From NCBI RefSeq assembly GCF_012848855.1, contig NZ_CP051630.1, forward strand, positions 785,501 through 849,500: a stretch of DNA of 64,000 nt, read 5' to 3'. Below, in pieces: positions 1 to 64,000 of the stretch (its first letter is position 1; the number at the start of each line of letters is the position of its first letter). The DNA comes from Pyruvatibacter mobilis. GTDB lineage: Bacteria; Pseudomonadota; Alphaproteobacteria; CGMCC-115125. A program made the position numbers and the translations under genes. The notes below the pieces were generated by a model that was not told the DNA's origin, searched no databases, and saw nothing but the letters and a program-made list of their open reading frames with translations.

Positions 1-177
1 GCGCTGCTGCTGCCGTCGATGATCGGCGGTGCCTTTCTGGTGCTGGTCGCGGACATTGTGCTGCGGGTGGGTTTTGACGGGACGCGGCTGCAGCTTGGCG
101 TGCTGACTTCGCTGCTCGGCGCGCCCGTCTTCCTGTGGCTGGTGATGCGGGCACGGATCCATGGGGGCGGCGCATGA
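1..177 (+). CDS. btuC: Cobalamin/iron-siderophore ABC transporter permease, C-terminal fragment
   Basis: Only the last 58 residues are in the window. They read in frame 1 and end at the TGA at 175-177. The stretch MIGGAFLVLVAD followed by LGVLTSLLGAPVFLWL is the hallmark C-terminus of FecCD/BtuC-type inner-membrane permeases (last transmembrane helix and the conserved GAPxFLWL end). The stop overlaps the ATG of the next gene (ATGA), so permease and ATPase are translationally coupled. Family membership is clear. Cobalamin as substrate is inferred from the cobalamin adenosyltransferase and cobalamin-dependent methionine synthase that follow; haem or siderophore transport cannot be excluded from this fragment. 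Confidence 0.8.
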   Translation, partial: ALLLPSMIGGAFLVLVADIVLRVGFDGTRLQLGVLTSLLGAPVFLWLVMRARIHGGGA

Positions 178-974
178 GCGGCGGCAGCATTGCAGCGCGT
201 GGTCTATCGCTTGCCTATGGCGGCTGTTCGGTGCTGGACGGGGCGGGGCTGACGGCGTTCGGCGGCGAGGTCGTCGGCGTGCTTGGGGCCAATGGTGCGG
301 GCAAGTCCACTCTGTTGCGGTGTCTTGCCGGCGTGCAGGCGGCGGATGCGGGGCAGGTGGTGCTGTCCGGCGCACGTGTCGAGACCCTGCCGCCGCGGGT
401 GCGGGCGCAGCGGCTTGGCTATCTGCCGCAGCGGCCGCGTGCTGAATGGGCCCTGTCCGTTACACAGGTTGCAGCGCTCGGCCGCCTGCCGCATCTGCCC
501 TGGTGGCAGGGCAGCGAGACCGCACGGCGCGCCCCGGAAGTCATCTCAGCCCTTTCAGCCTGTCATCTTGAGCCGTTCGCCAACCGGCCCGTGGACACGC
601 TGTCGGGCGGTGAGTTCGCCCGCGCCATGCTGGCGCGGCTTCTGGCCGGGCGGCATGACGTGGTGATCGCCGATGAGCCGGTAGCTGATCTCGATCCGCC
701 GCATGCGGTGGATGTGATGCGCATCCTGGCCAGTGAGGCGGCGCGCGGTGCGGCAGTGCTGGTGGCGCTGCATGATCTGGCGCTGGCGGACAGGTTTTGT
801 GACCGGGTGATCGTGCTGGCGCAGGGGCGGGTGATTGCCCAGGGGCGCCCGCGCGCTATTCTCGAAGCCGGTGTGCTGGCGCGTGCCTATGGCGCGCCAT
901 GCTCTGTTGCGCGGATCGACGGCCAGTTGCTGGCGCGGTTCGACGGCGGAACATCCGCGCAAGATGGTTCCTGA
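174..974 (+). CDS. btuD: ABC transporter ATP-binding protein, BtuD-like (probable vitamin B12 import)
   Basis: A 266-residue cytoplasmic ATPase that would power the BtuC-type permease just upstream. Visible motifs are Walker A (GANGAGKST, about residue 40), the Q-loop region (LGYLPQ), the signature LSGGE, Walker B (VVIADEP) and the switch histidine (LHD). I start it at the ATG at 174, which overlaps the permease stop; an in-frame upstream ATG-type start at 135 would lie inside the permease gene and is less likely. The next gene is a cobalamin adenosyltransferase 12 bp downstream, so the operon probably imports and then activates B12. HmuV/FhuC-like ATPases have the same motifs, so the substrate rests on context. 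Confidence 0.82.
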   Translation: MSGGSIAARGLSLAYGGCSVLDGAGLTAFGGEVVGVLGANGAGKSTLLRCLAGVQAADAGQVVLSGARVETLPPRVRAQRLGYLPQRPRAEWALSVTQVAALGRLPHLPWWQGSETARRAPEVISALSACHLEPFANRPVDTLSGGEFARAMLARLLAGRHDVVIADEPVADLDPPHAVDVMRILASEAARGAAVLVALHDLALADRFCDRVIVLAQGRVIAQGRPRAILEAGVLARAYGAPCSVARIDGQLLARFDGGTSAQDGS

Positions 975-986
975 AAGGATGATGAC

Positions 987-1550
987 ATGGTCCGGCTGAC
1001 CTCTATCACCACGCGGACAGGCGACGATGGGCAGACGAGCCTGGCTGACGGCACGCGCGTCTCCAAGGCGGATGCGCGGATTGTGGCGCAGGGCAGTGTT
1101 GATGAACTGAATGCAGCAGTCGGGCTGGCGGCGGCCATGGGTGCTGCGGGGGTGGCCGGGCTGCTGCAGCGCATCCAGAACGACCTGTTTGATCTGGGGG
1201 CGGACATTACCGTGCCGGACAGCGCCAAGACTGAGCAGTCCCTGCGCATGACCGCGCGCCACATCGAGGCGCTGGAGCAGGCCGTGGCGGAGGTGAACGG
1301 GCGGCTTCAGCCGCTGTCGTCCTTCGTGCTGCCGGGCGGCACGGTGGCCGCCGCGCATCTGCATGTGGCGCGCACCATTGCCCGGCGTGCGGAACGCGAT
1401 GTGTGGGCGCTGGCGGCGGAAGCCGAGATCAACCCGCTGATCGGCCAGTATCTCAACCGGGTCAGCGACCTGTTGTTCGTCATGGCGCGGGACGCCAATG
1501 ACGGCGGGCGCGGCGACGTGTTGTGGGTGCCGGGAGGGGCGGACACCTGA
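987..1550 (+). CDS. pduO: Cob(I)alamin adenosyltransferase, PduO type
   Basis: A 187-residue protein that would transfer the adenosyl group of ATP to cob(I)alamin to make coenzyme B12. The N-terminal ATP-binding motif TRTGDDGQTSL (residues about 9-19), the GSVDELNAAVG motif and the C-terminal INPLIGQYLNRVSDLLFVMAR region are characteristic of the PduO/MMAB trimeric family, not of CobA/BtuR. Start ATG 987 has AAAGGA just upstream. It lies between the BtuCD-type importer and methionine synthase, which itself uses methylcobalamin, so it may serve general corrinoid salvage. Family assignment is secure. Confidence 0.92.
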   Translation: MVRLTSITTRTGDDGQTSLADGTRVSKADARIVAQGSVDELNAAVGLAAAMGAAGVAGLLQRIQNDLFDLGADITVPDSAKTEQSLRMTARHIEALEQAVAEVNGRLQPLSSFVLPGGTVAAAHLHVARTIARRAERDVWALAAEAEINPLIGQYLNRVSDLLFVMARDANDGGRGDVLWVPGGADT

Positions 1551-1586
1551 CGGGCTAAGACGGCTCACCCGGCCGTGCCTTGAATT

Positions 1587-1608
1587 GATATAAAGAAAGC
1601 TTTATGTC
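1587..1608. promoter_or_regulatory. 22-bp palindrome upstream of metH, possible SahR-like operator
   Basis: Arms GATATAAAG (1587-1595) and CTTTATGTC (1600-1608) are inverted repeats with one mismatch, separated by AAAG. It lies 79 bp before the metH start in the gap after the adenosyltransferase gene. From memory it resembles the ATAAAG...CTTTAT sites of SahR, an ArsR-family regulator of methionine and S-adenosylhomocysteine metabolism in proteobacteria. The palindrome is seen directly; the regulator is an inference and no ArsR gene lies in the window. Confidence 0.5.
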
Positions 1609-1686
1609 CTGTGGCCTTGCCGGGTTGCGGGAAAATTGGTTTTTCGCAGAATTCCGGCGGTTTCGGGCCAAAGGACCCTGGCTGTG

Positions 1687-2765
1687 ATGACTCGCGATGA
1701 CCGGTTGAAGGCGCTTAATACGGCGCTTGCCTCCCGAATTCTTGTGCTCGACGGGGCCATGGGCACCATGATCCAGAAGCACAAATTCACCGAGGAAGAT
1801 TATCGCGGGGAGCGTTTCAAGGACTGGCAGCAGCCGCTGCAGGGCAACAACGACCTGTTGGTGCTGACGCAGCCGGATGCGATCCGCGACATCCACACGG
1901 CCTATCTGGAGGCCGGGGCGGACTTCGCCGAGACCAACACGTTTTCCTCCACCACCATCGCGCAGGCTGATTATGCGATGGAGCATCTGGCCTATGAGAT
2001 GAACGTGGAAGCCGCCCGGCTGGCGCGTGAGGCGTGCGATGCCATCGCGACGCCGGAGCGGCCGCGCTTCGTGGCGGGTGCAATTGGCCCTACCAACCGC
2101 ACCGCTTCCCTGTCGCCGGATGTGAATGATCCTGGGGCGCGCAACGTCACTTTCGATGAACTTCGCACGGCCTATGCAGAAGCGGCCAAGGGGTTGATCG
2201 AAGGGGGGACGGATGTGCTGCTGGTGGAGACCATCTTCGATACGCTCAATGCCAAGGCGGCGCTGTTCGCCATTGATGAAGTGCTTGAAGAGCTTGGCGT
2301 TGACGTGCCGGTGATGATTTCCGGCACGATCACCGACCGGTCCGGCCGCACCCTGTCGGGCCAGACGACGGAAGCCTTCTGGTATTCGGTGCGGCATTCG
2401 CGGCCGATGAGCGTGGGGCTCAATTGCGCGCTGGGCGCTGATCTGATGCGGCCTTTCGTGTCGGAGCTGTCCCGCGTGGCCGATGTGCCGGTGAGCGTCT
2501 ACCCAAATGCGGGCCTGCCGAATGAGTTCGGCGAATATGACGAAACGCCTGAACAGATGGCGAAGGCACTGGCCGCGTGGGCGGATGACGGGCTGTTTAA
2601 TATCGTCGGCGGCTGCTGCGGCACCACACCGGACCATATCAGTGCCATTGCGCGCGCTGTTGAGGGCAAGACGCCGCGCAAAATCCCGTCGCTTGAAAAA
2701 CGTATCCGCCTGTCGGGGCTTGAGCCCTTCACGGCGTCGGCAAATTTCGGAAAGGCTGCGGCTGA

Positions 2766-2769
<4 letters not shown>
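1687..2769 (+). CDS. metH: Methionine synthase, homocysteine-binding subunit (split MetH, N-terminal part)
   Basis: A 360-residue protein that corresponds only to the zinc/homocysteine barrel of cobalamin-dependent methionine synthase. It starts [11 protein letters not shown] and has the three zinc cysteines: GLNCALG (about residue 245) and GGCCGT (about residues 308-309), at almost the same positions as in E. coli MetH. I choose ATG 1687, with AAGGA at 1670, over an upstream TTG at 1636. The stop overlaps the ATG of the second MetH gene (ATGA), so the two halves are coupled and probably form one enzyme. A two-gene MetH is usual in Caulobacter-type alphaproteobacteria and is not a frameshift of a single gene. 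Confidence 0.95.
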
Positions 2770-5435
<2,666 letters not shown>

Positions 5436-5462
5436 GGGTTACGGATCAAGCCTGAAGACCTG

Positions 5463-5493
5463 AAAAGGGGCGTCCGGCCGGGCGCCCCTTTTT
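5463..5493 (+). terminator. Rho-independent terminator after metH
   Basis: AAAAGGGGCG (5463-5472) pairs with CGCCCCTTTT (5483-5492) around a 10-nt loop and runs into a T-tract. It lies 27 bp after the metH stop and just before the convergent dioxygenase gene. Confidence 0.85.
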
Positions 5494-5503
5494 GTTGTCG
5501 GGA

Positions 5504-6445
5504 TCAGGCTGCCTTGGGCATGGCCCGGTGGCGGGTAATGCGACCCTCCACCGGCGTCACGGCAGTAACACTCCCGCGCTCGGCGAGAAAGTGCGGGCGG
5601 GGGGAGGTGGCTGCAAACGGCTCGGTGACCTGGTTCGACATCGCGTTGTAGACGAAGAAGGCATTGGAGCGCGGGTCCGGCGTGATGTTGCCATTGGAGC
5701 CATGCAGGGTGTTGCAGTCGAACAGTACCACGGTGCCGGCCTTGCCTGTCGCGGGCACGATGCCTGCCTCGTCGGCCAGCCGGGTCAGCGTGTGCTGATC
5801 CGGTACGCCGATCTCCTGCTTGCGCAAGGAGGTGCGGTAATTGTTCTCCGGTGTTTCGCCGCGGCACTGAATGAAATTCCTGTGTGATCCGGGGATCAGC
5901 ATCAGCGGGCCATTGAGGGGTGTGTTGTCGGTCAGCAGGATCGAGGCGGAAATCGTGCGCATGCGCGGCAGGCCGTCCTCGGTGTGCCAGGTTTCGAAGT
6001 CAGAGTGCCAGTAGAATTCCTGTCCGCCGAAGCCCGGCTTGTAGTTGAGGCGTGACTGATAGACATAGACATCATCGTCCAGGAGATGCCGGATGATGCG
6101 CGAGATGCGGCCATCGGCAGCCAGACGATGGAACAGTGCGTTTTGTGCATGAATACGGAAGATCGACCGCACGAGGTCTTGCTTCGGTTCGCGCACCACG
6201 GTTTCGTCTTCCAGGCCCGACGGATCATTGAGCAGGCTGGCCATCTCGGTCTTGAGGGCTGCCACTTCCTCGGCATCGAAAAGGTTACGCAGCACCAGAA
6301 AGCCATCGCGCTCAAAAGCTGCGTGCTGTTCACGGGTCAGCGGGGCGTGCGCGTGCCAGGGGGCGTAGGCGATTGCGTCCTGGCGCGGGAGAGTTTCGGC
6401 GGTCGTGCCTTGCCGGGACGGGTACGCATCGCGGATGATCGACAT
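5504..6445 (-). CDS. ectD: Ectoine hydroxylase-like Fe(II)/2-oxoglutarate dioxygenase
   Basis: A 313-residue PhyH-superfamily oxygenase. The stretch YWHSDFETWHTEDGLPRMR contains the HxD iron motif (H147, D149) and the extended signature typical of EctD; the distal iron histidine is H248 in TLHGSNGN. These positions are nearly the same as in characterised EctD proteins. EctD converts ectoine to 5-hydroxyectoine, a compatible solute. The usual ectABC synthesis genes are not adjacent, so the gene is an orphan here, and its substrate is inferred from the signature. It is divergent from a PLP-dependent dehydratase. Start ATG 6445 lies after AGAGAGGA. Confidence 0.82.
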   Translation of the reverse strand: MSIIRDAYPSRQGTTAETLPRQDAIAYAPWHAHAPLTREQHAAFERDGFLVLRNLFDAEEVAALKTEMASLLNDPSGLEDETVVREPKQDLVRSIFRIHAQNALFHRLAADGRISRIIRHLLDDDVYVYQSRLNYKPGFGGQEFYWHSDFETWHTEDGLPRMRTISASILLTDNTPLNGPLMLIPGSHRNFIQCRGETPENNYRTSLRKQEIGVPDQHTLTRLADEAGIVPATGKAGTVVLFDCNTLHGSNGNITPDPRSNAFFVYNAMSNQVTEPFAATSPRPHFLAERGSVTAVTPVEGRITRHRAMPKAA

Positions 6446-6530
6446 ATCGTTCCTCTCTCAGTTGGCCGGCATGGTGTCTGGAATTCCAGAGCCGGGCTAT
6501 CAGGGGCAGTCAGGAAGGGGAGGCCCGGAA

Positions 6531-7517
6531 GTGGCCCAGGCAACGGATGTGCAATTCGCGGATGTGGAGGCCGCTGCGCGGGGATTGGCGGGCAACGCGG
6601 TGCGGACGCCGCTGGTGCGCAATGCGGTGCTTGATGCGCGGCTTGGCGGGCGCGTCTTTCTCAAATGTGAGAGCCTTCAGCATATCGGTGCCTTCAAGTT
6701 CCGTGGGGCTTTCTGGGCCCTTGCCTGCCTTGACGACGATGTGCGCTCCCGTGGCGTGGTAGCCTGGTCGAGCGGCAACCACGCTCAGGGCGTGGCGATG
6801 GCGGCGCAGCGGTTCGGTGTGCCTACCACCATCGTGATGCCGCATGACGCGCCCGCCCTCAAGCGGGACAGGACGCGGCGCTTCGGGGCCGAGGTGGTAG
6901 GGTATGACCGTGCCACCGAAAGCCGGGAGGACATCGCCTGTGCCATCGCTAACAGGGAAGGGCGGGCGGTTGTTCCACCCTTCGATCACCCGCATGTCAT
7001 CGCGGGTCAGGGCACGGTGGGGCTTGAGATCGTGCAGCAACTCACAGAGCTGGGCGAGACACCGGACCAGGTGGTGGTGCCCTGTGGCGGCGGCGGGCTG
7101 ACAGCGGGTGTGGCAACGGCGATGAAACATCTGCACCCGGCCGCGCGCATCTATATCGCCGAGCCTGAAGGGTTCGACGACACCACGCGGTCGCTGCGGT
7201 CCGGCCAGCGGGAGAAATCCGTGCCCGGCGCATCATCCATCTGTGACGCGCTGCTTGTGGAGACGCCGGGCGAGCTCACCTTTGTCATCAATCACCGGCT
7301 GGTGGCAGGCGGCATGGCTGTGGGGGACGAGGAGGTGAGGGCGGCAATGCGCTTTGCCTTCACCGAGCTCAAACTCGTGCTTGAGCCGGGCGGGGCCATT
7401 GCGCTTGCGGCGCTGCTGGCAGGGCGCCTTGAAACGAAAGGGGCCTGCACCGTCGCCGTACTGAGCGGCGGCAATGCAGACCCCGGTCTATTTTCGGAGA
7501 TCGTGTCGGCGGATTAG
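6531..7517 (+). CDS. PLP-dependent threonine/serine dehydratase family protein (possibly EutB-like)
   Basis: A 328-residue fold-type II PLP enzyme. The Schiff-base lysine is in HIGAFKFRGA (about residue 57), the asparagine loop is SSGNHAQG, and the phosphate-binding loop is CGGGG. The ACT domain of biosynthetic IlvA is absent, so it belongs with catabolic threonine/serine dehydratases and with EutB of hydroxyectoine degradation. I start it at GTG 6531 because AGGAAGGGGAGG lies 8 bp before it and family members begin here; upstream in-frame starts have no such site. The divergent ectD-like neighbour makes a hydroxyectoine-related role possible, but the other eut genes are not present. Its last bases overlap the convergent cheZ-like gene. 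Confidence 0.75.
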   Translation: MAQATDVQFADVEAAARGLAGNAVRTPLVRNAVLDARLGGRVFLKCESLQHIGAFKFRGAFWALACLDDDVRSRGVVAWSSGNHAQGVAMAAQRFGVPTTIVMPHDAPALKRDRTRRFGAEVVGYDRATESREDIACAIANREGRAVVPPFDHPHVIAGQGTVGLEIVQQLTELGETPDQVVVPCGGGGLTAGVATAMKHLHPAARIYIAEPEGFDDTTRSLRSGQREKSVPGASSICDALLVETPGELTFVINHRLVAGGMAVGDEEVRAAMRFAFTELKLVLEPGGAIALAALLAGRLETKGACTVAVLSGGNADPGLFSEIVSAD

Positions 7518-8029
7518 CCGAACAGGGCGTCCACGGCAGCCTGGTCGATACCTTCGCCTTCCTTGGCGGGGCCATTGAGCAGGTGGGCGTCGGGGCGGGT
7601 GTCGCCCTCATATTCGCCCAGCAGGTCGCCGGTGGCGCGCTCCAGTTCCTTCAGGACGGCAACAACCTTGCTTATGCGCTGGCCGGTGATGTCCTGGAAC
7701 GAGCAGGCGGTAAAGATCTCGGCTGTCAGTTCACCGATGATTTCAGCTTCGGCCATGGCGGCAGGGCTGCCATCGTCAAGTGCTGCCACGCGGGTGGCGA
7801 CACCATCCATGGTTTCAGCGGCTTCCAGAATGGCGGACGTTGCGCCCTCGGTGGCGGCGACGATGGCGTCGAGCTCGCCGGTGGCTTCTTCAACGCGTGC
7901 ACCCGTCGTTGCGGGATCTGACAGCGAAGCGATTTCCTTGCGCGTCGTGGCGATGCTATTACTCATCGCCTCGAGGTGAGCGCGGATTTTTGCGAGTTTT
8001 TCCTCAGCGCTGTTCTTGCTCTGCGGCAT
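7514..8029 (-). CDS. cheZ: Short CheZ-family protein phosphatase
   Basis: A 171-residue, mostly helical protein. ACSFQDITGQRISKVV (about residues 110-125) matches the CheZ active-site helix, where an Asp and a Gln dephosphorylate CheY-P; both are present. The C-terminus IDQAAVDALFG resembles the CheY-binding tail of CheZ. It is shorter than E. coli CheZ (214 aa), mainly in the N-terminal half. The ATG at 8029 has AGGA 8 bp upstream and is preferred over an upstream TTG. It would end phosphorelay signalling by a CheY-type response regulator. No other chemotaxis genes are adjacent. Confidence 0.75.
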   Translation of the reverse strand: MPQSKNSAEEKLAKIRAHLEAMSNSIATTRKEIASLSDPATTGARVEEATGELDAIVAATEGATSAILEAAETMDGVATRVAALDDGSPAAMAEAEIIGELTAEIFTACSFQDITGQRISKVVAVLKELERATGDLLGEYEGDTRPDAHLLNGPAKEGEGIDQAAVDALFG

Positions 8030-8103
8030 CACGAACGTCCTGTTGTTTCCCAAGTTCAAGGGCCAGTGTGCCGAAGCGAAGTTTCCAAATAATTGAGACA
8101 GCC

Positions 8104-8721
8104 ATGGTTGATTTACCTTTGGACATAAGCGCCGTTAAGGGTTTTCTGGCGCAGGCCGAAGGCGAGGCGCTGTATGAAAGTGCGCGGAAATCCGCCGCGC
8201 TCGGGCCGGTGCTGGAAATCGGCAGCTATTGCGGCAAGTCCACCGTTTACCTTGGCCTCGGTGCACGCGAAGGCGGCGGGCAGGTTCTGGCGGTGGATCA
8301 TCATCGCGGATCGGAGGAGAACCAGCCCGGGCAGATGTTCCATGACCCGGACCTGGCGGACGGCCATGGCGGGATTGATACGCTGCCGCATTTCCGCAAG
8401 ACGATGCGGGATGCGGGCCTTGAGGACGTGGTGATCCCGGTCGCAACGTCGGCCCGGCATTTTGCGCATGTGTGGCAGCAGCCGCTGGGCATGGTGTTCA
8501 TCGATGGCGGGCATACGCTGGATGCGGCGCTTGCGGATTACCGCCTCTATGCGCCCAAGGTCGCGCCGGGCGGCATCCTGGCGATCCACGATGTTCATCC
8601 GGACCCGGAAACAGGCGGGCGGCCGCCTTATGAGGTCTATGAGCTGGCGCTCGCCTCGGGGCTGTTCAAAGGGCTAGCGCTTGTTGAGACGCTGGCGCTG
8701 CTTGAGCGTCTCGACGCCTGA
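8104..8721 (+). CDS. Class I SAM-dependent methyltransferase (Methyltransf_24 type)
   Basis: A 205-residue cytosolic protein with the Rossmann motif LEIGSYCGKSTVYLG (about residues 37-51), an acidic motif II (VLAVDHH) and the FIDGGHT and GGILAIHDVH motifs typical of Methyltransf_24 enzymes related to macrocin and small-molecule O-methyltransferases. The long upstream reading frame is not used: ATG 8104 gives the full domain. Its last 48 bp overlap the 3' end of the convergent QW-motif gene. It forms a group with the following GT4 and methyltransferase genes and may act on the same surface molecule, but the acceptor is unknown. Confidence 0.78.
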   Translation: MVDLPLDISAVKGFLAQAEGEALYESARKSAALGPVLEIGSYCGKSTVYLGLGAREGGGQVLAVDHHRGSEENQPGQMFHDPDLADGHGGIDTLPHFRKTMRDAGLEDVVIPVATSARHFAHVWQQPLGMVFIDGGHTLDAALADYRLYAPKVAPGGILAIHDVHPDPETGGRPPYEVYELALASGLFKGLALVETLALLERLDA

Positions 8722-9807
8722 CACTTCCGGCAGGGTGTGATCCACCAGCGCGTTGCAGGCAGCTGTCGTCTGGGTGATGGCATCGGCTGCGAGGATCACG
8801 GCCCCGGCGGTCCAGGCCGGCTTCTCGGCGGGCCAGGGCTGGTTCACTTCCGTCTGCAGGCCCATCCAGTAGGCGCCTTCGTCGTCGCGCTGCTGGTGCT
8901 GCCAGGCGAGCATCTGTTCGGCGCGCTTGCGGTCACCCATGGAGAGCAGGGCCATGCACAGCTCGGCGGATTCAGCGACGGTGATCCACGGCTCATGCAC
9001 CACGCAGCGGCAACCGACGCCGTCCTGCACGAACTCGTCCCAGCGGGAGGCGATCTTGGCGCGGGCGGCATCACCCGTCAGCACACCGCCGAGGACCGGG
9101 TAGTACCATTCCATGGAGAAATGATCCTTCGGGTCCCAGGTGCGGTCGAAGCGGTGGGGTTTGGTGCGCAGGGCATCGCCCAGGGCCTCGCGGGAGGCGA
9201 CCCACAGGCGGGCATGATCGTCATGGCCCAGGGTGGCGGCGATGTGGGCTGCGTGCTCGAAGCTCTTGTGGATCGAGCAGGAGGCGGTGATCAGCGCGTC
9301 GTCCGGCGTGTCGGTGTCGCGGGCGGCCCAGCGGATGTCGCCATGCTCGGTCTGGTGATCGACGATGAAGTGGAAGGCGCGCTCCAGCGTCGGCCAGAAC
9401 TCTTCCAGAAAGCCGCGGTCTTCCGTCAGCAGGTAGTGGTGCCAAAGGCCGGTGGCGATATAGGCGGCGCAATTTGTATCGCGCTCATAGGTGCCGGCTT
9501 CCTCGTCGCCGCCGGTATAGCGCTGCTCTTCCTCGTCCATGGGAACGGCAGAGCCCATCTGCATCCACCAGGAGCCGTCTTCAAGCTGGGTGTCGATGAG
9601 GTGGCGATAGGCCTTCACGGCTTCTTCGCGGTAGCCCAGCACGTCCAGACCCATGGCTGCTTCTACATGGTTCCACGGGTCGAAGACGCCGCCGTCGAAC
9701 CAGGGGATCGAGCCGTCATCCCGCTGCAGGCTGAGAATGCGGCGCACGGCGCCGTCGAAATAGCCTTCGGGGATACGCGAGCCTTTGGTGAGGTGCAGGG
9801 TACTCAA
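8674..9807 (-). CDS. QW-motif alpha/alpha toroid protein (prenyltransferase/squalene cyclase-like)
   Basis: A 377-residue protein with repeated QxxDGS(I/W) segments (LQRDDGSIPW near residue 30, QLEDGSWW near residue 75, WHQQRDDEGAYW near residue 305), the QW-type motif of terpene cyclase and prenyltransferase alpha-toroids. No DxDD protonation motif or signal peptide is seen, so it is probably not a squalene-hopene cyclase. Databases usually label such proteins prenyltransferase; a six-hairpin glycosidase-like function is an alternative. It is the last gene of a minus-strand set GT4 - methyltransferase - QW protein with short gaps, and converges on another methyltransferase. Function unknown. 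Confidence 0.6.
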   Translation of the reverse strand: MSTLHLTKGSRIPEGYFDGAVRRILSLQRDDGSIPWFDGGVFDPWNHVEAAMGLDVLGYREEAVKAYRHLIDTQLEDGSWWMQMGSAVPMDEEEQRYTGGDEEAGTYERDTNCAAYIATGLWHHYLLTEDRGFLEEFWPTLERAFHFIVDHQTEHGDIRWAARDTDTPDDALITASCSIHKSFEHAAHIAATLGHDDHARLWVASREALGDALRTKPHRFDRTWDPKDHFSMEWYYPVLGGVLTGDAARAKIASRWDEFVQDGVGCRCVVHEPWITVAESAELCMALLSMGDRKRAEQMLAWQHQQRDDEGAYWMGLQTEVNQPWPAEKPAWTAGAVILAADAITQTTAACNALVDHTLPEVSGVETLKQRQRLNKR

Positions 9808-9824
9808 GTGGTCACTCCGGGCGG

Positions 9825-10541
9825 TCAGGCGGATTTGTGGAAATACATCACCACGCTCTTGCCCATCAGCGGATCGGCGATCTTTTCAAGCAGGCGGGTG
9901 AGGAGTGGACGCTTGACGATGTCCCAGGCGAGGAACGAATGGTAGAGCTTCACCGCCCAGTTATCGTCGTCGCGTACGCCGACGGCGCAGCGGATCCACC
10001 AATAGGGGGAGTGCAGGCCGTGCGCCCAGTGGCGCTTGAGGAAGTTCAGGCCTTGCGCCTCGACGGCACCGCGCAGCTGGCTTTCGCGGAAGATGCGTAC
10101 ATGGCCGCCGGGGGTGTTGTGGTAGTCCTCCGACAGCGCCCAGCAGATGCGCTCCGGCCAGTAGCGCGGCACGGACACACCGAAAAATCCGCCGGGCTTG
10201 AGCACGCGGTTGATCTCTTTCACCGCGCCCAGATAATCAGGGATGTGCTCCAGCACTTCGGAACAGATCACCTTGTCGAAGGTGTTGTCGGCGAAGGGCA
10301 GCTTCAGCGCGTCGCCGACGGAAAAGCCGAAGGAGCGGGTGCTGGAGGGATCAAGGTCCGGGAAATCGAGGAAGCCCTGGCGGGCCTTCTGCACATCCTG
10401 GAACAGCAGGTCGACGCCGACGGCCTGGATCTTTTCCTTGGCGAAATAGACGGCATGCATGTGCCGTCCTTCGCCGCAGCCAAGGTCCAGAACGCGGTCG
10501 CCTTCCTGAAGGTTAAGCCTGGCGAAGTCGACCGTGCGCAC
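9825..10541 (-). CDS. Class I SAM-dependent methyltransferase (Methyltransf_11 type)
   Basis: A 238-residue enzyme with motif I VLDLGCGEGRH, motif II GVDLL, GDALKLPFADNTFD and EVLEHI, and the RVLKPGGFFGVSVPRYWPE segment typical of UbiE/Methyltransf_11 proteins. The best start is GTG 10541 with GGAG 10 bp upstream; the longer frame back to 10754 only reads through the glycosyltransferase gene out of frame. It overlaps the end of the GT4 gene by 29 bp, so the two are coupled. Substrate unknown, probably a sugar or lipid-linked product of the neighbouring glycosyltransferase. Confidence 0.75.
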   Translation of the reverse strand: MRTVDFARLNLQEGDRVLDLGCGEGRHMHAVYFAKEKIQAVGVDLLFQDVQKARQGFLDFPDLDPSSTRSFGFSVGDALKLPFADNTFDKVICSEVLEHIPDYLGAVKEINRVLKPGGFFGVSVPRYWPERICWALSEDYHNTPGGHVRIFRESQLRGAVEAQGLNFLKRHWAHGLHSPYWWIRCAVGVRDDDNWAVKLYHSFLAWDIVKRPLLTRLLEKIADPLMGKSVVMYFHKSA

Positions 10542-11850
10542 TGTTGATGGTCTCCAGATAGATCTTTTCGAGGTTCTCGGCGGTGCGGCTCCACTGGAAC
10601 TCGCGCAGGATGCGGTCGCGGCCGGCAGCGCCGACGCGGTCCCGCAGGTCCTTGTCATCGAGAAGGGTGGAGATGGCCTTGGCCAGCGCCTCCGGGTTGG
10701 AATTGGGTACCACCATGGCGGCATCGCCGGCGACTTCCGGAAGCGAGCCGCCATCGGTGGAGATCACCGGGGCGCCGCAGGCCATGGCCTCACCGCACGG
10801 GAAGCCGAAGCCTTCATAGACTGATGGCGAGATGGCGATGGTTGCTTCCGCATACATGCGGGTGATGTCTTCGTCGGTGAGGCCGCCGGAGACGAATTTC
10901 ACCTTGTCCTTGATGCCGCGGCGCTCAAGCTCGCGCGAGGTGTTGCCTTCGCGCAGGGAGCCGATGACGACGAGTTCAAGGTCCGGGTATTTCGGCAGCA
11001 GCTGATCGTAGGCGCGGATCAGATAGATCAGGCCCTTCAGGGGCACGTCAGCGCTGGCACAGGCGATAAGGCGGTTCGGCTTGCGCTCGATCTCCGGCAT
11101 GGGACGCCATTGCTCGGTGTCGATGCCGTGATAGCAGAGCTGCAGCCTGTTCGGGTCGAGGCCGAAATCCTTCGACACGTCATGCAGGGTGGACTTGGAT
11201 ACCACGATCAGGTCTTCCAGCTCGCGGGCGACCTTGATCTGCATGTTGAGGAAGGAATACCAGCGCCACTTCAAGAAGGCGTAGAACGGGTTGGGCGCGT
11301 GCTTGATGTCGATGCGCCGGTCACGGGTGATGGGGTGATGGATCGTGCCCAGCACCGGCATGCCCATGTCGCGCATCTTCAAAAGGCCCCAGCACAGGGT
11401 CTGGTTGTCGTGCACGATGTCGTAGTCGTTGACGCGGGTGCGGGCCCAGCGCGCCATGCGCTCGCCGAAGGTGTAGGGCTCCGGGAAGCCGCCGGAATTG
11501 TGCAGCCACCATTCCTTCACATCCAGCCCGTCGCGGATCTTGCCGGACCACAGCGCCTTGATCGGGTGCGGATCGGCATAGAGGTCGAGCGACGGCATCT
11601 TGATGAGGCGGCAGCGCGGGTCCAGCACCGGGTAGGGCTGGCCGGAGATGACGTCGATCTCGTGGCCGCGATCCGCCAGCGCCTTCGTGATCAGGCGCAT
11701 ATAGACGCCCTGACCGCCGGTGGTGGGGTTCGAGCGGTAGCTCGGCATCAGCATGCGAAGGGGGCGGTCGATGCCGGGGCGGGCGCGCTGGTCGACAGGG
11801 TCGCGCGGCTCGAACTCGGGCATCTCAGCGCGCGTCAGCGCCTGGCTCAT
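10513..11850 (-). CDS. Glycosyltransferase family 4
   Basis: A 445-residue GT-B fold enzyme. The N-terminal acceptor domain has MLMPSYRSNPTTGGQGVYM, and the C-terminal nucleotide-sugar domain has the family 4 motif SPSVYEGFGFPCGEAMACG (E-x7-E) followed by VISTDGGSLPEVAGDAA. It would transfer a sugar from a nucleotide donor to a surface or lipid acceptor in the cytoplasm. It is the first gene of the three-gene minus-strand set with a methyltransferase and the QW toroid protein. There is no membrane segment. The acceptor and sugar cannot be told from sequence. Confidence 0.88.
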   Translation of the reverse strand: MSQALTRAEMPEFEPRDPVDQRARPGIDRPLRMLMPSYRSNPTTGGQGVYMRLITKALADRGHEIDVISGQPYPVLDPRCRLIKMPSLDLYADPHPIKALWSGKIRDGLDVKEWWLHNSGGFPEPYTFGERMARWARTRVNDYDIVHDNQTLCWGLLKMRDMGMPVLGTIHHPITRDRRIDIKHAPNPFYAFLKWRWYSFLNMQIKVARELEDLIVVSKSTLHDVSKDFGLDPNRLQLCYHGIDTEQWRPMPEIERKPNRLIACASADVPLKGLIYLIRAYDQLLPKYPDLELVVIGSLREGNTSRELERRGIKDKVKFVSGGLTDEDITRMYAEATIAISPSVYEGFGFPCGEAMACGAPVISTDGGSLPEVAGDAAMVVPNSNPEALAKAISTLLDDKDLRDRVGAAGRDRILREFQWSRTAENLEKIYLETINSAHGRLRQA

Positions 11851-12144
11851 ATGGCCTTACTCCTCACGGCGGCGCGTCGCCGGTGCCTTCCAAAGGGAAC
11901 GGGCAGGCGCCGCTTACAAATATCTGGCGGGAAAACCCACGAAAAAAGAAAACATGCCAAGGGATCAACGCTGCTTTGGCGTGAATGGCCAAGGCGAATA
12001 TCCGGCATGTTGCGGCGGGATCATACCGATGTGGGGGGCAGACGCCAAGTCAGCTTACAAAACGGTCAGGAAGCAGCCGTGGCGCTGCGTCCGGCCTTGA
12101 AACCTGCTCCAAACCCGGCCCCAAACCTGGCTGACTTCAGGGCG
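11851..12144. other. Intergenic region with terminator- or attenuator-like structure
   Basis: No coding region is seen. AACATGCC (11951-11958) and GGCATGTT (12004-12011) are inverted repeats enclosing a smaller TTGGC/GCCAA hairpin (about 11976-11992). Read on the minus strand the outer stem is followed by TTTTCTTTTTT, so it could end transcription from the small membrane-protein gene at 12145-12516 or attenuate the glycosyltransferase operon. The loop is long for a simple terminator. Confidence 0.35.
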
Positions 12145-12516
12145 TCAGGCTGCCTGGTCGCCCAGGAAATAGCGGACGAGATCCACATAATCGAAAATCA
12201 GCGACACCAGGATCGTTGCGCCGAGGACGATGAAGTAGCGGCCGGTCCAGGTGCCGGCGGAGAAATGGCCGCGCCGATGCCACAGATAGGCGAGCAGGGG
12301 CGTCCAGATGAGGATGTGCGACAGGCCGAGAATGCGGGTGTAGCCGTAGGTCTCGTAGAGGAACGACATGAAAACGATGTTGACCAACCAGGCCGCCAGC
12401 ACCCAGCGGGCCTCCACCCGGTGAAACACGAACAGGATGGACGCGGTGTTGAGCACCATCATCCAGTAGACCCAGGCCTGCAGCAGCGGGCCCTCGCGGG
12501 CGATATCTTCCATCAT
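12145..12516 (-). CDS. Small integral membrane protein, unknown function
   Basis: A 123-residue hydrophobic protein with four likely transmembrane helices (about 12-32, 38-58, 66-84, 95-115) and no signal peptide. I do not recognise a named family. It begins with two consecutive ATG codons after GGGGGAAC. It lies alone between the NTF2-like gene and the glycosyltransferase set, all on the minus strand. Conserved charged residues such as RVEARW in the first loop and DYVDLVRYF near the C-terminus give no function. Confidence 0.6.
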   Translation of the reverse strand: MMEDIAREGPLLQAWVYWMMVLNTASILFVFHRVEARWVLAAWLVNIVFMSFLYETYGYTRILGLSHILIWTPLLAYLWHRRGHFSAGTWTGRYFIVLGATILVSLIFDYVDLVRYFLGDQAA

Positions 12517-12560
12517 TGGTCCGTTCCCCCATTTGATTGCCCGGCGCCTTGCTTACCGGT

Positions 12561-12614
12561 CAGTTGCCCGACGGCTCAGTTGCCCGACGGCTCAGTTGCC
12601 CGACGGCTCAGTTG
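12561..12614. repeat. Three 16-bp tandem repeats plus a partial copy
   Basis: The unit CAGTTGCCCGACGGCT occurs three times without change at 12561-12576, 12577-12592 and 12593-12608, followed by CAGTTG. The minus-strand NTF2-like gene ends inside it: its TGA is at 12608-12610. Each unit read on the minus strand carries the same TGA, so copy number changes cannot extend the protein. Confidence 0.95.
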
Positions 12615-13036
12615 ATGGTGTCGGGGCCGTCATCGTCTTCTTCCGCCGGCGGATCATTGGCCGGGCCGGCCTGGTGGTGCACCAGCCGCCAGCCGCCGTC
12701 TTTCTCACGGCGGAAGATGTTGGTCGCCAGCAGGAAATCGCCGCCGATGCGTTCGTAGCAAGTCACAATTCCGACAGCGCCGTCGCCGTCCGGTCCCGCG
12801 CCGTGGATCGCCACCTCGGCGGCGGCGGGTGTAATGGCGGGCGGGGCGGGGCCGTCGAAGATCGCCTGGAAGGATCCCAGCACCTCCTCTACGCCCACAA
12901 GTGGCGCCCAGCCGGGATGCAGGCAGCGGACCGTGTCGTCATGGGCCCAGACATTGGCCATGGCGCGCATGTCCTTGTCCGCGAATGCCCTGTAGAAGGC
13001 TTCGTTGGCGAACAGCAGGGCGGCGTGCTGGCTCAT
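12608..13036 (-). CDS. SnoaL/NTF2-like domain protein
   Basis: A 142-residue protein with the cone-shaped NTF2-like pattern: N-terminal helix with ANEAFYRAFADKDMRAM, the VWAHDDTVRCLHPGWAPLVG strand-turn region, and the C-terminal GGWRLVHHQAG strand. This matches SnoaL_3/DUF4440 proteins, which are small-molecule binding or isomerase-like proteins with varied roles. The last 15 residues are acidic and unstructured. It lies 42 bp downstream of the epoxide hydrolase-like gene on the same strand and may be co-transcribed with it. No specific function can be given. Confidence 0.75.
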   Translation of the reverse strand: MSQHAALLFANEAFYRAFADKDMRAMANVWAHDDTVRCLHPGWAPLVGVEEVLGSFQAIFDGPAPPAITPAAAEVAIHGAGPDGDGAVGIVTCYERIGGDFLLATNIFRREKDGGWRLVHHQAGPANDPPAEEDDDGPDTIN

Positions 13037-13078
13037 CTTTGTGTCTCCCGGTCGGGGGCGTGTGTCCTCATTGCGGGC

Positions 13079-14074
13079 TCAGCTGCCGGTGCTGAAGCGG
13101 CGGGTGAGCCAGTCAGTGATGAGGGCGTTGAGTTCATCCGGCTTTTCAGCCTGCGTCCAGTGACCGCAATCGGCAATGACGTGTTTTTCAAGGTCGGGAC
13201 AGAACTGCTCCATGCCGTCGGTCAGCTCCGGGCGCAGCACCACGTCATTGGCGGCGGAAATCATAAGGCAGGGCACGTCCACGCGGTCCGGCAGGTTTTC
13301 GGAGCGCTGCCAGTTGCGGGTGAAATTGCGGTACCAGTTGAGGCCACCGGTGAACCCCGTGCGGGCAAAGGCGGCCTCATAATAGGCCGCTTCCTCAGGG
13401 GTCAGCAGCGCGTCGCCGCCCCATTCGCTCTCCGGCACCTCGAAGAGCTTGGTAAGGGCAAGGTTCTTTGCCGCGTCAGGCGCGGCCTTGTCGAAATCCT
13501 CCAGCGTCACGGCGCTCTTGCGATACCAGAAGCGCAGGGATTTCGGGATGTCCTTCCCGAACAGCTCATCGGCCACGCCGGGCTGCTGGAAATAGACGAT
13601 ATACATGTCATCGCCATAGGCCTCGCGCATGGCGGTGATGGGCTCGATGGGCCCGCGCGGGATGAAGGGCGTGTTGACGCCGATGACGCCCGCCACGCGG
13701 TCCGGGTGGCGCAGGGGCATCTGCCAGACGACGAAGCCGCCCCAGTCGTGGCCGCAGAAGATAGCCTTGTCGATGCCCATGGCGTCCATCATGGCCACCA
13801 TGTCACCGGTGAGGTGCTTCATGTCATAGGCCTCGACGCCGTCCGGGATGCGGCCGGTTGCAGCATCCACCGTGCGGCCATAGCCGCGCTGGTCCGGCGC
13901 AATGGCGCGGAAGCCCGCAGCGGCCACGGCGGGCAGCTGGTGGCGCCACGAGAAGGCCAGCTCCGGGAAGCCATGGCACATGATGACGGGCAGGCCGGAC
14001 CCCTGCTCATGGATTGCGAGCTTGAGGCCGTTAGCCTCGACAAAGGTCGGTTCGGGAAAGGCGGGGGAACTCAT
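13079..14074 (-). CDS. Alpha/beta hydrolase, epoxide hydrolase-like
   Basis: A 331-residue hydrolase. The oxyanion-hole motif HGFPE (about residue 35), the nucleophile aspartate in GHDWGG (about 108) and the late histidine in DCGHWTQ (about 306) follow the epoxide hydrolase/haloalkane dehalogenase pattern. HGFPELAFSWRHQ is the typical soluble epoxide hydrolase form. It would open epoxides to diols through an ester intermediate. It is followed by an NTF2-like gene. Several limonene-type epoxide hydrolases have an NTF2 fold, but nothing shows that the neighbour has that activity. Confidence 0.85.
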   Translation of the reverse strand: MSSPAFPEPTFVEANGLKLAIHEQGSGLPVIMCHGFPELAFSWRHQLPAVAAAGFRAIAPDQRGYGRTVDAATGRIPDGVEAYDMKHLTGDMVAMMDAMGIDKAIFCGHDWGGFVVWQMPLRHPDRVAGVIGVNTPFIPRGPIEPITAMREAYGDDMYIVYFQQPGVADELFGKDIPKSLRFWYRKSAVTLEDFDKAAPDAAKNLALTKLFEVPESEWGGDALLTPEEAAYYEAAFARTGFTGGLNWYRNFTRNWQRSENLPDRVDVPCLMISAANDVVLRPELTDGMEQFCPDLEKHVIADCGHWTQAEKPDELNALITDWLTRRFSTGS

Positions 14075-14239
14075 GGGCTGCAGGCTTCCTGGGCATTGGA
14101 TCTGTTTTCTGGTGCCGGAAGGCTGCGGGGGCAGGGGGCGTGCGTCAAGCCGCGGATGAGGCGCCCCGTGCGGGGGATTGCGGGTCTCTCATGGGCTGAC
14201 GCGTGCGCGGCAGGGTGCATTGCCGAGCCCCATAAATGG

Positions 14240-14273
14240 AAAAACCGGCGGCGCCCCAAAGGGCTCCGCCGGT
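14240..14273 (-). terminator. Rho-independent terminator after the histone H1-like gene
   Basis: ACCGGCGG (14244-14251) pairs with CCGCCGGT (14266-14273), with further inner GCCC/GGGC pairing. On the minus strand the stem is followed by TTTTT (14244-14240). It lies 60 bp past the stop of the lysine/alanine-rich gene. Confidence 0.85.
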
Positions 14274-14332
14274 CTGTCCAGTGCTTCGTCAGCCTATCTG
14301 GACTTGGCACTTGGTGGTGCCAACAGTTCCTT

Positions 14333-14764
14333 TCAGCCGCGACGACGCGTCGTCGTCTTCCGCGCAGCCGTCTTCTTCTTGGCTGCGGGACGCTTGGCGG
14401 CCGTCTTCTTCTTCGCGGTGGTCTTCTTCTTCACCGCGGCCTTCTTCTTGGCGGCAGGGCGCTTGGCAGCCGTTTTCTTCTTCGCGGCGGTCTTCTTCTT
14501 CACCGCGGTTTTCTTCTTGGCGGCGGGGCGCTTGGCAGCCGTTTTCTTCTTAACGGCGGTCTTCTTCTTCGCAGCCGTCTTCTTCTTGGCTGCGGGGCGC
14601 TTGGCCGCCGTCTTCTTCTTCGCGGTGGTCTTCTTCTTCACCGCGGCTTTCCGCTTCGGTGCCGCCTTCTTCACGGTCTTTTTGGCCGTGGTCTTCTTAG
14701 CGGTGGTTTTCTTCTTCGCCGTCGTCTTCTTCTTGGCGGCGGTCTTCTTCTTAGCAACTGCCAT
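14333..14764 (-). CDS. Histone H1-like lysine/alanine-rich DNA-binding protein
   Basis: A 143-residue protein made almost entirely of K, A, T, P and R in degenerate repeats of the type KKKTAAK and AAKRPAAKKKTA. This resembles the C-terminal tails of eukaryotic H1 and the bacterial HC1/HC2, BphA-like and AlgP-type proteins, which bind DNA without a folded domain and compact the nucleoid. The ATG at 14764 follows GGAGAGGA by 6 bp. The repeats make the gene prone to slippage and length changes. It is monocistronic: its own terminator follows and a long gene-free region precedes it. Confidence 0.8.
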   Translation of the reverse strand: MAVAKKKTAAKKKTTAKKKTTAKKTTAKKTVKKAAPKRKAAVKKKTTAKKKTAAKRPAAKKKTAAKKKTAVKKKTAAKRPAAKKKTAVKKKTAAKKKTAAKRPAAKKKAAVKKKTTAKKKTAAKRPAAKKKTAARKTTTRRRG

Positions 14765-15352
14765 TGGGTCCTCTCCCACTTAAAAGTCTCGTGTCACCCC
14801 AGAACACAGGTAGCTGGTGGCGTCTTGCCGGGTATTCCGGCCCATGGGCCGACAACTTCCAGATGAAGACGCACGCCGGCGTAAGCGAATAACGCACAAG
14901 GACGAGTAAGTGCTTGTGGTTAACAGAGTGTTATTCGTTGCGGGCGTTTCGCAAGCAGGTGCAAGGGGTTAGAGCGTTTGCAGGCGGCTTTGCAGTGCAT
15001 TGCGGATGCTGCGCGGCAGGTGGAATGCATCTGCATTGGTGCTCGACTTGAGGTGCCGGGTGCGAGTGTTGCCATTCCTCTGTGTGCGGAGGAAAAACGC
15101 GCAAAGGCAGCAAAACACTGGCGTTCACGCAAATGCGATCTCGCGGGAGCGGCGTCCCTGTGGATCAAATCCGGGGCTAAGGCCTTGGCTGCGCTGCGGC
15201 ATTCAAAAGCTATGCACAGGGCTGTGGCGCAGATGCATCACTTGTTTTGCCAAAACGCGTGTTGCCGCATCGGGGTGCGTATTGCAGCGCGCCTTTTTGC
15301 ATTTTGACGTGAATTGATTCGCACGCATGTGCACGGCAGCGCGCAAAACAAA
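14765..15352. other. Gene-free region between the H1-like gene and the acyl-CoA synthetase
   Basis: About 590 bp hold no convincing coding region; the short open frames on both strands are cysteine/arginine-rich and look like nothing known. CGAATAAC (14886-14893) and GTTATTCG (14931-14938) form an 8-bp inverted repeat about 120 bp upstream of the H1-like start and could be a regulator site. The rest contains many TGC-rich short repeats without clear structure. Confidence 0.4.
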
Positions 15353-15378
15353 CGGCGCGGCAGATGACTGCCGCGCCG
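15349..15378 (-). terminator. Rho-independent terminator after the acyl-CoA synthetase gene
   Basis: CGGCGCGGCA (15353-15362) and TGCCGCGCCG (15369-15378) form a perfect 10-bp stem with a 6-nt loop. On the minus strand it runs into TTTGTTTTG. It lies 25 bp past the stop at 15404. Confidence 0.82.
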
Positions 15379-15403
15379 CGTTGTCGTTCGAATGGGAAGG
15401 GGA

Positions 15404-17161
15404 TCAGACGAGACCCCACTCCTCGCGCAGCTGACGCTTCAGGATCTTGCCGTTGGCATTGCGTGGCAGCGGCTCTGTGCGCAGCTCGATCTTCACCGGC
15501 ACCTTGAAGGCTGCGAGATGCTGACGGACATAGGTCTGCAGATCACCTTCGGTAACGCTGGAACCCGGCGTGACCTGGACCACCGCGCCGACTTCTTCGC
15601 CCAACACCTTGTGGGGGATGCCGATGACGGCGGCGTCCATCACGTCCGCATGGGAATAAAGGGCGTCTTCCACTTCCACGCAGTACACGTTCTCACCACC
15701 GCGGATGAGCATGTCCTTGGCGCGGTCGAGGATGTAGATGAAGCCTTCCTCGTCGATGCGGGCGAGGTCGCCGGTGTGCAGCCAGCCATCGGTGAAGCTT
15801 TCAGCGGTTGCTTCCGGCTTGTTCCAATAGCCCTTCACGACGTTGGGGCCGTAGATCCACAGTTCACCGACAGACCCGGTCGGCAGTTCGTTGCCGTTTT
15901 CGTCCACGACCTTGGCGTCGCAGACCGGCAGCACAGGGCCGCAGCTTTCGGGCTTGGCCTGGTACTCAAAGCCCGCGTTCTGGCTCGAGGCGGCCGAGGT
16001 TTCGGTGAGACCGTACCCATTGGCGGCGGAAGAGGCGGGGAACAGGGTCTTGATCTTCTGCACCAGTTCAGGCGCGGCCGGCGCACCGCCATACCCGACG
16101 GAGACGACGCTGGAGGTGTCGTACTTGTCGAAGTCCGGATGCTCGACCACCTGCCACACCATGGCGGGCACGCCGCCGAAGGAGTTGATCTTCTCGCGCT
16201 CGATGAGTTCCAGCGCGCGGGTGGGGTCCCACTTGAACATCATCACCAGCTTGTTGCCGGAGGTGAGGTTGCCGCACAGGATGGCGTGCAGGCCCGTTGC
16301 GTGGAACAGCGGCACGGACAGAAGCATGGACCGCTTGGGCATGTTCTCCGGGTCCGGCAGGGGCTGGCCGTAGCGCAGCAACTGACGCACCGGCGCGATG
16401 CCGAGGCCGACGACGTTGCCGCAGATATTGCGCTGGGTGCCAAGCGCGCCCTTGGGGCGGCCGGTGGTGCCGGAGGTGTACATGATGGTGGCGTCGTCCT
16501 CGGGGTCGAGGGCAACGTCCGGCATGTCCTGCTCCGGCAGCTTGGCGTAATCCGCATGCGGGCACAGCACCTCTTCGAAGCGCTCAACCGTGGCATCGGT
16601 GTCCGGCAGCTTCGAGGCGCGGGCGGCGATCACGGACTTGATGCCCAGGCGCTTGGCGAAGGGCGTAATGGAGAAGGCGCGTTCCTCGTCCACGAAGACG
16701 ATGGAAGTGCCTGAATCCTCGAGGCCGTATTCCAGTTCCTCGCCGGTCCACCAGGAATTGAGCGGCACCATGACGGCGCCGATGATGGCGCCGGCGAAAA
16801 ACGCGATCGGCCATTCGGGGTAGTTGCGCATGGCGATGGCCACGCGGTCACCCTTCTGGACGCCGTACTTGTCCTTGAGGATGTGCGACAGCGCGATGGC
16901 GGCCTTGTGGAACTCCGCATAGGTCATGCGGTCGTCTTCATAGACAACGAATTCCTGGTCACCGTGATCCTTCACGACCGAGAACAGCTCGCGCAGGTTC
17001 TGCTTGGCTTCCTTCCAGACCCGCATCTTGAGGCCACGGACCTCAGTCTCTTCCATTGCGAAGGGGGTGCCGGGGGACGTCATCAGCGCATGGGCGTCCG
17101 CGACGCTCATGATCGGCTCGGACGGAACTTCCGGGGCTGCGGTTTCGGCGGCTTCACTCAT
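15404..17161 (-). CDS. Acyl-CoA synthetase (AMP-forming, FadD-like)
   Basis: A 585-residue adenylate-forming enzyme. The P-loop YTSGTTGRPKGA (about residue 225), NGYGLTET, the ATP motif DGWLHTGDLARID and the C-terminal lysine motif PRNANGKILKRQL are all present, as in acyl-CoA synthetases. It would activate a carboxylic or fatty acid with ATP and CoA. The start ATG 17161 has AGGGAGA upstream; the longer frame to 17248 is not needed. The substrate cannot be read from sequence; the length fits medium/long-chain enzymes with an N-terminal extension of about 40 residues. It is transcribed alone. Confidence 0.88.
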   Translation of the reverse strand: MSEAAETAAPEVPSEPIMSVADAHALMTSPGTPFAMEETEVRGLKMRVWKEAKQNLRELFSVVKDHGDQEFVVYEDDRMTYAEFHKAAIALSHILKDKYGVQKGDRVAIAMRNYPEWPIAFFAGAIIGAVMVPLNSWWTGEELEYGLEDSGTSIVFVDEERAFSITPFAKRLGIKSVIAARASKLPDTDATVERFEEVLCPHADYAKLPEQDMPDVALDPEDDATIMYTSGTTGRPKGALGTQRNICGNVVGLGIAPVRQLLRYGQPLPDPENMPKRSMLLSVPLFHATGLHAILCGNLTSGNKLVMMFKWDPTRALELIEREKINSFGGVPAMVWQVVEHPDFDKYDTSSVVSVGYGGAPAAPELVQKIKTLFPASSAANGYGLTETSAASSQNAGFEYQAKPESCGPVLPVCDAKVVDENGNELPTGSVGELWIYGPNVVKGYWNKPEATAESFTDGWLHTGDLARIDEEGFIYILDRAKDMLIRGGENVYCVEVEDALYSHADVMDAAVIGIPHKVLGEEVGAVVQVTPGSSVTEGDLQTYVRQHLAAFKVPVKIELRTEPLPRNANGKILKRQLREEWGLV

Positions 17162-17318
17162 GCCTATCTCCCTGAAAAAACACACTAATTTCGCGGAAAA
17201 CGCCCGCGATTTTGCGCGGACCATATACAAAGATGACGTGGGAGTCATCGGGTATGGCGCAACTACGCAGCCTGAAGCTGCTCCGGGCGGGGCAGGCGGC
17301 GGCGAAAGCCTTTTGGAA

Positions 17319-17696
17319 TCAGGCCTTAAATCTGACCGCGGTCCAGAAAAGGGCCGCCCAGCCGATCAGAAAGGCGACGCCGCCCACGGGCGTCAGCATC
17401 ACCAGCGCGCGGCTTTCGGTCAGCCCATAGACATAGAGCGTGCCGGAGAACAGCAGGATGCCGGCAAGGAAAGCCCACCCGGCCAGGGTGACGCTGGCCT
17501 GGCTGATGGCTGAGTGGCTTGTGAGCCAGGCAACGGCAATGAGCGCGAGCGCATGAAACATGTGGTAGCGCGCGCCGGTCTCGAAGGCGGCAAGAGCCCG
17601 CTCAGCGACGCGGCCTTCAAGGCCGTGCGCGGCGAAGGCCCCCGCCATGACCGCGATGAAGCCGTTGAGGGCGGCGAGGGCAAGCCAGAGTTTCAT
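17319..17696 (-). CDS. DUF423 membrane protein (YgdD family)
   Basis: A 125-residue inner-membrane protein with four predicted helices. It has the family hallmark GAFAAHGLE near residue 20 and GARYHMFHALALI, and a C-terminal LTPVGGVAFLIGWAALFW. The molecular function of DUF423 proteins is not established. The ATG at 17696 gives the usual length and is preferred to a TTG at 17717. It is divergent from the MFS gene at 17776. Confidence 0.88.
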   Translation of the reverse strand: MKLWLALAALNGFIAVMAGAFAAHGLEGRVAERALAAFETGARYHMFHALALIAVAWLTSHSAISQASVTLAGWAFLAGILLFSGTLYVYGLTESRALVMLTPVGGVAFLIGWAALFWTAVRFKA

Positions 17697-17775
17697 GAGG
17701 CGAGGTCTTTCAATCAAAGTCAGAGGGCGCGTGTGGCTGATTGCGGCGGATGAAAATACCGCCTAAGGCAAAATA

Positions 17776-18948
17776 ATGACCATGTCGCTTGAGCAGCGCT
17801 ATGCCTTTGCCTATGGGGCCATCTTCCTCGCCATGGGCACGTTCCTGCCGTACTTCCCGGTATGGCTGAAGAGCCATGGGCTGAGTGCCTATGAGATCGG
17901 GCTGCTGCTGGGCATTTCCGGTGTGGTGCGCATTGCCACCATGCCGGTGATTGCCTATCTGGCTGACCGGGCCGGCCAGCCGGTGTTTACCCTGCGGCTG
18001 CTGACCCTCGTGGCGCTGGTGTGCAATTGCGCCTATCTGGCCACCGGCAGCTTCTGGCCGATCCTTGCGGTGCTGATGGTGATGACGGTGGTGGGGCCGC
18101 CGATCATGCCGATGACAGACGCGCTGGCGATGCGCGACAGCGAGGCGGGCAAACTCTCCTATGGGCGGGCGCGGGCCTGGGGCTCGGTGGCTTTCATCAT
18201 CGCCAATTTGGTGGTGGGCGGGCTGCTGGGCAGTCTTGGTGCCAATGTGGTGATCTGGACGGTGATTGGCGCAGGCGTGTTCAACTTCATTGCCTATCTC
18301 CTGCTCACCGATGCGCCGGATACGGAGCGTCAGGTCGGCGGTGTGGGGCGGGTGGATATCGCGAGCGCCGTGCGGCTCGTGCGGTCGCCGGTCTTCCTGC
18401 TGTTTGCCTTTGCCTCTGCCGGGGTGCAGGCGACGCACGCGGTCTACTACGCCTTCGGCACGCTGCACTGGCAGGCACTCGGGCTGAGTGACAGCGTGAT
18501 CGGTGCGCTGTGGGCGTGGGCCGTCGTGGTCGAGGTTGCCCTGTTGTGGCAGGCAGCGCCGATCGTCAGGCGGGTGAGCCCGGCGCTGCTTATCCTGCTG
18601 GGAGCCGGGGCGGCGGTCGTGCGCTGGACGGTGATGGCGGTTGATCCGCCGTTCTGGTCGTTGCCGCTGTTGCAATGCCTGCATGCGATGACCTTTGGGC
18701 TGGCGCATCTGGGCATCATGCAGTTTCTCGTGCGGGCGGTGCCGCCGGGGCTCGCCTCCACCGCGCAGAGCGTCTATTCGGCGCTTGCGGGCGGTGTCGT
18801 GATGGCGGGGGCAACCTTCCTGGCAGGGCGTCTTTATGGCGATCACGGTGGGGTGACCTATCTTGCGATGACGGCCCTAGCTGTGCTTGCTTGCGGCGCG
18901 GCCTTGCTTGGCCACCGGACATGGAATGGAGAGCGGATCGATGGGTGA
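17776..18948 (+). CDS. MFS transporter, HcaT/3-phenylpropionate-permease-like
   Basis: A 390-residue protein with about 12 hydrophobic helices. The N-terminal FAYGAIFLAMGTFLPYFPVWLKSHGLSAYEIGLL region and GLAHLGIMQFLVRAVPPG resemble the MFS_1-like/HcaT group, which carries small acids or nucleosides. It is the first gene of a likely operon: its stop overlaps the start of a TauD-type dioxygenase by 8 bp, and an MDR dehydrogenase follows. This suggests import and oxidation of a small organic acid, but the substrate is unknown. Confidence 0.8.
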   Translation: MTMSLEQRYAFAYGAIFLAMGTFLPYFPVWLKSHGLSAYEIGLLLGISGVVRIATMPVIAYLADRAGQPVFTLRLLTLVALVCNCAYLATGSFWPILAVLMVMTVVGPPIMPMTDALAMRDSEAGKLSYGRARAWGSVAFIIANLVVGGLLGSLGANVVIWTVIGAGVFNFIAYLLLTDAPDTERQVGGVGRVDIASAVRLVRSPVFLLFAFASAGVQATHAVYYAFGTLHWQALGLSDSVIGALWAWAVVVEVALLWQAAPIVRRVSPALLILLGAGAAVVRWTVMAVDPPFWSLPLLQCLHAMTFGLAHLGIMQFLVRAVPPGLASTAQSVYSALAGGVVMAGATFLAGRLYGDHGGVTYLAMTALAVLACGAALLGHRTWNGERIDG

Positions 18949-19822
18949 TCCTGCAACGAAACTGGATTTGCCTTTCGAGGTGGTGCCGACGGGCGCTGCT
19001 GTCGGCGCGGAGATCAGCGGGCTTGATGTGCGGGCCCTTGATGACGCGACGTTTTCTGCCCTGCGGCAGGCCTGGCTTGAGCACAAAGTGCTGCTGTTCC
19101 GCGGCCAGGACCTGACCGACGACGACCTTGTGACCTTCGCCGGTCGCTTCGGGGCGCTTGATCTGGCCCCGGCCAGCGCGACCGACGATGTGGGCGCGCA
19201 GGAAAAGTCGCGGCCGGAAGTGTGGATCATTTCCAACGTTGTGGAAGAGGGCAAACCCATCGGTGCGCTTGGCTCGGATGAAGCCGAGTGGCACACCGAC
19301 ATGTCCTATGTGGATGAGCCGCCGATGGCGAGCGTGCTCTATTCGCTGGAGATCCCGCCTGCGGGTGGTGACACCAGCTTCGCCAATATGGAACTGGCGC
19401 TGGCGGAGCTGCCGGCCGATTTGCGTGCGCGGATTGAAGGGCGCACCGCCAATCATGACTCGAGCTATACGAGTGTCGGAGAACTGCGCAAGGGCGCTGC
19501 GCCTGTCACTGATGTGACCAGGGCGCCAGGCGCGCGGCACCCGGTGATCCGTACCCATCCTGAAACGGGCGTGCCGTCCCTTTATCTCGGACGCCGCCGC
19601 AACGGGTGGATCGTGGACATGGACGTTGCGGACAACGAAGCGCTGCTGGACGCGCTGTGGGCCCATTGCGCTGACCCGCGTTTTGCGTGGACGCATCAGT
19701 GGCGGACTGGCGATCTGCTGATCTGGGACAATCGCAGCCTCAATCACAGGCGTGATGCGTTTGACCCGGCGTCACGGCGGGTGATGCATCGCTGCCAGAT
19801 CAAGGGTGACGTGCCGCGCTGA
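18941..19822 (+). CDS. TauD/TfdA-family Fe(II)/2-oxoglutarate dioxygenase
   Basis: A 293-residue oxygenase with the iron motif HTD in EWHTDMSY (about residue 117) and the distal histidine in the C-terminal RRVMHRCQI segment; NRSLNHRRDAFD is also a family feature. These enzymes hydroxylate taurine, 2,4-D and similar acids, often leading to cleavage. I start at ATG 18941, preceded by GGAGAGC; the longer frame from 18887 lies in the transporter gene. It is coupled to the MFS gene, so it probably acts on the imported compound. Confidence 0.87.
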   Translation: MGDPATKLDLPFEVVPTGAAVGAEISGLDVRALDDATFSALRQAWLEHKVLLFRGQDLTDDDLVTFAGRFGALDLAPASATDDVGAQEKSRPEVWIISNVVEEGKPIGALGSDEAEWHTDMSYVDEPPMASVLYSLEIPPAGGDTSFANMELALAELPADLRARIEGRTANHDSSYTSVGELRKGAAPVTDVTRAPGARHPVIRTHPETGVPSLYLGRRRNGWIVDMDVADNEALLDALWAHCADPRFAWTHQWRTGDLLIWDNRSLNHRRDAFDPASRRVMHRCQIKGDVPR

Positions 19823-19896
19823 AGACGGCTGCCGCCGCCACCAGACAACACTTTCAAACGATAATCGGCAAACGGACTAACGGGGAGGCACGCATC

Positions 19897-20907
19897 ATGC
19901 GGGCAATGGAAATTCGCGGGGCCTACGGGCTGGAGAACCTGGCACTGGCGGAACGGGATGTTCCCAAGGCGGGGCCGGGGCAGATCGTTGTGCGGCTGAA
20001 GGCGGCCTGCCTCAACTATCGTGATCTTGCGACGGTGATGGGCATGGGCGGGCAGTATCCGCTGCCGCTGGTGCCGCTGTCCGACAGTGCGGGTGAGGTC
20101 GTGGAGGCCGGCGAGGGCGTGAGCCGCGTTGCGGTGGGTGACCGGGTGTGCCCGATCTTCTTTCCCACCTGGCACGCGGGCGGGCCGACCGTCGAGGGCC
20201 TGTCCAAGGCGCTCGGCGGCACGCTGGACGGCTGCGCGCAGGATTATCTGCTGATCGGCGAAGACGGTGTGGTGAAGCTGCCGGACTATCTGTCGGACAT
20301 GGAAGCGGCGATGCTGCCTTGCGCGGCGCTGACCGCATGGCGGGCGCTGATTGTCGAAGGCAATCTCAAGGCAGGCGACACGGTGCTGGTGCAGGGCACC
20401 GGCGGTGTCTCGATCTTTGCGCTGCAGTTCGCCAAGGCGGCGGGCGCGCGGGTGATCATTACCTCGTCGTCGGATGAAAAGCTCGAGCGCGCCAAGGCGC
20501 TGGGGGCGGACCACACGATCAACTATTCGCAGACCAAGGACTGGGGCCGCGCGGCGCGCGGGTTCACCGGCAGTGTGGGCGTTGACCACGTCGTGGAAGT
20601 CGGCGGGGCGGAAACCTTCACCCAGTCACTGGCCGCGATCCGCGTCGGCGGGCATATCGCGGTGATCGGGCTTCTGTCCGGCGTGGTGAAGGACATGAAT
20701 GTCGCGACGATGTTCTCGCAGAATGCCCGCATCCACGGCATCACCGTGGGCAGCCGCGCACATTTCGAGGACATGCTGAAGGCAATGGCCCTGCATGAAA
20801 TCCGCCCGGTGATCGACAGCACCTATGGTCTGGAAGAGCTGCAGGCGGGGCTGGGGCACATGGGCGCTGCGGGCCATTTCGGCAAGATCGGCATCGAGAT
20901 CGCCTAG
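19897..20907 (+). CDS. MDR-family NAD(P)-dependent alcohol dehydrogenase / quinone oxidoreductase
   Basis: A 336-residue medium-chain dehydrogenase/reductase. The GroES-like N-terminal domain has ACLNYRDLATVMG and SDSAGEVVEAGEGV, and the Rossmann domain has GTGGVSIFALQFAKAAGARV near residues 166-185. The cysteine clusters for catalytic and structural zinc are missing, so it resembles the zinc-free quinone oxidoreductase/enoyl reductase branch. A good ribosome site (GGGGAGG) precedes ATG 19897. It lies 74 bp after the dioxygenase and is probably in the same operon. Confidence 0.85.
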   Translation: MRAMEIRGAYGLENLALAERDVPKAGPGQIVVRLKAACLNYRDLATVMGMGGQYPLPLVPLSDSAGEVVEAGEGVSRVAVGDRVCPIFFPTWHAGGPTVEGLSKALGGTLDGCAQDYLLIGEDGVVKLPDYLSDMEAAMLPCAALTAWRALIVEGNLKAGDTVLVQGTGGVSIFALQFAKAAGARVIITSSSDEKLERAKALGADHTINYSQTKDWGRAARGFTGSVGVDHVVEVGGAETFTQSLAAIRVGGHIAVIGLLSGVVKDMNVATMFSQNARIHGITVGSRAHFEDMLKAMALHEIRPVIDSTYGLEELQAGLGHMGAAGHFGKIGIEIA

Positions 20908-20934
20908 ACCCGTCCGGCTGGACGGGGCGGGCAT

Positions 20935-23274
20935 TCAGACCGGGGCTTCACCGAGGTCGGCGGCCTCGGGCTTGCCGATGGCAACCTTTGATTTGGCCGG
21001 CGCCAGCAGGTCGGCGATCTCGTGGACGCCGTTCCAGTCTTTGTCGGGCGGGGACTGCTCGAGCCGGTCGATACGCTCCTCATACAGATCATACAGCGTC
21101 GGGATGGCGCCGGAGAGCTTGCGGCATTCGGCGATGACGAGGCGGGCGGCGGCCCAGTCGCGGGCGCGGTAGGCCTTGAACAGGGCCTCATGCGCCTCGT
21201 GCAGGGCGCGGAACTTGGGGTTGGCACCCATGATGGGGTCACCCAGCAGGGCATAGACGCGCCAGGGGTCGATGCGGCCGTCGAGGCGGAGCTGATCGAT
21301 CTCCAGCAGCGCGAACTTGTCCTTCACCCGGTCACGTGCCTCTGCGCCAACAATGATGGCCGGGCCGTAGCGGCGGGAGAGCCGCTGCAGGAGCTGCGCT
21401 TCGTTGACCGCGCCGCCGATGGCGGAGAAATCATAGACATTACCGGAGCCCAGATTGCCGACAACAGCATCGCCGCGTTCGATGCCGATGCTCATGGATA
21501 CGGGGATGAACGGGCGGTGGGCGCGGCGGGCGTCGCGCTCGAGGTCACGGTTGACGGGCTCAAGCTCGGCGACCATGCGCAGGGCGGCCTGGCAGGCCTG
21601 GACTGTGTGGCCCTCGCGGGCGACGGGGGCATTCCACAGCGCATTCATGCCGCCGCCGACGAAGCGGTCGACCATGCCGTCGTGACGCAGCACGCAGCGG
21701 GTCAGCGGCTCGTGGATGTTGGTGATGAGGCTTGCGAGCCCTGACGCGTCCGGGCCGAAGGGCTCGGCAACACGGTGGAAGCCGCGCACATCGGCGGACA
21801 GCGCGGTCACCGGTGTGAAGCGGCCTTCCGGTGCGGCGAGGGCAGGTTCGCGCACGAGCGCCGAAATGTGCTTCGGCGCCAACCGGTCGGTGAACTGGGC
21901 GCGGACGAATTTTTCGGTGGCGTTGCGGCGGGTGAGGTTCATCACCGCGCCGAGCGTGAAGATGGCCATGAGGCCGATCACCGGCAGCGCCGGATCGACA
22001 AGCCAGAGCTTTGTGGTGAAGGCGAACCAGCCGGCCCAGACAGCACCGGTGACGGCTATGGCGGTGAACAGGGCGGCCCAGAGCGTGCCGTAGCTGATGA
22101 GCAGGGCGAGCAGGGCGACACCGGCGACGAGCAGGAAGACCTGTTCAGCGGGCAGGGCCCAGTCCGGCCGCCAGAGATAATGGCCCAGCAGCATCTGCTC
22201 GATAGCCTGCAGGTGCGGTTCGACGCGGGGAATGGTGCCCAGCGGGCTGTCGACGAAGGCTTCAGGCCCTTCGACGCTGGCGCTGACGAAGACGATGGCG
22301 TCCTTCAGCCGCTCCGCATCCGGATGATCGCCCAGCAGTTTCCAGGCGGGCAGGGCGCGGCTTGCCTGGGTGCGGGTGTAGTGCAGCCACAGGCCGCCAT
22401 CGGCGTCCGTCGGGAATTCCTTCTGGCCGACGACGATGCGCTGGAGACCCGGGCGGCGGCCAAAGGTGAGATCGGCGTCAGGCTTGGCGACGATGGCGAG
22501 GATGCCGCGCGCGCCTTCCGCCACACGGATGGCCTCAAGGGACAGGCCGGGCACGACGGTGCCGGATACCTGTTCCAGCAACGGCACCTGGCGGATCACA
22601 TTGTCAGCGGCAGGGCCGTCAGACAGGGTGCGGGCACCATTGCCGGAGGCAGCGTCTTCCAGCGATTTGAGGCTGGGGCTCATGCCCTTGCGGACGGGAA
22701 TGTAGGGGCCGAGATCGCCGCCGCGGGCGGAGACCGGCGTCTTGCGCACGGGGACGAGGCTGTTGGCATCATCCGACAGGGCAAAGGCCGTGACCACCGG
22801 ACCGCCTGAAATGGCACCGGCAAAGACCGCGTCATGATCCGGCAGGCCGGAGGAGGCTTCTTCCAGGCGGGCGATCTGGTCAAGGTCAAGTTCGGGACGG
22901 GCCAGCCATTCCTGCACCGCTTCGCGTGGGGAGGTGGCGTCCGGCCACTCGAACGGGGTTTCGAAGACCACCACGCGCGCGCCCTTGGACAGTGCTTTCT
23001 GGGTGACATCGGCGAAGCGGGTGCGCGGCCAAGGCCAGGGGCCCACGCGCTCCAGACTGGGGCGGTCGATGTTCACATACATGACGCCGGTGCCGGTGGA
23101 GACAGCGGGATCGCGATAGGGGCGCGGGGCCGTCTGCTGATAGGTGTCGAACACAGCCATGCGGATGGTCGTGGCGATCCGGGCGGGGTCGTATTGCATG
23201 ACCACGAGCCAGCCGACGAGCGCGATGCCCGCCAGCGCCGCCAGCAGGCGCCGCAATAGCTGAATGGTTCTCAT
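20935..23274 (-). CDS. CHASE2-domain membrane protein with degenerate class III adenylate/guanylate cyclase domain
   Basis: A 779-residue protein: N-terminal transmembrane helix, CHASE2 extracytoplasmic sensor (about 35-360), a cluster of helices (about 365-440), then a class III nucleotide cyclase domain (about 475-660) and a helical tail. The first metal aspartate is kept (LSADVRGF), but the second is lost (DRFVGGGMNALW instead of DxFxGD), the conserved IGD is IGG, and the transition-state arginine of NxxxR is replaced (VNEAQLLQ). The domain is therefore probably inactive as a cyclase and may bind a nucleotide or partner. The downstream neighbour converges. Confidence 0.8.
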   Translation of the reverse strand: MRTIQLLRRLLAALAGIALVGWLVVMQYDPARIATTIRMAVFDTYQQTAPRPYRDPAVSTGTGVMYVNIDRPSLERVGPWPWPRTRFADVTQKALSKGARVVVFETPFEWPDATSPREAVQEWLARPELDLDQIARLEEASSGLPDHDAVFAGAISGGPVVTAFALSDDANSLVPVRKTPVSARGGDLGPYIPVRKGMSPSLKSLEDAASGNGARTLSDGPAADNVIRQVPLLEQVSGTVVPGLSLEAIRVAEGARGILAIVAKPDADLTFGRRPGLQRIVVGQKEFPTDADGGLWLHYTRTQASRALPAWKLLGDHPDAERLKDAIVFVSASVEGPEAFVDSPLGTIPRVEPHLQAIEQMLLGHYLWRPDWALPAEQVFLLVAGVALLALLISYGTLWAALFTAIAVTGAVWAGWFAFTTKLWLVDPALPVIGLMAIFTLGAVMNLTRRNATEKFVRAQFTDRLAPKHISALVREPALAAPEGRFTPVTALSADVRGFHRVAEPFGPDASGLASLITNIHEPLTRCVLRHDGMVDRFVGGGMNALWNAPVAREGHTVQACQAALRMVAELEPVNRDLERDARRAHRPFIPVSMSIGIERGDAVVGNLGSGNVYDFSAIGGAVNEAQLLQRLSRRYGPAIIVGAEARDRVKDKFALLEIDQLRLDGRIDPWRVYALLGDPIMGANPKFRALHEAHEALFKAYRARDWAAARLVIAECRKLSGAIPTLYDLYEERIDRLEQSPPDKDWNGVHEIADLLAPAKSKVAIGKPEAADLGEAPV

Positions 23275-23548
23275 GGTCCTCGGCTGTCCCCGTCTGCCCC
23301 GTGGTCAGGCGCATCTGTGCATCAGGCTGCATCACAGCATGACGCGCCTTAACACGGCCTGCACAGCCCACCATGAAACGCCGGAAAATTGGCCCCAACA
23401 TGGCAGGCAGGTGCGAATGGCCCGTGTGTCCGGCACGCAATGCGTGCAGCGGTAATCCCCAGGCTGAATATTAGTTCAGGAAGGTTAAGGCCGTGCTACT
23501 GGGCGTGGCCTTGGGGCAGGTGGTCTTGCGCAGATGGCTGCCGGCAAC
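23275..23548. other. Intergenic region, nothing recognised
   Basis: About 270 bp upstream of the CHASE2 protein and downstream of the cytochrome c terminator. It should hold the CHASE2 gene promoter on the minus strand. I see no coding region, repeat or strong hairpin. Confidence 0.4.
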
Positions 23549-23583
23549 AAAAAGCCCGGTCCGGAAGATCCGGGCCGGGCTTG
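23549..23583 (-). terminator. Rho-independent terminator after the cytochrome c gene
   Basis: AAGCCCGG-T-CCGG pairs with CCGG-GCCGGGCTT around a short AAGAT loop; on the minus strand it is followed by TTTTTG. It lies 37 bp past the cytochrome stop. Confidence 0.82.
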
Positions 23584-23619
23584 AAGCATCAGCGCGTCGC
23601 AAATTTGGGGAAAGTGCCG

Positions 23620-24096
23620 TTACTCGGCAGCGGCCCCGCCGAAACTTGCGAGATAGGCAATGACATTGGCACGGTCGGTGTCCTTGGCCAGACCGGCAAA
23701 GCTCATGGTGCCCTTGGGGATCACGTCCTTCGGCTTCTTGAGGTAGGCGTCGAGGGTGGCTTCATCCCACACGCGGCCTTCCGCCTTCAGCTCGAGCAGG
23801 TTGGCGGAATATTTGAAGTCCTTGCTGCCGAATTCGGCACCCACAACACCATAGAGGTTGGGGCCGACGCGGTTGGGGCCGCCTTCTTCCACGGTGTGGC
23901 AGGATTTGCAGCGGTTGAACACGCGCTTGCCCTTGTCCGGATCGCCTGCTGCGGCGGCGGCCGGTGCTTCAGCGGCTGCGTCCTGCGCATAGGCTGCGGG
24001 GGCGGCGATAAGGGCGGCTGCGGTGAGCAGGGCGCCGGCGGCGGCCATGGCCAGATATGGCCGGATGGTCATTGTCTTCGTGCGGGGTGTCGACAT
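23620..24096 (-). CDS. Periplasmic class I c-type cytochrome (c2/c550-like)
   Basis: A 158-residue protein with an N-terminal signal peptide (hydrophobic [21 protein letters not shown], cleavage likely after YAQ or AYA), an alanine-rich linker, and a single haem site CKSCH (about residue 63). The distal methionine is in PKGTMSFAG (about 129). [11 protein letters not shown] is typical of cytochrome c2 and c550. It would carry electrons in the periplasm. The start ATG 24096 follows GGAGGAACGG. No oxidase genes lie near, so its partners are unknown. Confidence 0.92.
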
Positions 24097-24262
24097 CCGT
24101 TCCTCCAGATCGTGTCTATGGCACCAAACTTAGTGCGGAGAAGCGGCTTCGGCCATGCGTATCAATGCCACGGCGGGGAAACCGGCCTCACGGTCGCGTG
24201 TTTGCCATGTATTCCGAGGGTTTATTGCGTGATTAAGGCAATTTCGGGCACACTCCGCGCTC

Positions 24263-25438
24263 ATGAGCGGGGGAAGCCTCGCGGGGGAGCATTTGGCGGC
24301 AACATTCACCACGACGGAAACGGCGGACGGCGGACAGATCACCCTGTCCGGCCTGTGGACCGTGCGTCATGTGGGGCCGCAGGATGCCCCGTTGCGCGCT
24401 ATTGCGTCCTCCGTGAAGGCGACGCCCCGGCATCTGCAGGGGCATGTGGTGGTCGATCTGTCCTCGGTGGACGGTCTCGACACGGCAGGCGCCTGGCTGG
24501 TGCACCGGACCCGGCGCGACCTCGAGGAAGCGGGCGCGCAGGTGGAGCTGCGCGGTGCGAGCCATGCCCACGCCGAACTGATCGAGCTGGCGCGCGAGAG
24601 TGACCAGCCTTGCGACATCGAAATCGAGGAGCGCAATGTCATCTCGCTTCTGGCGGAGCGGATGGGCCGGGCGGTGGTCAATCTGGTGTCGGAATTCGTC
24701 GCGATACTGAACATGACCGGGATCGTGGTGATGGTGCTGGGGCGCATCATCACCCGGCCGCGTACCCTGCGGCTCACATCGGTGGTAAGCCACATGGAGC
24801 GGGTGGGGCTCAACGCCGTGCCCATCGTGGCGCTGCTGACTTTCCTTATCGGCGCTGTGCTGGCGCAGCAGGGCGCCTCGCAGCTCAAGCTGTTCGGCGC
24901 GGAAGTGTTCACGGTCAACCTCGTGGGCATTTCCATGCTGCGGGAGCTTGGCGTGCTGATCACGGCCATCATCATCGCCGGCCGCTCGGGCAGTGCCTTC
25001 ACGGCGGAGATCGGCTCCATGAAGGTGCGCGAGGAGATCGACGCCATGCGCACGCTGGGCATGGACCCGGTGGAAGTGCTTGTGGCACCGCGGGTAATCG
25101 CGCTGGTGCTGATGCTGCCGGTGCTGACCTTTGTTGCTGACATCATGGGTCTGCTGGGCGGTGGCGTGGTGGCCTATGTCTTCCTCGAGATTTCGCCGCA
25201 GACCTATCTGCAGCGGGTGGATGCGGCGATCGACACCAGCACGTTCTTTGTCGGCATCATCAAGGCGCCGTTCCTGGCGATGGCGATTGCCATTATCGGC
25301 TGCCTGGAAGGCATGCGGGTGTCCGGCAGCGCGGAATCCGTCGGTGAGCGGACGACATCTTCGGTGGTCAAATCCATCTTCACGGTGATCGTGCTCGACG
25401 CGCTGTTCGCCATCTTCTTCACCGCCGTGGATTATTAG
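24263..25438 (+). CDS. mlaE: MlaE-type ABC permease with N-terminal STAS domain
   Basis: A 391-residue inner-membrane permease of the MCE/Mla phospholipid transport system. Residues about 20-120 form a STAS-like domain (VVVDLSSVDGLDTAGAWLV), which in E. coli is the separate MlaB protein; here it is fused. The MlaE core follows, with EFVAILNMTG, LRELGVLITAIIIAGRSGSAFTAE and EEIDAMRTLGMDPVE, all family hallmarks. It is the first gene of a four-gene operon with ATPase, MCE protein and lipoprotein. It would move lipids between the inner membrane and periplasm. Confidence 0.92.
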   Translation: MSGGSLAGEHLAATFTTTETADGGQITLSGLWTVRHVGPQDAPLRAIASSVKATPRHLQGHVVVDLSSVDGLDTAGAWLVHRTRRDLEEAGAQVELRGASHAHAELIELARESDQPCDIEIEERNVISLLAERMGRAVVNLVSEFVAILNMTGIVVMVLGRIITRPRTLRLTSVVSHMERVGLNAVPIVALLTFLIGAVLAQQGASQLKLFGAEVFTVNLVGISMLRELGVLITAIIIAGRSGSAFTAEIGSMKVREEIDAMRTLGMDPVEVLVAPRVIALVLMLPVLTFVADIMGLLGGGVVAYVFLEISPQTYLQRVDAAIDTSTFFVGIIKAPFLAMAIAIIGCLEGMRVSGSAESVGERTTSSVVKSIFTVIVLDALFAIFFTAVDY

Positions 25439-25446
25439 GGGCGGGG

Positions 25447-26247
25447 ATGGCAATGGAGGCAGCAGGGCAGGCCGACACCATCATCCAGGTGCGCAATCTG
25501 CGGAACCAGTTCGGCAGCCAGGTCATTCATGACCGGCTGGACCTGGATGTGCGGCGCGGCGAGGTGATCGGCATTGTCGGCGGGTCGGGTACCGGTAAAT
25601 CGGTGCTGCTGCGCACGATCGTGGGCCTCAAGCGGCCCGACGCGGGCAGCGTGCGGGTGTTCGGCCAGGATGTGACGGCGCTGGAGGGCACGGCCCGGCA
25701 GGCGGTTGAGCAGCGCTGGGGCGTGGCGTTTCAGGACGGTGCGCTGTTCTCGGCGCTGACGGTTGCACAGAATGTCCAGGTGCCGATGCGGGAACATCTC
25801 GACCTGCCCAAACCGCTGATGGACGAACTGGCGGCTGAGAAGATTGCCATGGTGGGGCTGCCGCCATCGGCAGGGCCCAAATTTCCCAGCGAGCTGTCCG
25901 GTGGCATGCGCAAGCGGGCGGCGCTTGCACGGGCGCTAGCGCTGGACCCGGAGATCGTGTTCCTCGATGAGCCGACAGCGGGCCTCGACCCGATCGGCGC
26001 TGCGGATTATGACGGGCTGATCCGGCAGCTGAAGGATGCGCTGGGGCTGACGGTGTTCATGGTCACCCATGATCTCGACAGTCTTTACGCTATTTGCGAC
26101 CGGGTGGCGGTGCTGGCGGAGCGGCGTGTTATGGTCATAGGGCCTATCAGCGACGTGTCCGCGCATCCCAATGCGTGGATCCAGGAATATTTCCAGGGGC
26201 CGCGGTCCCGGGCAGCGGCGGGCGCGGCCGGCCGGGCCAAGGTCTAG
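25447..26247 (+). CDS. mlaF: MlaF-type ABC ATPase
   Basis: A 266-residue ATPase that powers the MlaE permease. It has Walker A GGSGTGKSVLL (about residue 43), the signature LSGGMRKRAALARAL, Walker B IVFLDEPTAGLDP and the switch histidine VTHD. The RNQFGSQVIHDRLDLDV and LRTIVGLKRPDAG segments are typical of the Mla/Ttg2A group. It lies 8 bp after mlaE. The C-terminal extension ends in an alanine-rich tail. Confidence 0.93.
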   Translation: MAMEAAGQADTIIQVRNLRNQFGSQVIHDRLDLDVRRGEVIGIVGGSGTGKSVLLRTIVGLKRPDAGSVRVFGQDVTALEGTARQAVEQRWGVAFQDGALFSALTVAQNVQVPMREHLDLPKPLMDELAAEKIAMVGLPPSAGPKFPSELSGGMRKRAALARALALDPEIVFLDEPTAGLDPIGAADYDGLIRQLKDALGLTVFMVTHDLDSLYAICDRVAVLAERRVMVIGPISDVSAHPNAWIQEYFQGPRSRAAAGAAGRAKV

Positions 26248-26277
26248 TCCGGCACGGGCAGGAGCAAAGGACGCAAC

Positions 26278-27168
26278 ATGGAAACGCGCGCCAATTACGT
26301 GCTCATCGGCTCATTCGCCGCGGCCATCGTCGCGTCGGTGTTCCTGTTTCTCGTCTGGCTGACGGGGTTCGAGGGAGATACGGAGTTCGAGCCTTATGAC
26401 GTTGTGTTTGACGGGTCCGTCGCCGGTCTCTCGGTAGGCGGCGACGTGCGCTACAACGGCATCAAGGTGGGTGAGGTCTCTCAGATCGCGCTGGGGGCGG
26501 ACCCCCGGCTTGTCCGCATACGCATCAATGTGGATGAACGCACACCGGTGACCAAGGACAGCAAGGCGCGGCTGGAGTTCCAGGGCATTACCGGCGTTGC
26601 CTTCATCGAAATCACGGGCGGTGCGCCCAACAGCCCGCCGCTCATGCCAGAGAACGGCAGCGACGTGCCGGTGATCGTGGCTGACCGCTCGGCGGTGCAG
26701 CAGCTCATTACCTCGGCGCCGCAGGTGCTGACGGCGGCCAATGACCTGCTGGTGCGGGTGGACCGGCTGCTGGGCGAGAACGAGGGGCAGATCTCGGCCA
26801 CCGTGCGTGACGTGGAAACCGTGTCTGGCACGATCTCGGCCAATCACCAGGAGATTGATGAGATCATCAAGAACCTGGCGGTGGCGTCTGAGCAGATCGC
26901 CGAGATCACCGTCAAGCTCAACGGCACGCTCAACGAGGTGGAGCGGGCGACGGGTGCCTATGGTGATCTGGCGGTGGAAGCGCGTGAGCTGGTTGCGGAT
27001 GTGCGCCCGGCGATGCAGCAGCTCTCCGACAGCAGCGTGCCTGAAGTGGACCGTTTGCTGCGCGACACGCGGCGCATGGTGACCTCGGTGAACCGGCTGG
27101 TGACCGAACTTGAACGCAACCCGACCGAATTCCTGCTCGGGGACGAGCCTGCGGAGTATGGCAATTGA
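26278..27168 (+). CDS. mlaD: MlaD-type MCE domain protein
   Basis: A 296-residue substrate-binding component anchored by one N-terminal helix (YVLIGSFAAAIVASVFLFLVWL). The MCE domain covers about residues 40-120 with GLSVGGDVRYNGIKVGEV and GITGVAFIEI, and a long helical/coiled-coil C-terminal region follows. MCE hexamers form the lipid channel above the permease. AAGGA precedes the ATG by 7 bp. Compared with E. coli MlaD (183 aa) the C-terminal extension is longer, more like other alphaproteobacterial MCE proteins. Confidence 0.92.
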   Translation: METRANYVLIGSFAAAIVASVFLFLVWLTGFEGDTEFEPYDVVFDGSVAGLSVGGDVRYNGIKVGEVSQIALGADPRLVRIRINVDERTPVTKDSKARLEFQGITGVAFIEITGGAPNSPPLMPENGSDVPVIVADRSAVQQLITSAPQVLTAANDLLVRVDRLLGENEGQISATVRDVETVSGTISANHQEIDEIIKNLAVASEQIAEITVKLNGTLNEVERATGAYGDLAVEARELVADVRPAMQQLSDSSVPEVDRLLRDTRRMVTSVNRLVTELERNPTEFLLGDEPAEYGN

Positions 27169-27842
27169 CTGATCTGATTGGGGGAATGCGGGCGATGCTG
27201 CGGGGGCGTGTGCTTCTGCCTGTGATGCTGGGCGCTGTGCTGTCGGGCTGCGCCAGCCTGCTGCCGACGGGCGACACGCCCACGACGCTTTATGGCCTGC
27301 AGGCACCGGCCGAGGTGCCGCTGGTTGCGGACCGGCCCGGCTGGCAGTTGATCGTCGAGGAACCGCTGGCGGAGCGGGCGCTGGATACGGACCGCATCGC
27401 CATCTATTCAGGCCCGCATGCGCTGCAATATTTTCCGCAGGCGCGGTGGACCGACCGCGCGCCGCGGCTGGTGCAGGACCTGATTGTCGAGACCTTCGAG
27501 AATGCGGGCCTTCAGATGTCAGCCACGCGGCAGACTGTCGGTGTGAAGGCCAATGTGGCCCTGATCAGTGATCTGCGGGACTTCGAGGCGCGGGTGACTG
27601 CCCCTGCGGCAGAGGGCAGCACGGTGATGCCGACGGTGATGATCCGCCTGAGCACCAAGCTTGTGTCGCTCGACAAGCGGCGGGTGATCGATGCGCGGAC
27701 TTTCACCGCGCGCGGCACGGCCGCATCAGACAGTGTGGCTGATGTGGTGGCGGCGATGAATGTGGCCGCTGCGACTGTGGTGAGCGATATCGTGGTATGG
27801 GCGGCAGCCGCCAGCGCCACCTTTGCGCCGGTGGCTGACTGA
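27165..27842 (+). CDS. ABC-type transport auxiliary lipoprotein (PqiC/DUF330-like) of the Mla operon
   Basis: A 225-residue lipoprotein with signal peptide and lipobox LSGCAS; the cysteine is about residue 29. The mature part has the ABC_trans_aux pattern: YGLQAP, ALDTDRIAIYSGPHALQYFPQARWTDRAPRLVQDLIVETFENAGL. Such lipoproteins work with MCE transporters on the periplasmic side. The frame opens with TTG 27165, which overlaps the mlaD stop (TTGA) and has GGAG 8 bp before it; ATG 27186 or 27195 is an alternative. It replaces MlaC, which is not found in this operon. Confidence 0.85.
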   Translation: MTDLIGGMRAMLRGRVLLPVMLGAVLSGCASLLPTGDTPTTLYGLQAPAEVPLVADRPGWQLIVEEPLAERALDTDRIAIYSGPHALQYFPQARWTDRAPRLVQDLIVETFENAGLQMSATRQTVGVKANVALISDLRDFEARVTAPAAEGSTVMPTVMIRLSTKLVSLDKRRVIDARTFTARGTAASDSVADVVAAMNVAAATVVSDIVVWAAAASATFAPVAD

Positions 27843-27875
27843 CCGCCCAGTAGTCGTGCCAGTCAAAGCAGTCCC

Positions 27876-30392
27876 TCAGGAAACGCGGCCTGTTGCTTCG
27901 GCGAGCAGGGCATAGACCTTGCCGATATCCGACGACAGATAGGTCTCGCCCAGAAGCCCGTCCGGGTTCTTGTCATTGGCGTCCGTCAGCAGGGTCTCGA
28001 ACTGGTCCATGTAGCGGTCCGCGTCCTCGCGGAACTCGGCATTGGACTGGTAGCGCTCTGCGATGCGGGTGTAGGGCTCCTTGCCCTTGAGGCCCGCAAG
28101 CCTGCGGGCGAAGACGCCGCGCTCCCCGGCACGATAGCGCTTCCACAGTTCAACCGGCGGCTGGTCTTCCAAAGCGCGGTCGATGTCGATCGACAGGGAT
28201 TGCAGGGTTTCCACGATGTGGTGCGCGGCGCGCGGCATGGACTGGGCCCGGTCCTCGCGGGCGCGGGCGGCGGACAGCACGTCACCGAGACGCCATGAGC
28301 CGCGCTCCGATGCCGGGGCGGGTGTTGCAGCAGGTGCCATGGCAGGCGCAGGGGCTGTGTCCGACGGTGTGTCGGCTTGCGGTGCCTGTGAGGCGCTGGC
28401 TACAGCGCGCGTGTCGGCGGGCGGCCATGCGCCGGAGACAGGAGACCCGCCCATGCGTTCCAGCGCATCGGCCACGCTTTCGGCCACGGTGCTGATGGCG
28501 CCGATCTGTTCGGCCATGATGGTACGCAGCCGTTCGGCCTGCACGCCTGCATCTTCCGGCAGGCGGGAGAGGCGGGTGCCGAGGTCCTCGGTTGCTGCGG
28601 TCATGTCGCGGGCGGCTGTCTGGGCAGCGGTTCCGATATCGCTGAGCAGGGCCTGCAGGCGCTCGCCACTGGCATCCACGTTGCGGGTCGAGAAATCGAT
28701 GGTCTGCTGCAGATGGCCGGTGGCATCGGTCATGCGGGCCTGCATGTCCGAGGTGCGGGTCTCCATCAGGCCGGTGGTCTTCTCGATCTCGCTGGCAGCG
28801 ACGCGGGCGGCGGCGCTCAGGCGTTCGGCCTCGCGGGCGATGCGCGGACCCAGCCCCATGGCCTTGGCGTCGGCCTGGTCCAGCGCTTCGCTGATCAGGT
28901 CCGCGTGGCCGGCGATGGCCTGTTCGATCTTGCCGGCCCGGTCACGCAGATCGTTGGCCAGGGCCTCTAGCGTCTCCCGCTGCTCGGCGAAGATGCGGAC
29001 GGCGCGTTCGTTCTCAGCGGCGAGCGTGCGGCTGGTCTCGGTCAGGGCCTCGCCCTGGGTGGCGAACTGGCCCGCCAGTTCGCCCGCACGGGTGACGGCG
29101 GTCTCGGCGGTTGCGTCCAGCCGGTCGGCCTGGGCTTCCACGTTTTCGCGCACGGCCTTGGTGGAGCGGGCGACTGCTTCCATGGTCTTGGAGAGATATT
29201 CGCTGGCGCGGCCAATGCCTGCCTGCGCTTCGGTCATCTGTTCGGCGGCGCGGCCGGTGACGCCGGATACAAGTTCCACCTGGGCGCGGGTAGCTTCCAC
29301 CACCTGGGCGGATTCCTGCTCGAGCGCCTGCGCGGTGTCTGCCAGGGCCTTGCGCTCGCTACCCACGAGGTCGCGCAGGGTGCGGGCGCGCATCTCCGCC
29401 CGGGCGCTGGCGGCCTCGAGACCGTTCAGTTCACCGTTCAGGGATTTGCGGAGGTCGGCGGCGCGGGCCTCGGCCTGTTTGAGGGCCTGTTCCATGCGGC
29501 GCATCTCCGCGGAGACGGCATGGCCGACGCTGGCACTGGCGGCAATCGCTGCATCATTGGGGGCGAGCAGGGCGCGGGTCGCCTCGGCCATGTGCTCGGC
29601 GCTCATGCGCATCTGGCTGCCCCAATAGATGACCAGCGCAAAGCCCCAGATGATGGCGAGCGGGCCGAACAGGGCAGCAGCCAGCAGGGCCACGGTGATG
29701 GGCGACAGGGTGAGCAGGCCCGCCGGACCGTAATAGCCCACCGCATAGGCGGCCATGATGCCGGACCAGAAGGCACTGCCGATGGTAGCGAGATATAGCG
29801 CCGAGGAAGATGCCCTGCGCGGGGCCCGGGCAGGCTTGGCGCGGGTGCGCGCGGCGGCGGCAGCACTGGATGCATCCTGCGCCTTGTCGGTGCGGGTGTC
29901 CTTCCGCGTCTCGCCATGCAGGGGGTGCGCTTTGCCGGATTTCTGCGTGCGGGCCGGGCCGTCGCGGTCAAGGGCTGCGGACGGGACGATGGGGCGTTCG
30001 AACAAATCGTCGTCGTCCCGCGTGTCGTCTCTCGAAGGATCCCGGCCATCAGGCGACGCGGGTGCCTGCCGGGCTGTTTCAGTTGAGCCTGAGGGCGTGC
30101 CTGCCATGGACGGCGCCTCACTCCCGGTTCCGGCGGCTGCCGTCTCGTCGATGGTCGGCCGCAATTCGTGCACCGCGCCGGCGGCATTGGCCGCTGCGTC
30201 GCCGGTGTGTGTATCAGCTTCGCTCTTCTGTGATCCGGTGAAAAGGGGGCGCATGAGGCGGGGACGTTTCAGGGGGCGGTCCGGCACGGGTCCGATCCTC
30301 TTATCGACAGGCGGTGGATGACGGGAGGCAGGCGGGACCTGCGGCATGGGGACAGGCACCCGTCTGAACGAAAAACTGCCGGAAAACGGCAT
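27876..30392 (-). CDS. Large two-helix membrane coiled-coil protein, TipN-like
   Basis: An 838-residue protein: about 195 residues of proline/charged low complexity, two transmembrane segments (about 200-265, ALYLATIGSAFWSGIMAAYA and VALLAAALFGPLAIIWGFA), a long alanine/glutamate coiled coil (about 275-640) and a conserved C-terminal domain (about 715-838) with SLSIDIDRALEDQPP, WKRYRAGERGVFARRL and SSDIGKVYALLAEA. This layout matches TipN, the new-pole marker of Caulobacter, and related alphaproteobacterial proteins. It is monocistronic, convergent with the Mla operon and divergent from nnrU. The TipN call rests on architecture and a remembered C-terminal pattern. Confidence 0.6.
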   Translation of the reverse strand: MPFSGSFSFRRVPVPMPQVPPASRHPPPVDKRIGPVPDRPLKRPRLMRPLFTGSQKSEADTHTGDAAANAAGAVHELRPTIDETAAAGTGSEAPSMAGTPSGSTETARQAPASPDGRDPSRDDTRDDDDLFERPIVPSAALDRDGPARTQKSGKAHPLHGETRKDTRTDKAQDASSAAAAARTRAKPARAPRRASSSALYLATIGSAFWSGIMAAYAVGYYGPAGLLTLSPITVALLAAALFGPLAIIWGFALVIYWGSQMRMSAEHMAEATRALLAPNDAAIAASASVGHAVSAEMRRMEQALKQAEARAADLRKSLNGELNGLEAASARAEMRARTLRDLVGSERKALADTAQALEQESAQVVEATRAQVELVSGVTGRAAEQMTEAQAGIGRASEYLSKTMEAVARSTKAVRENVEAQADRLDATAETAVTRAGELAGQFATQGEALTETSRTLAAENERAVRIFAEQRETLEALANDLRDRAGKIEQAIAGHADLISEALDQADAKAMGLGPRIAREAERLSAAARVAASEIEKTTGLMETRTSDMQARMTDATGHLQQTIDFSTRNVDASGERLQALLSDIGTAAQTAARDMTAATEDLGTRLSRLPEDAGVQAERLRTIMAEQIGAISTVAESVADALERMGGSPVSGAWPPADTRAVASASQAPQADTPSDTAPAPAMAPAATPAPASERGSWRLGDVLSAARAREDRAQSMPRAAHHIVETLQSLSIDIDRALEDQPPVELWKRYRAGERGVFARRLAGLKGKEPYTRIAERYQSNAEFREDADRYMDQFETLLTDANDKNPDGLLGETYLSSDIGKVYALLAEATGRVS

Positions 30393-30650
30393 TTCGGGGG
30401 TTTTCGCGTGCGGGGCCGGTAACCATTTGTTTACTCTATCGTGGCGCCGGAAAGACTGCCAGCAGTGAAGCGGAACGAAGCAGTCAGGCGGCGGGGAAAC
30501 GATTCAGGCCCGTGGCAGGCATATGGGGGTGCATCCGGACTGGATGCACAGACCGGGTAACCGGGTAGGCTGCGGACGAATGGCAAATGGGCGGTGGCAA
30601 GGCTTCTGTGCTGCTGCCGGCCGGACGGATGGTCCGGGGAGGGGCTTTAG
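30393..30650. promoter_or_regulatory. Divergent promoter region between TipN-like and nnrU genes
   Basis: About 260 bp separate the two divergent genes. GTGCATCC (30529-30536) and GGATGCAC (30542-30549) make an 8-bp stem with a GGACT loop. The gene nnrU has GGGGAGGGG just before its ATG. I could not fit a known riboswitch: the cobalamin box was looked for and is absent. Confidence 0.35.
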
Positions 30651-31391
30651 ATGATTGCGGATCCGACACTCAACCTGGCAGCGGCGGCGGCTTGCTTCCT
30701 GGGCATTCACATCTTCATTTCCGGCACGCGCCTGCGCGACGGGCTGGTGCGGATGATCGGCGAGGGGCCCTATATGGGGCTGTTCTCGCTTCTGTCCCTA
30801 GGGGCCATCGTGTGGCTGGCCATGGCCTTCAACCGGGCCAGCGAGGAGACCTTCACCTTCCTGTGGGCGCCTGCGCCGTGGTGGCACCACTTCGCCATGA
30901 CCGCGATCCTGGTGGCGGCGATCCTGGTGGTGCTGGGCAATGTGACCAAGAGCCCGACGGCTGCGGGTGGTGATTCGGCGCTTGAGGGCGGCGACGGCAA
31001 TGACGACGGCCGGGAAGCGGGGGATGCGGCGCGCGGTATCCTGCGTATCACGCGGCACCCCTTCCTCTGGGGTGTGCTGCTGTGGGCGCTGGCCCATGTG
31101 GCGATGAACGGGGATCTCTCGTCGCTGATCTTCTTCGGGGCTTTCGCGGTGCTGGCCTTCATCGGCCCCATGCTGATTGACGCCAAGCGGGCGCGGAAGC
31201 TGGGAGACCGGTGGGACGCCTTCGCGGCGCGCACCTCCAACCTGCCATTCGGGGCCATTCTCACCGGGCGCAACAAGCTGCGGCTGGGGGAGATCGGCAT
31301 TCTGTGGCCGCTGGTGGGTGTCGGGCTCTATCTGGCGCTGGCATTCGGCCATGAATGGCTGTTCGGTGTCAGCGCGTTACCGGTTCGTTAG
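30651..31391 (+). CDS. NnrU family membrane protein
   Basis: A 246-residue protein with about six hydrophobic helices. Family motifs are HIFISGTRLRDGLVRMIGEGPYMG near the N-terminus and RITRHPFLWGVLLWALAHVAMNGD (about 125-148). A charged, glycine-rich loop (about 105-120) splits the two halves. NnrU was named from denitrification regulons, but its biochemistry is not established and no denitrification genes lie here; the HPFLWG segment recalls isoprenylcysteine methyltransferase-like membrane enzymes. Confidence 0.85.
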   Translation: MIADPTLNLAAAAACFLGIHIFISGTRLRDGLVRMIGEGPYMGLFSLLSLGAIVWLAMAFNRASEETFTFLWAPAPWWHHFAMTAILVAAILVVLGNVTKSPTAAGGDSALEGGDGNDDGREAGDAARGILRITRHPFLWGVLLWALAHVAMNGDLSSLIFFGAFAVLAFIGPMLIDAKRARKLGDRWDAFAARTSNLPFGAILTGRNKLRLGEIGILWPLVGVGLYLALAFGHEWLFGVSALPVR

Positions 31392-31512
31392 GCATAAGGG
31401 CAATTGGCGGCGGGGGAGTGTGATCCGGATTGCGTGTATGCGGTGCTTTTAACAATTCCTACGTGCTTGGGACGTAGCCTTTGCAGGCTGTTCTGATTCG
31501 GAAGGAAACCGT

Positions 31513-31902
31513 ATGCAGCCCGCCACTGCTCACAATTCCTGCGCCCCCGTGATGGCCGAGAACCGGCCGATCGACCTGGTGCACCTCTCCAAGTTCACCA
31601 TGGGCCGCCGGGACCTCGAAGCCGAGATTCTCGGCCTGTTCCGTCAGCAGCTTGCGGTCAGCCTGCAAAAGCTGGCCGACCTTGCCAAGCAGCCGGTTGA
31701 TGACAAGGCCTGGAAGGAAGCGGCTCACACGCTGAAGGGGTCCGCCCGCGGCGTCGGTGCCTGGGCACTGGCCGATGTGACCGCGCAGGCCGAAGTGCTG
31801 ACCGCGCCGGATGCCCGCCTTGCCATCATCAGCGACCTCGACACGCTGGTGCTGTCCGCCACGGGCTTCATCGACGAGCTGCTGGAAGACTGGCAGGCCT
31901 GA
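31513..31902 (+). CDS. Hpt-domain histidine phosphotransfer protein
   Basis: A 129-residue four-helix protein. The phospho-accepting histidine is in AAHTLKGSARGVGA (about residue 73), the usual HxLKGxA pattern. It would pass phosphate between a hybrid histidine kinase and a response regulator in the cytoplasm. There is no kinase or regulator gene beside it, so it is an orphan. ATG 31513 follows GGAAGGAAA. It converges with the tetR-like gene. Confidence 0.85.
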   Translation: MQPATAHNSCAPVMAENRPIDLVHLSKFTMGRRDLEAEILGLFRQQLAVSLQKLADLAKQPVDDKAWKEAAHTLKGSARGVGAWALADVTAQAEVLTAPDARLAIISDLDTLVLSATGFIDELLEDWQA

Positions 31903-31921
31903 CGATCCTCAGCGGCGGCAC

Positions 31922-32515
31922 TCAGGGTGTCGCCGCGGCACGGATGAGGGCGCGCAGGGCACCGGGGAAGGCGTCCTGCGAATGTCCGAATGTCTGTGCA
32001 CCGAATATCTTTTCAAGCGTTGTCTGCGACAGGGCGTAATAGTTGATCGCGCCCAGAAGCTGGTAGGTCACGGCGAGCAGTTCGCCGTCGGACCTGTCCG
32101 CATTGCCGGGCAGGTCGCGGGCTAGTTTGATCAGCATTTCCAGAAACGGCTTCAGGTACCAGGATCGGGCCTGGTCGGCACGGCCGACATTGTCCATGAG
32201 CTCGCGCATCACCAGGCGGGCGACGTCTGATGCGCCGTCGCCATCGCCGTAAAGCGCCATGAACACCTGCTCGAACCGTTCCTCCGGCGAGGCCGCGGAT
32301 GACGGCACAGCGGCCAGGCGCTCGGTCATGCTGTCATTGATGAGCGCCAGCACCTCCCCATAGAGCTTCTCCTTGGTGCCGAAATGGTGCAGCAGCGCCT
32401 GCTTGGTCAGCCCCAGTTCGCGGGCGATCTGGGCGATGCTGGCACCGTAAAACCCCTTTTCCGCAAAGAGCTTGAGGGCCGACTGGAGCAGGTCTTCACG
32501 GGTGGATGTCGTCAC
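31922..32515 (-). CDS. TetR-family transcriptional regulator
   Basis: A 197-residue repressor. The N-terminal helix-turn-helix is clear: LFAEKGFYGASIAQIARELGLTKQALLHHFGTKEKLY (about 18-54). The ligand-binding C-terminal half has no named match. It is divergent from an enoyl-CoA hydratase-like gene, and two palindromes lie in the 143-bp gap, so it very likely represses that gene and itself. An acyl-CoA is a likely effector by analogy with other TetR/crotonase pairs. Confidence 0.88.
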   Translation of the reverse strand: MTTSTREDLLQSALKLFAEKGFYGASIAQIARELGLTKQALLHHFGTKEKLYGEVLALINDSMTERLAAVPSSAASPEERFEQVFMALYGDGDGASDVARLVMRELMDNVGRADQARSWYLKPFLEMLIKLARDLPGNADRSDGELLAVTYQLLGAINYYALSQTTLEKIFGAQTFGHSQDAFPGALRALIRAAATP

Positions 32516-32543
32516 GGGCGAGGTCCATTGGTCTGGGTACGGG

Positions 32544-32588
32544 TTGACTCCCTACCGATCGGTAGGCACAATCTTACCGTTCGGTAAG
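32544..32588 (+). promoter_or_regulatory. Crotonase-gene promoter with two TetR-type operators
   Basis: TTGACT (32544-32549) and CACAAT (32567-32572) are spaced by 17 bp. The spacer carries the perfect palindrome CCTACCGATCGGTAGG (32551-32566), and CTTACCGTTCGGTAAG (32573-32588) starts right after the -10. The two sites share the half-site TACCG and their centres are 22 bp apart, so bound repressor would cover the promoter. Confidence 0.8.
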
Positions 32589-32658
32589 TTCAATGTGATC
32601 AATGGGTGACGCGGCTGCGAAGGTCAAGCGGGCTGCCTCACCACAGAGGAGAAACGGA

Positions 32659-33549
32659 ATGTCAGATGATGCGGTGACGCTGTCAAAGGCGGATGGGATT
32701 GCGACCATCACCCTCAACCGGCCGGCAAAGTACAACACGCTGATGCCGGAGGTGCTGCAGGGGCTGGACGCGCATCTGCGCGACGCCAATCTGGACGAGG
32801 ATGTGAAAGTCATCGTGCTGGAAGGGGCGGGAGACAGTTTTTGCGGCGGGTTCGATTTCTCGAACGGGCTCGAGCATTACGGCAACATCCAGGAGAAGGA
32901 CTATGATCCCGGCCTGGATGTGATCTCCGTCACCGGTCAGCACACCTCCTATCTGCAGACCTTCATGGCCCTGTGGCGCGGCAGCAAGCCGACCATCGCC
33001 AAGGTGCATGGCTATTGCGTGGGCGGCGGGTCGGAGATGGCCCTGTGCGCTGACCTGGTCGTGGCATCTGAGGATGCACGCTTCGGCACGCCCTATTCAC
33101 GGGTGTGGGGTGCGCATCTGAGCGGCATGTGGATCTACAGGCTGGGTCTTGCCAAGGCCAAGTACTATGCGCTCACCGGTGAATGGGTGAGTGGCCGGGA
33201 GGCCGCCGACATGGACCTGATCAATTTCGCCGTGCCGCTCGAGGAGCTGGATACGACGGTGGATGAGCTGGCGCGCAAGCTGACCCGGATCCCGCTGACG
33301 CAGCTTGCCACCATGAAGCTGGTGGTGAACCAGACCTACGACAATATGGGCCTGCAGAGCACGCAGACGCTGGGGCCGATCCTTGACGGCATCATGCGCA
33401 ACACGCCGGAGGGACGGCAGTTCGTGCGTGATGCCATGGCCGGCGGCGTGAAGGCGGCGGTGACACGGCGTGACGGGCCGTTCGGCGATTACAGCCAAGG
33501 CAAGCCGGAAGACAAGCCGCGGCTCAAGTCCAAGCTCGGGCTGGGCTGA
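32659..33549 (+). CDS. Enoyl-CoA hydratase/isomerase (crotonase) family protein
   Basis: A 296-residue crotonase-fold enzyme. The oxyanion-hole segments are GAGDSFCGGFDFS (about 57-69) and KVHGYCVGGGSEMALCADLVVA (about 115-136). It is about 35 residues longer than short enoyl-CoA hydratases because of an insert near 75-100. The glutamate pair of classic hydratases is not obvious, so hydration is not certain. ATG 32659 follows AGAGGAGA; an in-frame ATG at 32602 is too far upstream and overlaps the promoter. It is controlled by the divergent TetR gene. Confidence 0.85.
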   Translation: MSDDAVTLSKADGIATITLNRPAKYNTLMPEVLQGLDAHLRDANLDEDVKVIVLEGAGDSFCGGFDFSNGLEHYGNIQEKDYDPGLDVISVTGQHTSYLQTFMALWRGSKPTIAKVHGYCVGGGSEMALCADLVVASEDARFGTPYSRVWGAHLSGMWIYRLGLAKAKYYALTGEWVSGREAADMDLINFAVPLEELDTTVDELARKLTRIPLTQLATMKLVVNQTYDNMGLQSTQTLGPILDGIMRNTPEGRQFVRDAMAGGVKAAVTRRDGPFGDYSQGKPEDKPRLKSKLGLG

Positions 33550-33670
33550 TCTCGGTCCCGGTTTCCCCGGCCGTCCCCGGCAGGCGTTCACGCCGCAGCC
33601 GGGGGCGGCTAGGCTGCCTTCAACACATCCGGCGGGCATTGCCCGTCAGATAAATCAAAGGGAGTCAGGA

Positions 33671-34270
33671 ATGACGGACAGCACACATGTGGACGGGCTG
33701 AAACGCGAGGATCTTGCGGAGCTGGAGGGGGTGTTCCAGCTTGTCGAAGGCGCGATGGGGTTTCTCCCCAATTCCATGCTGATCATGGCACGCAAGCCGG
33801 GGCTGGTTGAGGCCTTTGCCGGGCTGGGGCTTGCGGTGCAGGGGCCGTCGGCGCTGCCGGATGAGATCAAGCGCATGGCGGCTTTCATGGCGAGCCGGGC
33901 CGCGGGCTGTGTTTATTGCCAGACGCATACGCATCATCAGGCCGCCAATGCGGGCATCAGCGCCGACAAGCTGGAGGCGCTGTGGGACTATGAGACGTCC
34001 GACTTGTTCTCTGAGGCGGAGCGGTCGGCGCTGCGGGTGGCGCAATCGGCGGCGCAGGTGCCGAACGCTGTGACGGGGGCTGACATGTCGGCGCTGAAGC
34101 AGCATTTCAGCGATGAGCAGATTGTCGATCTGGTGGCGGTCATTTCCCTGTTCGGCTTCCTCAACCGGTGGAACGACACGTTCGCCACGGCGCTTGAGGA
34201 GGAGCCGTCGGCCCACGCGGCAGCGCATATGGCGGCGCATGGGTGGGACGCGGGCAAGCACGCCCGCTGA
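33671..34270 (+). CDS. AhpD-like carboxymuconolactone decarboxylase family protein
   Basis: A 199-residue helical protein. CVYCQTHTHH (about residues 78-87) gives the CxxC and nearby histidine of the AhpD active site, as in alkylhydroperoxidase and peroxidase-related proteins. EVFQLVEGAMGFLPNSMLIMARKP-like text at the N-terminus, with FLPNSM, is typical of the peroxidase-related subgroup. ATG 33671 has AAAGGGAG upstream. It probably reduces peroxides through its cysteines. It lies 121 bp after the crotonase and may or may not be co-transcribed. Confidence 0.82.
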   Translation: MTDSTHVDGLKREDLAELEGVFQLVEGAMGFLPNSMLIMARKPGLVEAFAGLGLAVQGPSALPDEIKRMAAFMASRAAGCVYCQTHTHHQAANAGISADKLEALWDYETSDLFSEAERSALRVAQSAAQVPNAVTGADMSALKQHFSDEQIVDLVAVISLFGFLNRWNDTFATALEEEPSAHAAAHMAAHGWDAGKHAR

Positions 34271-34456
34271 GGTGCGTTCCAGCGCGCCTAACCCCCCGGA
34301 AGCCTTGGGTTTTCAACAGTTGGGTGACAGGGGCGTTGAGCCTTCATTAACCATTCGGGCGCACTGTCGGTCACACAGGTGAATGACAGGCTGCCGCCCA
34401 TGCGCCCTGCCTTTGGCGGGGGTGTGGCGGCGCCGGCTCGAAAGGCGTTGAGGCCA

Positions 34457-35536
34457 ATGACCCTTCAGGATTCGAAACTCCCGCAGGCGGGTGCCGCGGG
34501 TGCCGTGCCGACAGGCAAGAGCGGCGGTCCGGCGCGCGTGTGCGTTGTCGGCGGCGCGGGCTATGTGGGCTCGGTACTGGTGCGCACGCTGCTGGCGCGC
34601 GGCTATGGCGTGACGGTGCTCGACAATTTCCTCTACGACCACGCGCTGTCGGTGGAAGGCATCTATGACGAACCGGGCTACCGGCTGGTCAACGGTGATC
34701 TGCGCCGGGCTGACGTGGTGGCGCAGGCGCTCGATGGCGTGGACCACGTGGTGCTGCTGGCGTCGCTGGTGGGCGATCCGATCTCGAAGAAATATCCGGA
34801 GCTGACACGCTCGGTGAACCTTGACGGCAGCCAGGCGCTGTTTGCTGCACTGGACACCCATGACATCGACCGCTTCGTGTTCACCTCCACCTGCTCGAAT
34901 TACGGGCTGATGGACGACAACACGCTGGCGGATGAGACCTCGAGCCTGAACCCCTTGTCGCTTTATGCGGAAACCAAGGTGGGGTTTGAACAATTCGTGC
35001 TCGGACAATTGGACAGCCACAAGGTGTGTCCGACGCTGCTGCGTATCGCTACGGCGTTCGGCATGAGCCAGCGCATGCGGTTTGATCTCACGGTCAACGA
35101 GTTTGGTCGGGCGATGGCGATGAAGACGCCGCTGGATGTCTATGACAAGGACACCTGGCGGCCCTACGCCCATGTGCGCGACATCTCGGGTGCCATCATC
35201 AAGGTGCTGGAAAGCGACAGCGCCAAGGTGAAGGGCGAGGTCTTCAATGTGGGTTCGGACGACAACAACTACACCAAGGCGATGCTGGTGGAGGAATTCC
35301 TGCGCCATGTGGATGCGCCGGTAGCGTTCGTGGAGAAGGGGGCAGATGCGCGCAACTACCGTGTGTCGTTTGCCAAGATCCGCACTCAGCTCGGCTTTGA
35401 GGCGCAGCACTCGGTGGCGGAATTCGTGCCGCAGCTCATCAGCGCCGTGCAGGACGGGCTGTATGGCCGGGCGGACACGCTGAAGACCTATTACGGCAAT
35501 TACCAGGTGCGCGACGGGGTGCCGGACACGCTGTGA
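34457..35536 (+). CDS. NAD-dependent sugar-nucleotide epimerase/dehydratase (SDR), first gene of the nonulosonate operon
   Basis: A 359-residue extended SDR. The dinucleotide motif is VVGGAGYVGSVLVRTLL (about 30-46), and the catalytic YxxxK is YAETK. The serine motif reads TSTCSNYG, not the TDE of RmlB-type 4,6-dehydratases, so a dehydratase role is uncertain. ATG 34457 has GAGG 5 bp before it; GTG 34379 would add 26 proline/alanine-rich residues. It heads a run of coupled genes that make a nonulosonic acid and probably shapes the hexosamine precursor, as LegB does in legionaminic acid synthesis. Confidence 0.78.
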   Translation: MTLQDSKLPQAGAAGAVPTGKSGGPARVCVVGGAGYVGSVLVRTLLARGYGVTVLDNFLYDHALSVEGIYDEPGYRLVNGDLRRADVVAQALDGVDHVVLLASLVGDPISKKYPELTRSVNLDGSQALFAALDTHDIDRFVFTSTCSNYGLMDDNTLADETSSLNPLSLYAETKVGFEQFVLGQLDSHKVCPTLLRIATAFGMSQRMRFDLTVNEFGRAMAMKTPLDVYDKDTWRPYAHVRDISGAIIKVLESDSAKVKGEVFNVGSDDNNYTKAMLVEEFLRHVDAPVAFVEKGADARNYRVSFAKIRTQLGFEAQHSVAEFVPQLISAVQDGLYGRADTLKTYYGNYQVRDGVPDTL

Positions 35537-35584
35537 CCGGCGCTGTGCAATTCTTCAGGCCATCCGTGTAGGGAGCGTTAAGTG

Positions 35585-36817
35585 ATGTCAGGGGCCGCGG
35601 CTGAAGATTTTTCCAACACATCCGGACCGGGCATGAGCAAGCCCGGCCTGCCGGAGCAGGTGGTGGCCGCGGTGCGCGCCGTGCTGGGCGACGGAGCCGG
35701 GCCGTTTCCGCTGCATGAGCCCGAGATCGGGCCGCTTGAAGCGCAATACATCAATGAGTGCGTCGGCTCCGGCTGGGTTTCCACGGTGGGGCCGTTCGTC
35801 GACCGGCTGGAAGCGGCGCTAGGCGAATTGTGTGGGGTCGAGAACGTGTTCGCCACGTCCGCCGGCACGGCGGCATTGCATCTGGCGCTGGCAGCACTTG
35901 GTGTTGGTGAGGGGGACGAGGTGATCGTCCCGTCGCTGTCCTTCGTCGCGACTGCGAATGCCGTGAGCTATACGGGGGCGATCCCGCATTTCGCGGATGC
36001 GGATGAATGGACGCTGGGCCTTGATCCGCGCGCGCTGAAGAAACACATGGACGAGGCCTGCGTGATGCAGGCGGGTGACTGCCGCAACAAGGCAACGGGG
36101 CGGCGGATTGCGGCCATCGTGGTGATGCACGCGTTTGGCCACCCGGCCGAGATGGACGCGCTGCAGGACGTGGCCGACCAGTGGGGTGTGCCGCTGGTGG
36201 AGGATGCCGCGGAAGCGCTGGGCTCCTCCTATGAGGGCAAGCCCGCGGGCAGCCTGTCGCGCATTGCGGCTCTGTCGTTCAACGGCAACAAGATCGCGAC
36301 CGCCGGCGGCGGCGGGGCGGTGCTGACCAATGACGCTGAGCTTGCCGCGCGGGTGCGGCATCTGGGGTCGACGGCCAAGCTGCCGCACAAATGGGAATAT
36401 GTGCACGACGAGACCGGCTTCAATTATCGCATGCCGAGCCTTAACGCGGCGCTGCTGCTGGCGCAGGTGGAGCGGCTTGATGATTTCATCAAGCGCAAGC
36501 GGCGGCTGGCGGCACGCTATGCGGCGAGCTTCTGCTCAGTGCAGGGGGCGGACTTCATGGGGCAGCCGCCGGGGGCGCGGTCCAATTACTGGCTCAACAC
36601 GATCCGCCTTGCAGTGGCGACGCGGCCGGAGCGGGACGCGGTGCTGGAGGCGCTGATCTCCGACGGCATCCTGGCGCGGCCCGTGTGGGAGCCTTTGCAC
36701 AATCTGCCGATGTTCCGCACCTGTCCGACGGCGGACCTGTCGGTGACCGAGCGGCTGTCCGGTCAGCTCATCAATTTGCCGTCGAGCCCCAAGCTGCAGG
36801 ATTTGCTGCATGATTGA
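35585..36817 (+). CDS. DegT/DnrJ/EryC1-family sugar aminotransferase, LegC-like
   Basis: A 410-residue PLP aminotransferase. The Schiff-base lysine is in SFNGNKIATAGGGG (about residue 237), and the DegT family segments ATSAGTAALHLALAALGVGEGDEVIVPSLSF and EDAAEALGSSYEG are clear. The N-terminal FPLHEPEIGPLEAQY and CVGSGWVSTVG segments match the LegC-type group linked with NeuB-like synthases. It would aminate the 4-keto sugar nucleotide. ATG 35585 follows GGGAG; GTG 35582 is also possible. It overlaps the next gene by 8 bp. Confidence 0.85.
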   Translation: MSGAAAEDFSNTSGPGMSKPGLPEQVVAAVRAVLGDGAGPFPLHEPEIGPLEAQYINECVGSGWVSTVGPFVDRLEAALGELCGVENVFATSAGTAALHLALAALGVGEGDEVIVPSLSFVATANAVSYTGAIPHFADADEWTLGLDPRALKKHMDEACVMQAGDCRNKATGRRIAAIVVMHAFGHPAEMDALQDVADQWGVPLVEDAAEALGSSYEGKPAGSLSRIAALSFNGNKIATAGGGGAVLTNDAELAARVRHLGSTAKLPHKWEYVHDETGFNYRMPSLNAALLLAQVERLDDFIKRKRRLAARYAASFCSVQGADFMGQPPGARSNYWLNTIRLAVATRPERDAVLEALISDGILARPVWEPLHNLPMFRTCPTADLSVTERLSGQLINLPSSPKLQDLLHD

Positions 36818-38033
36818 GGTGGACCGGCATATCGCGATCATCACCACCACGCGGGCGGATTGGGGCATCCTGCATCCGCTGGCCGAGGCGCTGCGCGATG
36901 ACAGGCAGGTAAGGCTCTCGATCATCGCGGGCGGGGCGCATCTCTCCAACCGGCACGGCATGACGATCTCCGAGATCGAAGAGGCGGGCTTTGACATCGC
37001 CGCGCGTGTGCCGATGCCGCTCAATGACGACAGCGCGCAGGGCATGGGCTATGCGCTTGGGTCCGCGTGCTGGGGCTTTGCCGAAGCGCTGGGTGATCTG
37101 ACGCCGGATCTCGCCATCGTGCTGGGTGACAGGTTTGAAATTCTCGGGGCCGCGGCAGCGGCGTTGATGGCGCGGGTGCCGCTTGTGCATATTCACGGCG
37201 GGGAAGCCAGCGAGGGGCAGATCGACGAACAGGTGCGCCATGCGGTGACCAAGATGGCGCATCTGCATTTTCCCGCAGCGCAGGCCTATGCGGACCGGAT
37301 CATCGCCATGGGCGAGGACCCGGCGCGGGTGTTCGCGGTGGGGTCGCTGGCGGTCGAGACCATCCGTAACCAGACGATTGCCGACTGGGCGTCGATTGCC
37401 GCCGAGCTGGGGCTGGACCCTGAGCGTGACGTGCTGGCAGTGACCTATCATCCGGTGACGCTGGCAGACGACCATGGAGTTGCGCCGGTGCTGGCGCTGG
37501 GGGAGGCGCTGGCGCTGTTCCCGGAGATGCAGATGGTGATTACCGGCGTTAATGCCGATCCGGGCAGCAGTGCGGTCGCCGAAAGCATGCACCGGCTGGC
37601 TGAAAACCATCCGGCCGCGGTGATGGTGCCGTCGCTGGGGCACAGGCGCTATCTGTCGCTGGTGAAGGCGGCGAAGGCTGTTGTGGGCAATTCGTCGAGC
37701 GGCATCATCGAAGCGCCGGCACTTGGCACGCCGACCGTAAATATCGGACCGCGGCAGGACGGGCGGCTGAGGGCTGCCAGCGTGATCGATTGCGCGGAAA
37801 CACCGAACGCCATTGCGGGCGCGCTGACGCAGGCGTTGTCGCCGGCGTCGCAGTCACTCGCGGCGCGCTGCGAGACGCCCTATGGGGGCGAGGATACATG
37901 CCGGCAGATGGTAACGGCGCTCAAGACAGTGCCGCTGGACGGCCTGCTCATCAAGAAGCTGCGCGTGGCGGATGACATCCGCAGCGAGGCGGACATGGAT
38001 ATTGGCTTCAAACCGCTGGAGCTGGTGCGATGA
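36810..38033 (+). CDS. neuC: Hydrolysing UDP/GDP-N-acetylhexosamine 2-epimerase, NeuC/LegG-like
   Basis: A 407-residue GT-B-like epimerase that releases the nucleotide and inverts C2. Family motifs are TTTRADWGILHPL (about 13-25), LGDRFEILGAA, VHIHGGE and the C-terminal GNSSSGIIEAP. This is the NeuC branch, not the WecB branch. In sialic acid synthesis the product is ManNAc; in legionaminic acid synthesis it is a 2,4-diacetamido trideoxy-mannose. The LegC-like aminotransferase upstream favours the second. Its stop overlaps the neuB start (ATGA). Confidence 0.88.
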   Translation: MIEVDRHIAIITTTRADWGILHPLAEALRDDRQVRLSIIAGGAHLSNRHGMTISEIEEAGFDIAARVPMPLNDDSAQGMGYALGSACWGFAEALGDLTPDLAIVLGDRFEILGAAAAALMARVPLVHIHGGEASEGQIDEQVRHAVTKMAHLHFPAAQAYADRIIAMGEDPARVFAVGSLAVETIRNQTIADWASIAAELGLDPERDVLAVTYHPVTLADDHGVAPVLALGEALALFPEMQMVITGVNADPGSSAVAESMHRLAENHPAAVMVPSLGHRRYLSLVKAAKAVVGNSSSGIIEAPALGTPTVNIGPRQDGRLRAASVIDCAETPNAIAGALTQALSPASQSLAARCETPYGGEDTCRQMVTALKTVPLDGLLIKKLRVADDIRSEADMDIGFKPLELVR

Positions 38034-39106
38034 GTGACCATGTGACCGTGATCGCCGAAGCAGGCGTCAACCACAATGGCTCGCTGGAGACAGCGCTTGA
38101 GCTTGTGGCGGCGGCGGCAGAGGCGGGGGCTGACATCGTCAAGTTCCAGACCTTCAAGGCCGAGGCGCTGGCGGCAGCGTCTGCACCCAAGGCGGTCTAT
38201 CAGGCGCGCGAGACGGGGGGTGAGCAGTCACAGCTCGACATGCTGCGGGCGCTGGAACTGCCCGAGGCGCATCACCACGAGATTGCGGCGGCCTGCGCGG
38301 CTGCGGGGATTGAGTTCCTGTCGACGGCATTTGATACCGAGAGCCTCAAATTCCTGGTCGGCGAGATGGGCATCAGGCGCATCAAGATCCCGTCCGGCGA
38401 ACTGACCAATGCGCCGCTGGTGCTGGAAGCCGCGCGGAGCGGTCTGCCGATGATCCTGTCGACAGGCATGGCGACGCTGGGTGATGTTGAAGCCGCGCTC
38501 GGCGTTGTGGCCTTCGGCATGGTGGGCGGCAATGAGGCACCGGGGCGTGAGGCGTTCGAGGCGGCATATGCCAGCACGCAGGGACGCGACGCGCTGCGGG
38601 ACAAGGTCACGGTGCTTCACTGCACGACGGATTATCCGACGCCGCCCGAGGCTGTGAACATGCGCGCCATGGCGACCATGGGGCGCGCCTTCGGCGTCAA
38701 GACGGGGTATTCGGACCATACGGCGGGGCTGGCGGTGCCGGTGCTGGCCGTGGGGCAGGGGGCGACCCTGATCGAGAAGCATTTCACGCTCGACCGCGCC
38801 ATGCCGGGGCCGGACCACAAGGCCTCGCTGGAGCCGGATGATCTCGGCACCATGATTGCGATGATCCGTGAGGCGTCGGCAGCGCTCGGCTCGCCGGTGA
38901 AGGCACCGGGGGAGGCTGAACGCAAGAACATCATCGTTGCACGCAAGTCTCTGGTGGCGGCGCAGGCGATTGCGGCAGGGGATACTTTCACCGAGGCCAA
39001 TCTCACGGTGAAGCGGCCCGGGGATGGGCGCACACCGATGGATTACTGGGCTGTGGTCGGGACGCGGGCGACGCGGGCCTATGGACCGGATGAGGCAGTG
39101 GAATGA
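38030..39106 (+). CDS. neuB: Nonulosonic acid synthase, NeuB/LegI-like
   Basis: A 358-residue enzyme that would condense the mannosamine-type hexose with phosphoenolpyruvate. It has the TIM barrel motif IAEAGVNHNGSLETA at the start, KIPSGELTNAPL and STGMATL, the loop HCTTDYPTPPEAVNMRAM and TGYSDHT, and a C-terminal SAF (antifreeze-like) domain (about 290-350). The CTTDYP form of the loop is closer to LegI than to NeuB (CNSTYP) or PseI (CTSSYP), as I remember these families. Coupled at both ends to its neighbours by ATGA overlaps. Confidence 0.9.
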   Translation: MSDHVTVIAEAGVNHNGSLETALELVAAAAEAGADIVKFQTFKAEALAAASAPKAVYQARETGGEQSQLDMLRALELPEAHHHEIAAACAAAGIEFLSTAFDTESLKFLVGEMGIRRIKIPSGELTNAPLVLEAARSGLPMILSTGMATLGDVEAALGVVAFGMVGGNEAPGREAFEAAYASTQGRDALRDKVTVLHCTTDYPTPPEAVNMRAMATMGRAFGVKTGYSDHTAGLAVPVLAVGQGATLIEKHFTLDRAMPGPDHKASLEPDDLGTMIAMIREASAALGSPVKAPGEAERKNIIVARKSLVAAQAIAAGDTFTEANLTVKRPGDGRTPMDYWAVVGTRATRAYGPDEAVE

Positions 39107-39756
39107 CGCATCAGGCCGGTGACACTGCTGAACGTGACGTGGTCCTGATCGGGGCCGGCGGGCACGCGCATGTGGTGGCCGACATGCTGGCGGCGCTGGG
39201 ACGGCCGGTGCGCGGCTTCATCGCGCCGACGGACAGCACCGTCATCGAGGGTATCGACTGGCTGGGCACGGATGACGTGCTGGCGGAGATCCTGCCCGGC
39301 ACGGCTGACCTTGCCATGGGTGTGGGGTCGGCGGGGGATGTCTCGCTCCGGCGGCGGATGTTTGACGGGCTGCACTGGGCGGGCCATCTGCTGCCGGCGC
39401 TGGTGCATCCGGCAGCGGCCGTCTCAGGCGGTGTAAGCATCGCGCCGGGCGTGCAGGTGATGCTTGGTGCCTGCGTGCAGGCGGGGGTCGAGATCGGCTG
39501 CAACGCCATCATCAATACGGGTGCGATTGTCGATCATGATTGCCGGATCGGGGACCATGCGCATGTGGCACCGGGTGCTGTGCTGTGCGGTGACGTGACC
39601 GTTGGGGATGGCGCGCATGTGGGCGCAGGCGCGCGGGTGATCCAGGGCATTTCCATCGGCGAGGACGCGCTGGTGGCCGCCGGGGCCGTGGTGATTTCCG
39701 ATGTGGCGCCGGGCGCGCGCGTGGCGGGCGTGCCGGCGAAGGAGATGCGCGGATGA
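39103..39756 (+). CDS. neuD: NeuD/PglD-family sugar O- or N-acetyltransferase
   Basis: A 217-residue protein. The N-terminal Rossmann-like part has VVLIGAGGHAHVVADML, and the C-terminal left-handed beta helix carries hexapeptide repeats with the catalytic histidine region NTGAIVDHDCRIGDHAHVAPGAVLCG. This is the PglD/NeuD family. In the legionaminic pathway LegH of this family acetylates the 4-amino sugar. It starts in an ATGA overlap with neuB and ends in another with the nucleotidyltransferase. Confidence 0.88.
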   Translation: MTHQAGDTAERDVVLIGAGGHAHVVADMLAALGRPVRGFIAPTDSTVIEGIDWLGTDDVLAEILPGTADLAMGVGSAGDVSLRRRMFDGLHWAGHLLPALVHPAAAVSGGVSIAPGVQVMLGACVQAGVEIGCNAIINTGAIVDHDCRIGDHAHVAPGAVLCGDVTVGDGAHVGAGARVIQGISIGEDALVAAGAVVISDVAPGARVAGVPAKEMRG

Positions 39757-40826
39757 CGCGGGCAAAGTTCCAGGATGTGTGCGTGACGCCGGAGACGGCG
39801 CTGCAGGACGTAATCCGCGGCATCACCGAGACCGGCAAGCAGATTGCGCTGGTGGTGGACGAGGCGGGCAGGCTGCTCGGCACCATCACCGATGGTGACA
39901 TCAGGCGCGGCATCCTGCGCGGGCTGGCGCTGGATGCACCGGCGCGGGACGTGATGAAGGAAAACCCCATCGTGGCGGGGCCGGACCTCGCGCGCGATGT
40001 GCTGCTGCGTTACATGCGCGACGGGCGGGTCAAGCAATTGCCCATCGTCGATGGCGACGGCATGCTGGTGGGGCTTGAATTGCTGGACGACATGCTGTCC
40101 GCGCCCAAGGCCGAGAACTGGGTCGTCATCATGGCGGGGGGGCTGGGCACGCGGCTTCGTCCGATCACGGAAGACATTCCCAAGCCGCTGGTGCCCGTGG
40201 GTGGGCGGCCGGTGCTGGAAACCATCATCGAGCAGCTGGCAGGGCAGGGCTTCACCCGCATTTTCCTGGCGGTGAATTATCTGGCTGAGCAGGTGCGGGA
40301 TCATTTTGGGGATGGGTCGCGCTGGGGTGTGCGGATTGATTATCTGGAAGAAGAAACCCGCATGGGGACGGCGGGCGCGCTGACGCTGCTGCCGCAGCGG
40401 CCGTCGGCGCCTTTCCTGGTGATGAACGCGGACCTCGTGACGGATATCGATTTCCGGCGGCTGCTGGGGTTCCACGCGGACCAGACGGCGGATGCCACTA
40501 TGTGCGTGCGCGAATACAAGTTCCAGGTGCCCTATGGCGTGGTCGAGACCAAGGGCAACCGCATTACCGCGCTGACCGAGAAGCCGACGCACAGCTATTT
40601 CGTCAATTCCGGCATCTATGCGCTGGAGCCGGAAGTGCTCGACCTTGTGCCGCGCGGGCACTTCTATGACATGACGACCCTGTTCGATGATCTGCTGGCG
40701 CGGGACGGCCACGGGGTGGTGTTTCCGGTGCATGAATACTGGATCGATATCGGCCAGTTCGATGATCTGGAAAAGGCGCGGACGGAGTTCCAGGCGGTGT
40801 TCACGCCGAAGGACAAGCAGGCCTGA
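39753..40826 (+). CDS. ptmE: CBS-domain nucleotidyltransferase, PtmE-like
   Basis: A 357-residue two-part protein. Residues about 1-115 hold a pair of CBS motifs (LGTITDGDIRRGILRG and LPIVDGDGMLVGLELLDD), and residues about 120-350 hold a sugar-phosphate nucleotidyltransferase domain with IMAGGLGTRLRPITEDIPKPLVPVGGRPVLE. In Campylobacter jejuni PtmE has this same architecture and makes GDP-glucosamine for legionaminic acid. Its presence is the best reason to think the operon uses GDP-linked precursors. Its stop shares a base with the next start (TGATG). Confidence 0.85.
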   Translation: MTRAKFQDVCVTPETALQDVIRGITETGKQIALVVDEAGRLLGTITDGDIRRGILRGLALDAPARDVMKENPIVAGPDLARDVLLRYMRDGRVKQLPIVDGDGMLVGLELLDDMLSAPKAENWVVIMAGGLGTRLRPITEDIPKPLVPVGGRPVLETIIEQLAGQGFTRIFLAVNYLAEQVRDHFGDGSRWGVRIDYLEEETRMGTAGALTLLPQRPSAPFLVMNADLVTDIDFRRLLGFHADQTADATMCVREYKFQVPYGVVETKGNRITALTEKPTHSYFVNSGIYALEPEVLDLVPRGHFYDMTTLFDDLLARDGHGVVFPVHEYWIDIGQFDDLEKARTEFQAVFTPKDKQA

Positions 40827-41524
40827 TGGCGCGGCTGGCGACCATCCTGGCCCGCGGCGGATCAAAAGGTGTGCCGGGCAAGAATGTGCGGCTGATCGCG
40901 GGTGCGCCGCTGATTGCCCACAGCGTGCGCCACGCGTTAGAGGCGGGGCTGTTCGACGCCATTGCTGTTTCCAGCGACGCAGACGACATTCTGGAAGCAG
41001 GCCGGGCCGCAGGGGCCACGCATCTTGTGGAGCGCCCGGCGCAGATGGCAACGGACGAGGCGGGCAAGCTGCCGGCGATCCGCCATTGCGTGGCGGAGGT
41101 GGAAGCGCTGGTGGGCACTAGGTTTGAGACCATCACTGATCTTCAGCCCACCTCGCCAACGCGCCTGGCCGATGACATTCGCGGGGCTGTGGACATGCAG
41201 ACGCGGCTGGGCGTTTCCAACGTGATCTCGGGCAGCGAGGCCAAGTCGTCGCCCTACTTCAATCTGGTGGAAGAGCGGGCGGACGGGTCCGTCGGCCTGT
41301 CCAAGGCACCGGCGGGTGACGTGGTGCGCCGCCAGGATGCGCCGCGCTGTTTTGACCTCAATGGCTCTATCTATGTGTGGCGGCGGGATGCGCTGATGGA
41401 GGGCGAGGGGCTGTGGTTCGCTGATACGCACCTCTATGAGATGCCGCCCGAGCGCTCCGTTGATATCGATACGGAGCTTGATTTCCGGTTTGCGGATTTC
41501 CTGATGTCGCAGGCCGGCGACTGA
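40826..41524 (+). CDS. neuA: CMP-nonulosonate synthetase, NeuA/LegF-like
   Basis: A 232-residue cytidylyltransferase that would activate the nonulosonic acid with CTP. The N-terminal ARGGSKGVPGKNVRLIAG motif, the TDLQPTSPTR motif and the C-terminal DIDTELDF segment are the standard NeuA features. It is shorter than bifunctional NeuA proteins and has no esterase domain. It is separated by 36 bp from the CMAH-like gene, which would then act on its CMP-sugar product. Confidence 0.9.
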   Translation: MARLATILARGGSKGVPGKNVRLIAGAPLIAHSVRHALEAGLFDAIAVSSDADDILEAGRAAGATHLVERPAQMATDEAGKLPAIRHCVAEVEALVGTRFETITDLQPTSPTRLADDIRGAVDMQTRLGVSNVISGSEAKSSPYFNLVEERADGSVGLSKAPAGDVVRRQDAPRCFDLNGSIYVWRRDALMEGEGLWFADTHLYEMPPERSVDIDTELDFRFADFLMSQAGD

Positions 41525-41560
41525 CAGGCGGCTGACGGGCGCGGATGCAAGGGGGATGAG

Positions 41561-43285
41561 ATGGACCTGATCGACCGGGGTGTGTTTTCCCGCAAGGCGC
41601 AGGCAACAGAGACCTGCCGGGTGGACCTGGCGGGTCTTGAGGCGGGCACGCATCAGACCGACGACATCATTTTCGCGCTGGATGAGGCGGGCCGGGTCGC
41701 CTGGGCCATCGACCGGGTGTGTGATCACGCGTCGGGCAAGCTGGTGCTCGATGCGGGCGGTGCGACGGCGACATGTCCGCTGCATGGCTGGCAACTGGAC
41801 CTGGCCAGCCGCCGCTACACCAATGCCCAGACGGGCAAGCACGCGCTGGACTTCACGGTGGAGGACGGCGTGCTGGCCTATGAACGCACGCATTTCGTGC
41901 TCGAGGCACCGGCGCGCCAGACGGAAATGTCTCCCGCGCCGATGACGGTGCGTTTCCTGGCCCATGCCTGCGTCGTGATCGACGTGGCGGGGCTGCGGGT
42001 GGTTACCGATCCGTGGCTGATGGGTCCGTGCTTCGTGACGGGCTGGTGGCATGCGGTGACGCCGCCGGAAGACGCGCTCGATGTGCTGAACTCCGCCGAT
42101 CTCGTTTATATCTCGCACAACCATCCGGACCACATGCATCGGGAGACCCTGGAGAAGCTGCGTCGCGACATGCCGATCATCGCGCCGGACTTTCCCTCGG
42201 GCTCCACCGTGGGGCCGCTGCGGGAGATGGGGTTCGAGACGGTGCATGCAGTGCAGTTCAACCATGTCTATGAGGTGGGGGAGACGGGCGGCCGCGTCTC
42301 CGTGCTGCAGGCCGGTGATTTCCGGGATGACAGCGGGCTGTGGGTTGAAGGCGGCGGCCACTCGGCGCTGCTGAGCGTGGACAGCAACAAGCTCAACAAT
42401 TTCGTGCTGCCGGAGGCGCCGGACATTCTGCTGACGGCCTTTGCGGGCGGGGCCAGCGGCTATCCCGTGACGTTCGACACGATGAGCGACGACGAAAAGC
42501 GCCGGGTGACGGCGCGCAACCGCGTGGCCGTGCGGGACATGGCGGAGCGCTATGTGCGCGAGGCCCGGCCCCGGGCTGTGATGCCCTATGCGGGGTTCTT
42601 CACCGAAGCAGCGCCGGAAGACGCGGGCACCAAGGCGCTGAACGCGAAGAATTCCAGTGCCGAGATCTGTGAGTATCTCGGCAGGAAGATGCCGGAGATC
42701 GTTTTTGCGGACCCGCTTAAGACGGACATCGCGGTGTTCGACGGGGACGGGATCGAGCTGTCAGCCTTTTCGGGCGACCGGCTGTTTGATGTGACGCCTG
42801 CCTATTGCCAGGGGTACATCTCCCGCATGGTGGAGGAGGGGCAGGACCATCAGGGGGATGCGCTCAAATCCTATTTCGAGGCGGCGTCATTTACGGATGA
42901 TCTCATTGTCTATGTCGCGCCGATGACGCGCGATTTCAGCAGCTATGTGGCCGAGGGCGTGGTGGTGGATTTCACCGGCGATGCCCCGAGAGCAGACGTG
43001 CTGACGGCGCAAGAGGTGGCTGACCGGTTTGCAGCGGAGCGGGGGGAGAATGGGCCGCGGTGTCTTCTCATCCGTGTGCGGAAGGACAGCCTGTGGCATG
43101 TGGTGGCCAACGGGTTGCCGTGGGAGGATCTGTCCATCGGCTTCCAATGTCGGGTGGACCGGGCGCCGGACGTATACAACTCGGATTTCTGGTTCCACTT
43201 CACCAATGTGCATATCGGTGAGGCGGTGGTGCCGCGCCTAGAGGCGGCGCAGGGTAACGTGCAGGCGGCTGTGGACATGTGCTGA
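41561..43285 (+). CDS. Rieske/MBL-fold protein homologous to CMP-N-acetylneuraminate hydroxylase (CMAH-like)
   Basis: A 574-residue protein, almost the length of mammalian CMAH (577). The N-terminal Rieske centre has all four ligands: CDH (C54, H56) and CPLH (C72, H75). A metallo-beta-lactamase fold follows with HNHPDH (186-191). Landmarks that match animal CMAH as I remember it are DPWLMGP with GWW, LVYISH, FAGGASGYPVTF, YAGFF and HVVANGLPWEDLSIGFQ, spread over the whole chain. CMAH hydroxylates the N-acetyl methyl group of CMP-Neu5Ac to give CMP-Neu5Gc. It is the last gene of the nonulosonate operon, 36 bp after the CMP-synthetase, with AAGGGGG before its ATG. The exact sugar is unproven. 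Confidence 0.75.
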   Translation: MDLIDRGVFSRKAQATETCRVDLAGLEAGTHQTDDIIFALDEAGRVAWAIDRVCDHASGKLVLDAGGATATCPLHGWQLDLASRRYTNAQTGKHALDFTVEDGVLAYERTHFVLEAPARQTEMSPAPMTVRFLAHACVVIDVAGLRVVTDPWLMGPCFVTGWWHAVTPPEDALDVLNSADLVYISHNHPDHMHRETLEKLRRDMPIIAPDFPSGSTVGPLREMGFETVHAVQFNHVYEVGETGGRVSVLQAGDFRDDSGLWVEGGGHSALLSVDSNKLNNFVLPEAPDILLTAFAGGASGYPVTFDTMSDDEKRRVTARNRVAVRDMAERYVREARPRAVMPYAGFFTEAAPEDAGTKALNAKNSSAEICEYLGRKMPEIVFADPLKTDIAVFDGDGIELSAFSGDRLFDVTPAYCQGYISRMVEEGQDHQGDALKSYFEAASFTDDLIVYVAPMTRDFSSYVAEGVVVDFTGDAPRADVLTAQEVADRFAAERGENGPRCLLIRVRKDSLWHVVANGLPWEDLSIGFQCRVDRAPDVYNSDFWFHFTNVHIGEAVVPRLEAAQGNVQAAVDMC

Positions 43286-43933
43286 GCGGGTGGTGGTGCG
43301 CTCGGTGCGCACCCGCTCGATCAGCTCGAAGCTGTCCGGCAGCTGGGCGTCGATCTTTTCCGGCGTGAAAAAGGACTGGAGCGTGCCTTTTTCATGCTCG
43401 GTGGTGATCACCTCTTCATGGTCGCCGCCGCCGATGAAATCACAGAAGAACAGGCCGCCCGGTTTCAGCACGCGGGCCAGTTCCACCATGCCGTCGCGGG
43501 CGATGGCGGTGGGCATGGAATCCAGCACCGCGTGGCTGATGATGCAGTCGAAGAAGGCGGTGTCATAGGGCAGGTCGCGGATGTCGGCCTGGATGATGCG
43601 GCTGTCCGGTGCAGCAAGCCCGCTCTTCCCCAGCCAGTCGCGCGCCACGGCAACGGCGCTGTCAGACAGGTCGAAGCCGTAGGGCTCAAAGCCGAAGGTG
43701 AGCGCCATATTGAGATGACGGCCGATGCCGCAACCGGCGTCGAGGAATTTCAGCCCCTCGGCGTTGGGCATCACATCGCGGAAGGTGTCGAGGCCCTGGC
43801 GCTGGCGCAGGTGGCGCGAGACGAACCGAACCACTTCCTCTTCCGGGTAGAAGACGAAGTTCTGCTTCTTGTCATAGGCGGTTTCCCAGGCGCTGCGGCG
43901 GGCGTCACTGTCCGGGGTGGGGGCGCTGGTCAT
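43238..43933 (-). CDS. Class I SAM-dependent methyltransferase
   Basis: A 231-residue enzyme with motif I LDAGCGIGRHLNMAL (about 66-80), motif II GFDLSD, ADIRDLPYDTAFFDC and RVLKPGGLFFCDF. The 3' end overlaps the end of the CMAH-like gene by 48 bp on the opposite strand, so the two converge tightly. ATG 43933 follows AGGA by 7 bp; GTG 43948 is less likely. It may modify a surface sugar or flagellin, but only proximity suggests this. Its first codons nearly repeat those of the next upstream gene. Confidence 0.8.
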   Translation of the reverse strand: MTSAPTPDSDARRSAWETAYDKKQNFVFYPEEEVVRFVSRHLRQRQGLDTFRDVMPNAEGLKFLDAGCGIGRHLNMALTFGFEPYGFDLSDSAVAVARDWLGKSGLAAPDSRIIQADIRDLPYDTAFFDCIISHAVLDSMPTAIARDGMVELARVLKPGGLFFCDFIGGGDHEEVITTEHEKGTLQSFFTPEKIDAQLPDSFELIERVRTERTTTRSAHVHSRLHVTLRRL

Positions 43934-44031
43934 GATCCGGTCCTGCACAGAAGGGAATCGCGGGAAGCTCAGTGTGAACCCTGCGGGGTGCAGTCCAAAG
44001 ACATGATTAAGGCGAGCGGGATGCCGGGCGG

Positions 44032-44358
44032 TTATTCGGCGGCCGACTTGTTGGCGTCGAACTTCACATATTCGTGGGCGATGGAGCGCTCGATGAGCAG
44101 GCGCCAGACCGGTTCGGCGACTTCCGGGGCGAGGTTCACCTTCCCGGCCTCGGCCAGAACCTTGGCCACCACGTCCTCGATGCGGGCTTCGTCGCGCACG
44201 GTGCCGCGGTCCTGCTTCACGCGGGCGGCTTCCTCGATGTAGCGCAGGCGCTCGGCCATCAGGCGCACCAGCTCACGGTCCAGCCGGTCGATCTCCCGGC
44301 GGACATCCGCCATGGTTTCGCAGTGTTTGGCCTTGGGAGGGGTGGGCGCGCTGGTCAT
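44032..44358 (-). CDS. AroQ-class chorismate mutase family protein
   Basis: A 108-residue all-helical protein. REIDRLDRELVRLMAERLRYI (about 21-41), VKQD and ARIEDV follow the AroQ fold with the first arginines and the lysine in place. The position of the glutamate after the second-helix arginine is isoleucine, and the C-terminal SIAHEYVKF differs from the Q88 of E. coli mutase; both features are closer to PchB-type isochorismate-pyruvate lyases. It could be a mutase or a related lyase. It starts with MTSAPTP, as does the methyltransferase downstream. Confidence 0.75.
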   Translation of the reverse strand: MTSAPTPPKAKHCETMADVRREIDRLDRELVRLMAERLRYIEEAARVKQDRGTVRDEARIEDVVAKVLAEAGKVNLAPEVAEPVWRLLIERSIAHEYVKFDANKSAAE

Positions 44359-44714
44359 GGAACTGGCGGGGATCTCTTGAGGTTGCCGACACGCCTTATA
44401 TGGCCTGTTGGCGGGTGGGGCGAAAGGGCTGGAGCGCGACAGATTGACCTTTTGGCTGCCGGATCAGCAGGATTTCAGACAGCGGACGCGCGCCGGGGGC
44501 GGATCGGTTGATTTTGCGGGTGTTGAAATCACCCGGCGCTCCCTATATGACACGCTGTGCATGGGAAATATATTTAATCACTTCAAAATGATGTGAAAAC
44601 TGCCGTCGCGGCATCCCGGCACTTTGACCTCGGGCGCGCATAAGGGTATGTGCAGCGCCATATTTTTGTTCGGCGGGCGGCCATCAGCGTGCCCGGGTGA
44701 TGAAGGAAGAAGCC
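44359..44714. promoter_or_regulatory. Intergenic region upstream of fpr and of the chorismate mutase gene
   Basis: About 355 bp between divergent genes. The central part (44520-44600) is AT-rich compared with its surroundings. TTGACC (44624-44629) with TATGTG (44647-44652) 17 bp on is a possible promoter for fpr, about 65 bp before its start. A small TGCCG/CGGCA hairpin sits at 44601-44613. No gene or known riboswitch is seen. Confidence 0.35.
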
Positions 44715-45518
44715 ATGTCCCAGGCAGTTGAGGCGAAGGTGAACCCGAATGCGCCGACCGAGGAGGAAGTCCTCTCGGTGAAGCATTACACGGACCGCCT
44801 GTTCAAGTTCCGCATCACCCGCCCGTCTGCCTTCCGCTTCCGCTCCGGCGAGTTTGTGATGATCGGGCTGCCGGGTCCGAAGGGCAAGCCGATCATGCGT
44901 GCTTACTCCGTTGCGAGCCCCTCCTGGGACGACACGCTGGAATTCTTCTCGATCAAGGTGCCGGACGGCCCGCTGACCTCGATGCTGGGCGACATCAAGC
45001 CGGGCGACAAGGTGCTTTTGGGCAAGAAGCCGACAGGCACGCTGGTGCATGACGCGCTGTTGCCGGGCAAGCGGCTTTACATGTTCTCCACCGGCACGGG
45101 CATCGCACCGTTTGCGTCCGTCATGCGGGATCCTGAAACTTATGAGCGGTTCGAGCAGGTGATCCTCACCCATACGTGCCGCGAAGTGGCCGAGCTTGAA
45201 TATGGCAAAGAGCTGACCGAGGGGCTGAAGGACGATCCGCTGGTGGGCGAGATCGCGCCGCAGAAATTCGTTCACTATGGCTCGTGCACCCGCGAGGACT
45301 ATCCGTTCAAGGGGCGCATCACCGATCTCATCACCTCGGGCAAGCTGTTCGAGGATCTCGGCGTGCCGCCGCTGAACCCGGAGGAAGACCGGGTGATGAT
45401 CTGCGGGTCCATGGACATGCTCAAGGACACCAAGGAGCTGTGCGAGAAGGCGGGGCTGGTGGAAGGCTCCAACGCGACGCCAGCGACCTATGTGGTCGAG
45501 CGCGCTTTCGTGGGCTAG
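44715..45518 (+). CDS. fpr: Ferredoxin-NADP reductase, bacterial Fpr type
   Basis: A 267-residue flavoprotein. The FAD motif RAYSVAS (about 57-63), the NADP-binding STGTGIAPF and the ICGSMDML motif are clear, and the chain ends VVERAFVG as in class A bacterial reductases. It shuttles electrons between NADPH and ferredoxin or flavodoxin. AAGGA precedes ATG 44715; the frame to 44697 adds MMKEEA. It lies 1.4 kb from the Rieske-type CMAH-like gene and could feed it, but Fpr is common housekeeping. Confidence 0.93.
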   Translation: MSQAVEAKVNPNAPTEEEVLSVKHYTDRLFKFRITRPSAFRFRSGEFVMIGLPGPKGKPIMRAYSVASPSWDDTLEFFSIKVPDGPLTSMLGDIKPGDKVLLGKKPTGTLVHDALLPGKRLYMFSTGTGIAPFASVMRDPETYERFEQVILTHTCREVAELEYGKELTEGLKDDPLVGEIAPQKFVHYGSCTREDYPFKGRITDLITSGKLFEDLGVPPLNPEEDRVMICGSMDMLKDTKELCEKAGLVEGSNATPATYVVERAFVG

Positions 45519-45577
45519 GGCCTCCGGGCTAGACTGCCGACGACGATTTTCTCACTCATGTTGAAGGTGTGCCGCTG

Positions 45578-46321
45578 ATGGCCGTCACCCTGCTTTGCGC
45601 CGGTGAGATGCCGGAGGGCGAGGGCGTCCGCCTGCGTGAGCGGCTGGCGGAGCTGCGTGCTGTCCATGCGGCCGACCGGCAATTGCTGGCCCAGGGCGAC
45701 ATGGCGGGCACCGATGTGCTGGCCAAGAGCGAGCTGGTGCGTGAGCTGTCGAAGCAGGCGCATGGGGTGAGTGTCTCCGGCGGGGTAAGGCCCGAACTGG
45801 CCCCGGCGCTGGATGCGGCACTGATGGACACGGCGCTGTCCGAGTGGCGTACGGCGAAAGAGCCGAGGCGCCTGGGTCTCGCCATGGGGCGGGCCATTGC
45901 CTATTGCCTGGCAATGGACATGCGGTTTCCCGACATCGCCGGTGTGCCTGACGGCATGGCATTCGAGCTGCTGCGCAGTCTTGATGCGCCCATTGCGCTC
46001 AAGGGCGAGACCGGCGGTGTGGCGGTGGTGACCGCCGAAGAAGAAGCGCTGTCGGCGGAAGCTGTTGGCGTTGTGGCGCGCTCCGCTGCGATAGCGCAGC
46101 TTTGTGCCTCGGCCATCTCGCGGACAGTGACACGTCCTGAGGGTGAACTGACGGCGGAAGCCGTGTGGGATGCGCTGGGCGAGGGGGCGCGGGTGGCCTC
46201 TGCCTTGCGCTCTGGCGGGCATCTCAAATCAGCGGTACTGACCTTCCGCGGTCGCGGCCGGGCGATCGGCCCGATCGACGGCGACCGGCTGCTGCGCTTC
46301 GGTGTGTCCAACTGGCGCTGA
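45578..46321 (+). CDS. Conserved hypothetical protein beside fpr
   Basis: A 247-residue alanine-rich soluble protein. I recognise no domain, signal peptide or membrane helix. Predicted features are an N-terminal helical region (LRERLAELRAVHAADRQLLAQG), a middle part with MGRAIAYCLAMDMRFPDIAG, and a C-terminal GGHLKSAVLTFRGRGRAIGPIDGDRLLRFG. Codon use is like its neighbours, so it is a real gene. It follows fpr by 59 bp on the same strand and may share its transcript. Confidence 0.6.
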   Translation: MAVTLLCAGEMPEGEGVRLRERLAELRAVHAADRQLLAQGDMAGTDVLAKSELVRELSKQAHGVSVSGGVRPELAPALDAALMDTALSEWRTAKEPRRLGLAMGRAIAYCLAMDMRFPDIAGVPDGMAFELLRSLDAPIALKGETGGVAVVTAEEEALSAEAVGVVARSAAIAQLCASAISRTVTRPEGELTAEAVWDALGEGARVASALRSGGHLKSAVLTFRGRGRAIGPIDGDRLLRFGVSNWR

Positions 46322-46340
46322 CAGGCGCTGACGGGCCTGG

Positions 46341-46994
46341 TCAGTCGCGGGCGGCGGCATCGGCCAGCTGGGCCGGGGTGCCGGTGGCGATCAGGCGGGC
46401 GTGGCGGGTGATGCGCTCGATGGGCCAGTCCCACCAGGCCAGCTCGAGCAGGCGGGCAATGTCTTCTTCTGAATGACGCATACGGATGATCCGGGCGGGA
46501 TTGCCTGCGACCATGGCGTAGGGCGGCACATCGCTGGCGACCACGGCCTTCGACGCGATGACCGCGCCGTGGCCGACGGTGATGCCGGCCATCAGGGTGG
46601 CGTCATAACCGATCCAGACATCATGGCCGATGACGAGATCACCCTTGTGCGGCCAGGCATCGGGCATGGCGCCAGCCCAGTCGGCCCCGAAGATGGCGAA
46701 GGGGAAGCTCGACACGGTGTCGGTGAGATGGTTGCCGCCATTCATCAGGAATTCCGCACCATGGGCGATCGAGCAGAACCTGCCGATCACCAGCCGGTCG
46801 CCGATGAAATCGAACAGGTAGCGCACATTTTCCTCGAAGGCCTTGGGGTCGTCGAAGGAATGGTAATAGCTGTACTCGCCGATCTCGATCTGCGGGTTGG
46901 TGACGAGCGGCTTGAGGAAGACCATGGAGGGCTGCCCCTCGATGGGGAACAGGGCCGTGGCGTCGGGCGCGGTGAGGTCGGGGGGTGTCGGCAT
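46341..46994 (-). CDS. CatB-like xenobiotic acetyltransferase (hexapeptide repeat)
   Basis: A 217-residue left-handed beta-helix protein. IGRFCSIAHGAEFLMNGGNHLTDTVSSFPF (about 82-111) is the signature of the XAT/CatB/Vat group, with the catalytic histidine in GGNH, and IGHDVWIGYDATLMAGITVGHGAVIASKAVVASDVPPYAMVAGNPARII is the usual C-terminal coil. Such enzymes acetylate chloramphenicol or streptogramins, but most chromosomal members have other hydroxyl acceptors, often sugars. ATG 46994 gives the family length. Resistance should not be assumed. Confidence 0.88.
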   Translation of the reverse strand: MPTPPDLTAPDATALFPIEGQPSMVFLKPLVTNPQIEIGEYSYYHSFDDPKAFEENVRYLFDFIGDRLVIGRFCSIAHGAEFLMNGGNHLTDTVSSFPFAIFGADWAGAMPDAWPHKGDLVIGHDVWIGYDATLMAGITVGHGAVIASKAVVASDVPPYAMVAGNPARIIRMRHSEEDIARLLELAWWDWPIERITRHARLIATGTPAQLADAAARD

Positions 46995-47098
46995 GGCCTG
47001 GATCCTTGATGAGTTTGCGCATTTGCCGCGTGCGGGGCTTTTGGCGCACACTTATCGTAATCACATCAAGATCGCATCAGGGTCGGGGACTTTCTGGC

Positions 47099-47719
47099 AT
47101 GGGTTTTTACGAAAAGCATATTCTGCCGCGCTTTCTGGACGTGGCCTGCGGGGCCAAGCCGATTACCTATCAGCGGCGCAAGGTGGTGCCGCAGGCTGAG
47201 GGCCGGGTGCTGGAGATCGGCATGGGGTCGGGGCTGAACCTGCCGTATTACGACAAGGCGAAGGTGGAGATGGTGTTCGGCCTCGAACCGTCCGAAGGCA
47301 TGCGCGAGCGGGCCGCCCCGCGGGTGAAGGAGGCGGGCATTCCCGTCGAGTTCATCGACCTGCCGGGGGAGGAGATCCCGCTGGATGCCAATTCGGTGGA
47401 TACGGTGCTGCTCACCTATACGCTGTGCACCATCCCTGACGGCATCAAGGCGCTGGAAGGCATGGCCCGGGTGCTGAAGCCGGGCGGCAAGCTCATCTTC
47501 TGCGAGCATGGCAAGGCCCCGGACATGGGCGTGGCGCGCTGGCAGGACCGCATCAACCCCATGTGGAAGAAGATCGCCGGCGGCTGCAATCTCAATCGTC
47601 CGATCCCGGACATGCTGGCCGAGGGTGGGTTCCGGATCGAGGGGATGGAGCAGATGTATCTGCCGTCCACGCCGAAATTCGCCGGGTATAATTACTGGGG
47701 CCAGGCGGTGCAGGGCTAA
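47099..47719 (+). CDS. Class I SAM-dependent methyltransferase, METTL7-like
   Basis: A 206-residue protein. Motif I LEIGMGSGLNLPYYD (about 38-52), GLEPSEGMRERA, LTYTLCTIPDGIKAL and RVLKPGGKLIFCEHG are present. The initial FYEKHILPRFLDVACG and the late KKIAGGCNLNRPI and GYNYWGQA segments mark the group related to METTL7 thiol/lipid methyltransferases. ATG 47099 lies 104 bp from the divergent acetyltransferase start. Substrate unknown. Confidence 0.82.
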   Translation: MGFYEKHILPRFLDVACGAKPITYQRRKVVPQAEGRVLEIGMGSGLNLPYYDKAKVEMVFGLEPSEGMRERAAPRVKEAGIPVEFIDLPGEEIPLDANSVDTVLLTYTLCTIPDGIKALEGMARVLKPGGKLIFCEHGKAPDMGVARWQDRINPMWKKIAGGCNLNRPIPDMLAEGGFRIEGMEQMYLPSTPKFAGYNYWGQAVQG

Positions 47720-47766
47720 GGTTTTTGATCGACACTGTGCGGGAGCATGTCCGTGCCTCCCATGGG

Positions 47767-48032
47767 CCCTCCGGTCACGCCGGAGGGACAGCGGATTTAT
47801 TCAGGTATTCATCCCCCTCCGCTCTCCCTCCGGCTTGACCGGAGGGTCTATCTGACTGGCGGCACGGGAGGTGGTGGAGGCTCACCCCCTCACCCTCCCA
47901 CATGCTTGCGCATGCGGGCCCCTCCCTCTCCCGCGAGGGGAGAGGGGTTTTGGGGGCTGCGCGTATCCATCCCCCTCCGCTTTCCCTCCGGCTTGACCGG
48001 AGGGTCTATGTGACTGGTGGTATGGGAGGTGG
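47767..48032. repeat. REP-like mosaic with a 69-bp direct repeat
   Basis: Two 69-bp copies at 47806-47874 and 47964-48032 agree at 63 of 69 positions. Each has the hairpin CCCTCCGG/CCGGAGGG. A third short hairpin of the same kind lies at 47767-47787. Between the copies lies another palindromic block with CTCTCCC-GCGA-GGGGAGAG (about 47927-47945). This resembles intergenic palindromic repeats common in proteobacteria and may be a small mobile REP unit. No coding region is seen. Confidence 0.85.
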
Positions 48033-48042
48033 CTGAGAGCTG

Positions 48043-48423
48043 CTAAGCCGTCCGCCCGTCTACACGCCAGGGCGGGAAGCGGCGGTTGGGGCTTTCCTGC
48101 AGGAAGCAGATGCGGTTGCCGTCCGGGTCGGACAGATAGGCTTCCCGCCACAGCCATGACTGGTCTTCGGGCTGGGAGTCGAAAGTGATGCCGCGGGCCT
48201 CCGCGTCCTTCACGGCTGTGTCCACATCCGCAAACTCGAAATAGACCACCGTGGTGGCGCCGGAGATCGTGTCTGCCTGGTGCACGGAGAAGGTGTCGCC
48301 CGCTGGCATCTCGAAGCGTGCGTAATGTCCATCCTCGACGATCAGCGTCATGCCAAGGCGGGTGTAGAACTCAATCGCGCGGGGAATGTCGGTGGCACCG
48401 ACCGTGACCTGGTTGAGCTTCAT
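48043..48423 (-). CDS. VOC (glyoxalase/bleomycin-resistance) family protein
   Basis: A 126-residue protein with two beta-alpha-beta-beta-beta units. QVTVGATDIPRAIEFYTRLGM opens it and YLSDPDGNRICFLQ closes it, as in VOC proteins. The metal ligands expected are not all obvious, so it may be a binding protein and not an enzyme. The ATG at 48423 overlaps the stop of the TrmO-like gene (ATGA), so the two are coupled. Confidence 0.87.
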   Translation of the reverse strand: MKLNQVTVGATDIPRAIEFYTRLGMTLIVEDGHYARFEMPAGDTFSVHQADTISGATTVVYFEFADVDTAVKDAEARGITFDSQPEDQSWLWREAYLSDPDGNRICFLQESPNRRFPPWRVDGRTA

Positions 48424-48911
48424 GACAGGGTCTCCTGTGTGTCCCAATAGCTTTCCATGATGGCGCGGGCCCAGTCGGGTTCCTTGAGTGGGCCGCGGGG
48501 GAGGAAGCCGTGCATGACGGGCTTGAGGTCGAGGACCGGGGTGCCGTCGATGGCATCCAGGCCCGTCAGGTGGAGGGTGCGGCCGTCCACCCGGTCGATG
48601 CGGGCGATGGTGGCGCCGAGGCGGTTGGGGCGGCCCTTGCCGCGCTGGGCGAAGATGCCGACGCGGGGCCAGTCGGTGTTGCCGCGCGGGTGGCGGGCCT
48701 TGCCTTCCACTTCCCCGTCCGGGACCTGATGGAACAGGTAGATCACTTCCACATGGCTGAAGGCGTCAAGGCCCATCAGCGCTTCGGCATCGAAGCGGTC
48801 GTCCAGGGTGATTGAGGCGGGGACGCTGTCCCAGTCATCATCGATGGGCTCGGTGCGGGTGGCGGTGACGCGGCCGATGGGGGTGATGGAAAACCGCTCG
48901 GTGTCTGCCAT
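48420..48911 (-). CDS. TsaA/TrmO-like SAM-dependent methyltransferase (UPF0066)
   Basis: A 163-residue beta-barrel protein. GKARHPRGNTDWPRVGIFAQRGKGRPNRLG (about 69-98) and VLDLKPV are the family hallmarks. E. coli TrmO N6-methylates t6A37 in threonine tRNAs; this shorter protein has the catalytic domain only. It starts at ATG 48911 after GGAGACAGA and is the first gene of the pair with the VOC protein, divergent from the SOS operon. Confidence 0.82.
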   Translation of the reverse strand: MADTERFSITPIGRVTATRTEPIDDDWDSVPASITLDDRFDAEALMGLDAFSHVEVIYLFHQVPDGEVEGKARHPRGNTDWPRVGIFAQRGKGRPNRLGATIARIDRVDGRTLHLTGLDAIDGTPVLDLKPVMHGFLPRGPLKEPDWARAIMESYWDTQETLS

Positions 48912-48994
48912 TTCTGTCTCCTCATGCTGGCGGCAATCTAGCAGAGGGGCGGGGCGGCTGAGGGGGCTCTATCTGCGCAAAGATGATTCTTCAT

Positions 48995-49034
48995 TTGACT
49001 CCTGACAGGCGGGAAAATAGAACAAAACAGGAAC
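48995..49034 (+). promoter_or_regulatory. SOS promoter with LexA box upstream of imuA
   Basis: TTGACT (48995-49000) and TAGAAC (49018-49023) are spaced by 17 bp. The LexA box GAAC-AAAACAG-GAAC lies at 49020-49034 and covers the -10 end. GAAC-N7-GAAC is the direct-repeat SOS box of alphaproteobacteria. A second palindrome, GGAATAT-AAGC-ATATTCC, follows at 49041-49058; its role is not known. Confidence 0.85.
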
Positions 49035-49103
49035 TATCTAGGAATATAAGCATATTCCGGGTGTGAAACAGGCCCGAAAAGGGTGAGGAAAGCAGCGGGT
49101 GTG

Positions 49104-49967
49104 ATGGCGGACAGGGCGGCAAAACAGGAGGTGCTGAGCGCGCTTAGGCGCGATCTCTCACGTCTTGAGTCGCCTCAGGAGGTGCGGCCGGCCCTGTCCC
49201 TCGGCGAGGCGGCGCTGGACCGGCGTCTGACAGGAGGCCGCGGGCTGATCCTGGGCGGGCTGCACGAGATTGTCGGCACGGCCTATCCGGATATGGGGGC
49301 GGTGTCGGGCTTTGCGGCGGCGCTGGGGGCGCGGCTCACAGCGCAGGGGTCACCGCCCGCAAAACCCGCGCTTGTGTGGGTGGTGCAGGGCACCGGCAGC
49401 CATGATCTGGGCCTGCTCTACGGGCCCGGCCTGCGGATGCTGGGGCTTGATCCGCGCCAACTGGTGCTGGTGCGCGTGCGGGATGACCGCGAGGCGCTGT
49501 GGGTGACGGAGGAAGCCCTGAAGACGCCTGACCTTGCGGGCGTGGTGACGGAGCTGGGCGGGGGCAGGGCCTATGACCTCAAGGCCTCGCGGCGGCTGCA
49601 GCTGGCGGCGGAGAAGTTCGGGCGGCCGGCACTGCTTCTGGCGGGGCATGCGGCGGGGGCGGCGTCGGCGCCGTCCGCGGCGCTGACGCGGTTCCGGATT
49701 TCATCGGCGGCAAGTGCCGCCAATCCCCTGACACCGACCGCCCCCGGACGGCTTCGGTTCTCGGTTCATCTCGACCGGGTGCGCGGCGGTGCGCCCTGTC
49801 ATTTCCTGATGGAGTGGATGCATGAGACGCATCGTTTCGCTGTGGCTGCCAGGCTTTCCCGTGGAGCGGATGCAGCGCCACGCCGACAGGGCGCAGGCGG
49901 AGCTGCAGCGGCTGCGCGGCCGGAGGCCCCGGCGCGCGCCCGGCCTGCAAAAAAACTCGCCGTCTGA
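49104..49967 (+). CDS. imuA: ImuA, SOS mutagenesis accessory protein
   Basis: A 287-residue RecA/SulA-like protein. LTGGRGLILGGLHEIVG, WVVQGTGSHDLGLLYGPGL and LVLVRVRDDREALWVTEEAL are typical of ImuA. It helps ImuB and DnaE2 in translesion synthesis. ATG 49104 is chosen; GTG 49101 and GTG 49083 are alternatives. The recognisable domain ends near CHFLMEWMHETHRF. The last 45 residues are alanine/arginine-rich and are read in a different frame through the first 146 bp of imuB. Confidence 0.9.
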   Translation: MADRAAKQEVLSALRRDLSRLESPQEVRPALSLGEAALDRRLTGGRGLILGGLHEIVGTAYPDMGAVSGFAAALGARLTAQGSPPAKPALVWVVQGTGSHDLGLLYGPGLRMLGLDPRQLVLVRVRDDREALWVTEEALKTPDLAGVVTELGGGRAYDLKASRRLQLAAEKFGRPALLLAGHAAGAASAPSAALTRFRISSAASAANPLTPTAPGRLRFSVHLDRVRGGAPCHFLMEWMHETHRFAVAARLSRGADAAPRRQGAGGAAAAARPEAPARARPAKKLAV

Positions 49968-51492
49968 TGCGGCAGAAGGCGGGCGGCAGGCGCCCTTTGC
50001 GCTGATCGACGCGGTGAAGGGCGGGCTGCGGATTGCGGCCACCAACGGAACGGCGGCGGCGGCGGGCATCCGCCCGGGCCAGCGGCTGGCGGATGCGCGC
50101 GCCCTGGTGCCGGCGCTCGAGGTACAGGACCGGGACAGCGCGGGAGATGCCCGGCGGCTGACGCGGCTGGCGGAATGGGCGACGCGCTACACGCCCTGGA
50201 CGCGGGCCGAAGAGGTGCCGGTGGGCGCGCATGAGGGCTGCGGGCTGCTTTTGGATATTTCCGGCTGCGCACATCTGTTCGGCGGCGAGCAGGCGCTGCT
50301 GGAAGATGTGCTGGGCCGCATGGCGGGCATGGGCCATGACGCGCGGGCGGCGGTGGCGGATACGGTGGGGGCTGCCTGGGCGGTTGCGCGCTACGGGCAG
50401 GAGCGTCTGCGCATCGTCAAGCCGGGGGCTGTGCGTGAGGCGGTGGTGCCGCTGCCGCTTGCGGCTCTGCGTATCTCGCAGGAGATGGCGGATGATCTGG
50501 GGCGGCTGGGGCTTGTGAGCATCGGTGACGTGCTGGCACGGCCGCGGGCACCGCTGGTGGCGCGGTTTGGTGCGTTTTTGGGCCAGCGGCTGGACCAGGC
50601 GGTTGGCGGGCGCGGGGAGCCGGTGGCCCCTGATGCTGTCCGGGTGCTGGCGCGGGCGCGGCTGTTGTTCGGCGATCCGCTGATCGCGCTTGATGGCATC
50701 GTGGCGGCGATCACGCTGGCGGCGCGGGATCTGTCAGCGGAGCTTGTGCGCCGCCAGCAGGGAGCGCGGCGGTTGCGGCTGCAGCTCTACCGGGTGGATG
50801 GGCAGCGCTTTGTGTTTGATGCGGGCGCGTCATCGCCTTTGCAGGATGCCGACCGGATCGCGGCGCTGTTTGCGGAAAAGCTGGTGCCGGCGGGCGGGCT
50901 GTCGGGGGCGGATATCGATGTGGGCTATGGCGTCGAAGGCGTGGTGCTGGAAGCCTGCGCCGTTGACAGCGTTGCCCAGCGGCAGACGGATCTGACGCAG
51001 GAACAGACGGATGGTTCGAGCCTGGAAGAGCTGATCGACCGGCTGTCGAACCGGCTGGGGGCCGGGCGCGTCGTGCAACTGACGGCGCGGGCGAGCCATC
51101 TGCCGGAGCGGGCGCAGGGCAGCGTGCCTGCGGTGTCGGCCCGCGACATGACGGTGGAGGACGGTGTGCCGCCGCTGGTGATGTATGGCGACGCGCCGCT
51201 GCGGCCGATCCGCATGCTGACGCCGCCCGAACCCGTGGAAGTGGTGGCGGAGGTGCCGGAGGGCCCGCCGCGGCAGTTCCGCTGGCGGCGGATGCTGCAT
51301 GCGGTGGCGAAGGCGGAGGGGCCGGAGCGGCTGGCGCCGGAATGGTGGCTGGCGGCGGATCGCGGCAGCGTCACGCGGGATTATTACCGGGTGGAGGACG
51401 AGGCGGGGCGGCGCTTCTGGATCTATCGCGACGGGCTTTATGAGCGCGAGACAACGGCGCCGCGCTGGTTCATGCACGGGGTGTTTGCGTGA
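49822..51492 (+). CDS. imuB: ImuB, Y-family polymerase-like mutasome hub
   Basis: A 556-residue protein. It starts MRRIVSLWLPGFPVER, typical for ImuB, and has the DinB/UmuC-like palm and little-finger regions (FALIDAVKGGLRIAATN, LLLDISGCAHLFGGE). The acidic residues of active Y-family polymerases are not in place, as expected for ImuB. The C-terminal domain has WQRM-like FRWRRMLH and EWWLAADRGSVTRDYYRVED. It binds the beta clamp and recruits DnaE2. It overlaps imuA by 146 bp. Confidence 0.92.
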   Translation: MRRIVSLWLPGFPVERMQRHADRAQAELQRLRGRRPRRAPGLQKNSPSDAAEGGRQAPFALIDAVKGGLRIAATNGTAAAAGIRPGQRLADARALVPALEVQDRDSAGDARRLTRLAEWATRYTPWTRAEEVPVGAHEGCGLLLDISGCAHLFGGEQALLEDVLGRMAGMGHDARAAVADTVGAAWAVARYGQERLRIVKPGAVREAVVPLPLAALRISQEMADDLGRLGLVSIGDVLARPRAPLVARFGAFLGQRLDQAVGGRGEPVAPDAVRVLARARLLFGDPLIALDGIVAAITLAARDLSAELVRRQQGARRLRLQLYRVDGQRFVFDAGASSPLQDADRIAALFAEKLVPAGGLSGADIDVGYGVEGVVLEACAVDSVAQRQTDLTQEQTDGSSLEELIDRLSNRLGAGRVVQLTARASHLPERAQGSVPAVSARDMTVEDGVPPLVMYGDAPLRPIRMLTPPEPVEVVAEVPEGPPRQFRWRRMLHAVAKAEGPERLAPEWWLAADRGSVTRDYYRVEDEAGRRFWIYRDGLYERETTAPRWFMHGVFA

Positions 51493-51542
51493 TGGGTGTT
51501 TGCGTGATGAGTGGTCGTGCGCGCGGGCAGGAGGGCGGGCTG

Positions 51543-52283
51543 TCAGGCGCTCCTGCGGGTGCCTTCATGTTCCTGCTGCAGGACCTCGGCATTGCGCTCG
51601 GTCACCTTCTTGAGGATGGCCTTGACGCGCAGATGGCCGAACACTTCAAGCGACAGGGGAATGGAGGCCGCAGCCATGGCCGCGGCACGGTCCGTATCCA
51701 GATTATCGGCAAGCCGGTCATAGAAGGTGGTGACGTCGAACTCGGCCAGCGCTTCGGCCAGGGCCTGGTACTGCTTGAGATAGGGGGTGCCGTAGCCCTT
51801 GCGGGGGTCGAAGCCGAGAGACTGGACCCGCGCCCAGGTGGAGAGGAGGGCGGCGTCCTGCGCGCTGACCGTCCGCCGTCCGCCGGGGCCCTCATTGAGG
51901 GTGATGATGCCTTCAGCCGCGATCTCGCCGATCTCCTCCAGGGTCATGCCGCTTTCGTCGGCGATCTTTTCCACATCGACCGGGGTGCGGTTGGCTTCGG
52001 CCCCCAGCCGGTCGGCGAGCATGATTTCCAGGCCGAACAGGCCGGGCACCATGTCCGGGTCGCGGTCGCCGGCTTCCTCGATCAGGCGGCGGATGACGCC
52101 GAGCGGCAGGAAGCGCTCGCGCTGCAGGGTGCGGATGAGGTTGAGGCGGTGGAGGTGGCTTTCATTGTAGATCGCCACATTGGTCTTGGGGCGTTCGGGC
52201 TCCGGCAGCAGGCCTTCGCGGATGTAGTAGCGGATGGTCTCGCGCCCGATGCCGCTGCGGTCCTCGAGTTCCTTCATCTTCAT
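51543..52283 (-). CDS. MerR-family transcriptional regulator between imuB and dnaE2
   Basis: A 246-residue regulator with an N-terminal winged helix: MKELEDRSGIGRETIRYYIREGLLPEPERPKTNVAIYNESHL (about 3-44). A second helical part with KIADESGMTLEEIGEIAAEGIITL (about 130-153) looks like a further DNA- or ligand-binding domain; the chain has no cysteine cluster, so metal sensing is unlikely. It points against the imu genes and splits them. A palindrome lies 140 bp upstream of its start. ATG 52283 gives the proper domain start. Confidence 0.85.
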   Translation of the reverse strand: MKMKELEDRSGIGRETIRYYIREGLLPEPERPKTNVAIYNESHLHRLNLIRTLQRERFLPLGVIRRLIEEAGDRDPDMVPGLFGLEIMLADRLGAEANRTPVDVEKIADESGMTLEEIGEIAAEGIITLNEGPGGRRTVSAQDAALLSTWARVQSLGFDPRKGYGTPYLKQYQALAEALAEFDVTTFYDRLADNLDTDRAAAMAAASIPLSLEVFGHLRVKAILKKVTERNAEVLQQEHEGTRRSA

Positions 52284-52422
52284 GGCGGCCCACTCCCTGA
52301 TCCCGACCGGTTGTTGGTGTCTCCCGCGATGCCGGGCGGCATCCGCCACGGGGGCGGTGCGCGCGGGACGCTGCGTGCGGGGCGGTGTTCCCGAGCACGG
52401 GGCGTGGAGACCTGCTCATCTT

Positions 52423-52441
52423 TGCGGAGCAATACTCCGCA
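52423..52441. promoter_or_regulatory. Inverted repeat between MerR-type gene and dnaE2
   Basis: TGCGGAG (52423-52429) and CTCCGCA (52435-52441) are perfect inverted repeats with a CAATA spacer. MerR proteins bind such short palindromes between -35 and -10, so it is a candidate operator for the divergent MerR gene and dnaE2. No GAAC-N7-GAAC box was found in this gap. Confidence 0.45.
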
Positions 52442-52519
52442 GTTTTCGCCGGTGCTGCGCAAAAGGTCAAGCCGGGCGGGGCGGGAGGCCGTGGCGGCAC
52501 CGGTGACGGGGGAGGCCGC

Positions 52520-55500
52520 ATGACGCGTTTTGCGGAGCTGGGGGTGACCAGCAATTTCAGTTTTCTGCGCAGCGGCAGCCATCCGGACGAGCTGGTGCAC
52601 CAGGCCGCCGCTTTGGGGCATGAGGCGGTGGGGATTGCCGACCGCAACACGCTGGCGGGGGTTGTGCGGGCGCATATGGCGGCCAAGGAAGCGGGCATCC
52701 AGCTGGTGGTGGGGGCGCGGCTCGTGACGCAGGACGGGTTTGAGCTTCTGTGCTTCCCGCGTGACCGGGCGGCCTATGGGCGGCTGTCGAAACTGTTGAC
52801 CCTGGGCAACCGGCGCGCGCCGAAGGGGGAGTGTCATCTGAGCCTTGCGGATATTGCCGGCGCGCAGGACGGGCAGGTGCTGGTGGTGATGCCGCCGGCT
52901 CAGGTGGATGCGGCCTTCGAGGCGCGGCTGCGGGAGGCGATGGCGCTTCTGGACATCCCCTATCTGGCGGCGGGCTTTCTCTATGGCGCGGATGACCGGG
53001 CGCGGTTGACGCGGCTTGCAGCCCTTGCCGAAGGGCTGGGCCTGCGGCTGATGGCAAGCAATGACGTGCACTACCACGCGCCCCAGCGCCGCGCTTTGCA
53101 GGATGTGGTGACGGCGATCCGCGAGCATGTGCGGGTGGAAGACGCAGGCGCGCTGCTGGCTGCCAATGCGGAGCGGCATCTGAAACCGCCGGAAGAGATG
53201 GCGCGGCTGTTTGCCGCCTGGCCGGACGCGATTACGGCGACGGTGGATCTTGCGAAATCCATTTCCTTCTCGATGGACGAGCTCGCCTATCAGTATCCGG
53301 ACGAAGTATTTGGCAAGGGCGAGACGCCGCAGGAGACGCTGGAGCGCCTGACCTGGGAACACGCGCAGACGCGCTTTCCCGACGGGCCTGACCCGGAGAT
53401 GGAACAGGCGCTGCGCCATGAGCTGGAGCTGATCGCCAGGCTTGATTACGCGCCTTACTTCCTCACGGTCTATGACATTGTCCGCTTTGCGCGCAGCCAG
53501 GGCATTCTGTGCCAGGGGCGGGGGAGTGCCGCCAATTCCTGCGTGTGTTTCTGCCTCGGGATCACCTCGATCAACCCGGTCGAGATCAACTTGCTGTTCG
53601 AGCGGTTCATCTCGGCGGAGCGCAACGAGCCGCCGGATATCGATGTCGATTTCGAGCATGAGCGGCGCGAGGAGGTGATCCAGTACATCTACGAGAAATA
53701 TGGCCGCCATCGCGCGGGGCTGGCGGCGACGGTGATCTCCTACCGGTCGCGCTCGTCGATCCGCGAGGTGGGCAAGGTGATGGGGCTGTCGGAGGATGTG
53801 ACGGCGGCGCTGTCGGGCACCACATGGGGGTGGTCATCCTCCGGCATCGACCCTGACCATGTGCGCGAGCAGGGGCTGGACCCGACCGACCACACGCTGA
53901 TGCTGGCGCTTGAACTGTCGCGGGAGCTGATCGGTTTTCCGCGTCACCTGTCGCAGCATGTGGGTGGTTTTGTCATCACCGCCGGGCCGCTTGAAGAGGT
54001 GATGCCGATTGCCAATGCGGCGATGGAGGACCGCACCTTTGTTGAGTGGGACAAGGATGATCTGTCAGCCCTCGGCATGCTGAAGATCGACGTGCTGGCG
54101 CTGGGGATGCTGTCCTGCATCCGCCGGGCATTTGCGTTTCTCGATGAGCATTATGACCGGCCGCTGGACCTTGCGTCGCTGCCGCCGGAGGACCCGCAGG
54201 TCTATGACATGCTGTGCAAGGCGGATTCCATCGGGGTGTTCCAGGTGGAAAGCCGGGCGCAGATGTCCATGCTGCCGCGCCTCAAGCCGCGCAAGTTCTA
54301 TGACCTCGTCATCGAGGTGGCGATTGTGCGGCCGGGGCCGATCCAGGGTGACATGGTGCATCCCTATCTCAGGCGGCGCGACGGGATCGAGGATGTGACC
54401 TATCCGTCAAAGGAGCTTGAGGCGGTTTTGGGCAAGACCATGGGGGTGCCGCTGTTCCAGGAGCAGGCCATGCGCATCGCCATCGTGGCGGCGGGGTTCA
54501 CGCCGTCGGAGGCAGACGGACTGAGGCGGGCCATGGCGACCTTCCGCAAGGTGGGCACGATCCACAGTTTCCAGGCCAAGCTGGTGGAGGGCATGGTTGA
54601 GCGCGGCTATGAGCGCGACTTCGCCGAACGGTGCTTCAAGCAGATCGAAGGGTTCGGCGAATATGGCTTTCCGGAAAGCCATGCGGCGAGTTTCGCGCTG
54701 CTGGTCTATGTGTCCGCCTGGCTCAAATGGCATTACCCGGATGTGTTCTGCGCGGCGATCCTCAACGCGCAGCCCTTGGGTTTTTATGCCCCGGCGCAGT
54801 TGGTGCGCGACGCGCGCGAGCACGGGGTGGAGATGCGGGCGCCGGACATCAATGCCAGCGACTGGGACGCAACGCTTGAAGCGCGGGAAGGGGCACGCGC
54901 GGTCAGCGCGGAAGGCGGCGGGCGCATGGCGGTGCGGCTGGGCCTGCGGCAGATCAAGGGCTTCAGGGTGGAGGCCGCCGAAAAGCTGATGGCGGCCCGG
55001 CCTGAGCAGGGCTTCGACAGCGTGCGGGATCTGTGGCTCAAGACGCGGCTGACACCGGCGGAGCTGGAGCGGCTGGCCAAGGCGGATGCGTTCCGCTCGC
55101 TGGAGCTCGACCGGCGCGAGGCGCTGTGGGCGGTGCGGGGGCTGGGCGGGGCAACCCGCAAGATGCCGGCCACGCTGCCGCTGTTCGCCCATGCGGAAGG
55201 CACGGGCTTTCAGCATGAGGAGGAAGTGCCGCTGCCCGCCATGCCGCTGGGGGAGCATGTGGTGGAGGACTACACCCATATGCGCCTGTCGCTGAAGGCG
55301 CATCCGCTTTCCTTCCTGCGCGGGGAGCTGACGGCAGCGCGCTATATCACCTCCGCTGAACTGCCGCGGACGCGCAATGACGCGCAGGTGTCGCTGGCGG
55401 GGCTTGTGCTGGTGCGGCAGCGGCCGGGCAGCGCGAAGGGGGTGATCTTCGCAACGCTGGAAGATGAGTTCGGGGCCGCCAACATCATCGTCTGGCCGCC

Positions 55501-55867
55501 GGTGTTCGAGACCTACCGCAAGGTGGTTTTGGGCGCGCGGGTGCTGGGCGTGCGCGGGCGGCTGCAGCGGCAGGGGCAGGTGATCCACATCGTGGCGGAT
55601 CATCTGGAAGACCTGACCCACATGCTGGGAGCGCTCTCACTCGGTGAGGGCATCGGCGATGCCGCCCTTGCCAATGCGGACGAAGTGCGGCGGCCGGGGG
55701 AGGACCCGCGGGCCATAACTGCCCGGCGGCAGGACGCGCGCGCGGCGCGGGCCGAACAGATCGAGCAGCAGTTCCGCCAGCGGCCCAAGGAAATGCCGCG
55801 CGCCACGCGTCAGTCGGTGCAGCAGGCGGCGGCCCGGATGATCCCCAAGAGCCGGGATTTCCACTAG
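52520..55867 (+). CDS. dnaE2: DnaE2/ImuC error-prone DNA polymerase III alpha subunit
   Basis: A 1115-residue C-family polymerase. The PHP domain is at the start (TSNFSFLRSGSHPDELV and IADRNTLAGVVRAH), the palm has CQGRGSAANSCVCFCLGIT and the catalytic PPDIDVDFEHERREEV (about residue 375), and there is a helix-hairpin-helix and OB region near the end (LAGLVLVRQRPGSAKGVIFATLEDE). ATG 52520 has GGGGGAGG upstream. It does translesion synthesis with ImuA and ImuB after DNA damage. Usually it follows imuB directly; here a MerR gene sits between. Confidence 0.94.
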   Translation: MTRFAELGVTSNFSFLRSGSHPDELVHQAAALGHEAVGIADRNTLAGVVRAHMAAKEAGIQLVVGARLVTQDGFELLCFPRDRAAYGRLSKLLTLGNRRAPKGECHLSLADIAGAQDGQVLVVMPPAQVDAAFEARLREAMALLDIPYLAAGFLYGADDRARLTRLAALAEGLGLRLMASNDVHYHAPQRRALQDVVTAIREHVRVEDAGALLAANAERHLKPPEEMARLFAAWPDAITATVDLAKSISFSMDELAYQYPDEVFGKGETPQETLERLTWEHAQTRFPDGPDPEMEQALRHELELIARLDYAPYFLTVYDIVRFARSQGILCQGRGSAANSCVCFCLGITSINPVEINLLFERFISAERNEPPDIDVDFEHERREEVIQYIYEKYGRHRAGLAATVISYRSRSSIREVGKVMGLSEDVTAALSGTTWGWSSSGIDPDHVREQGLDPTDHTLMLALELSRELIGFPRHLSQHVGGFVITAGPLEEVMPIANAAMEDRTFVEWDKDDLSALGMLKIDVLALGMLSCIRRAFAFLDEHYDRPLDLASLPPEDPQVYDMLCKADSIGVFQVESRAQMSMLPRLKPRKFYDLVIEVAIVRPGPIQGDMVHPYLRRRDGIEDVTYPSKELEAVLGKTMGVPLFQEQAMRIAIVAAGFTPSEADGLRRAMATFRKVGTIHSFQAKLVEGMVERGYERDFAERCFKQIEGFGEYGFPESHAASFALLVYVSAWLKWHYPDVFCAAILNAQPLGFYAPAQLVRDAREHGVEMRAPDINASDWDATLEAREGARAVSAEGGGRMAVRLGLRQIKGFRVEAAEKLMAARPEQGFDSVRDLWLKTRLTPAELERLAKADAFRSLELDRREALWAVRGLGGATRKMPATLPLFAHAEGTGFQHEEEVPLPAMPLGEHVVEDYTHMRLSLKAHPLSFLRGELTAARYITSAELPRTRNDAQVSLAGLVLVRQRPGSAKGVIFATLEDEFGAANIIVWPPVFETYRKVVLGARVLGVRGRLQRQGQVIHIVADHLEDLTHMLGALSLGEGIGDAALANADEVRRPGEDPRAITARRQDARAARAEQIEQQFRQRPKEMPRATRQSVQQAAARMIPKSRDFH

Positions 55868-55882
55868 GCCTGGAACGGTGCC

Positions 55883-56566
55883 TCAGGCATAGGCGACCCA
55901 GCCGCGCCAGCTGAAGGCTGCGTAAAAAGGTGTCACGTCCCTGAAGCCTGCCTGGCGCAGCACGTCGGCGTCTTCTTCCGGCGACAGCATCGAAATCCCG
56001 GCCTCGACAGTGGCGCGGGCATTCTCCGCCTGGTCCGCAGGCACGCCCGAGGCAACGGCATAGGCCGCGTAGCGTGACAGCCAGCGGGTGCGTTCGTCCG
56101 GGGCCTGCGGAAAGCTTGAATGGGCGACAACGAAGGGCGCGCCCGGGGCGAGGCGCTTGTGGATCTGCGCGGCGGTGTCGATGCGTTCTTCCCTTGGCAG
56201 GAAGTGGAGTGTCAGCAGGCAGGCGGCCCCATCGAAGGGGCCCTCGGGGGCGTCCTGCGCGTAGCCTTCCACCAGGCTGGCGCGCGGGGCCAGGGGACCA
56301 AGCGTCTGCCGGGCCAGCTCGAGCATTTTTGCCGACGGGTCGATACCGGTGAAGCGCCAGCCCGGATGGGCGTCTGCGAAGGCCTTGAGTTCCAAGCCGC
56401 CGCCGGCACCGAGCACCAGTAGGTGGCCATCCGCGGCCATGTGCTCGGCCAGCAGGATCGCGCTCATGCGGTGCAGCGCCTCAAGGCCGGGCACGAACCT
56501 GCGCGGGCCGTCCTGGTAGCGGGCGACGGCCTCGGGATCATCGAACATCTTCATGAACTGGTTCAT
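55883..56566 (-). CDS. Class I SAM-dependent methyltransferase
   Basis: A 227-residue enzyme with VLGAGGGLELKAF (motif I, about 51-63), TGIDPSAKMLELA, ACLLTLHFLPREER and a late APFVVAHSSFP. Its start overlaps the stop of the Rrf2 gene (ATGA), so it is expressed with the regulator. The pairing suggests that its product is under Rrf2 control, but the substrate is unknown. Confidence 0.8.
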   Translation of the reverse strand: MNQFMKMFDDPEAVARYQDGPRRFVPGLEALHRMSAILLAEHMAADGHLLVLGAGGGLELKAFADAHPGWRFTGIDPSAKMLELARQTLGPLAPRASLVEGYAQDAPEGPFDGAACLLTLHFLPREERIDTAAQIHKRLAPGAPFVVAHSSFPQAPDERTRWLSRYAAYAVASGVPADQAENARATVEAGISMLSPEEDADVLRQAGFRDVTPFYAAFSWRGWVAYA

Positions 56567-57021
56567 GCGGCATTTCCATCAGCACAGAGGGTGGGGACAT
56601 GTCCGAGAGCCGCATGCACATCGTGCCGGAGGGCAGCGAGGCTGACATTGCCGAAGCGGGTCAGCAGCAGGGCTTCGGCGGCCTCGAAGGCATCGCCCAG
56701 GGAGGCGTTGACGGCTTTTTCCACCAGGCAATCCGGATTGTCGGCGCGGTGGGTGAGGGCCAGCAGGCGCGGGCTGCCGAGGGCGTGATAGACATCCAGC
56801 AGCGTGATCTCCGCAAGATCGCGGGCGAGCGACCAGCCGCCATTATGGCCCTTGCTGGAGTGAACAAGACCTGCCTCGCGCAGGCCGCCGATCATCCGGC
56901 GGATGACCACCGGGTTGGTGTGCATGGCACCCGCCAATGCCTGCGACGTGACGGGGGATGCGCTGTCCGCGAGATGCAGCAGCAGGTGCAGGGTGACGGA
57001 AAGCTGGCTGTTGGTTTTCAT
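56563..57021 (-). CDS. Rrf2-family transcriptional regulator
   Basis: A 152-residue winged-helix regulator. SVTLHLLLHLADSASPVTSQALAGAMHTNPVVIRRMIGGLREAGLVHSSKGHNGGWSLARDLAEITLLDVYHAL is the Rrf2 N-terminal region in essence. Only two cysteines are present, not spaced as the three of IscR or NsrR, so an iron-sulfur cluster is unlikely. ATG 57021 lies inside a 23-bp palindrome, which suggests autoregulation. The downstream methyltransferase is coupled. The closest known type is the YwnA-like, cluster-free group. Confidence 0.85.
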   Translation of the reverse strand: MKTNSQLSVTLHLLLHLADSASPVTSQALAGAMHTNPVVIRRMIGGLREAGLVHSSKGHNGGWSLARDLAEITLLDVYHALGSPRLLALTHRADNPDCLVEKAVNASLGDAFEAAEALLLTRFGNVSLAALRHDVHAALGHVPTLCADGNAA

Positions 57022-57041
57022 GTAACAATAATTGTTACATG
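57019..57041. promoter_or_regulatory. 23-bp perfect palindrome over the rrf2 start codon
   Basis: CATGTAACAAT (57019-57029) and ATTGTTACATG (57031-57041) are perfect inverted repeats about a central A. The minus-strand start codon of the Rrf2 gene is at 57021-57019, so the operator includes it. It lies 84 bp before the divergent isomerase-like gene and could control both. Confidence 0.85.
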
Positions 57042-57124
57042 AAATGCCCGACGTCAAGCGGGTGTGCCGACGGCGTTTGCGCGCGTGCTGTCATCCGGTG
57101 GGGCTGGCTGTGCGTATGACTGGC

Positions 57125-57721
57125 ATGAGTGACGCCCCGATCCGCTTCTATTTCTCTCTACGCAGCCCCTATGTGTGGCTGGCGACGGAGGAGATCGTGC
57201 GGGCGGGGATCTCGGTCGAGCCGATCCCGGTTGTGGGCTTTGCGGCGGGCACCGTGTTCAGCGACCCTGTCGCCAATCCGCCACGGCTGGCCTATGTGAT
57301 CGAGGACGTAGCGCGGATTGCTGCCCGGCATGATCTTGCCCTGATGCCGCCCGTGGACACGCAGGACTGGGCGGCGGTGCATAATGCTGTCGAATTTGCC
57401 AAGCAGCAGGGGCGGGGCATGGCCTTCACGCAGATTGCCGCGCGGCTGCGCTGGACCCAGAGCCTCGACCTTGCAGACCCCGAAGTGATCGCCGGGGCGG
57501 CGGAAGCCGCGGGCATAGACCCGGACGGGGCTGTTGCGGCGATGGGTGATACATCCGTCAGGGCGCGGATGATCGAGGCCTATACACCGCGTATCGAGGC
57601 GGACCAGGTGTTCGGCGTGCCGTTTTTTGCTTTCGACGCGGACGGGCGCACGCACCGCTATTGGGGACAGGACCGGATTGCGATGATGCTGGAAGATGCC
57701 CGCGCCATGGGCGTGGTGTGA
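57125..57721 (+). CDS. DsbA-family 2-hydroxychromene-2-carboxylate isomerase-like protein
   Basis: A 198-residue thioredoxin-fold protein. The start FYFSLRSPYVWLA and the end VFGVPFFAFDADGRTHRYWGQDRI match the HCCA isomerase/GST-kappa group. There is no CxxC, and the serine at SLRSPY takes its place, as in that group. These enzymes use glutathione to isomerise aromatic ring-cleavage products. ATG 57125 fits the domain start; ATG 57116 is possible. It is divergent from the Rrf2 gene and probably under the same palindrome. Confidence 0.82.
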   Translation: MSDAPIRFYFSLRSPYVWLATEEIVRAGISVEPIPVVGFAAGTVFSDPVANPPRLAYVIEDVARIAARHDLALMPPVDTQDWAAVHNAVEFAKQQGRGMAFTQIAARLRWTQSLDLADPEVIAGAAEAAGIDPDGAVAAMGDTSVRARMIEAYTPRIEADQVFGVPFFAFDADGRTHRYWGQDRIAMMLEDARAMGVV

Positions 57722-57725
57722 CGGG

Positions 57726-58139
57726 TCAGGCGGCGCTGTTGGGCCGGCGCGGCCAGACCACATAGAGGGCGCCGACGATTTCCGTGACCACGAAGGCTGC
57801 GAGCACGGGCGTTGCGCCGAGCCATATCCAATAGACGATGAGCGCCGCGACGACGAGGCGCGCATAGGCGTCGGCGAGGGCGAATTCGCGGATCGGCAGG
57901 CGCAGGCGGATCAGTGCCCACAGCACCGCCAGCACGCCCATGATGTTGATGAACATCCAGTGGATGGGCGCGAAGCCCGGCACGGTGCCGCCGAAGCCGA
58001 GCTGGAAATGCACGTAATAGACAAGCGAGACGTAGATCTCGGCGAAGAAGGGCAGGGCGAAGGGTGTGGTGACCCAGAGGTCAAACCACGCCACCCTGCG
58101 GCCTTCTTCGGAGATGGCCAGCCGTTGTTCGGTGCTCAC
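57726..58139 (-). CDS. Small integral membrane protein, unknown function
   Basis: A 137-residue protein with about four hydrophobic helices (about 22-45, 58-80, 90-108, 112-130) and a charged N-terminus. I recognise no family. It follows the CoxE-like gene by 9 bp on the minus side (it lies downstream of it) and may be co-transcribed with it. GGTFP-like loops and PRRPN at the C-terminus give no hint to function. Confidence 0.6.
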   Translation of the reverse strand: MSTEQRLAISEEGRRVAWFDLWVTTPFALPFFAEIYVSLVYYVHFQLGFGGTVPGFAPIHWMFINIMGVLAVLWALIRLRLPIREFALADAYARLVVAALIVYWIWLGATPVLAAFVVTEIVGALYVVWPRRPNSAA

Positions 58140-58148
58140 AAACAGGTC

Positions 58149-59324
58149 CTAGCGTGACAGCTCGCGCATGGCGCCGTCGAGGCCTTCCAGCGTCAGCGGG
58201 AACATGCGGTCGCCGATCAGCTGGCGGACAAGCTCGATGGAGGGGGTGTATTCCCAATGGCGTTCGGCCACCGGGTTAAGCCACACCACGTTTTCATAGA
58301 CCTGCTGGAGACGCTCGAGCCAGACACCGCCGGGCTCCTCGTTCCAGTGCTCGACGGAGCCGCCTGCATAGGTGATCTCGTAGGGGCTCATGGACGCATC
58401 GCCGACGAAGATGACCTTGTAGTCGGACGGGAAGCGGTGCAGCACGTCCCAGGTGGACAGCTTCTCGTTGTGGCGGCGGCGGTTGTCCTTCCAAACGTCC
58501 TCATACAGACAATTGTGGAAGTAGAAATATTCCATGTTCTTGAACTCGGTGCGGGCAGCCGAGAACAGCTCCTCACACACCTTGATGTGCGGGTCCATTG
58601 AGCCGCCGACATCGAAGAACAGCAGTGTCTTGATGGTGTTGCGGCGCTCGGGGATGAGCTGAATGTCGAGATAGCCGTGGTCGGCGGTGGCCTTGATGGT
58701 GCCGTCGAGATCCAGCTCTTCGGCTGCGCCCTCGCGGGCCCAGCGGCGCAGGCGGCGCAGCGCCACCTTGATGTTGCGGGTGCCGAGCTCGACTGAATCA
58801 TCGAGGTTCTTGTATTCGCGCTTGTCCCAAACCTTCACGGCCTTGCCGTGGCGGCCTTCCTTCTGGCCGATGCGGACGCCTTCGGGGTTGTAGCCTTCGG
58901 CGCCGAAAGGGGAGGTGCCGGCGGTGCCGATCATCTTGTTGCCGCCCTCGTGGCGCTTTTCCTGCTCCTCGAGACGCTTCTTCAGGGTCTCCATGATCTT
59001 GTCCCAGCCGCCGAGGGATTCGATCTGCGCCTTTTCCTCTTCGGTGAGGAATTTCTCGGTCAGCGCTTTCAGCCAGTCCTCGGGAATCTCGGCGACTTCA
59101 CCGTCGCCAAGGCTTTCGAGCCCCTTGAAGACGTGACCGAAGACCTGGTCGAACTTGTCGAGGTTCTTTTCGTCCTTCACCAGGGCGGAGCGGGAGAGGA
59201 AGTAGAAATCCTCCACCTGGCGGTCGATCACGTCGGCGTCCATGGCCTCCAGCAGCGTGAGATATTCGCGCAGGGAGACGGGCAGGCCGGCGGTTTTCAG
59301 CTCATGGAAGAAGTTGACGAACAT
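58149..59324 (-). CDS. VWA domain protein, CoxE-like
   Basis: A 391-residue protein with a DUF444/CoxE pattern. The N-terminus MFVNFFHELKTAGLPVSLREYL is typical, and the VWA part (about 215-360) begins TLLFFDVGGSMDPH, a metal site motif DxGxS close to MIDAS. Such proteins work with MoxR AAA+ ATPases as chaperones for metalloenzymes or complexes. The matching MoxR gene lies 2.4 kb upstream in transcription order (61694-62539), with four other genes between. ATG 59324 gives the usual start. Confidence 0.88.
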   Translation of the reverse strand: MFVNFFHELKTAGLPVSLREYLTLLEAMDADVIDRQVEDFYFLSRSALVKDEKNLDKFDQVFGHVFKGLESLGDGEVAEIPEDWLKALTEKFLTEEEKAQIESLGGWDKIMETLKKRLEEQEKRHEGGNKMIGTAGTSPFGAEGYNPEGVRIGQKEGRHGKAVKVWDKREYKNLDDSVELGTRNIKVALRRLRRWAREGAAEELDLDGTIKATADHGYLDIQLIPERRNTIKTLLFFDVGGSMDPHIKVCEELFSAARTEFKNMEYFYFHNCLYEDVWKDNRRRHNEKLSTWDVLHRFPSDYKVIFVGDASMSPYEITYAGGSVEHWNEEPGGVWLERLQQVYENVVWLNPVAERHWEYTPSIELVRQLIGDRMFPLTLEGLDGAMRELSR

Positions 59325-59445
59325 GGAAGGTACCTGACGGCAGAGTTTGATGACGGATTTGGCCGTAAAGTCCCACGTCTGGGGGCGGAAGTGCAAGCGC
59401 TGCGCTTTATCTCCTGCGGCAAACCCATCTGCATATCTGACGCAA

Positions 59446-59479
59446 AAGGCGGCGGTTTCCCTGAGAAAACCGCCGCCTT
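59446..59479 (-). terminator. Rho-independent terminator after the fasciclin gene
   Basis: AAGGCGGCGGTTT (59446-59458) and AAACCGCCGCCTT (59467-59479) form a perfect 13-bp stem with an 8-nt loop; on the minus strand a short T-run follows. It lies 27 bp past the fasciclin stop and before the CoxE-like gene, which therefore needs its own promoter. Confidence 0.85.
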
Positions 59480-59505
59480 GAGGCTTTTTACGCGTGTGTG
59501 GCCGC

Positions 59506-60066
59506 TTATTCGGCCGCTTCTTCCGCCGGCGGCAGGATCACAGCGTCGATAATGTGAATGACGCCGTTGGAGGCTTCCACATCGGTGGTGACGATGGTGG
59601 CACCGTTGATGGTGGGGGCATCGCCCGTCGCGTCGATGGCGACTTCGCTGCCCTGAACGGTGGCGACATTGAGAGACTTACCCGCAATGTCGGCGGCCAT
59701 CACCTTGCCGGGGACCACGTGATAGGTGAGCACGGCAGCCAGCTGGTCTTTGTTGGCGAGCAGGCTGTCCAGCGCGCCCTCCGGCAGGGCCGCGAAGGCG
59801 GCATCCGTCGGCGCGAAGACCGTGAACGGGCCATCACCCTTCAGGGTTTCGACGAGGCCGGCGGCCTGAACGGCGGTGACGAGGGTGTTGAAGTCGTCAG
59901 CAGCGACAGCGGTATCGACGATGTCGGCCTTCATCATGGCGTCAGCGGAGGCTTCGGTCTTCTTGGCCTCGTCCGCGCCGTGGTGCATGGCGAGCGCCGG
60001 GGCGGCGATGAAGCCGGCGGTGGCTGCCATGACGAGGGCGATGGAGGTGCGGGGGGATTTGGGCAT
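59506..60066 (-). CDS. Secreted fasciclin (FAS1) domain protein
   Basis: A 186-residue periplasmic or surface protein. The signal peptide is in the first 26 residues ([18 protein letters not shown], cleavage after ALA). The FAS1 domain (about 48-180) has the H1 motif [17 protein letters not shown] and the H2 motif [17 protein letters not shown]1 proteins are involved in adhesion. Related small secreted forms are common in marine bacteria. It is monocistronic with its own terminator. Confidence 0.92.
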
Positions 60067-60216
60067 GAACTACTCCCGAGGGGGTCAGTTGTTTTTGATG
60101 CCGCCTGCGGGCCCGCGAGGGGGGACGCGGATGCGCAGGCGGAGCAGTGGGTCACCCATCTGCCTCTGGTACCTACGCCGGGAGCGTCTGACTGGATCAG
60201 ACAAATCGGAAATGCG

Positions 60217-60660
60217 CTATCCGGCCTTGCGGATCAACTGATCGAGCGCGTTCATGAACCGCGAACGGTCGGTTTTCGAGAACTGGGCGTTGCCGCCGGT
60301 CATCACGCCGGTTTCACGCAGATGCCGGTTGAGCTCGCGGGCGGCCAGCGCCGAGCCGATATTCTGGTGGGTGAAGGCGCGGCCATCGGGGCCGATGACG
60401 TGGGCGTCCTTCTTCAGGCAGCGGTCGGCCAGCGGGATATCGGCGGTAATCGCAATATCGCCCGCGCTGATTTCCTCCGCGATCCAGTCATCAGCGGCGT
60501 CCGCGCCGTCAGACACCATGATGTTCTTCACCAGGGGATGATTGCCGGTGCGCATGCCGGAATTGGACACGAGGAAAACCGGCAGGGTGTGCCGCTCGGC
60601 CACAGAGATGGCTTCGGATTTTACCGGGCAGGCGTCGCCGTCGATGTAGATGGTGGTCAT
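60217..60660 (-). CDS. YaiI/YqxD family protein (UPF0178)
   Basis: A 147-residue protein of the DUF188 family. YIDGDACPVK opens it, VSDGADAADDWIAEEISAGDIAITADIPLADRCLKK follows, and the end GGNAQFSKTDRSRFMNALDQ is typical. The fold is PIN/NYN-like and a nuclease role is suspected but not established. Its ATG shares a base with the stop of the preceding methyltransferase (TGATG), so they are coupled. Confidence 0.88.
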   Translation of the reverse strand: MTTIYIDGDACPVKSEAISVAERHTLPVFLVSNSGMRTGNHPLVKNIMVSDGADAADDWIAEEISAGDIAITADIPLADRCLKKDAHVIGPDGRAFTHQNIGSALAARELNRHLRETGVMTGGNAQFSKTDRSRFMNALDQLIRKAG

Positions 60661-61265
60661 CAGGCTTTCCGGGCAAAGAGAATGATCCAGTCCGTTGCCA
60701 CACCGTCATACCCTTCGCGGTGCGTCGTCTGGAAGTCGGTTTCGGCCCATGTACCAGCGTGCGTCAGTGCGTGGTCGATGGCGCTGCGTGACGGGTAGCT
60801 GTAGAAACGGCCAAGCCTGTCGCGGCCGGCGGGTTTGCCCGTTTTGACCGACATATGGAAGAGGCCGCCGGGCCTGAGGCTGCGATGGATGCGGGCGATG
60901 GCATCCGGCAGGGCCTCCAGCGGGGCATGGTGGAGCGAGGCGTGCGCCCAGACCCCGTCAAACTCTGCGACGTCCTCAAGCTCGTCGAACCGGGCGACGC
61001 GCACCGGCTTCCGCAGGTTTCTGCTGGCGATGGCGGCCAGACCGGCTGAGGCATCCATGGCGGTCACCTCAAAGCCGCGCGCCTCAAATGCGTGGGCGTA
61101 GTGCCCGTCGCCGGAGCCGAGGTCCAGCACGTGTCCGCCTGGTGGCAGTGCCGTGACGAGCCGCAAGAAAGAGGGCGGCAGATCAACCTCGCGCTCTTTC
61201 GCTGCGTAGGTATCAGCCTCGGCATCGTAGAAGGCGATGGTGTCCGGATCATTGCTTGTGGTCAT
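60660..61265 (-). CDS. Class I SAM-dependent methyltransferase
   Basis: A 201-residue enzyme with HVLDLGSGDGHYAHAF (motif I, about 44-59), TAMDASAGLAAIA, GVWAHASLHHAP and RSLRPGGLFHMSVK. This fits the Methyltransf_11/25 type. ATG 61265 starts the domain; the upstream frame is proline-rich and not needed. It is coupled to YaiI, a pairing seen in other alphaproteobacteria as I recall. The substrate is unknown. Confidence 0.82.
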   Translation of the reverse strand: MTTSNDPDTIAFYDAEADTYAAKEREVDLPPSFLRLVTALPPGGHVLDLGSGDGHYAHAFEARGFEVTAMDASAGLAAIASRNLRKPVRVARFDELEDVAEFDGVWAHASLHHAPLEALPDAIARIHRSLRPGGLFHMSVKTGKPAGRDRLGRFYSYPSRSAIDHALTHAGTWAETDFQTTHREGYDGVATDWIILFARKA

Positions 61266-61369
61266 GCGGGCCAGTCTAAAGGGCGCCGCGGGCGGGTGGA
61301 ACCGTTCAGGCAAGACGCGTGTTTATGTGTGAAGAACCACCACATCACCCAGGCTGAAGGGATCACAAC

Positions 61370-61615
61370 ATGACCGGTATGGGTATCATTCTTTCCATCC
61401 TCATCGGCGCGCTGGCGGGCTGGATCGCCGAGCAGATCATGAAGGCGGATCACGGGCTGCTGACCAATATCCTCTTGGGTATCGGCGGCGCCATCGTGCT
61501 GAATTTCCTGCTCGGCCTCATCGGCGTGGGCCTGGGCGGCATTATCGGCCAGCTGATCGTGGCGATTGCCGGTGCGTGCCTGCTGATCTGGGTCTACCGG
61601 ATGATCCGCAGCTAG
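61370..61615 (+). CDS. GlsB/YeaQ/YmgE family stress-response membrane protein
   Basis: An 81-residue protein with three hydrophobic helices (about 4-22, 28-50, 55-76). ILIGALAGWIAEQIMK and LLGIGGAIVLNFLLGLIG are the hallmarks of the transglycosylase-associated/GlsB family. Members are induced by stress and sit in the inner membrane; the molecular role is not known. It is a monocistronic gene that ends at a shared terminator. Confidence 0.88.
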   Translation: MTGMGIILSILIGALAGWIAEQIMKADHGLLTNILLGIGGAIVLNFLLGLIGVGLGGIIGQLIVAIAGACLLIWVYRMIRS

Positions 61616-61637
61616 GCGCGGCACTCTCCCCAAATGA

Positions 61638-61671
61638 AAACGGCGGAGACAGGGTTCTGTCTCCGCCGTTT
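61638..61671. terminator. Bidirectional terminator between glsB-like and moxR-like genes
   Basis: A perfect 15-bp stem: AAACGGCGGAGACAG (61638-61652) and its complement (61657-61671), with a GGTT loop. It lies 23 bp after the GlsB stop and 23 bp after the MoxR stop on the other strand, so it can serve both convergent genes; T-runs are short on both sides. Confidence 0.82.
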
Positions 61672-61693
61672 GGTATTCAGCCTCAAGCCGCCG

Positions 61694-62539
61694 CTAATTG
61701 CGTTCGCGGCGGGCGAGGAAGGCGAGGCGCTCGAACAGGTGCACGTCCTGCTCGTTCTTCAGCAGGGCGCCGTGTAGCGGCGGGATCAGCTTGGAGGCGT
61801 CGCGCTCGCGCAAGGTTTCCGGCGAGATGTCCTCGTTCATCAACAGCTTCAGCCAGTCCAGCAATTCGGACGTGGACGGCTTCTTCTTGAGGCCCGGCAC
61901 GTCGCGCATCTCGTAGAAGACGTCCAGCGCTTCCTTCACCAGGCGTTCCTTCAGATTGTCGAAGTGCACCTTGACGATTTCCGTCATGGTGTCGGCATCC
62001 GGGAACTTGATGTAGTGGAAGAAGCAGCGGCGCAGGAAGGCGTCCGGCAGTTCCTTTTCGTTGTTCGAGGTGATGATGACGATCGGGCGCTCCTTGGCCT
62101 TGATCACCTCATCGGTCTCGTAAACGTAGAACTCCATGCGGTCGAGTTCCTGCAGGAGGTCGTTCGGGAACTCGATGTCGGCCTTGTCGATCTCGTCGAT
62201 CAGCAGCACGACCTTCTCATTGGCCTCAAACGCTTCCCAGAGCTTGCCCTTGTTGATGTAGTTCTTCACGTCCTTGACGCGCTCGTCGCCCAGCTGGCTG
62301 TCGCGCAGGCGGGTGATGGCGTCGTACTCGTAAAGGCCCTGATGCGCCTTGGTGGTGGACTTGATGTTCCAGGTGATCATCGGAACGCCCAGGGCGGTTG
62401 CCACCTGCTCGGCGAGCACGGTCTTGCCGGTGCCGGGTTCGCCCTTCACGAGCAGCGGACGCTCCAGGGTAATGGCTGCGTTCACGGCAACGCGAAGGTC
62501 TTCGGTTGCCACATAGTCTTTCGTGCCTTCAAAGCGCAT
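61694..62539 (-). CDS. MoxR-family AAA+ ATPase
   Basis: A 281-residue ATPase. Walker A GEPGTGKT (about 36-43), Walker B VVLLIDEIDKAD, sensor region IITSNNEKELPDAFLRRCFFHYI and the arginine-rich LRRCF finger are present. It is of the type paired with CoxE-like VWA proteins, the partner here being at 58149-59324. ATG 62539 is the natural start (MRFEGTKDYVATEDL); the longer frame runs into a proline-rich leader. It is likely a chaperone for assembling a metalloenzyme or complex. Confidence 0.92.
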   Translation of the reverse strand: MRFEGTKDYVATEDLRVAVNAAITLERPLLVKGEPGTGKTVLAEQVATALGVPMITWNIKSTTKAHQGLYEYDAITRLRDSQLGDERVKDVKNYINKGKLWEAFEANEKVVLLIDEIDKADIEFPNDLLQELDRMEFYVYETDEVIKAKERPIVIITSNNEKELPDAFLRRCFFHYIKFPDADTMTEIVKVHFDNLKERLVKEALDVFYEMRDVPGLKKKPSTSELLDWLKLLMNEDISPETLRERDASKLIPPLHGALLKNEQDVHLFERLAFLARRERN

Positions 62540-62746
62540 CAACAAGTCCTGCCAGATCAGTTTGGTTTCGTCGGTAAGATTTTTGAACGGGCGCAAACCT
62601 AGGGGCACGGGCGCGGTTGGGCAAGCGGCATGACGCGCGCCGGCCTGCCCCAATCTGCCCGGCAAAAGCTGCCGGGAGCGGCAATAAGTGCTCGCAACCA
62701 GGCTGCGCGCGATCTTCTAAGGCATTGAAAATGCACGGGAAAGCCT

Positions 62747-62763
62747 CTGGCCCGGGGCTTGCT
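62747..62763 (+). promoter_or_regulatory. Sigma-54 type promoter upstream of flgE
   Basis: CTGGCCCGGGGCTTGCT has GG at -24 and GC at -12, ten bases apart, and matches the TGGCACG-N4-TTGC consensus except for one base. It lies 70 bp before the flgE ATG. Hook genes of Caulobacter-type alphaproteobacteria depend on sigma-54, which supports the call. Confidence 0.75.
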
Positions 62764-62833
62764 CATAGGGAGGCGAGTTCATTTGTGCCCGCGCCTGAGC
62801 GGGTATCCCGTGTCAGTCCTCTGGAGGATCCCG

Positions 62834-64000
62834 ATGACCATCTTCGGTGCCATGACCACCGCCGTGACCGGCCTCAAGGCCAATTCGAAGGCGCTGGGCC
62901 ATATCTCTGACAATATCGCCAACTCGCAGACCATCGGCTTCAAGCGGACGGAAACGAATTTCAAGGACCTGGTGACGTTCTCCACGTCGCGCAACCATGC
63001 CCCGGGCACGGTGCTGGCGGAGGCCCGCTTCACCAATACGGTGCAGGGTGCGCTGGAAGCCGCCCAGGTGCCAACGCACATGGCGATCAATGGCGACGGC
63101 TATTTCATGGTGTCCGAGCGCGTGGCGACGCTGGACAACCGGCCGGTGTTCAACGAGATCGACTACTACACCCGCCGCGGTGACTTCGAGGTCGACCGCT
63201 TCGGCTACCTGGTGAACGGATCGGGCTATTACCTCCAGGGCCTGGCCATCAACCCGGTGACCGGCAACAAGCTGGGTGACGTGCCGGACCGCATCCAGAT
63301 CACCAACGATTTCATTTCCGCCAAGCAGACGACGACGCTGGATTACACGGCCAACCTGCCGTCCTTCCCGAAGACCGTTACTGCGGATGCCGCGGTGGCC
63401 AACTCGGAACTGATGCTGGACGCGACCTTCACCAATGATCCGACGACATTCGGTGGTGACGGCTTCGTGCAGGCGCAGGACGAGCAGTTGTTCCTCGACC
63501 GCTCGCTCGCCGGCGGTGCCATCACCATGTACGACTCGATCGGCAATCCGGTGAACGTGGAACTCCGCTGGTCGAAGGTGAACAACACGGCCAACGGCGC
63601 CGGGCAGGGTGCCGGCTCGGAGACCTGGAACCTGTTCTACCGTACCAGCACCACGGCCACGGGCGCGGCTGCCAAGTGGAACAATGTGGGCCAGAACTAC
63701 ACCTTCAACTCCTCCGGTGTGGCCACGCCGCCCATCACCTCCACGACCGTCACCAACCTGACGGTGGATGGCATCAACCTGGGCAACATCACCGTCAATC
63801 ACGGCTCCAACCAGATTTCGCAGTTCGCGGATTCCAACGGCTCCGTCTCGGTGAAGGATATTGAGCAGGACGGCTTTGCTTCCGGCGCGCTGGCCTCCAT
63901 TGCCGTGTCGGACAATGGCCGCGTGGTGGGGACCTATACCAACGGCAAGCAGCTGGACCTGGCGGAAGTGACGCTGGTGAAGTTCAACGCCGACAACAAG
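62834..64000 (+). CDS. flgE: Flagellar hook protein FlgE (N-terminal part, runs off the window)
   Basis: 389 codons are open to the window end. The N-terminus MTIFGAMTTAVTGLKANSKA and ISDNIANSQTIGFKRTETNF are the typical flagellar rod/hook start, and DGYFMVSE, the YTRRGDFEVDRFGYLVNGSG segment and AGGAITMYDSIGNPVNVELRWSK match FlgE. The middle domain is rich in Asn/Thr, as in exported hook proteins. It forms the flexible hook, exported through the flagellar type III system without a signal peptide. GGAGGA precedes the ATG, and a sigma-54 promoter lies upstream. The C-terminal D0 part lies beyond the window. Confidence 0.93.
   Translation, partial: MTIFGAMTTAVTGLKANSKALGHISDNIANSQTIGFKRTETNFKDLVTFSTSRNHAPGTVLAEARFTNTVQGALEAAQVPTHMAINGDGYFMVSERVATLDNRPVFNEIDYYTRRGDFEVDRFGYLVNGSGYYLQGLAINPVTGNKLGDVPDRIQITNDFISAKQTTTLDYTANLPSFPKTVTADAAVANSELMLDATFTNDPTTFGGDGFVQAQDEQLFLDRSLAGGAITMYDSIGNPVNVELRWSKVNNTANGAGQGAGSETWNLFYRTSTTATGAAAKWNNVGQNYTFNSSGVATPPITSTTVTNLTVDGINLGNITVNHGSNQISQFADSNGSVSVKDIEQDGFASGALASIAVSDNGRVVGTYTNGKQLDLAEVTLVKFNADNK

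Follow-up and report, generated by a model that had tools for sequence, protein, structure and literature searches.

A CMAH-like Rieske/metallo-beta-lactamase-fold gene at the end of a nonulosonate operon in Pyruvatibacter mobilis: a candidate N-acetyl hydroxylase

An eight-gene nonulosonate operon in the alphaproteobacterium Pyruvatibacter mobilis ends in a gene whose product resembles CMAH, the enzyme that in animals turns Neu5Ac into Neu5Gc with cytochrome b5 as its external electron donor. The bacterial product is best read as an enzyme that hydroxylates an N-acetyl group of a CMP-nonulosonate, so that an N-glycolyl sugar results, and from protein likeness and gene context we infer that this is probably its chemistry. 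The window, i.e., the whole stretch of DNA that was analyzed, is 64,000 nt long, and coordinates without a locus or genome label are positions within it.

The CMAH-like gene and its protein

The open reading frame has the start, end, strand and length that the original prediction gave it. The features of the gene and its protein are as follows.

41549..41555, + strand: possible ribosome-binding site (AAGGGGG) of the CMAH-like gene, read from the sequence
41561..43285, + strand: CMAH-like Rieske/metallo-beta-lactamase (MBL)-fold protein, 574 aa, operon gene 8 (ORF, Pfam, five-homologue alignment)
41681..41806, + strand: Rieske [2Fe-2S] domain core, residues 41-82 (Pfam Rieske, 21.7 bits, curated cut-off 20.3)
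41948..42277, + strand: MBL-fold domain core, residues 130-239 (Pfam Lactamase_B_3, 42.7 bits, above the curated cut-off)
42116-42133, + strand: HNHPDH motif, residues 186-191, inside the MBL-fold domain, invariant in five homologues
42317..42382, + strand: GDFR(D/E)DSG...VDS block, residues 253-274, invariant in five homologues and aligned with the corresponding CmlA stretch
43112..43207, + strand: C-terminal signature block, residues 518-549, GLPWEDLSIGFQCRV...FWFHFTN, unchanged or almost unchanged across the five homologues

The frame is not a chance one, since in the sister species G001 an orthologue with 76% identity occupies the corresponding position and the two copies differ by a dN of 0.17 against a dS of 1.34. 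A dN/dS of about 0.13 shows that the gene is under purifying selection. Its GC content is that of its operon.

The protein has the domain order of CMAH, Rieske and then MBL fold, as was originally proposed, with both Pfam matches above their curated cut-offs. The four Rieske ligands, C54/H56 and C72/H75, and the HNHPDH motif are present as claimed, and the ligands, like the motif, are identical in all five homologues of the alignment. The landmarks DPWLMGP, GWW, FAGGASGYPVTF and the GLPWEDLSIGFQ block, which had been read as shared with mammalian CMAH, are all found in the translation. End-to-end likeness to the mammalian enzyme had also been predicted, and the protein is 30% identical over 540 aa (207 bits, E 6e-64) to a provisional mouse CMAH sequence that does not come from a database; the likeness holds to the extent that this reference is accurate. 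A profile built from five bacterial proteins scores 269.6 bits with the same provisional sequence, over profile positions 42-551, against 79.8 bits with an MBL-only protein of the own genome, the highest among other MBL proteins, and 71.5 bits with a NamH-like protein from Nocardia. Searches of the PDB and of phage, plasmid, viral and prokaryote collections yielded no animal or algal CMAH, and a motif search of papers likewise gave none. With a provisional reference sequence, these similarities are a strong lead, not proof, that the gene is a bacterial member of the CMAH family.

Among solved structures, a PDB sequence search places the di-iron monooxygenases 8a90 and CmlA closest to the MBL part (E 1.3e-5 to 1.5e-7 for CmlA). 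D253 and D274 are candidate metal ligands. D253 stands where hydrolases carry a metal-ligand His, and CmlA presumably has a Glu at the matching position; the resemblance to CmlA is suggestive, but the alignment could be shifted here by one residue or a few, and nothing is built on it. An AlphaFold model, a check proposed with the original prediction, was built from a three-row alignment and is poor (pLDDT 53.7). Its Foldseek matches are to the general MBL fold only, and it is too weak to show the metal geometry or to confirm the metal site.

The operon and its counterparts in other genomes

The seven genes upstream of the CMAH-like gene, and a convergent gene at its 3′ end, are as follows.

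34379..35536, + strand: gene 1, NAD-dependent sugar-nucleotide dehydrogenase/epimerase-like SDR, in the LegB place (Pfam Epimerase)
35582..36817, + strand: gene 2, LegC-family aminotransferase (TIGR04181, 481 bits, cut-off 420)
36810..38033, + strand: gene 3, hydrolysing 2-epimerase, NeuC/LegG (TIGR03568, 407 bits, cut-off 236)
38030..39106, + strand: gene 4, nonulosonate synthase, NeuB/LegI (TIGR03569, 454 bits, cut-off 399.65)
39103..39756, + strand: gene 5, NeuD/LegH-type hexapeptide N-acetyltransferase (TIGR03570, 199.5 bits, cut-off 160.8)
39753..40826, + strand: gene 6, CBS-domain sugar-1-phosphate nucleotidyltransferase, PtmE-like (Pfam NTP_transferase and two CBS)
40826..41524, + strand: gene 7, CMP-nonulosonate synthetase, NeuA/LegF type (Pfam CTP_transf_3)
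43238..43948, - strand: convergent methyltransferase gene (Pfam Methyltransf_11)

Genes 1 to 7 (34379-41524) are chained by overlaps or short gaps, and the CMAH-like gene follows the CMP-nonulosonate synthetase gene after 36 bp (41525-41560), the distance originally reported. The LegC, NeuC/LegG, NeuB/LegI and NeuD/LegH models, by which a legionaminic operon is recognized, all score above their cut-offs. The closest PDB entry to gene 3 is the GDP/UDP-diacetylbacillosamine 2-epimerase 5xvs (270 bits), and the bifunctional UDP-GlcNAc 2-epimerase/ManNAc kinase is less close (160 bits). These similarities point to a legionaminic-type, di-N-acyl CMP-nonulosonate as the operon product. For gene 7 the closest solved structure is the CMP-Neu5Ac synthetase 1eyr (103 bits).

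The exact sugar is uncertain because another gene stands in the LegB place. With the LegB model, the cut-off of which is 475, gene 1 reaches 80 bits, and a model search of the genome found no LegB above that cut-off. The closest solved structure to gene 1 is 6vo6 (150 bits), the structure of the C. jejuni dehydrogenase Cj1427. Each of the three species compared has a 6vo6-like SDR in the LegB slot. The product might be a 9-hydroxy form and not 6-deoxy-derived. A separate PF02719 dehydratase elsewhere in the genome (C1:1420991) could act as a stand-in for LegB.

Two further genes lie downstream of the operon. One (44697-45518) encodes a FAD/NAD oxidoreductase of the ferredoxin-reductase type, which is also found in a sister species without the CMAH-like gene (G003). 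The other (45569-46321) encodes a 250-aa protein without a Pfam family, whose gene neighbours both chorismate mutase and the nonulosonate operon in two bacterial families (the second at L041:12991-13821).

The position of the CMAH-like gene as the last in its operon, a point of the original prediction, is kept in the sister species G001, where the complete set of eight genes recurs in unchanged order. The sister species G003 has kept the seven sugar genes and lacks the CMAH-like gene. Its interval between neuA and the chorismate mutase gene holds, on the other strand, genes for an FkbH-domain protein (280 bits, cut-off 147), a 377-aa protein with no family match, a methyltransferase and a polysaccharide deacetylase (L040:4424-9310). 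G001 and G003 are 95-98% identical in three operon proteins, closer to each other than either is to the window, and homology between them ends at the end of neuA and at the chorismate mutase gene (6026-7799 of G001 vs 4022-9316 of G003). The convergent methyltransferase of the window is 60% identical to that of the G003 cassette (L040:7640-8335). The simplest reading is that the site after neuA is a sugar-tailoring slot with exchangeable content, and that the CMAH-like gene was present in the ancestor of the window species, G001 and G003 and was then lost in G003. The G003 cassette probably serves as an alternative decoration of the same nonulosonate.

The family is rare, with five full-length copies in three alphaproteobacterial lineages. 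In the class sample a full-length copy is found in 4 of 385 genomes, the window's own included; no further one was found in a phylum sample of 399 genomes, and none in 396 genomes from the phylum of Algoriphagus. Two Parvibaculaceae/Rhodobiaceae genomes have copies at 36-38% identity that adjoin secA, outside a sugar operon. In one of them (G245, locus L001) a NeuC-NeuB-PtmE-NeuA operon adjoins the same chorismate mutase neighbour, and a NeuD-LegC pair is found at a separate place; the other (locus L002) has a NeuD-LegC pair, and no NeuB was seen in this genome, which is 70% complete. A 1.1-Mb alphaproteobacterial genome (G334) has a full-length copy at 36% identity. Its contig also carries PseB, a PseG-like gene and NeuB at a distance of about 5-12 kb and, further along at about 28-30 kb, another set made up of NeuA-NeuB-NeuC. 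The base rate for NeuB above the strict cut-off is 13 of 142 relatives, and it rises to 66 when every NeuB-family match is counted. Co-occurrence of homologues with nonulosonate genes, raised in the original prediction, is thus seen in three lineages, and gene context makes the association well supported for this small number of lineages.

Relatives that have the MBL part only were also recorded. One of 479 aa in the own genome (L063:9136-11451; C1 about 3.233 Mb) comes right after the gene for a PhyH-like dioxygenase; this second glycan locus also holds rmlA/rmlB-like and formyltransferase-like genes. Others, in two other alphaproteobacteria (L069:1693-8657 and L070:6533-14435), belong to a conserved gene cluster that also encodes a NeuB-like synthase, an HMGL-like aldolase, a PhyH-like protein and an aldo-keto reductase.

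Proposed reaction and alternatives

The upstream genes would build and CMP-activate a legionaminic-type nonulosonate bearing N-acetyl groups, and the CMAH-like enzyme would hydroxylate the methyl of one of these on the CMP-sugar, giving N-glycolyl. By analogy with CMAH, the N-acetyl group at C5, rather than one at C7, is the most likely target. The N-glycolyl sugar would then be transferred to a surface glycan, the presumed place of its display. Electrons may pass from an external donor to the Rieske cluster and on to a pair of metal ions, probably both iron, in the MBL-fold domain. This metal site would activate O2 as that of CmlA-type monooxygenases does. The wider proposal is of a dedicated bacterial N-glycolyl nonulosonate pathway, leading for example to CMP-Leg5Gc7Ac or, via the 6vo6-like gene, to a new 7-amino sugar in N-glycolyl form; the hydroxylase would occupy a tailoring slot whose content can be exchanged. 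For this proposal we consider the balance to be even.

The alternative that survives best, although we think it unlikely, is a CMAH-family oxygenase with other chemistry, which might hydroxylate a ring carbon or the methyl at C9, or oxidize an N-acyl group other than acetyl. To our knowledge, the CMAH family has been tested biochemically on CMP-Neu5Ac only, and the bacterial branch is found in a different substrate pathway (LegC, NeuD, PtmE). Identity to the provisional CMAH sequence is only about 30%, and in G003 the slot is filled by different genes, apparently for other tailoring. However the most conserved blocks are common to the provisional CMAH sequence, and CMAH and NamH both act on N-acetyl methyl groups of nucleotide sugars. 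N-acetyl hydroxylation is the preferred reading.

A UlaG-like MBL-fold hydrolase, in which the Rieske domain would be regulatory or functionless, would account for the general MBL fold that is all Pfam and Foldseek show, and MBL-only relatives are numerous. Such a hydrolase is nevertheless improbable, given Rieske ligands that do not vary in five proteins and closest solved structures by sequence that are di-iron oxygenases. Slightly less probable still is a passenger or decaying gene without part in the sugar pathway. The patchy distribution, the absence from one closely related species and the secA locus in another lineage would fit this, but the low dN/dS, the operon-typical GC, the possible ribosome-binding site and the same-place orthologue in G001 speak against it. 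Very improbable is a NamH-type peptidoglycan enzyme, a UDP-MurNAc hydroxylase standing by chance beside the sugar operon: NamH/Rv3818-like proteins are related and have Rieske, MBL and SCP2-like parts (PMC6481270), but their domain order is different, the SCP2_Rv3818 domain is not matched here, the profile gives 71.5 bits against 269.6 for the provisional CMAH sequence, and the gene is inside a nonulosonate operon whose slot in G003 holds apparent sugar-tailoring genes. The plain hydrolase, the decaying gene and NamH were each weighed and are rejected on this evidence.

Comparison with known systems

The novelty of a bacterial CMAH was overstated in the original prediction. A 2018 survey (Peri et al.) is reported to have described CMAH-like sequences in algae and in some microbes including Helicobacter, without investigating their enzymatic function (cited in PMC8227644 and PMC6288428). 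NamH/Rv3818, of mycobacteria and relatives, is moreover a known bacterial N-acetyl hydroxylase, which acts on UDP-MurNAc and turns N-acetyl into N-glycolyl on a nucleotide sugar (PMC6481270). What is new is the evidence from the operon and the slot swap for a bacterial nonulosonate substrate class, and this is good genetic evidence. Reviews state that prokaryotes do not naturally make Neu5Gc (PMC7845648) and that its synthesis is beyond all known microbes (PMC6481270); the bacterium described here probably makes an N-glycolyl sugar of a kind not credited to microbes. A literature search, with most subscription journals outside its coverage, found no paper on N-glycolyl Leg or Pse and none that links CMAH to a bacterial nonulosonate operon.

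With an intact operon that ends in a CMAH relative and a sister species without the gene, the question of a bacterial N-glycolyl nonulosonate is directly testable. If the reading is true, no N-glycolyl sialic-acid-like sugar would have been demonstrated as a prokaryotic product before this one, and it would offer a clue to the origin of eukaryotic CMAH, the history of which is disputed between alga-to-animal transfer and an earlier animal gene (PMC8227644). A bacterial CMAH could also help in obtaining the missing structure of the family, none being present in the PDB copy searched.

The provisional CMAH sequence and the bacterial protein have in common the order of Rieske and then MBL fold, the CxH/CxxH and HxHxDH motifs, DPWLxGP, GWW, FAGGASG, NxKN and a C-terminal FW block. 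They differ in setting: the gene described here is in a bacterial legionaminic-type operon, and its likely substrate is a di-N-acylated bacterial nonulosonate, not CMP-Neu5Ac. The 2018 survey reportedly includes prokaryotic CMAH-like genes as well, to which operon context, slot swap and three alphaproteobacterial lineages are added here.

CmlA and 8a90 are MBL-fold oxygenases as well, but the match is confined to the MBL part and no Rieske domain is matched; the substrate of CmlA is an amino-acid substrate. NamH/Rv3818 likewise has MBL and Rieske domains in one protein, and differs in its MBL-SCP2-Rieske order and in a substrate of peptidoglycan rather than nonulosonate type. The Rv3818/NamH-like protein of Nocardia farcinica (L071:2956-4518) displays MBL, SCP2_Rv3818 and Rieske domains in that order, whereas the CMAH-like protein has its Rieske domain at the N-terminus and no Pfam match to SCP2_Rv3818. 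This suggests that NamH and CMAH are two N-acetyl hydroxylase families made from similar parts in rearranged order.

In Plesiomonas the Leg genes are in the order LegB-LegC-LegG-LegI-LegH-PtmE-(PtmF)-LegF (PMC4481668). The operon of the window has the same relative order of LegC, LegG, LegI, LegH, PtmE and LegF as the CMP-legionaminic acid pathway of Campylobacter and Plesiomonas, and differs from it in having a 6vo6-like SDR for LegB, in being without PtmF, PtmA and GlmU, and in the addition of the CMAH-like gene.
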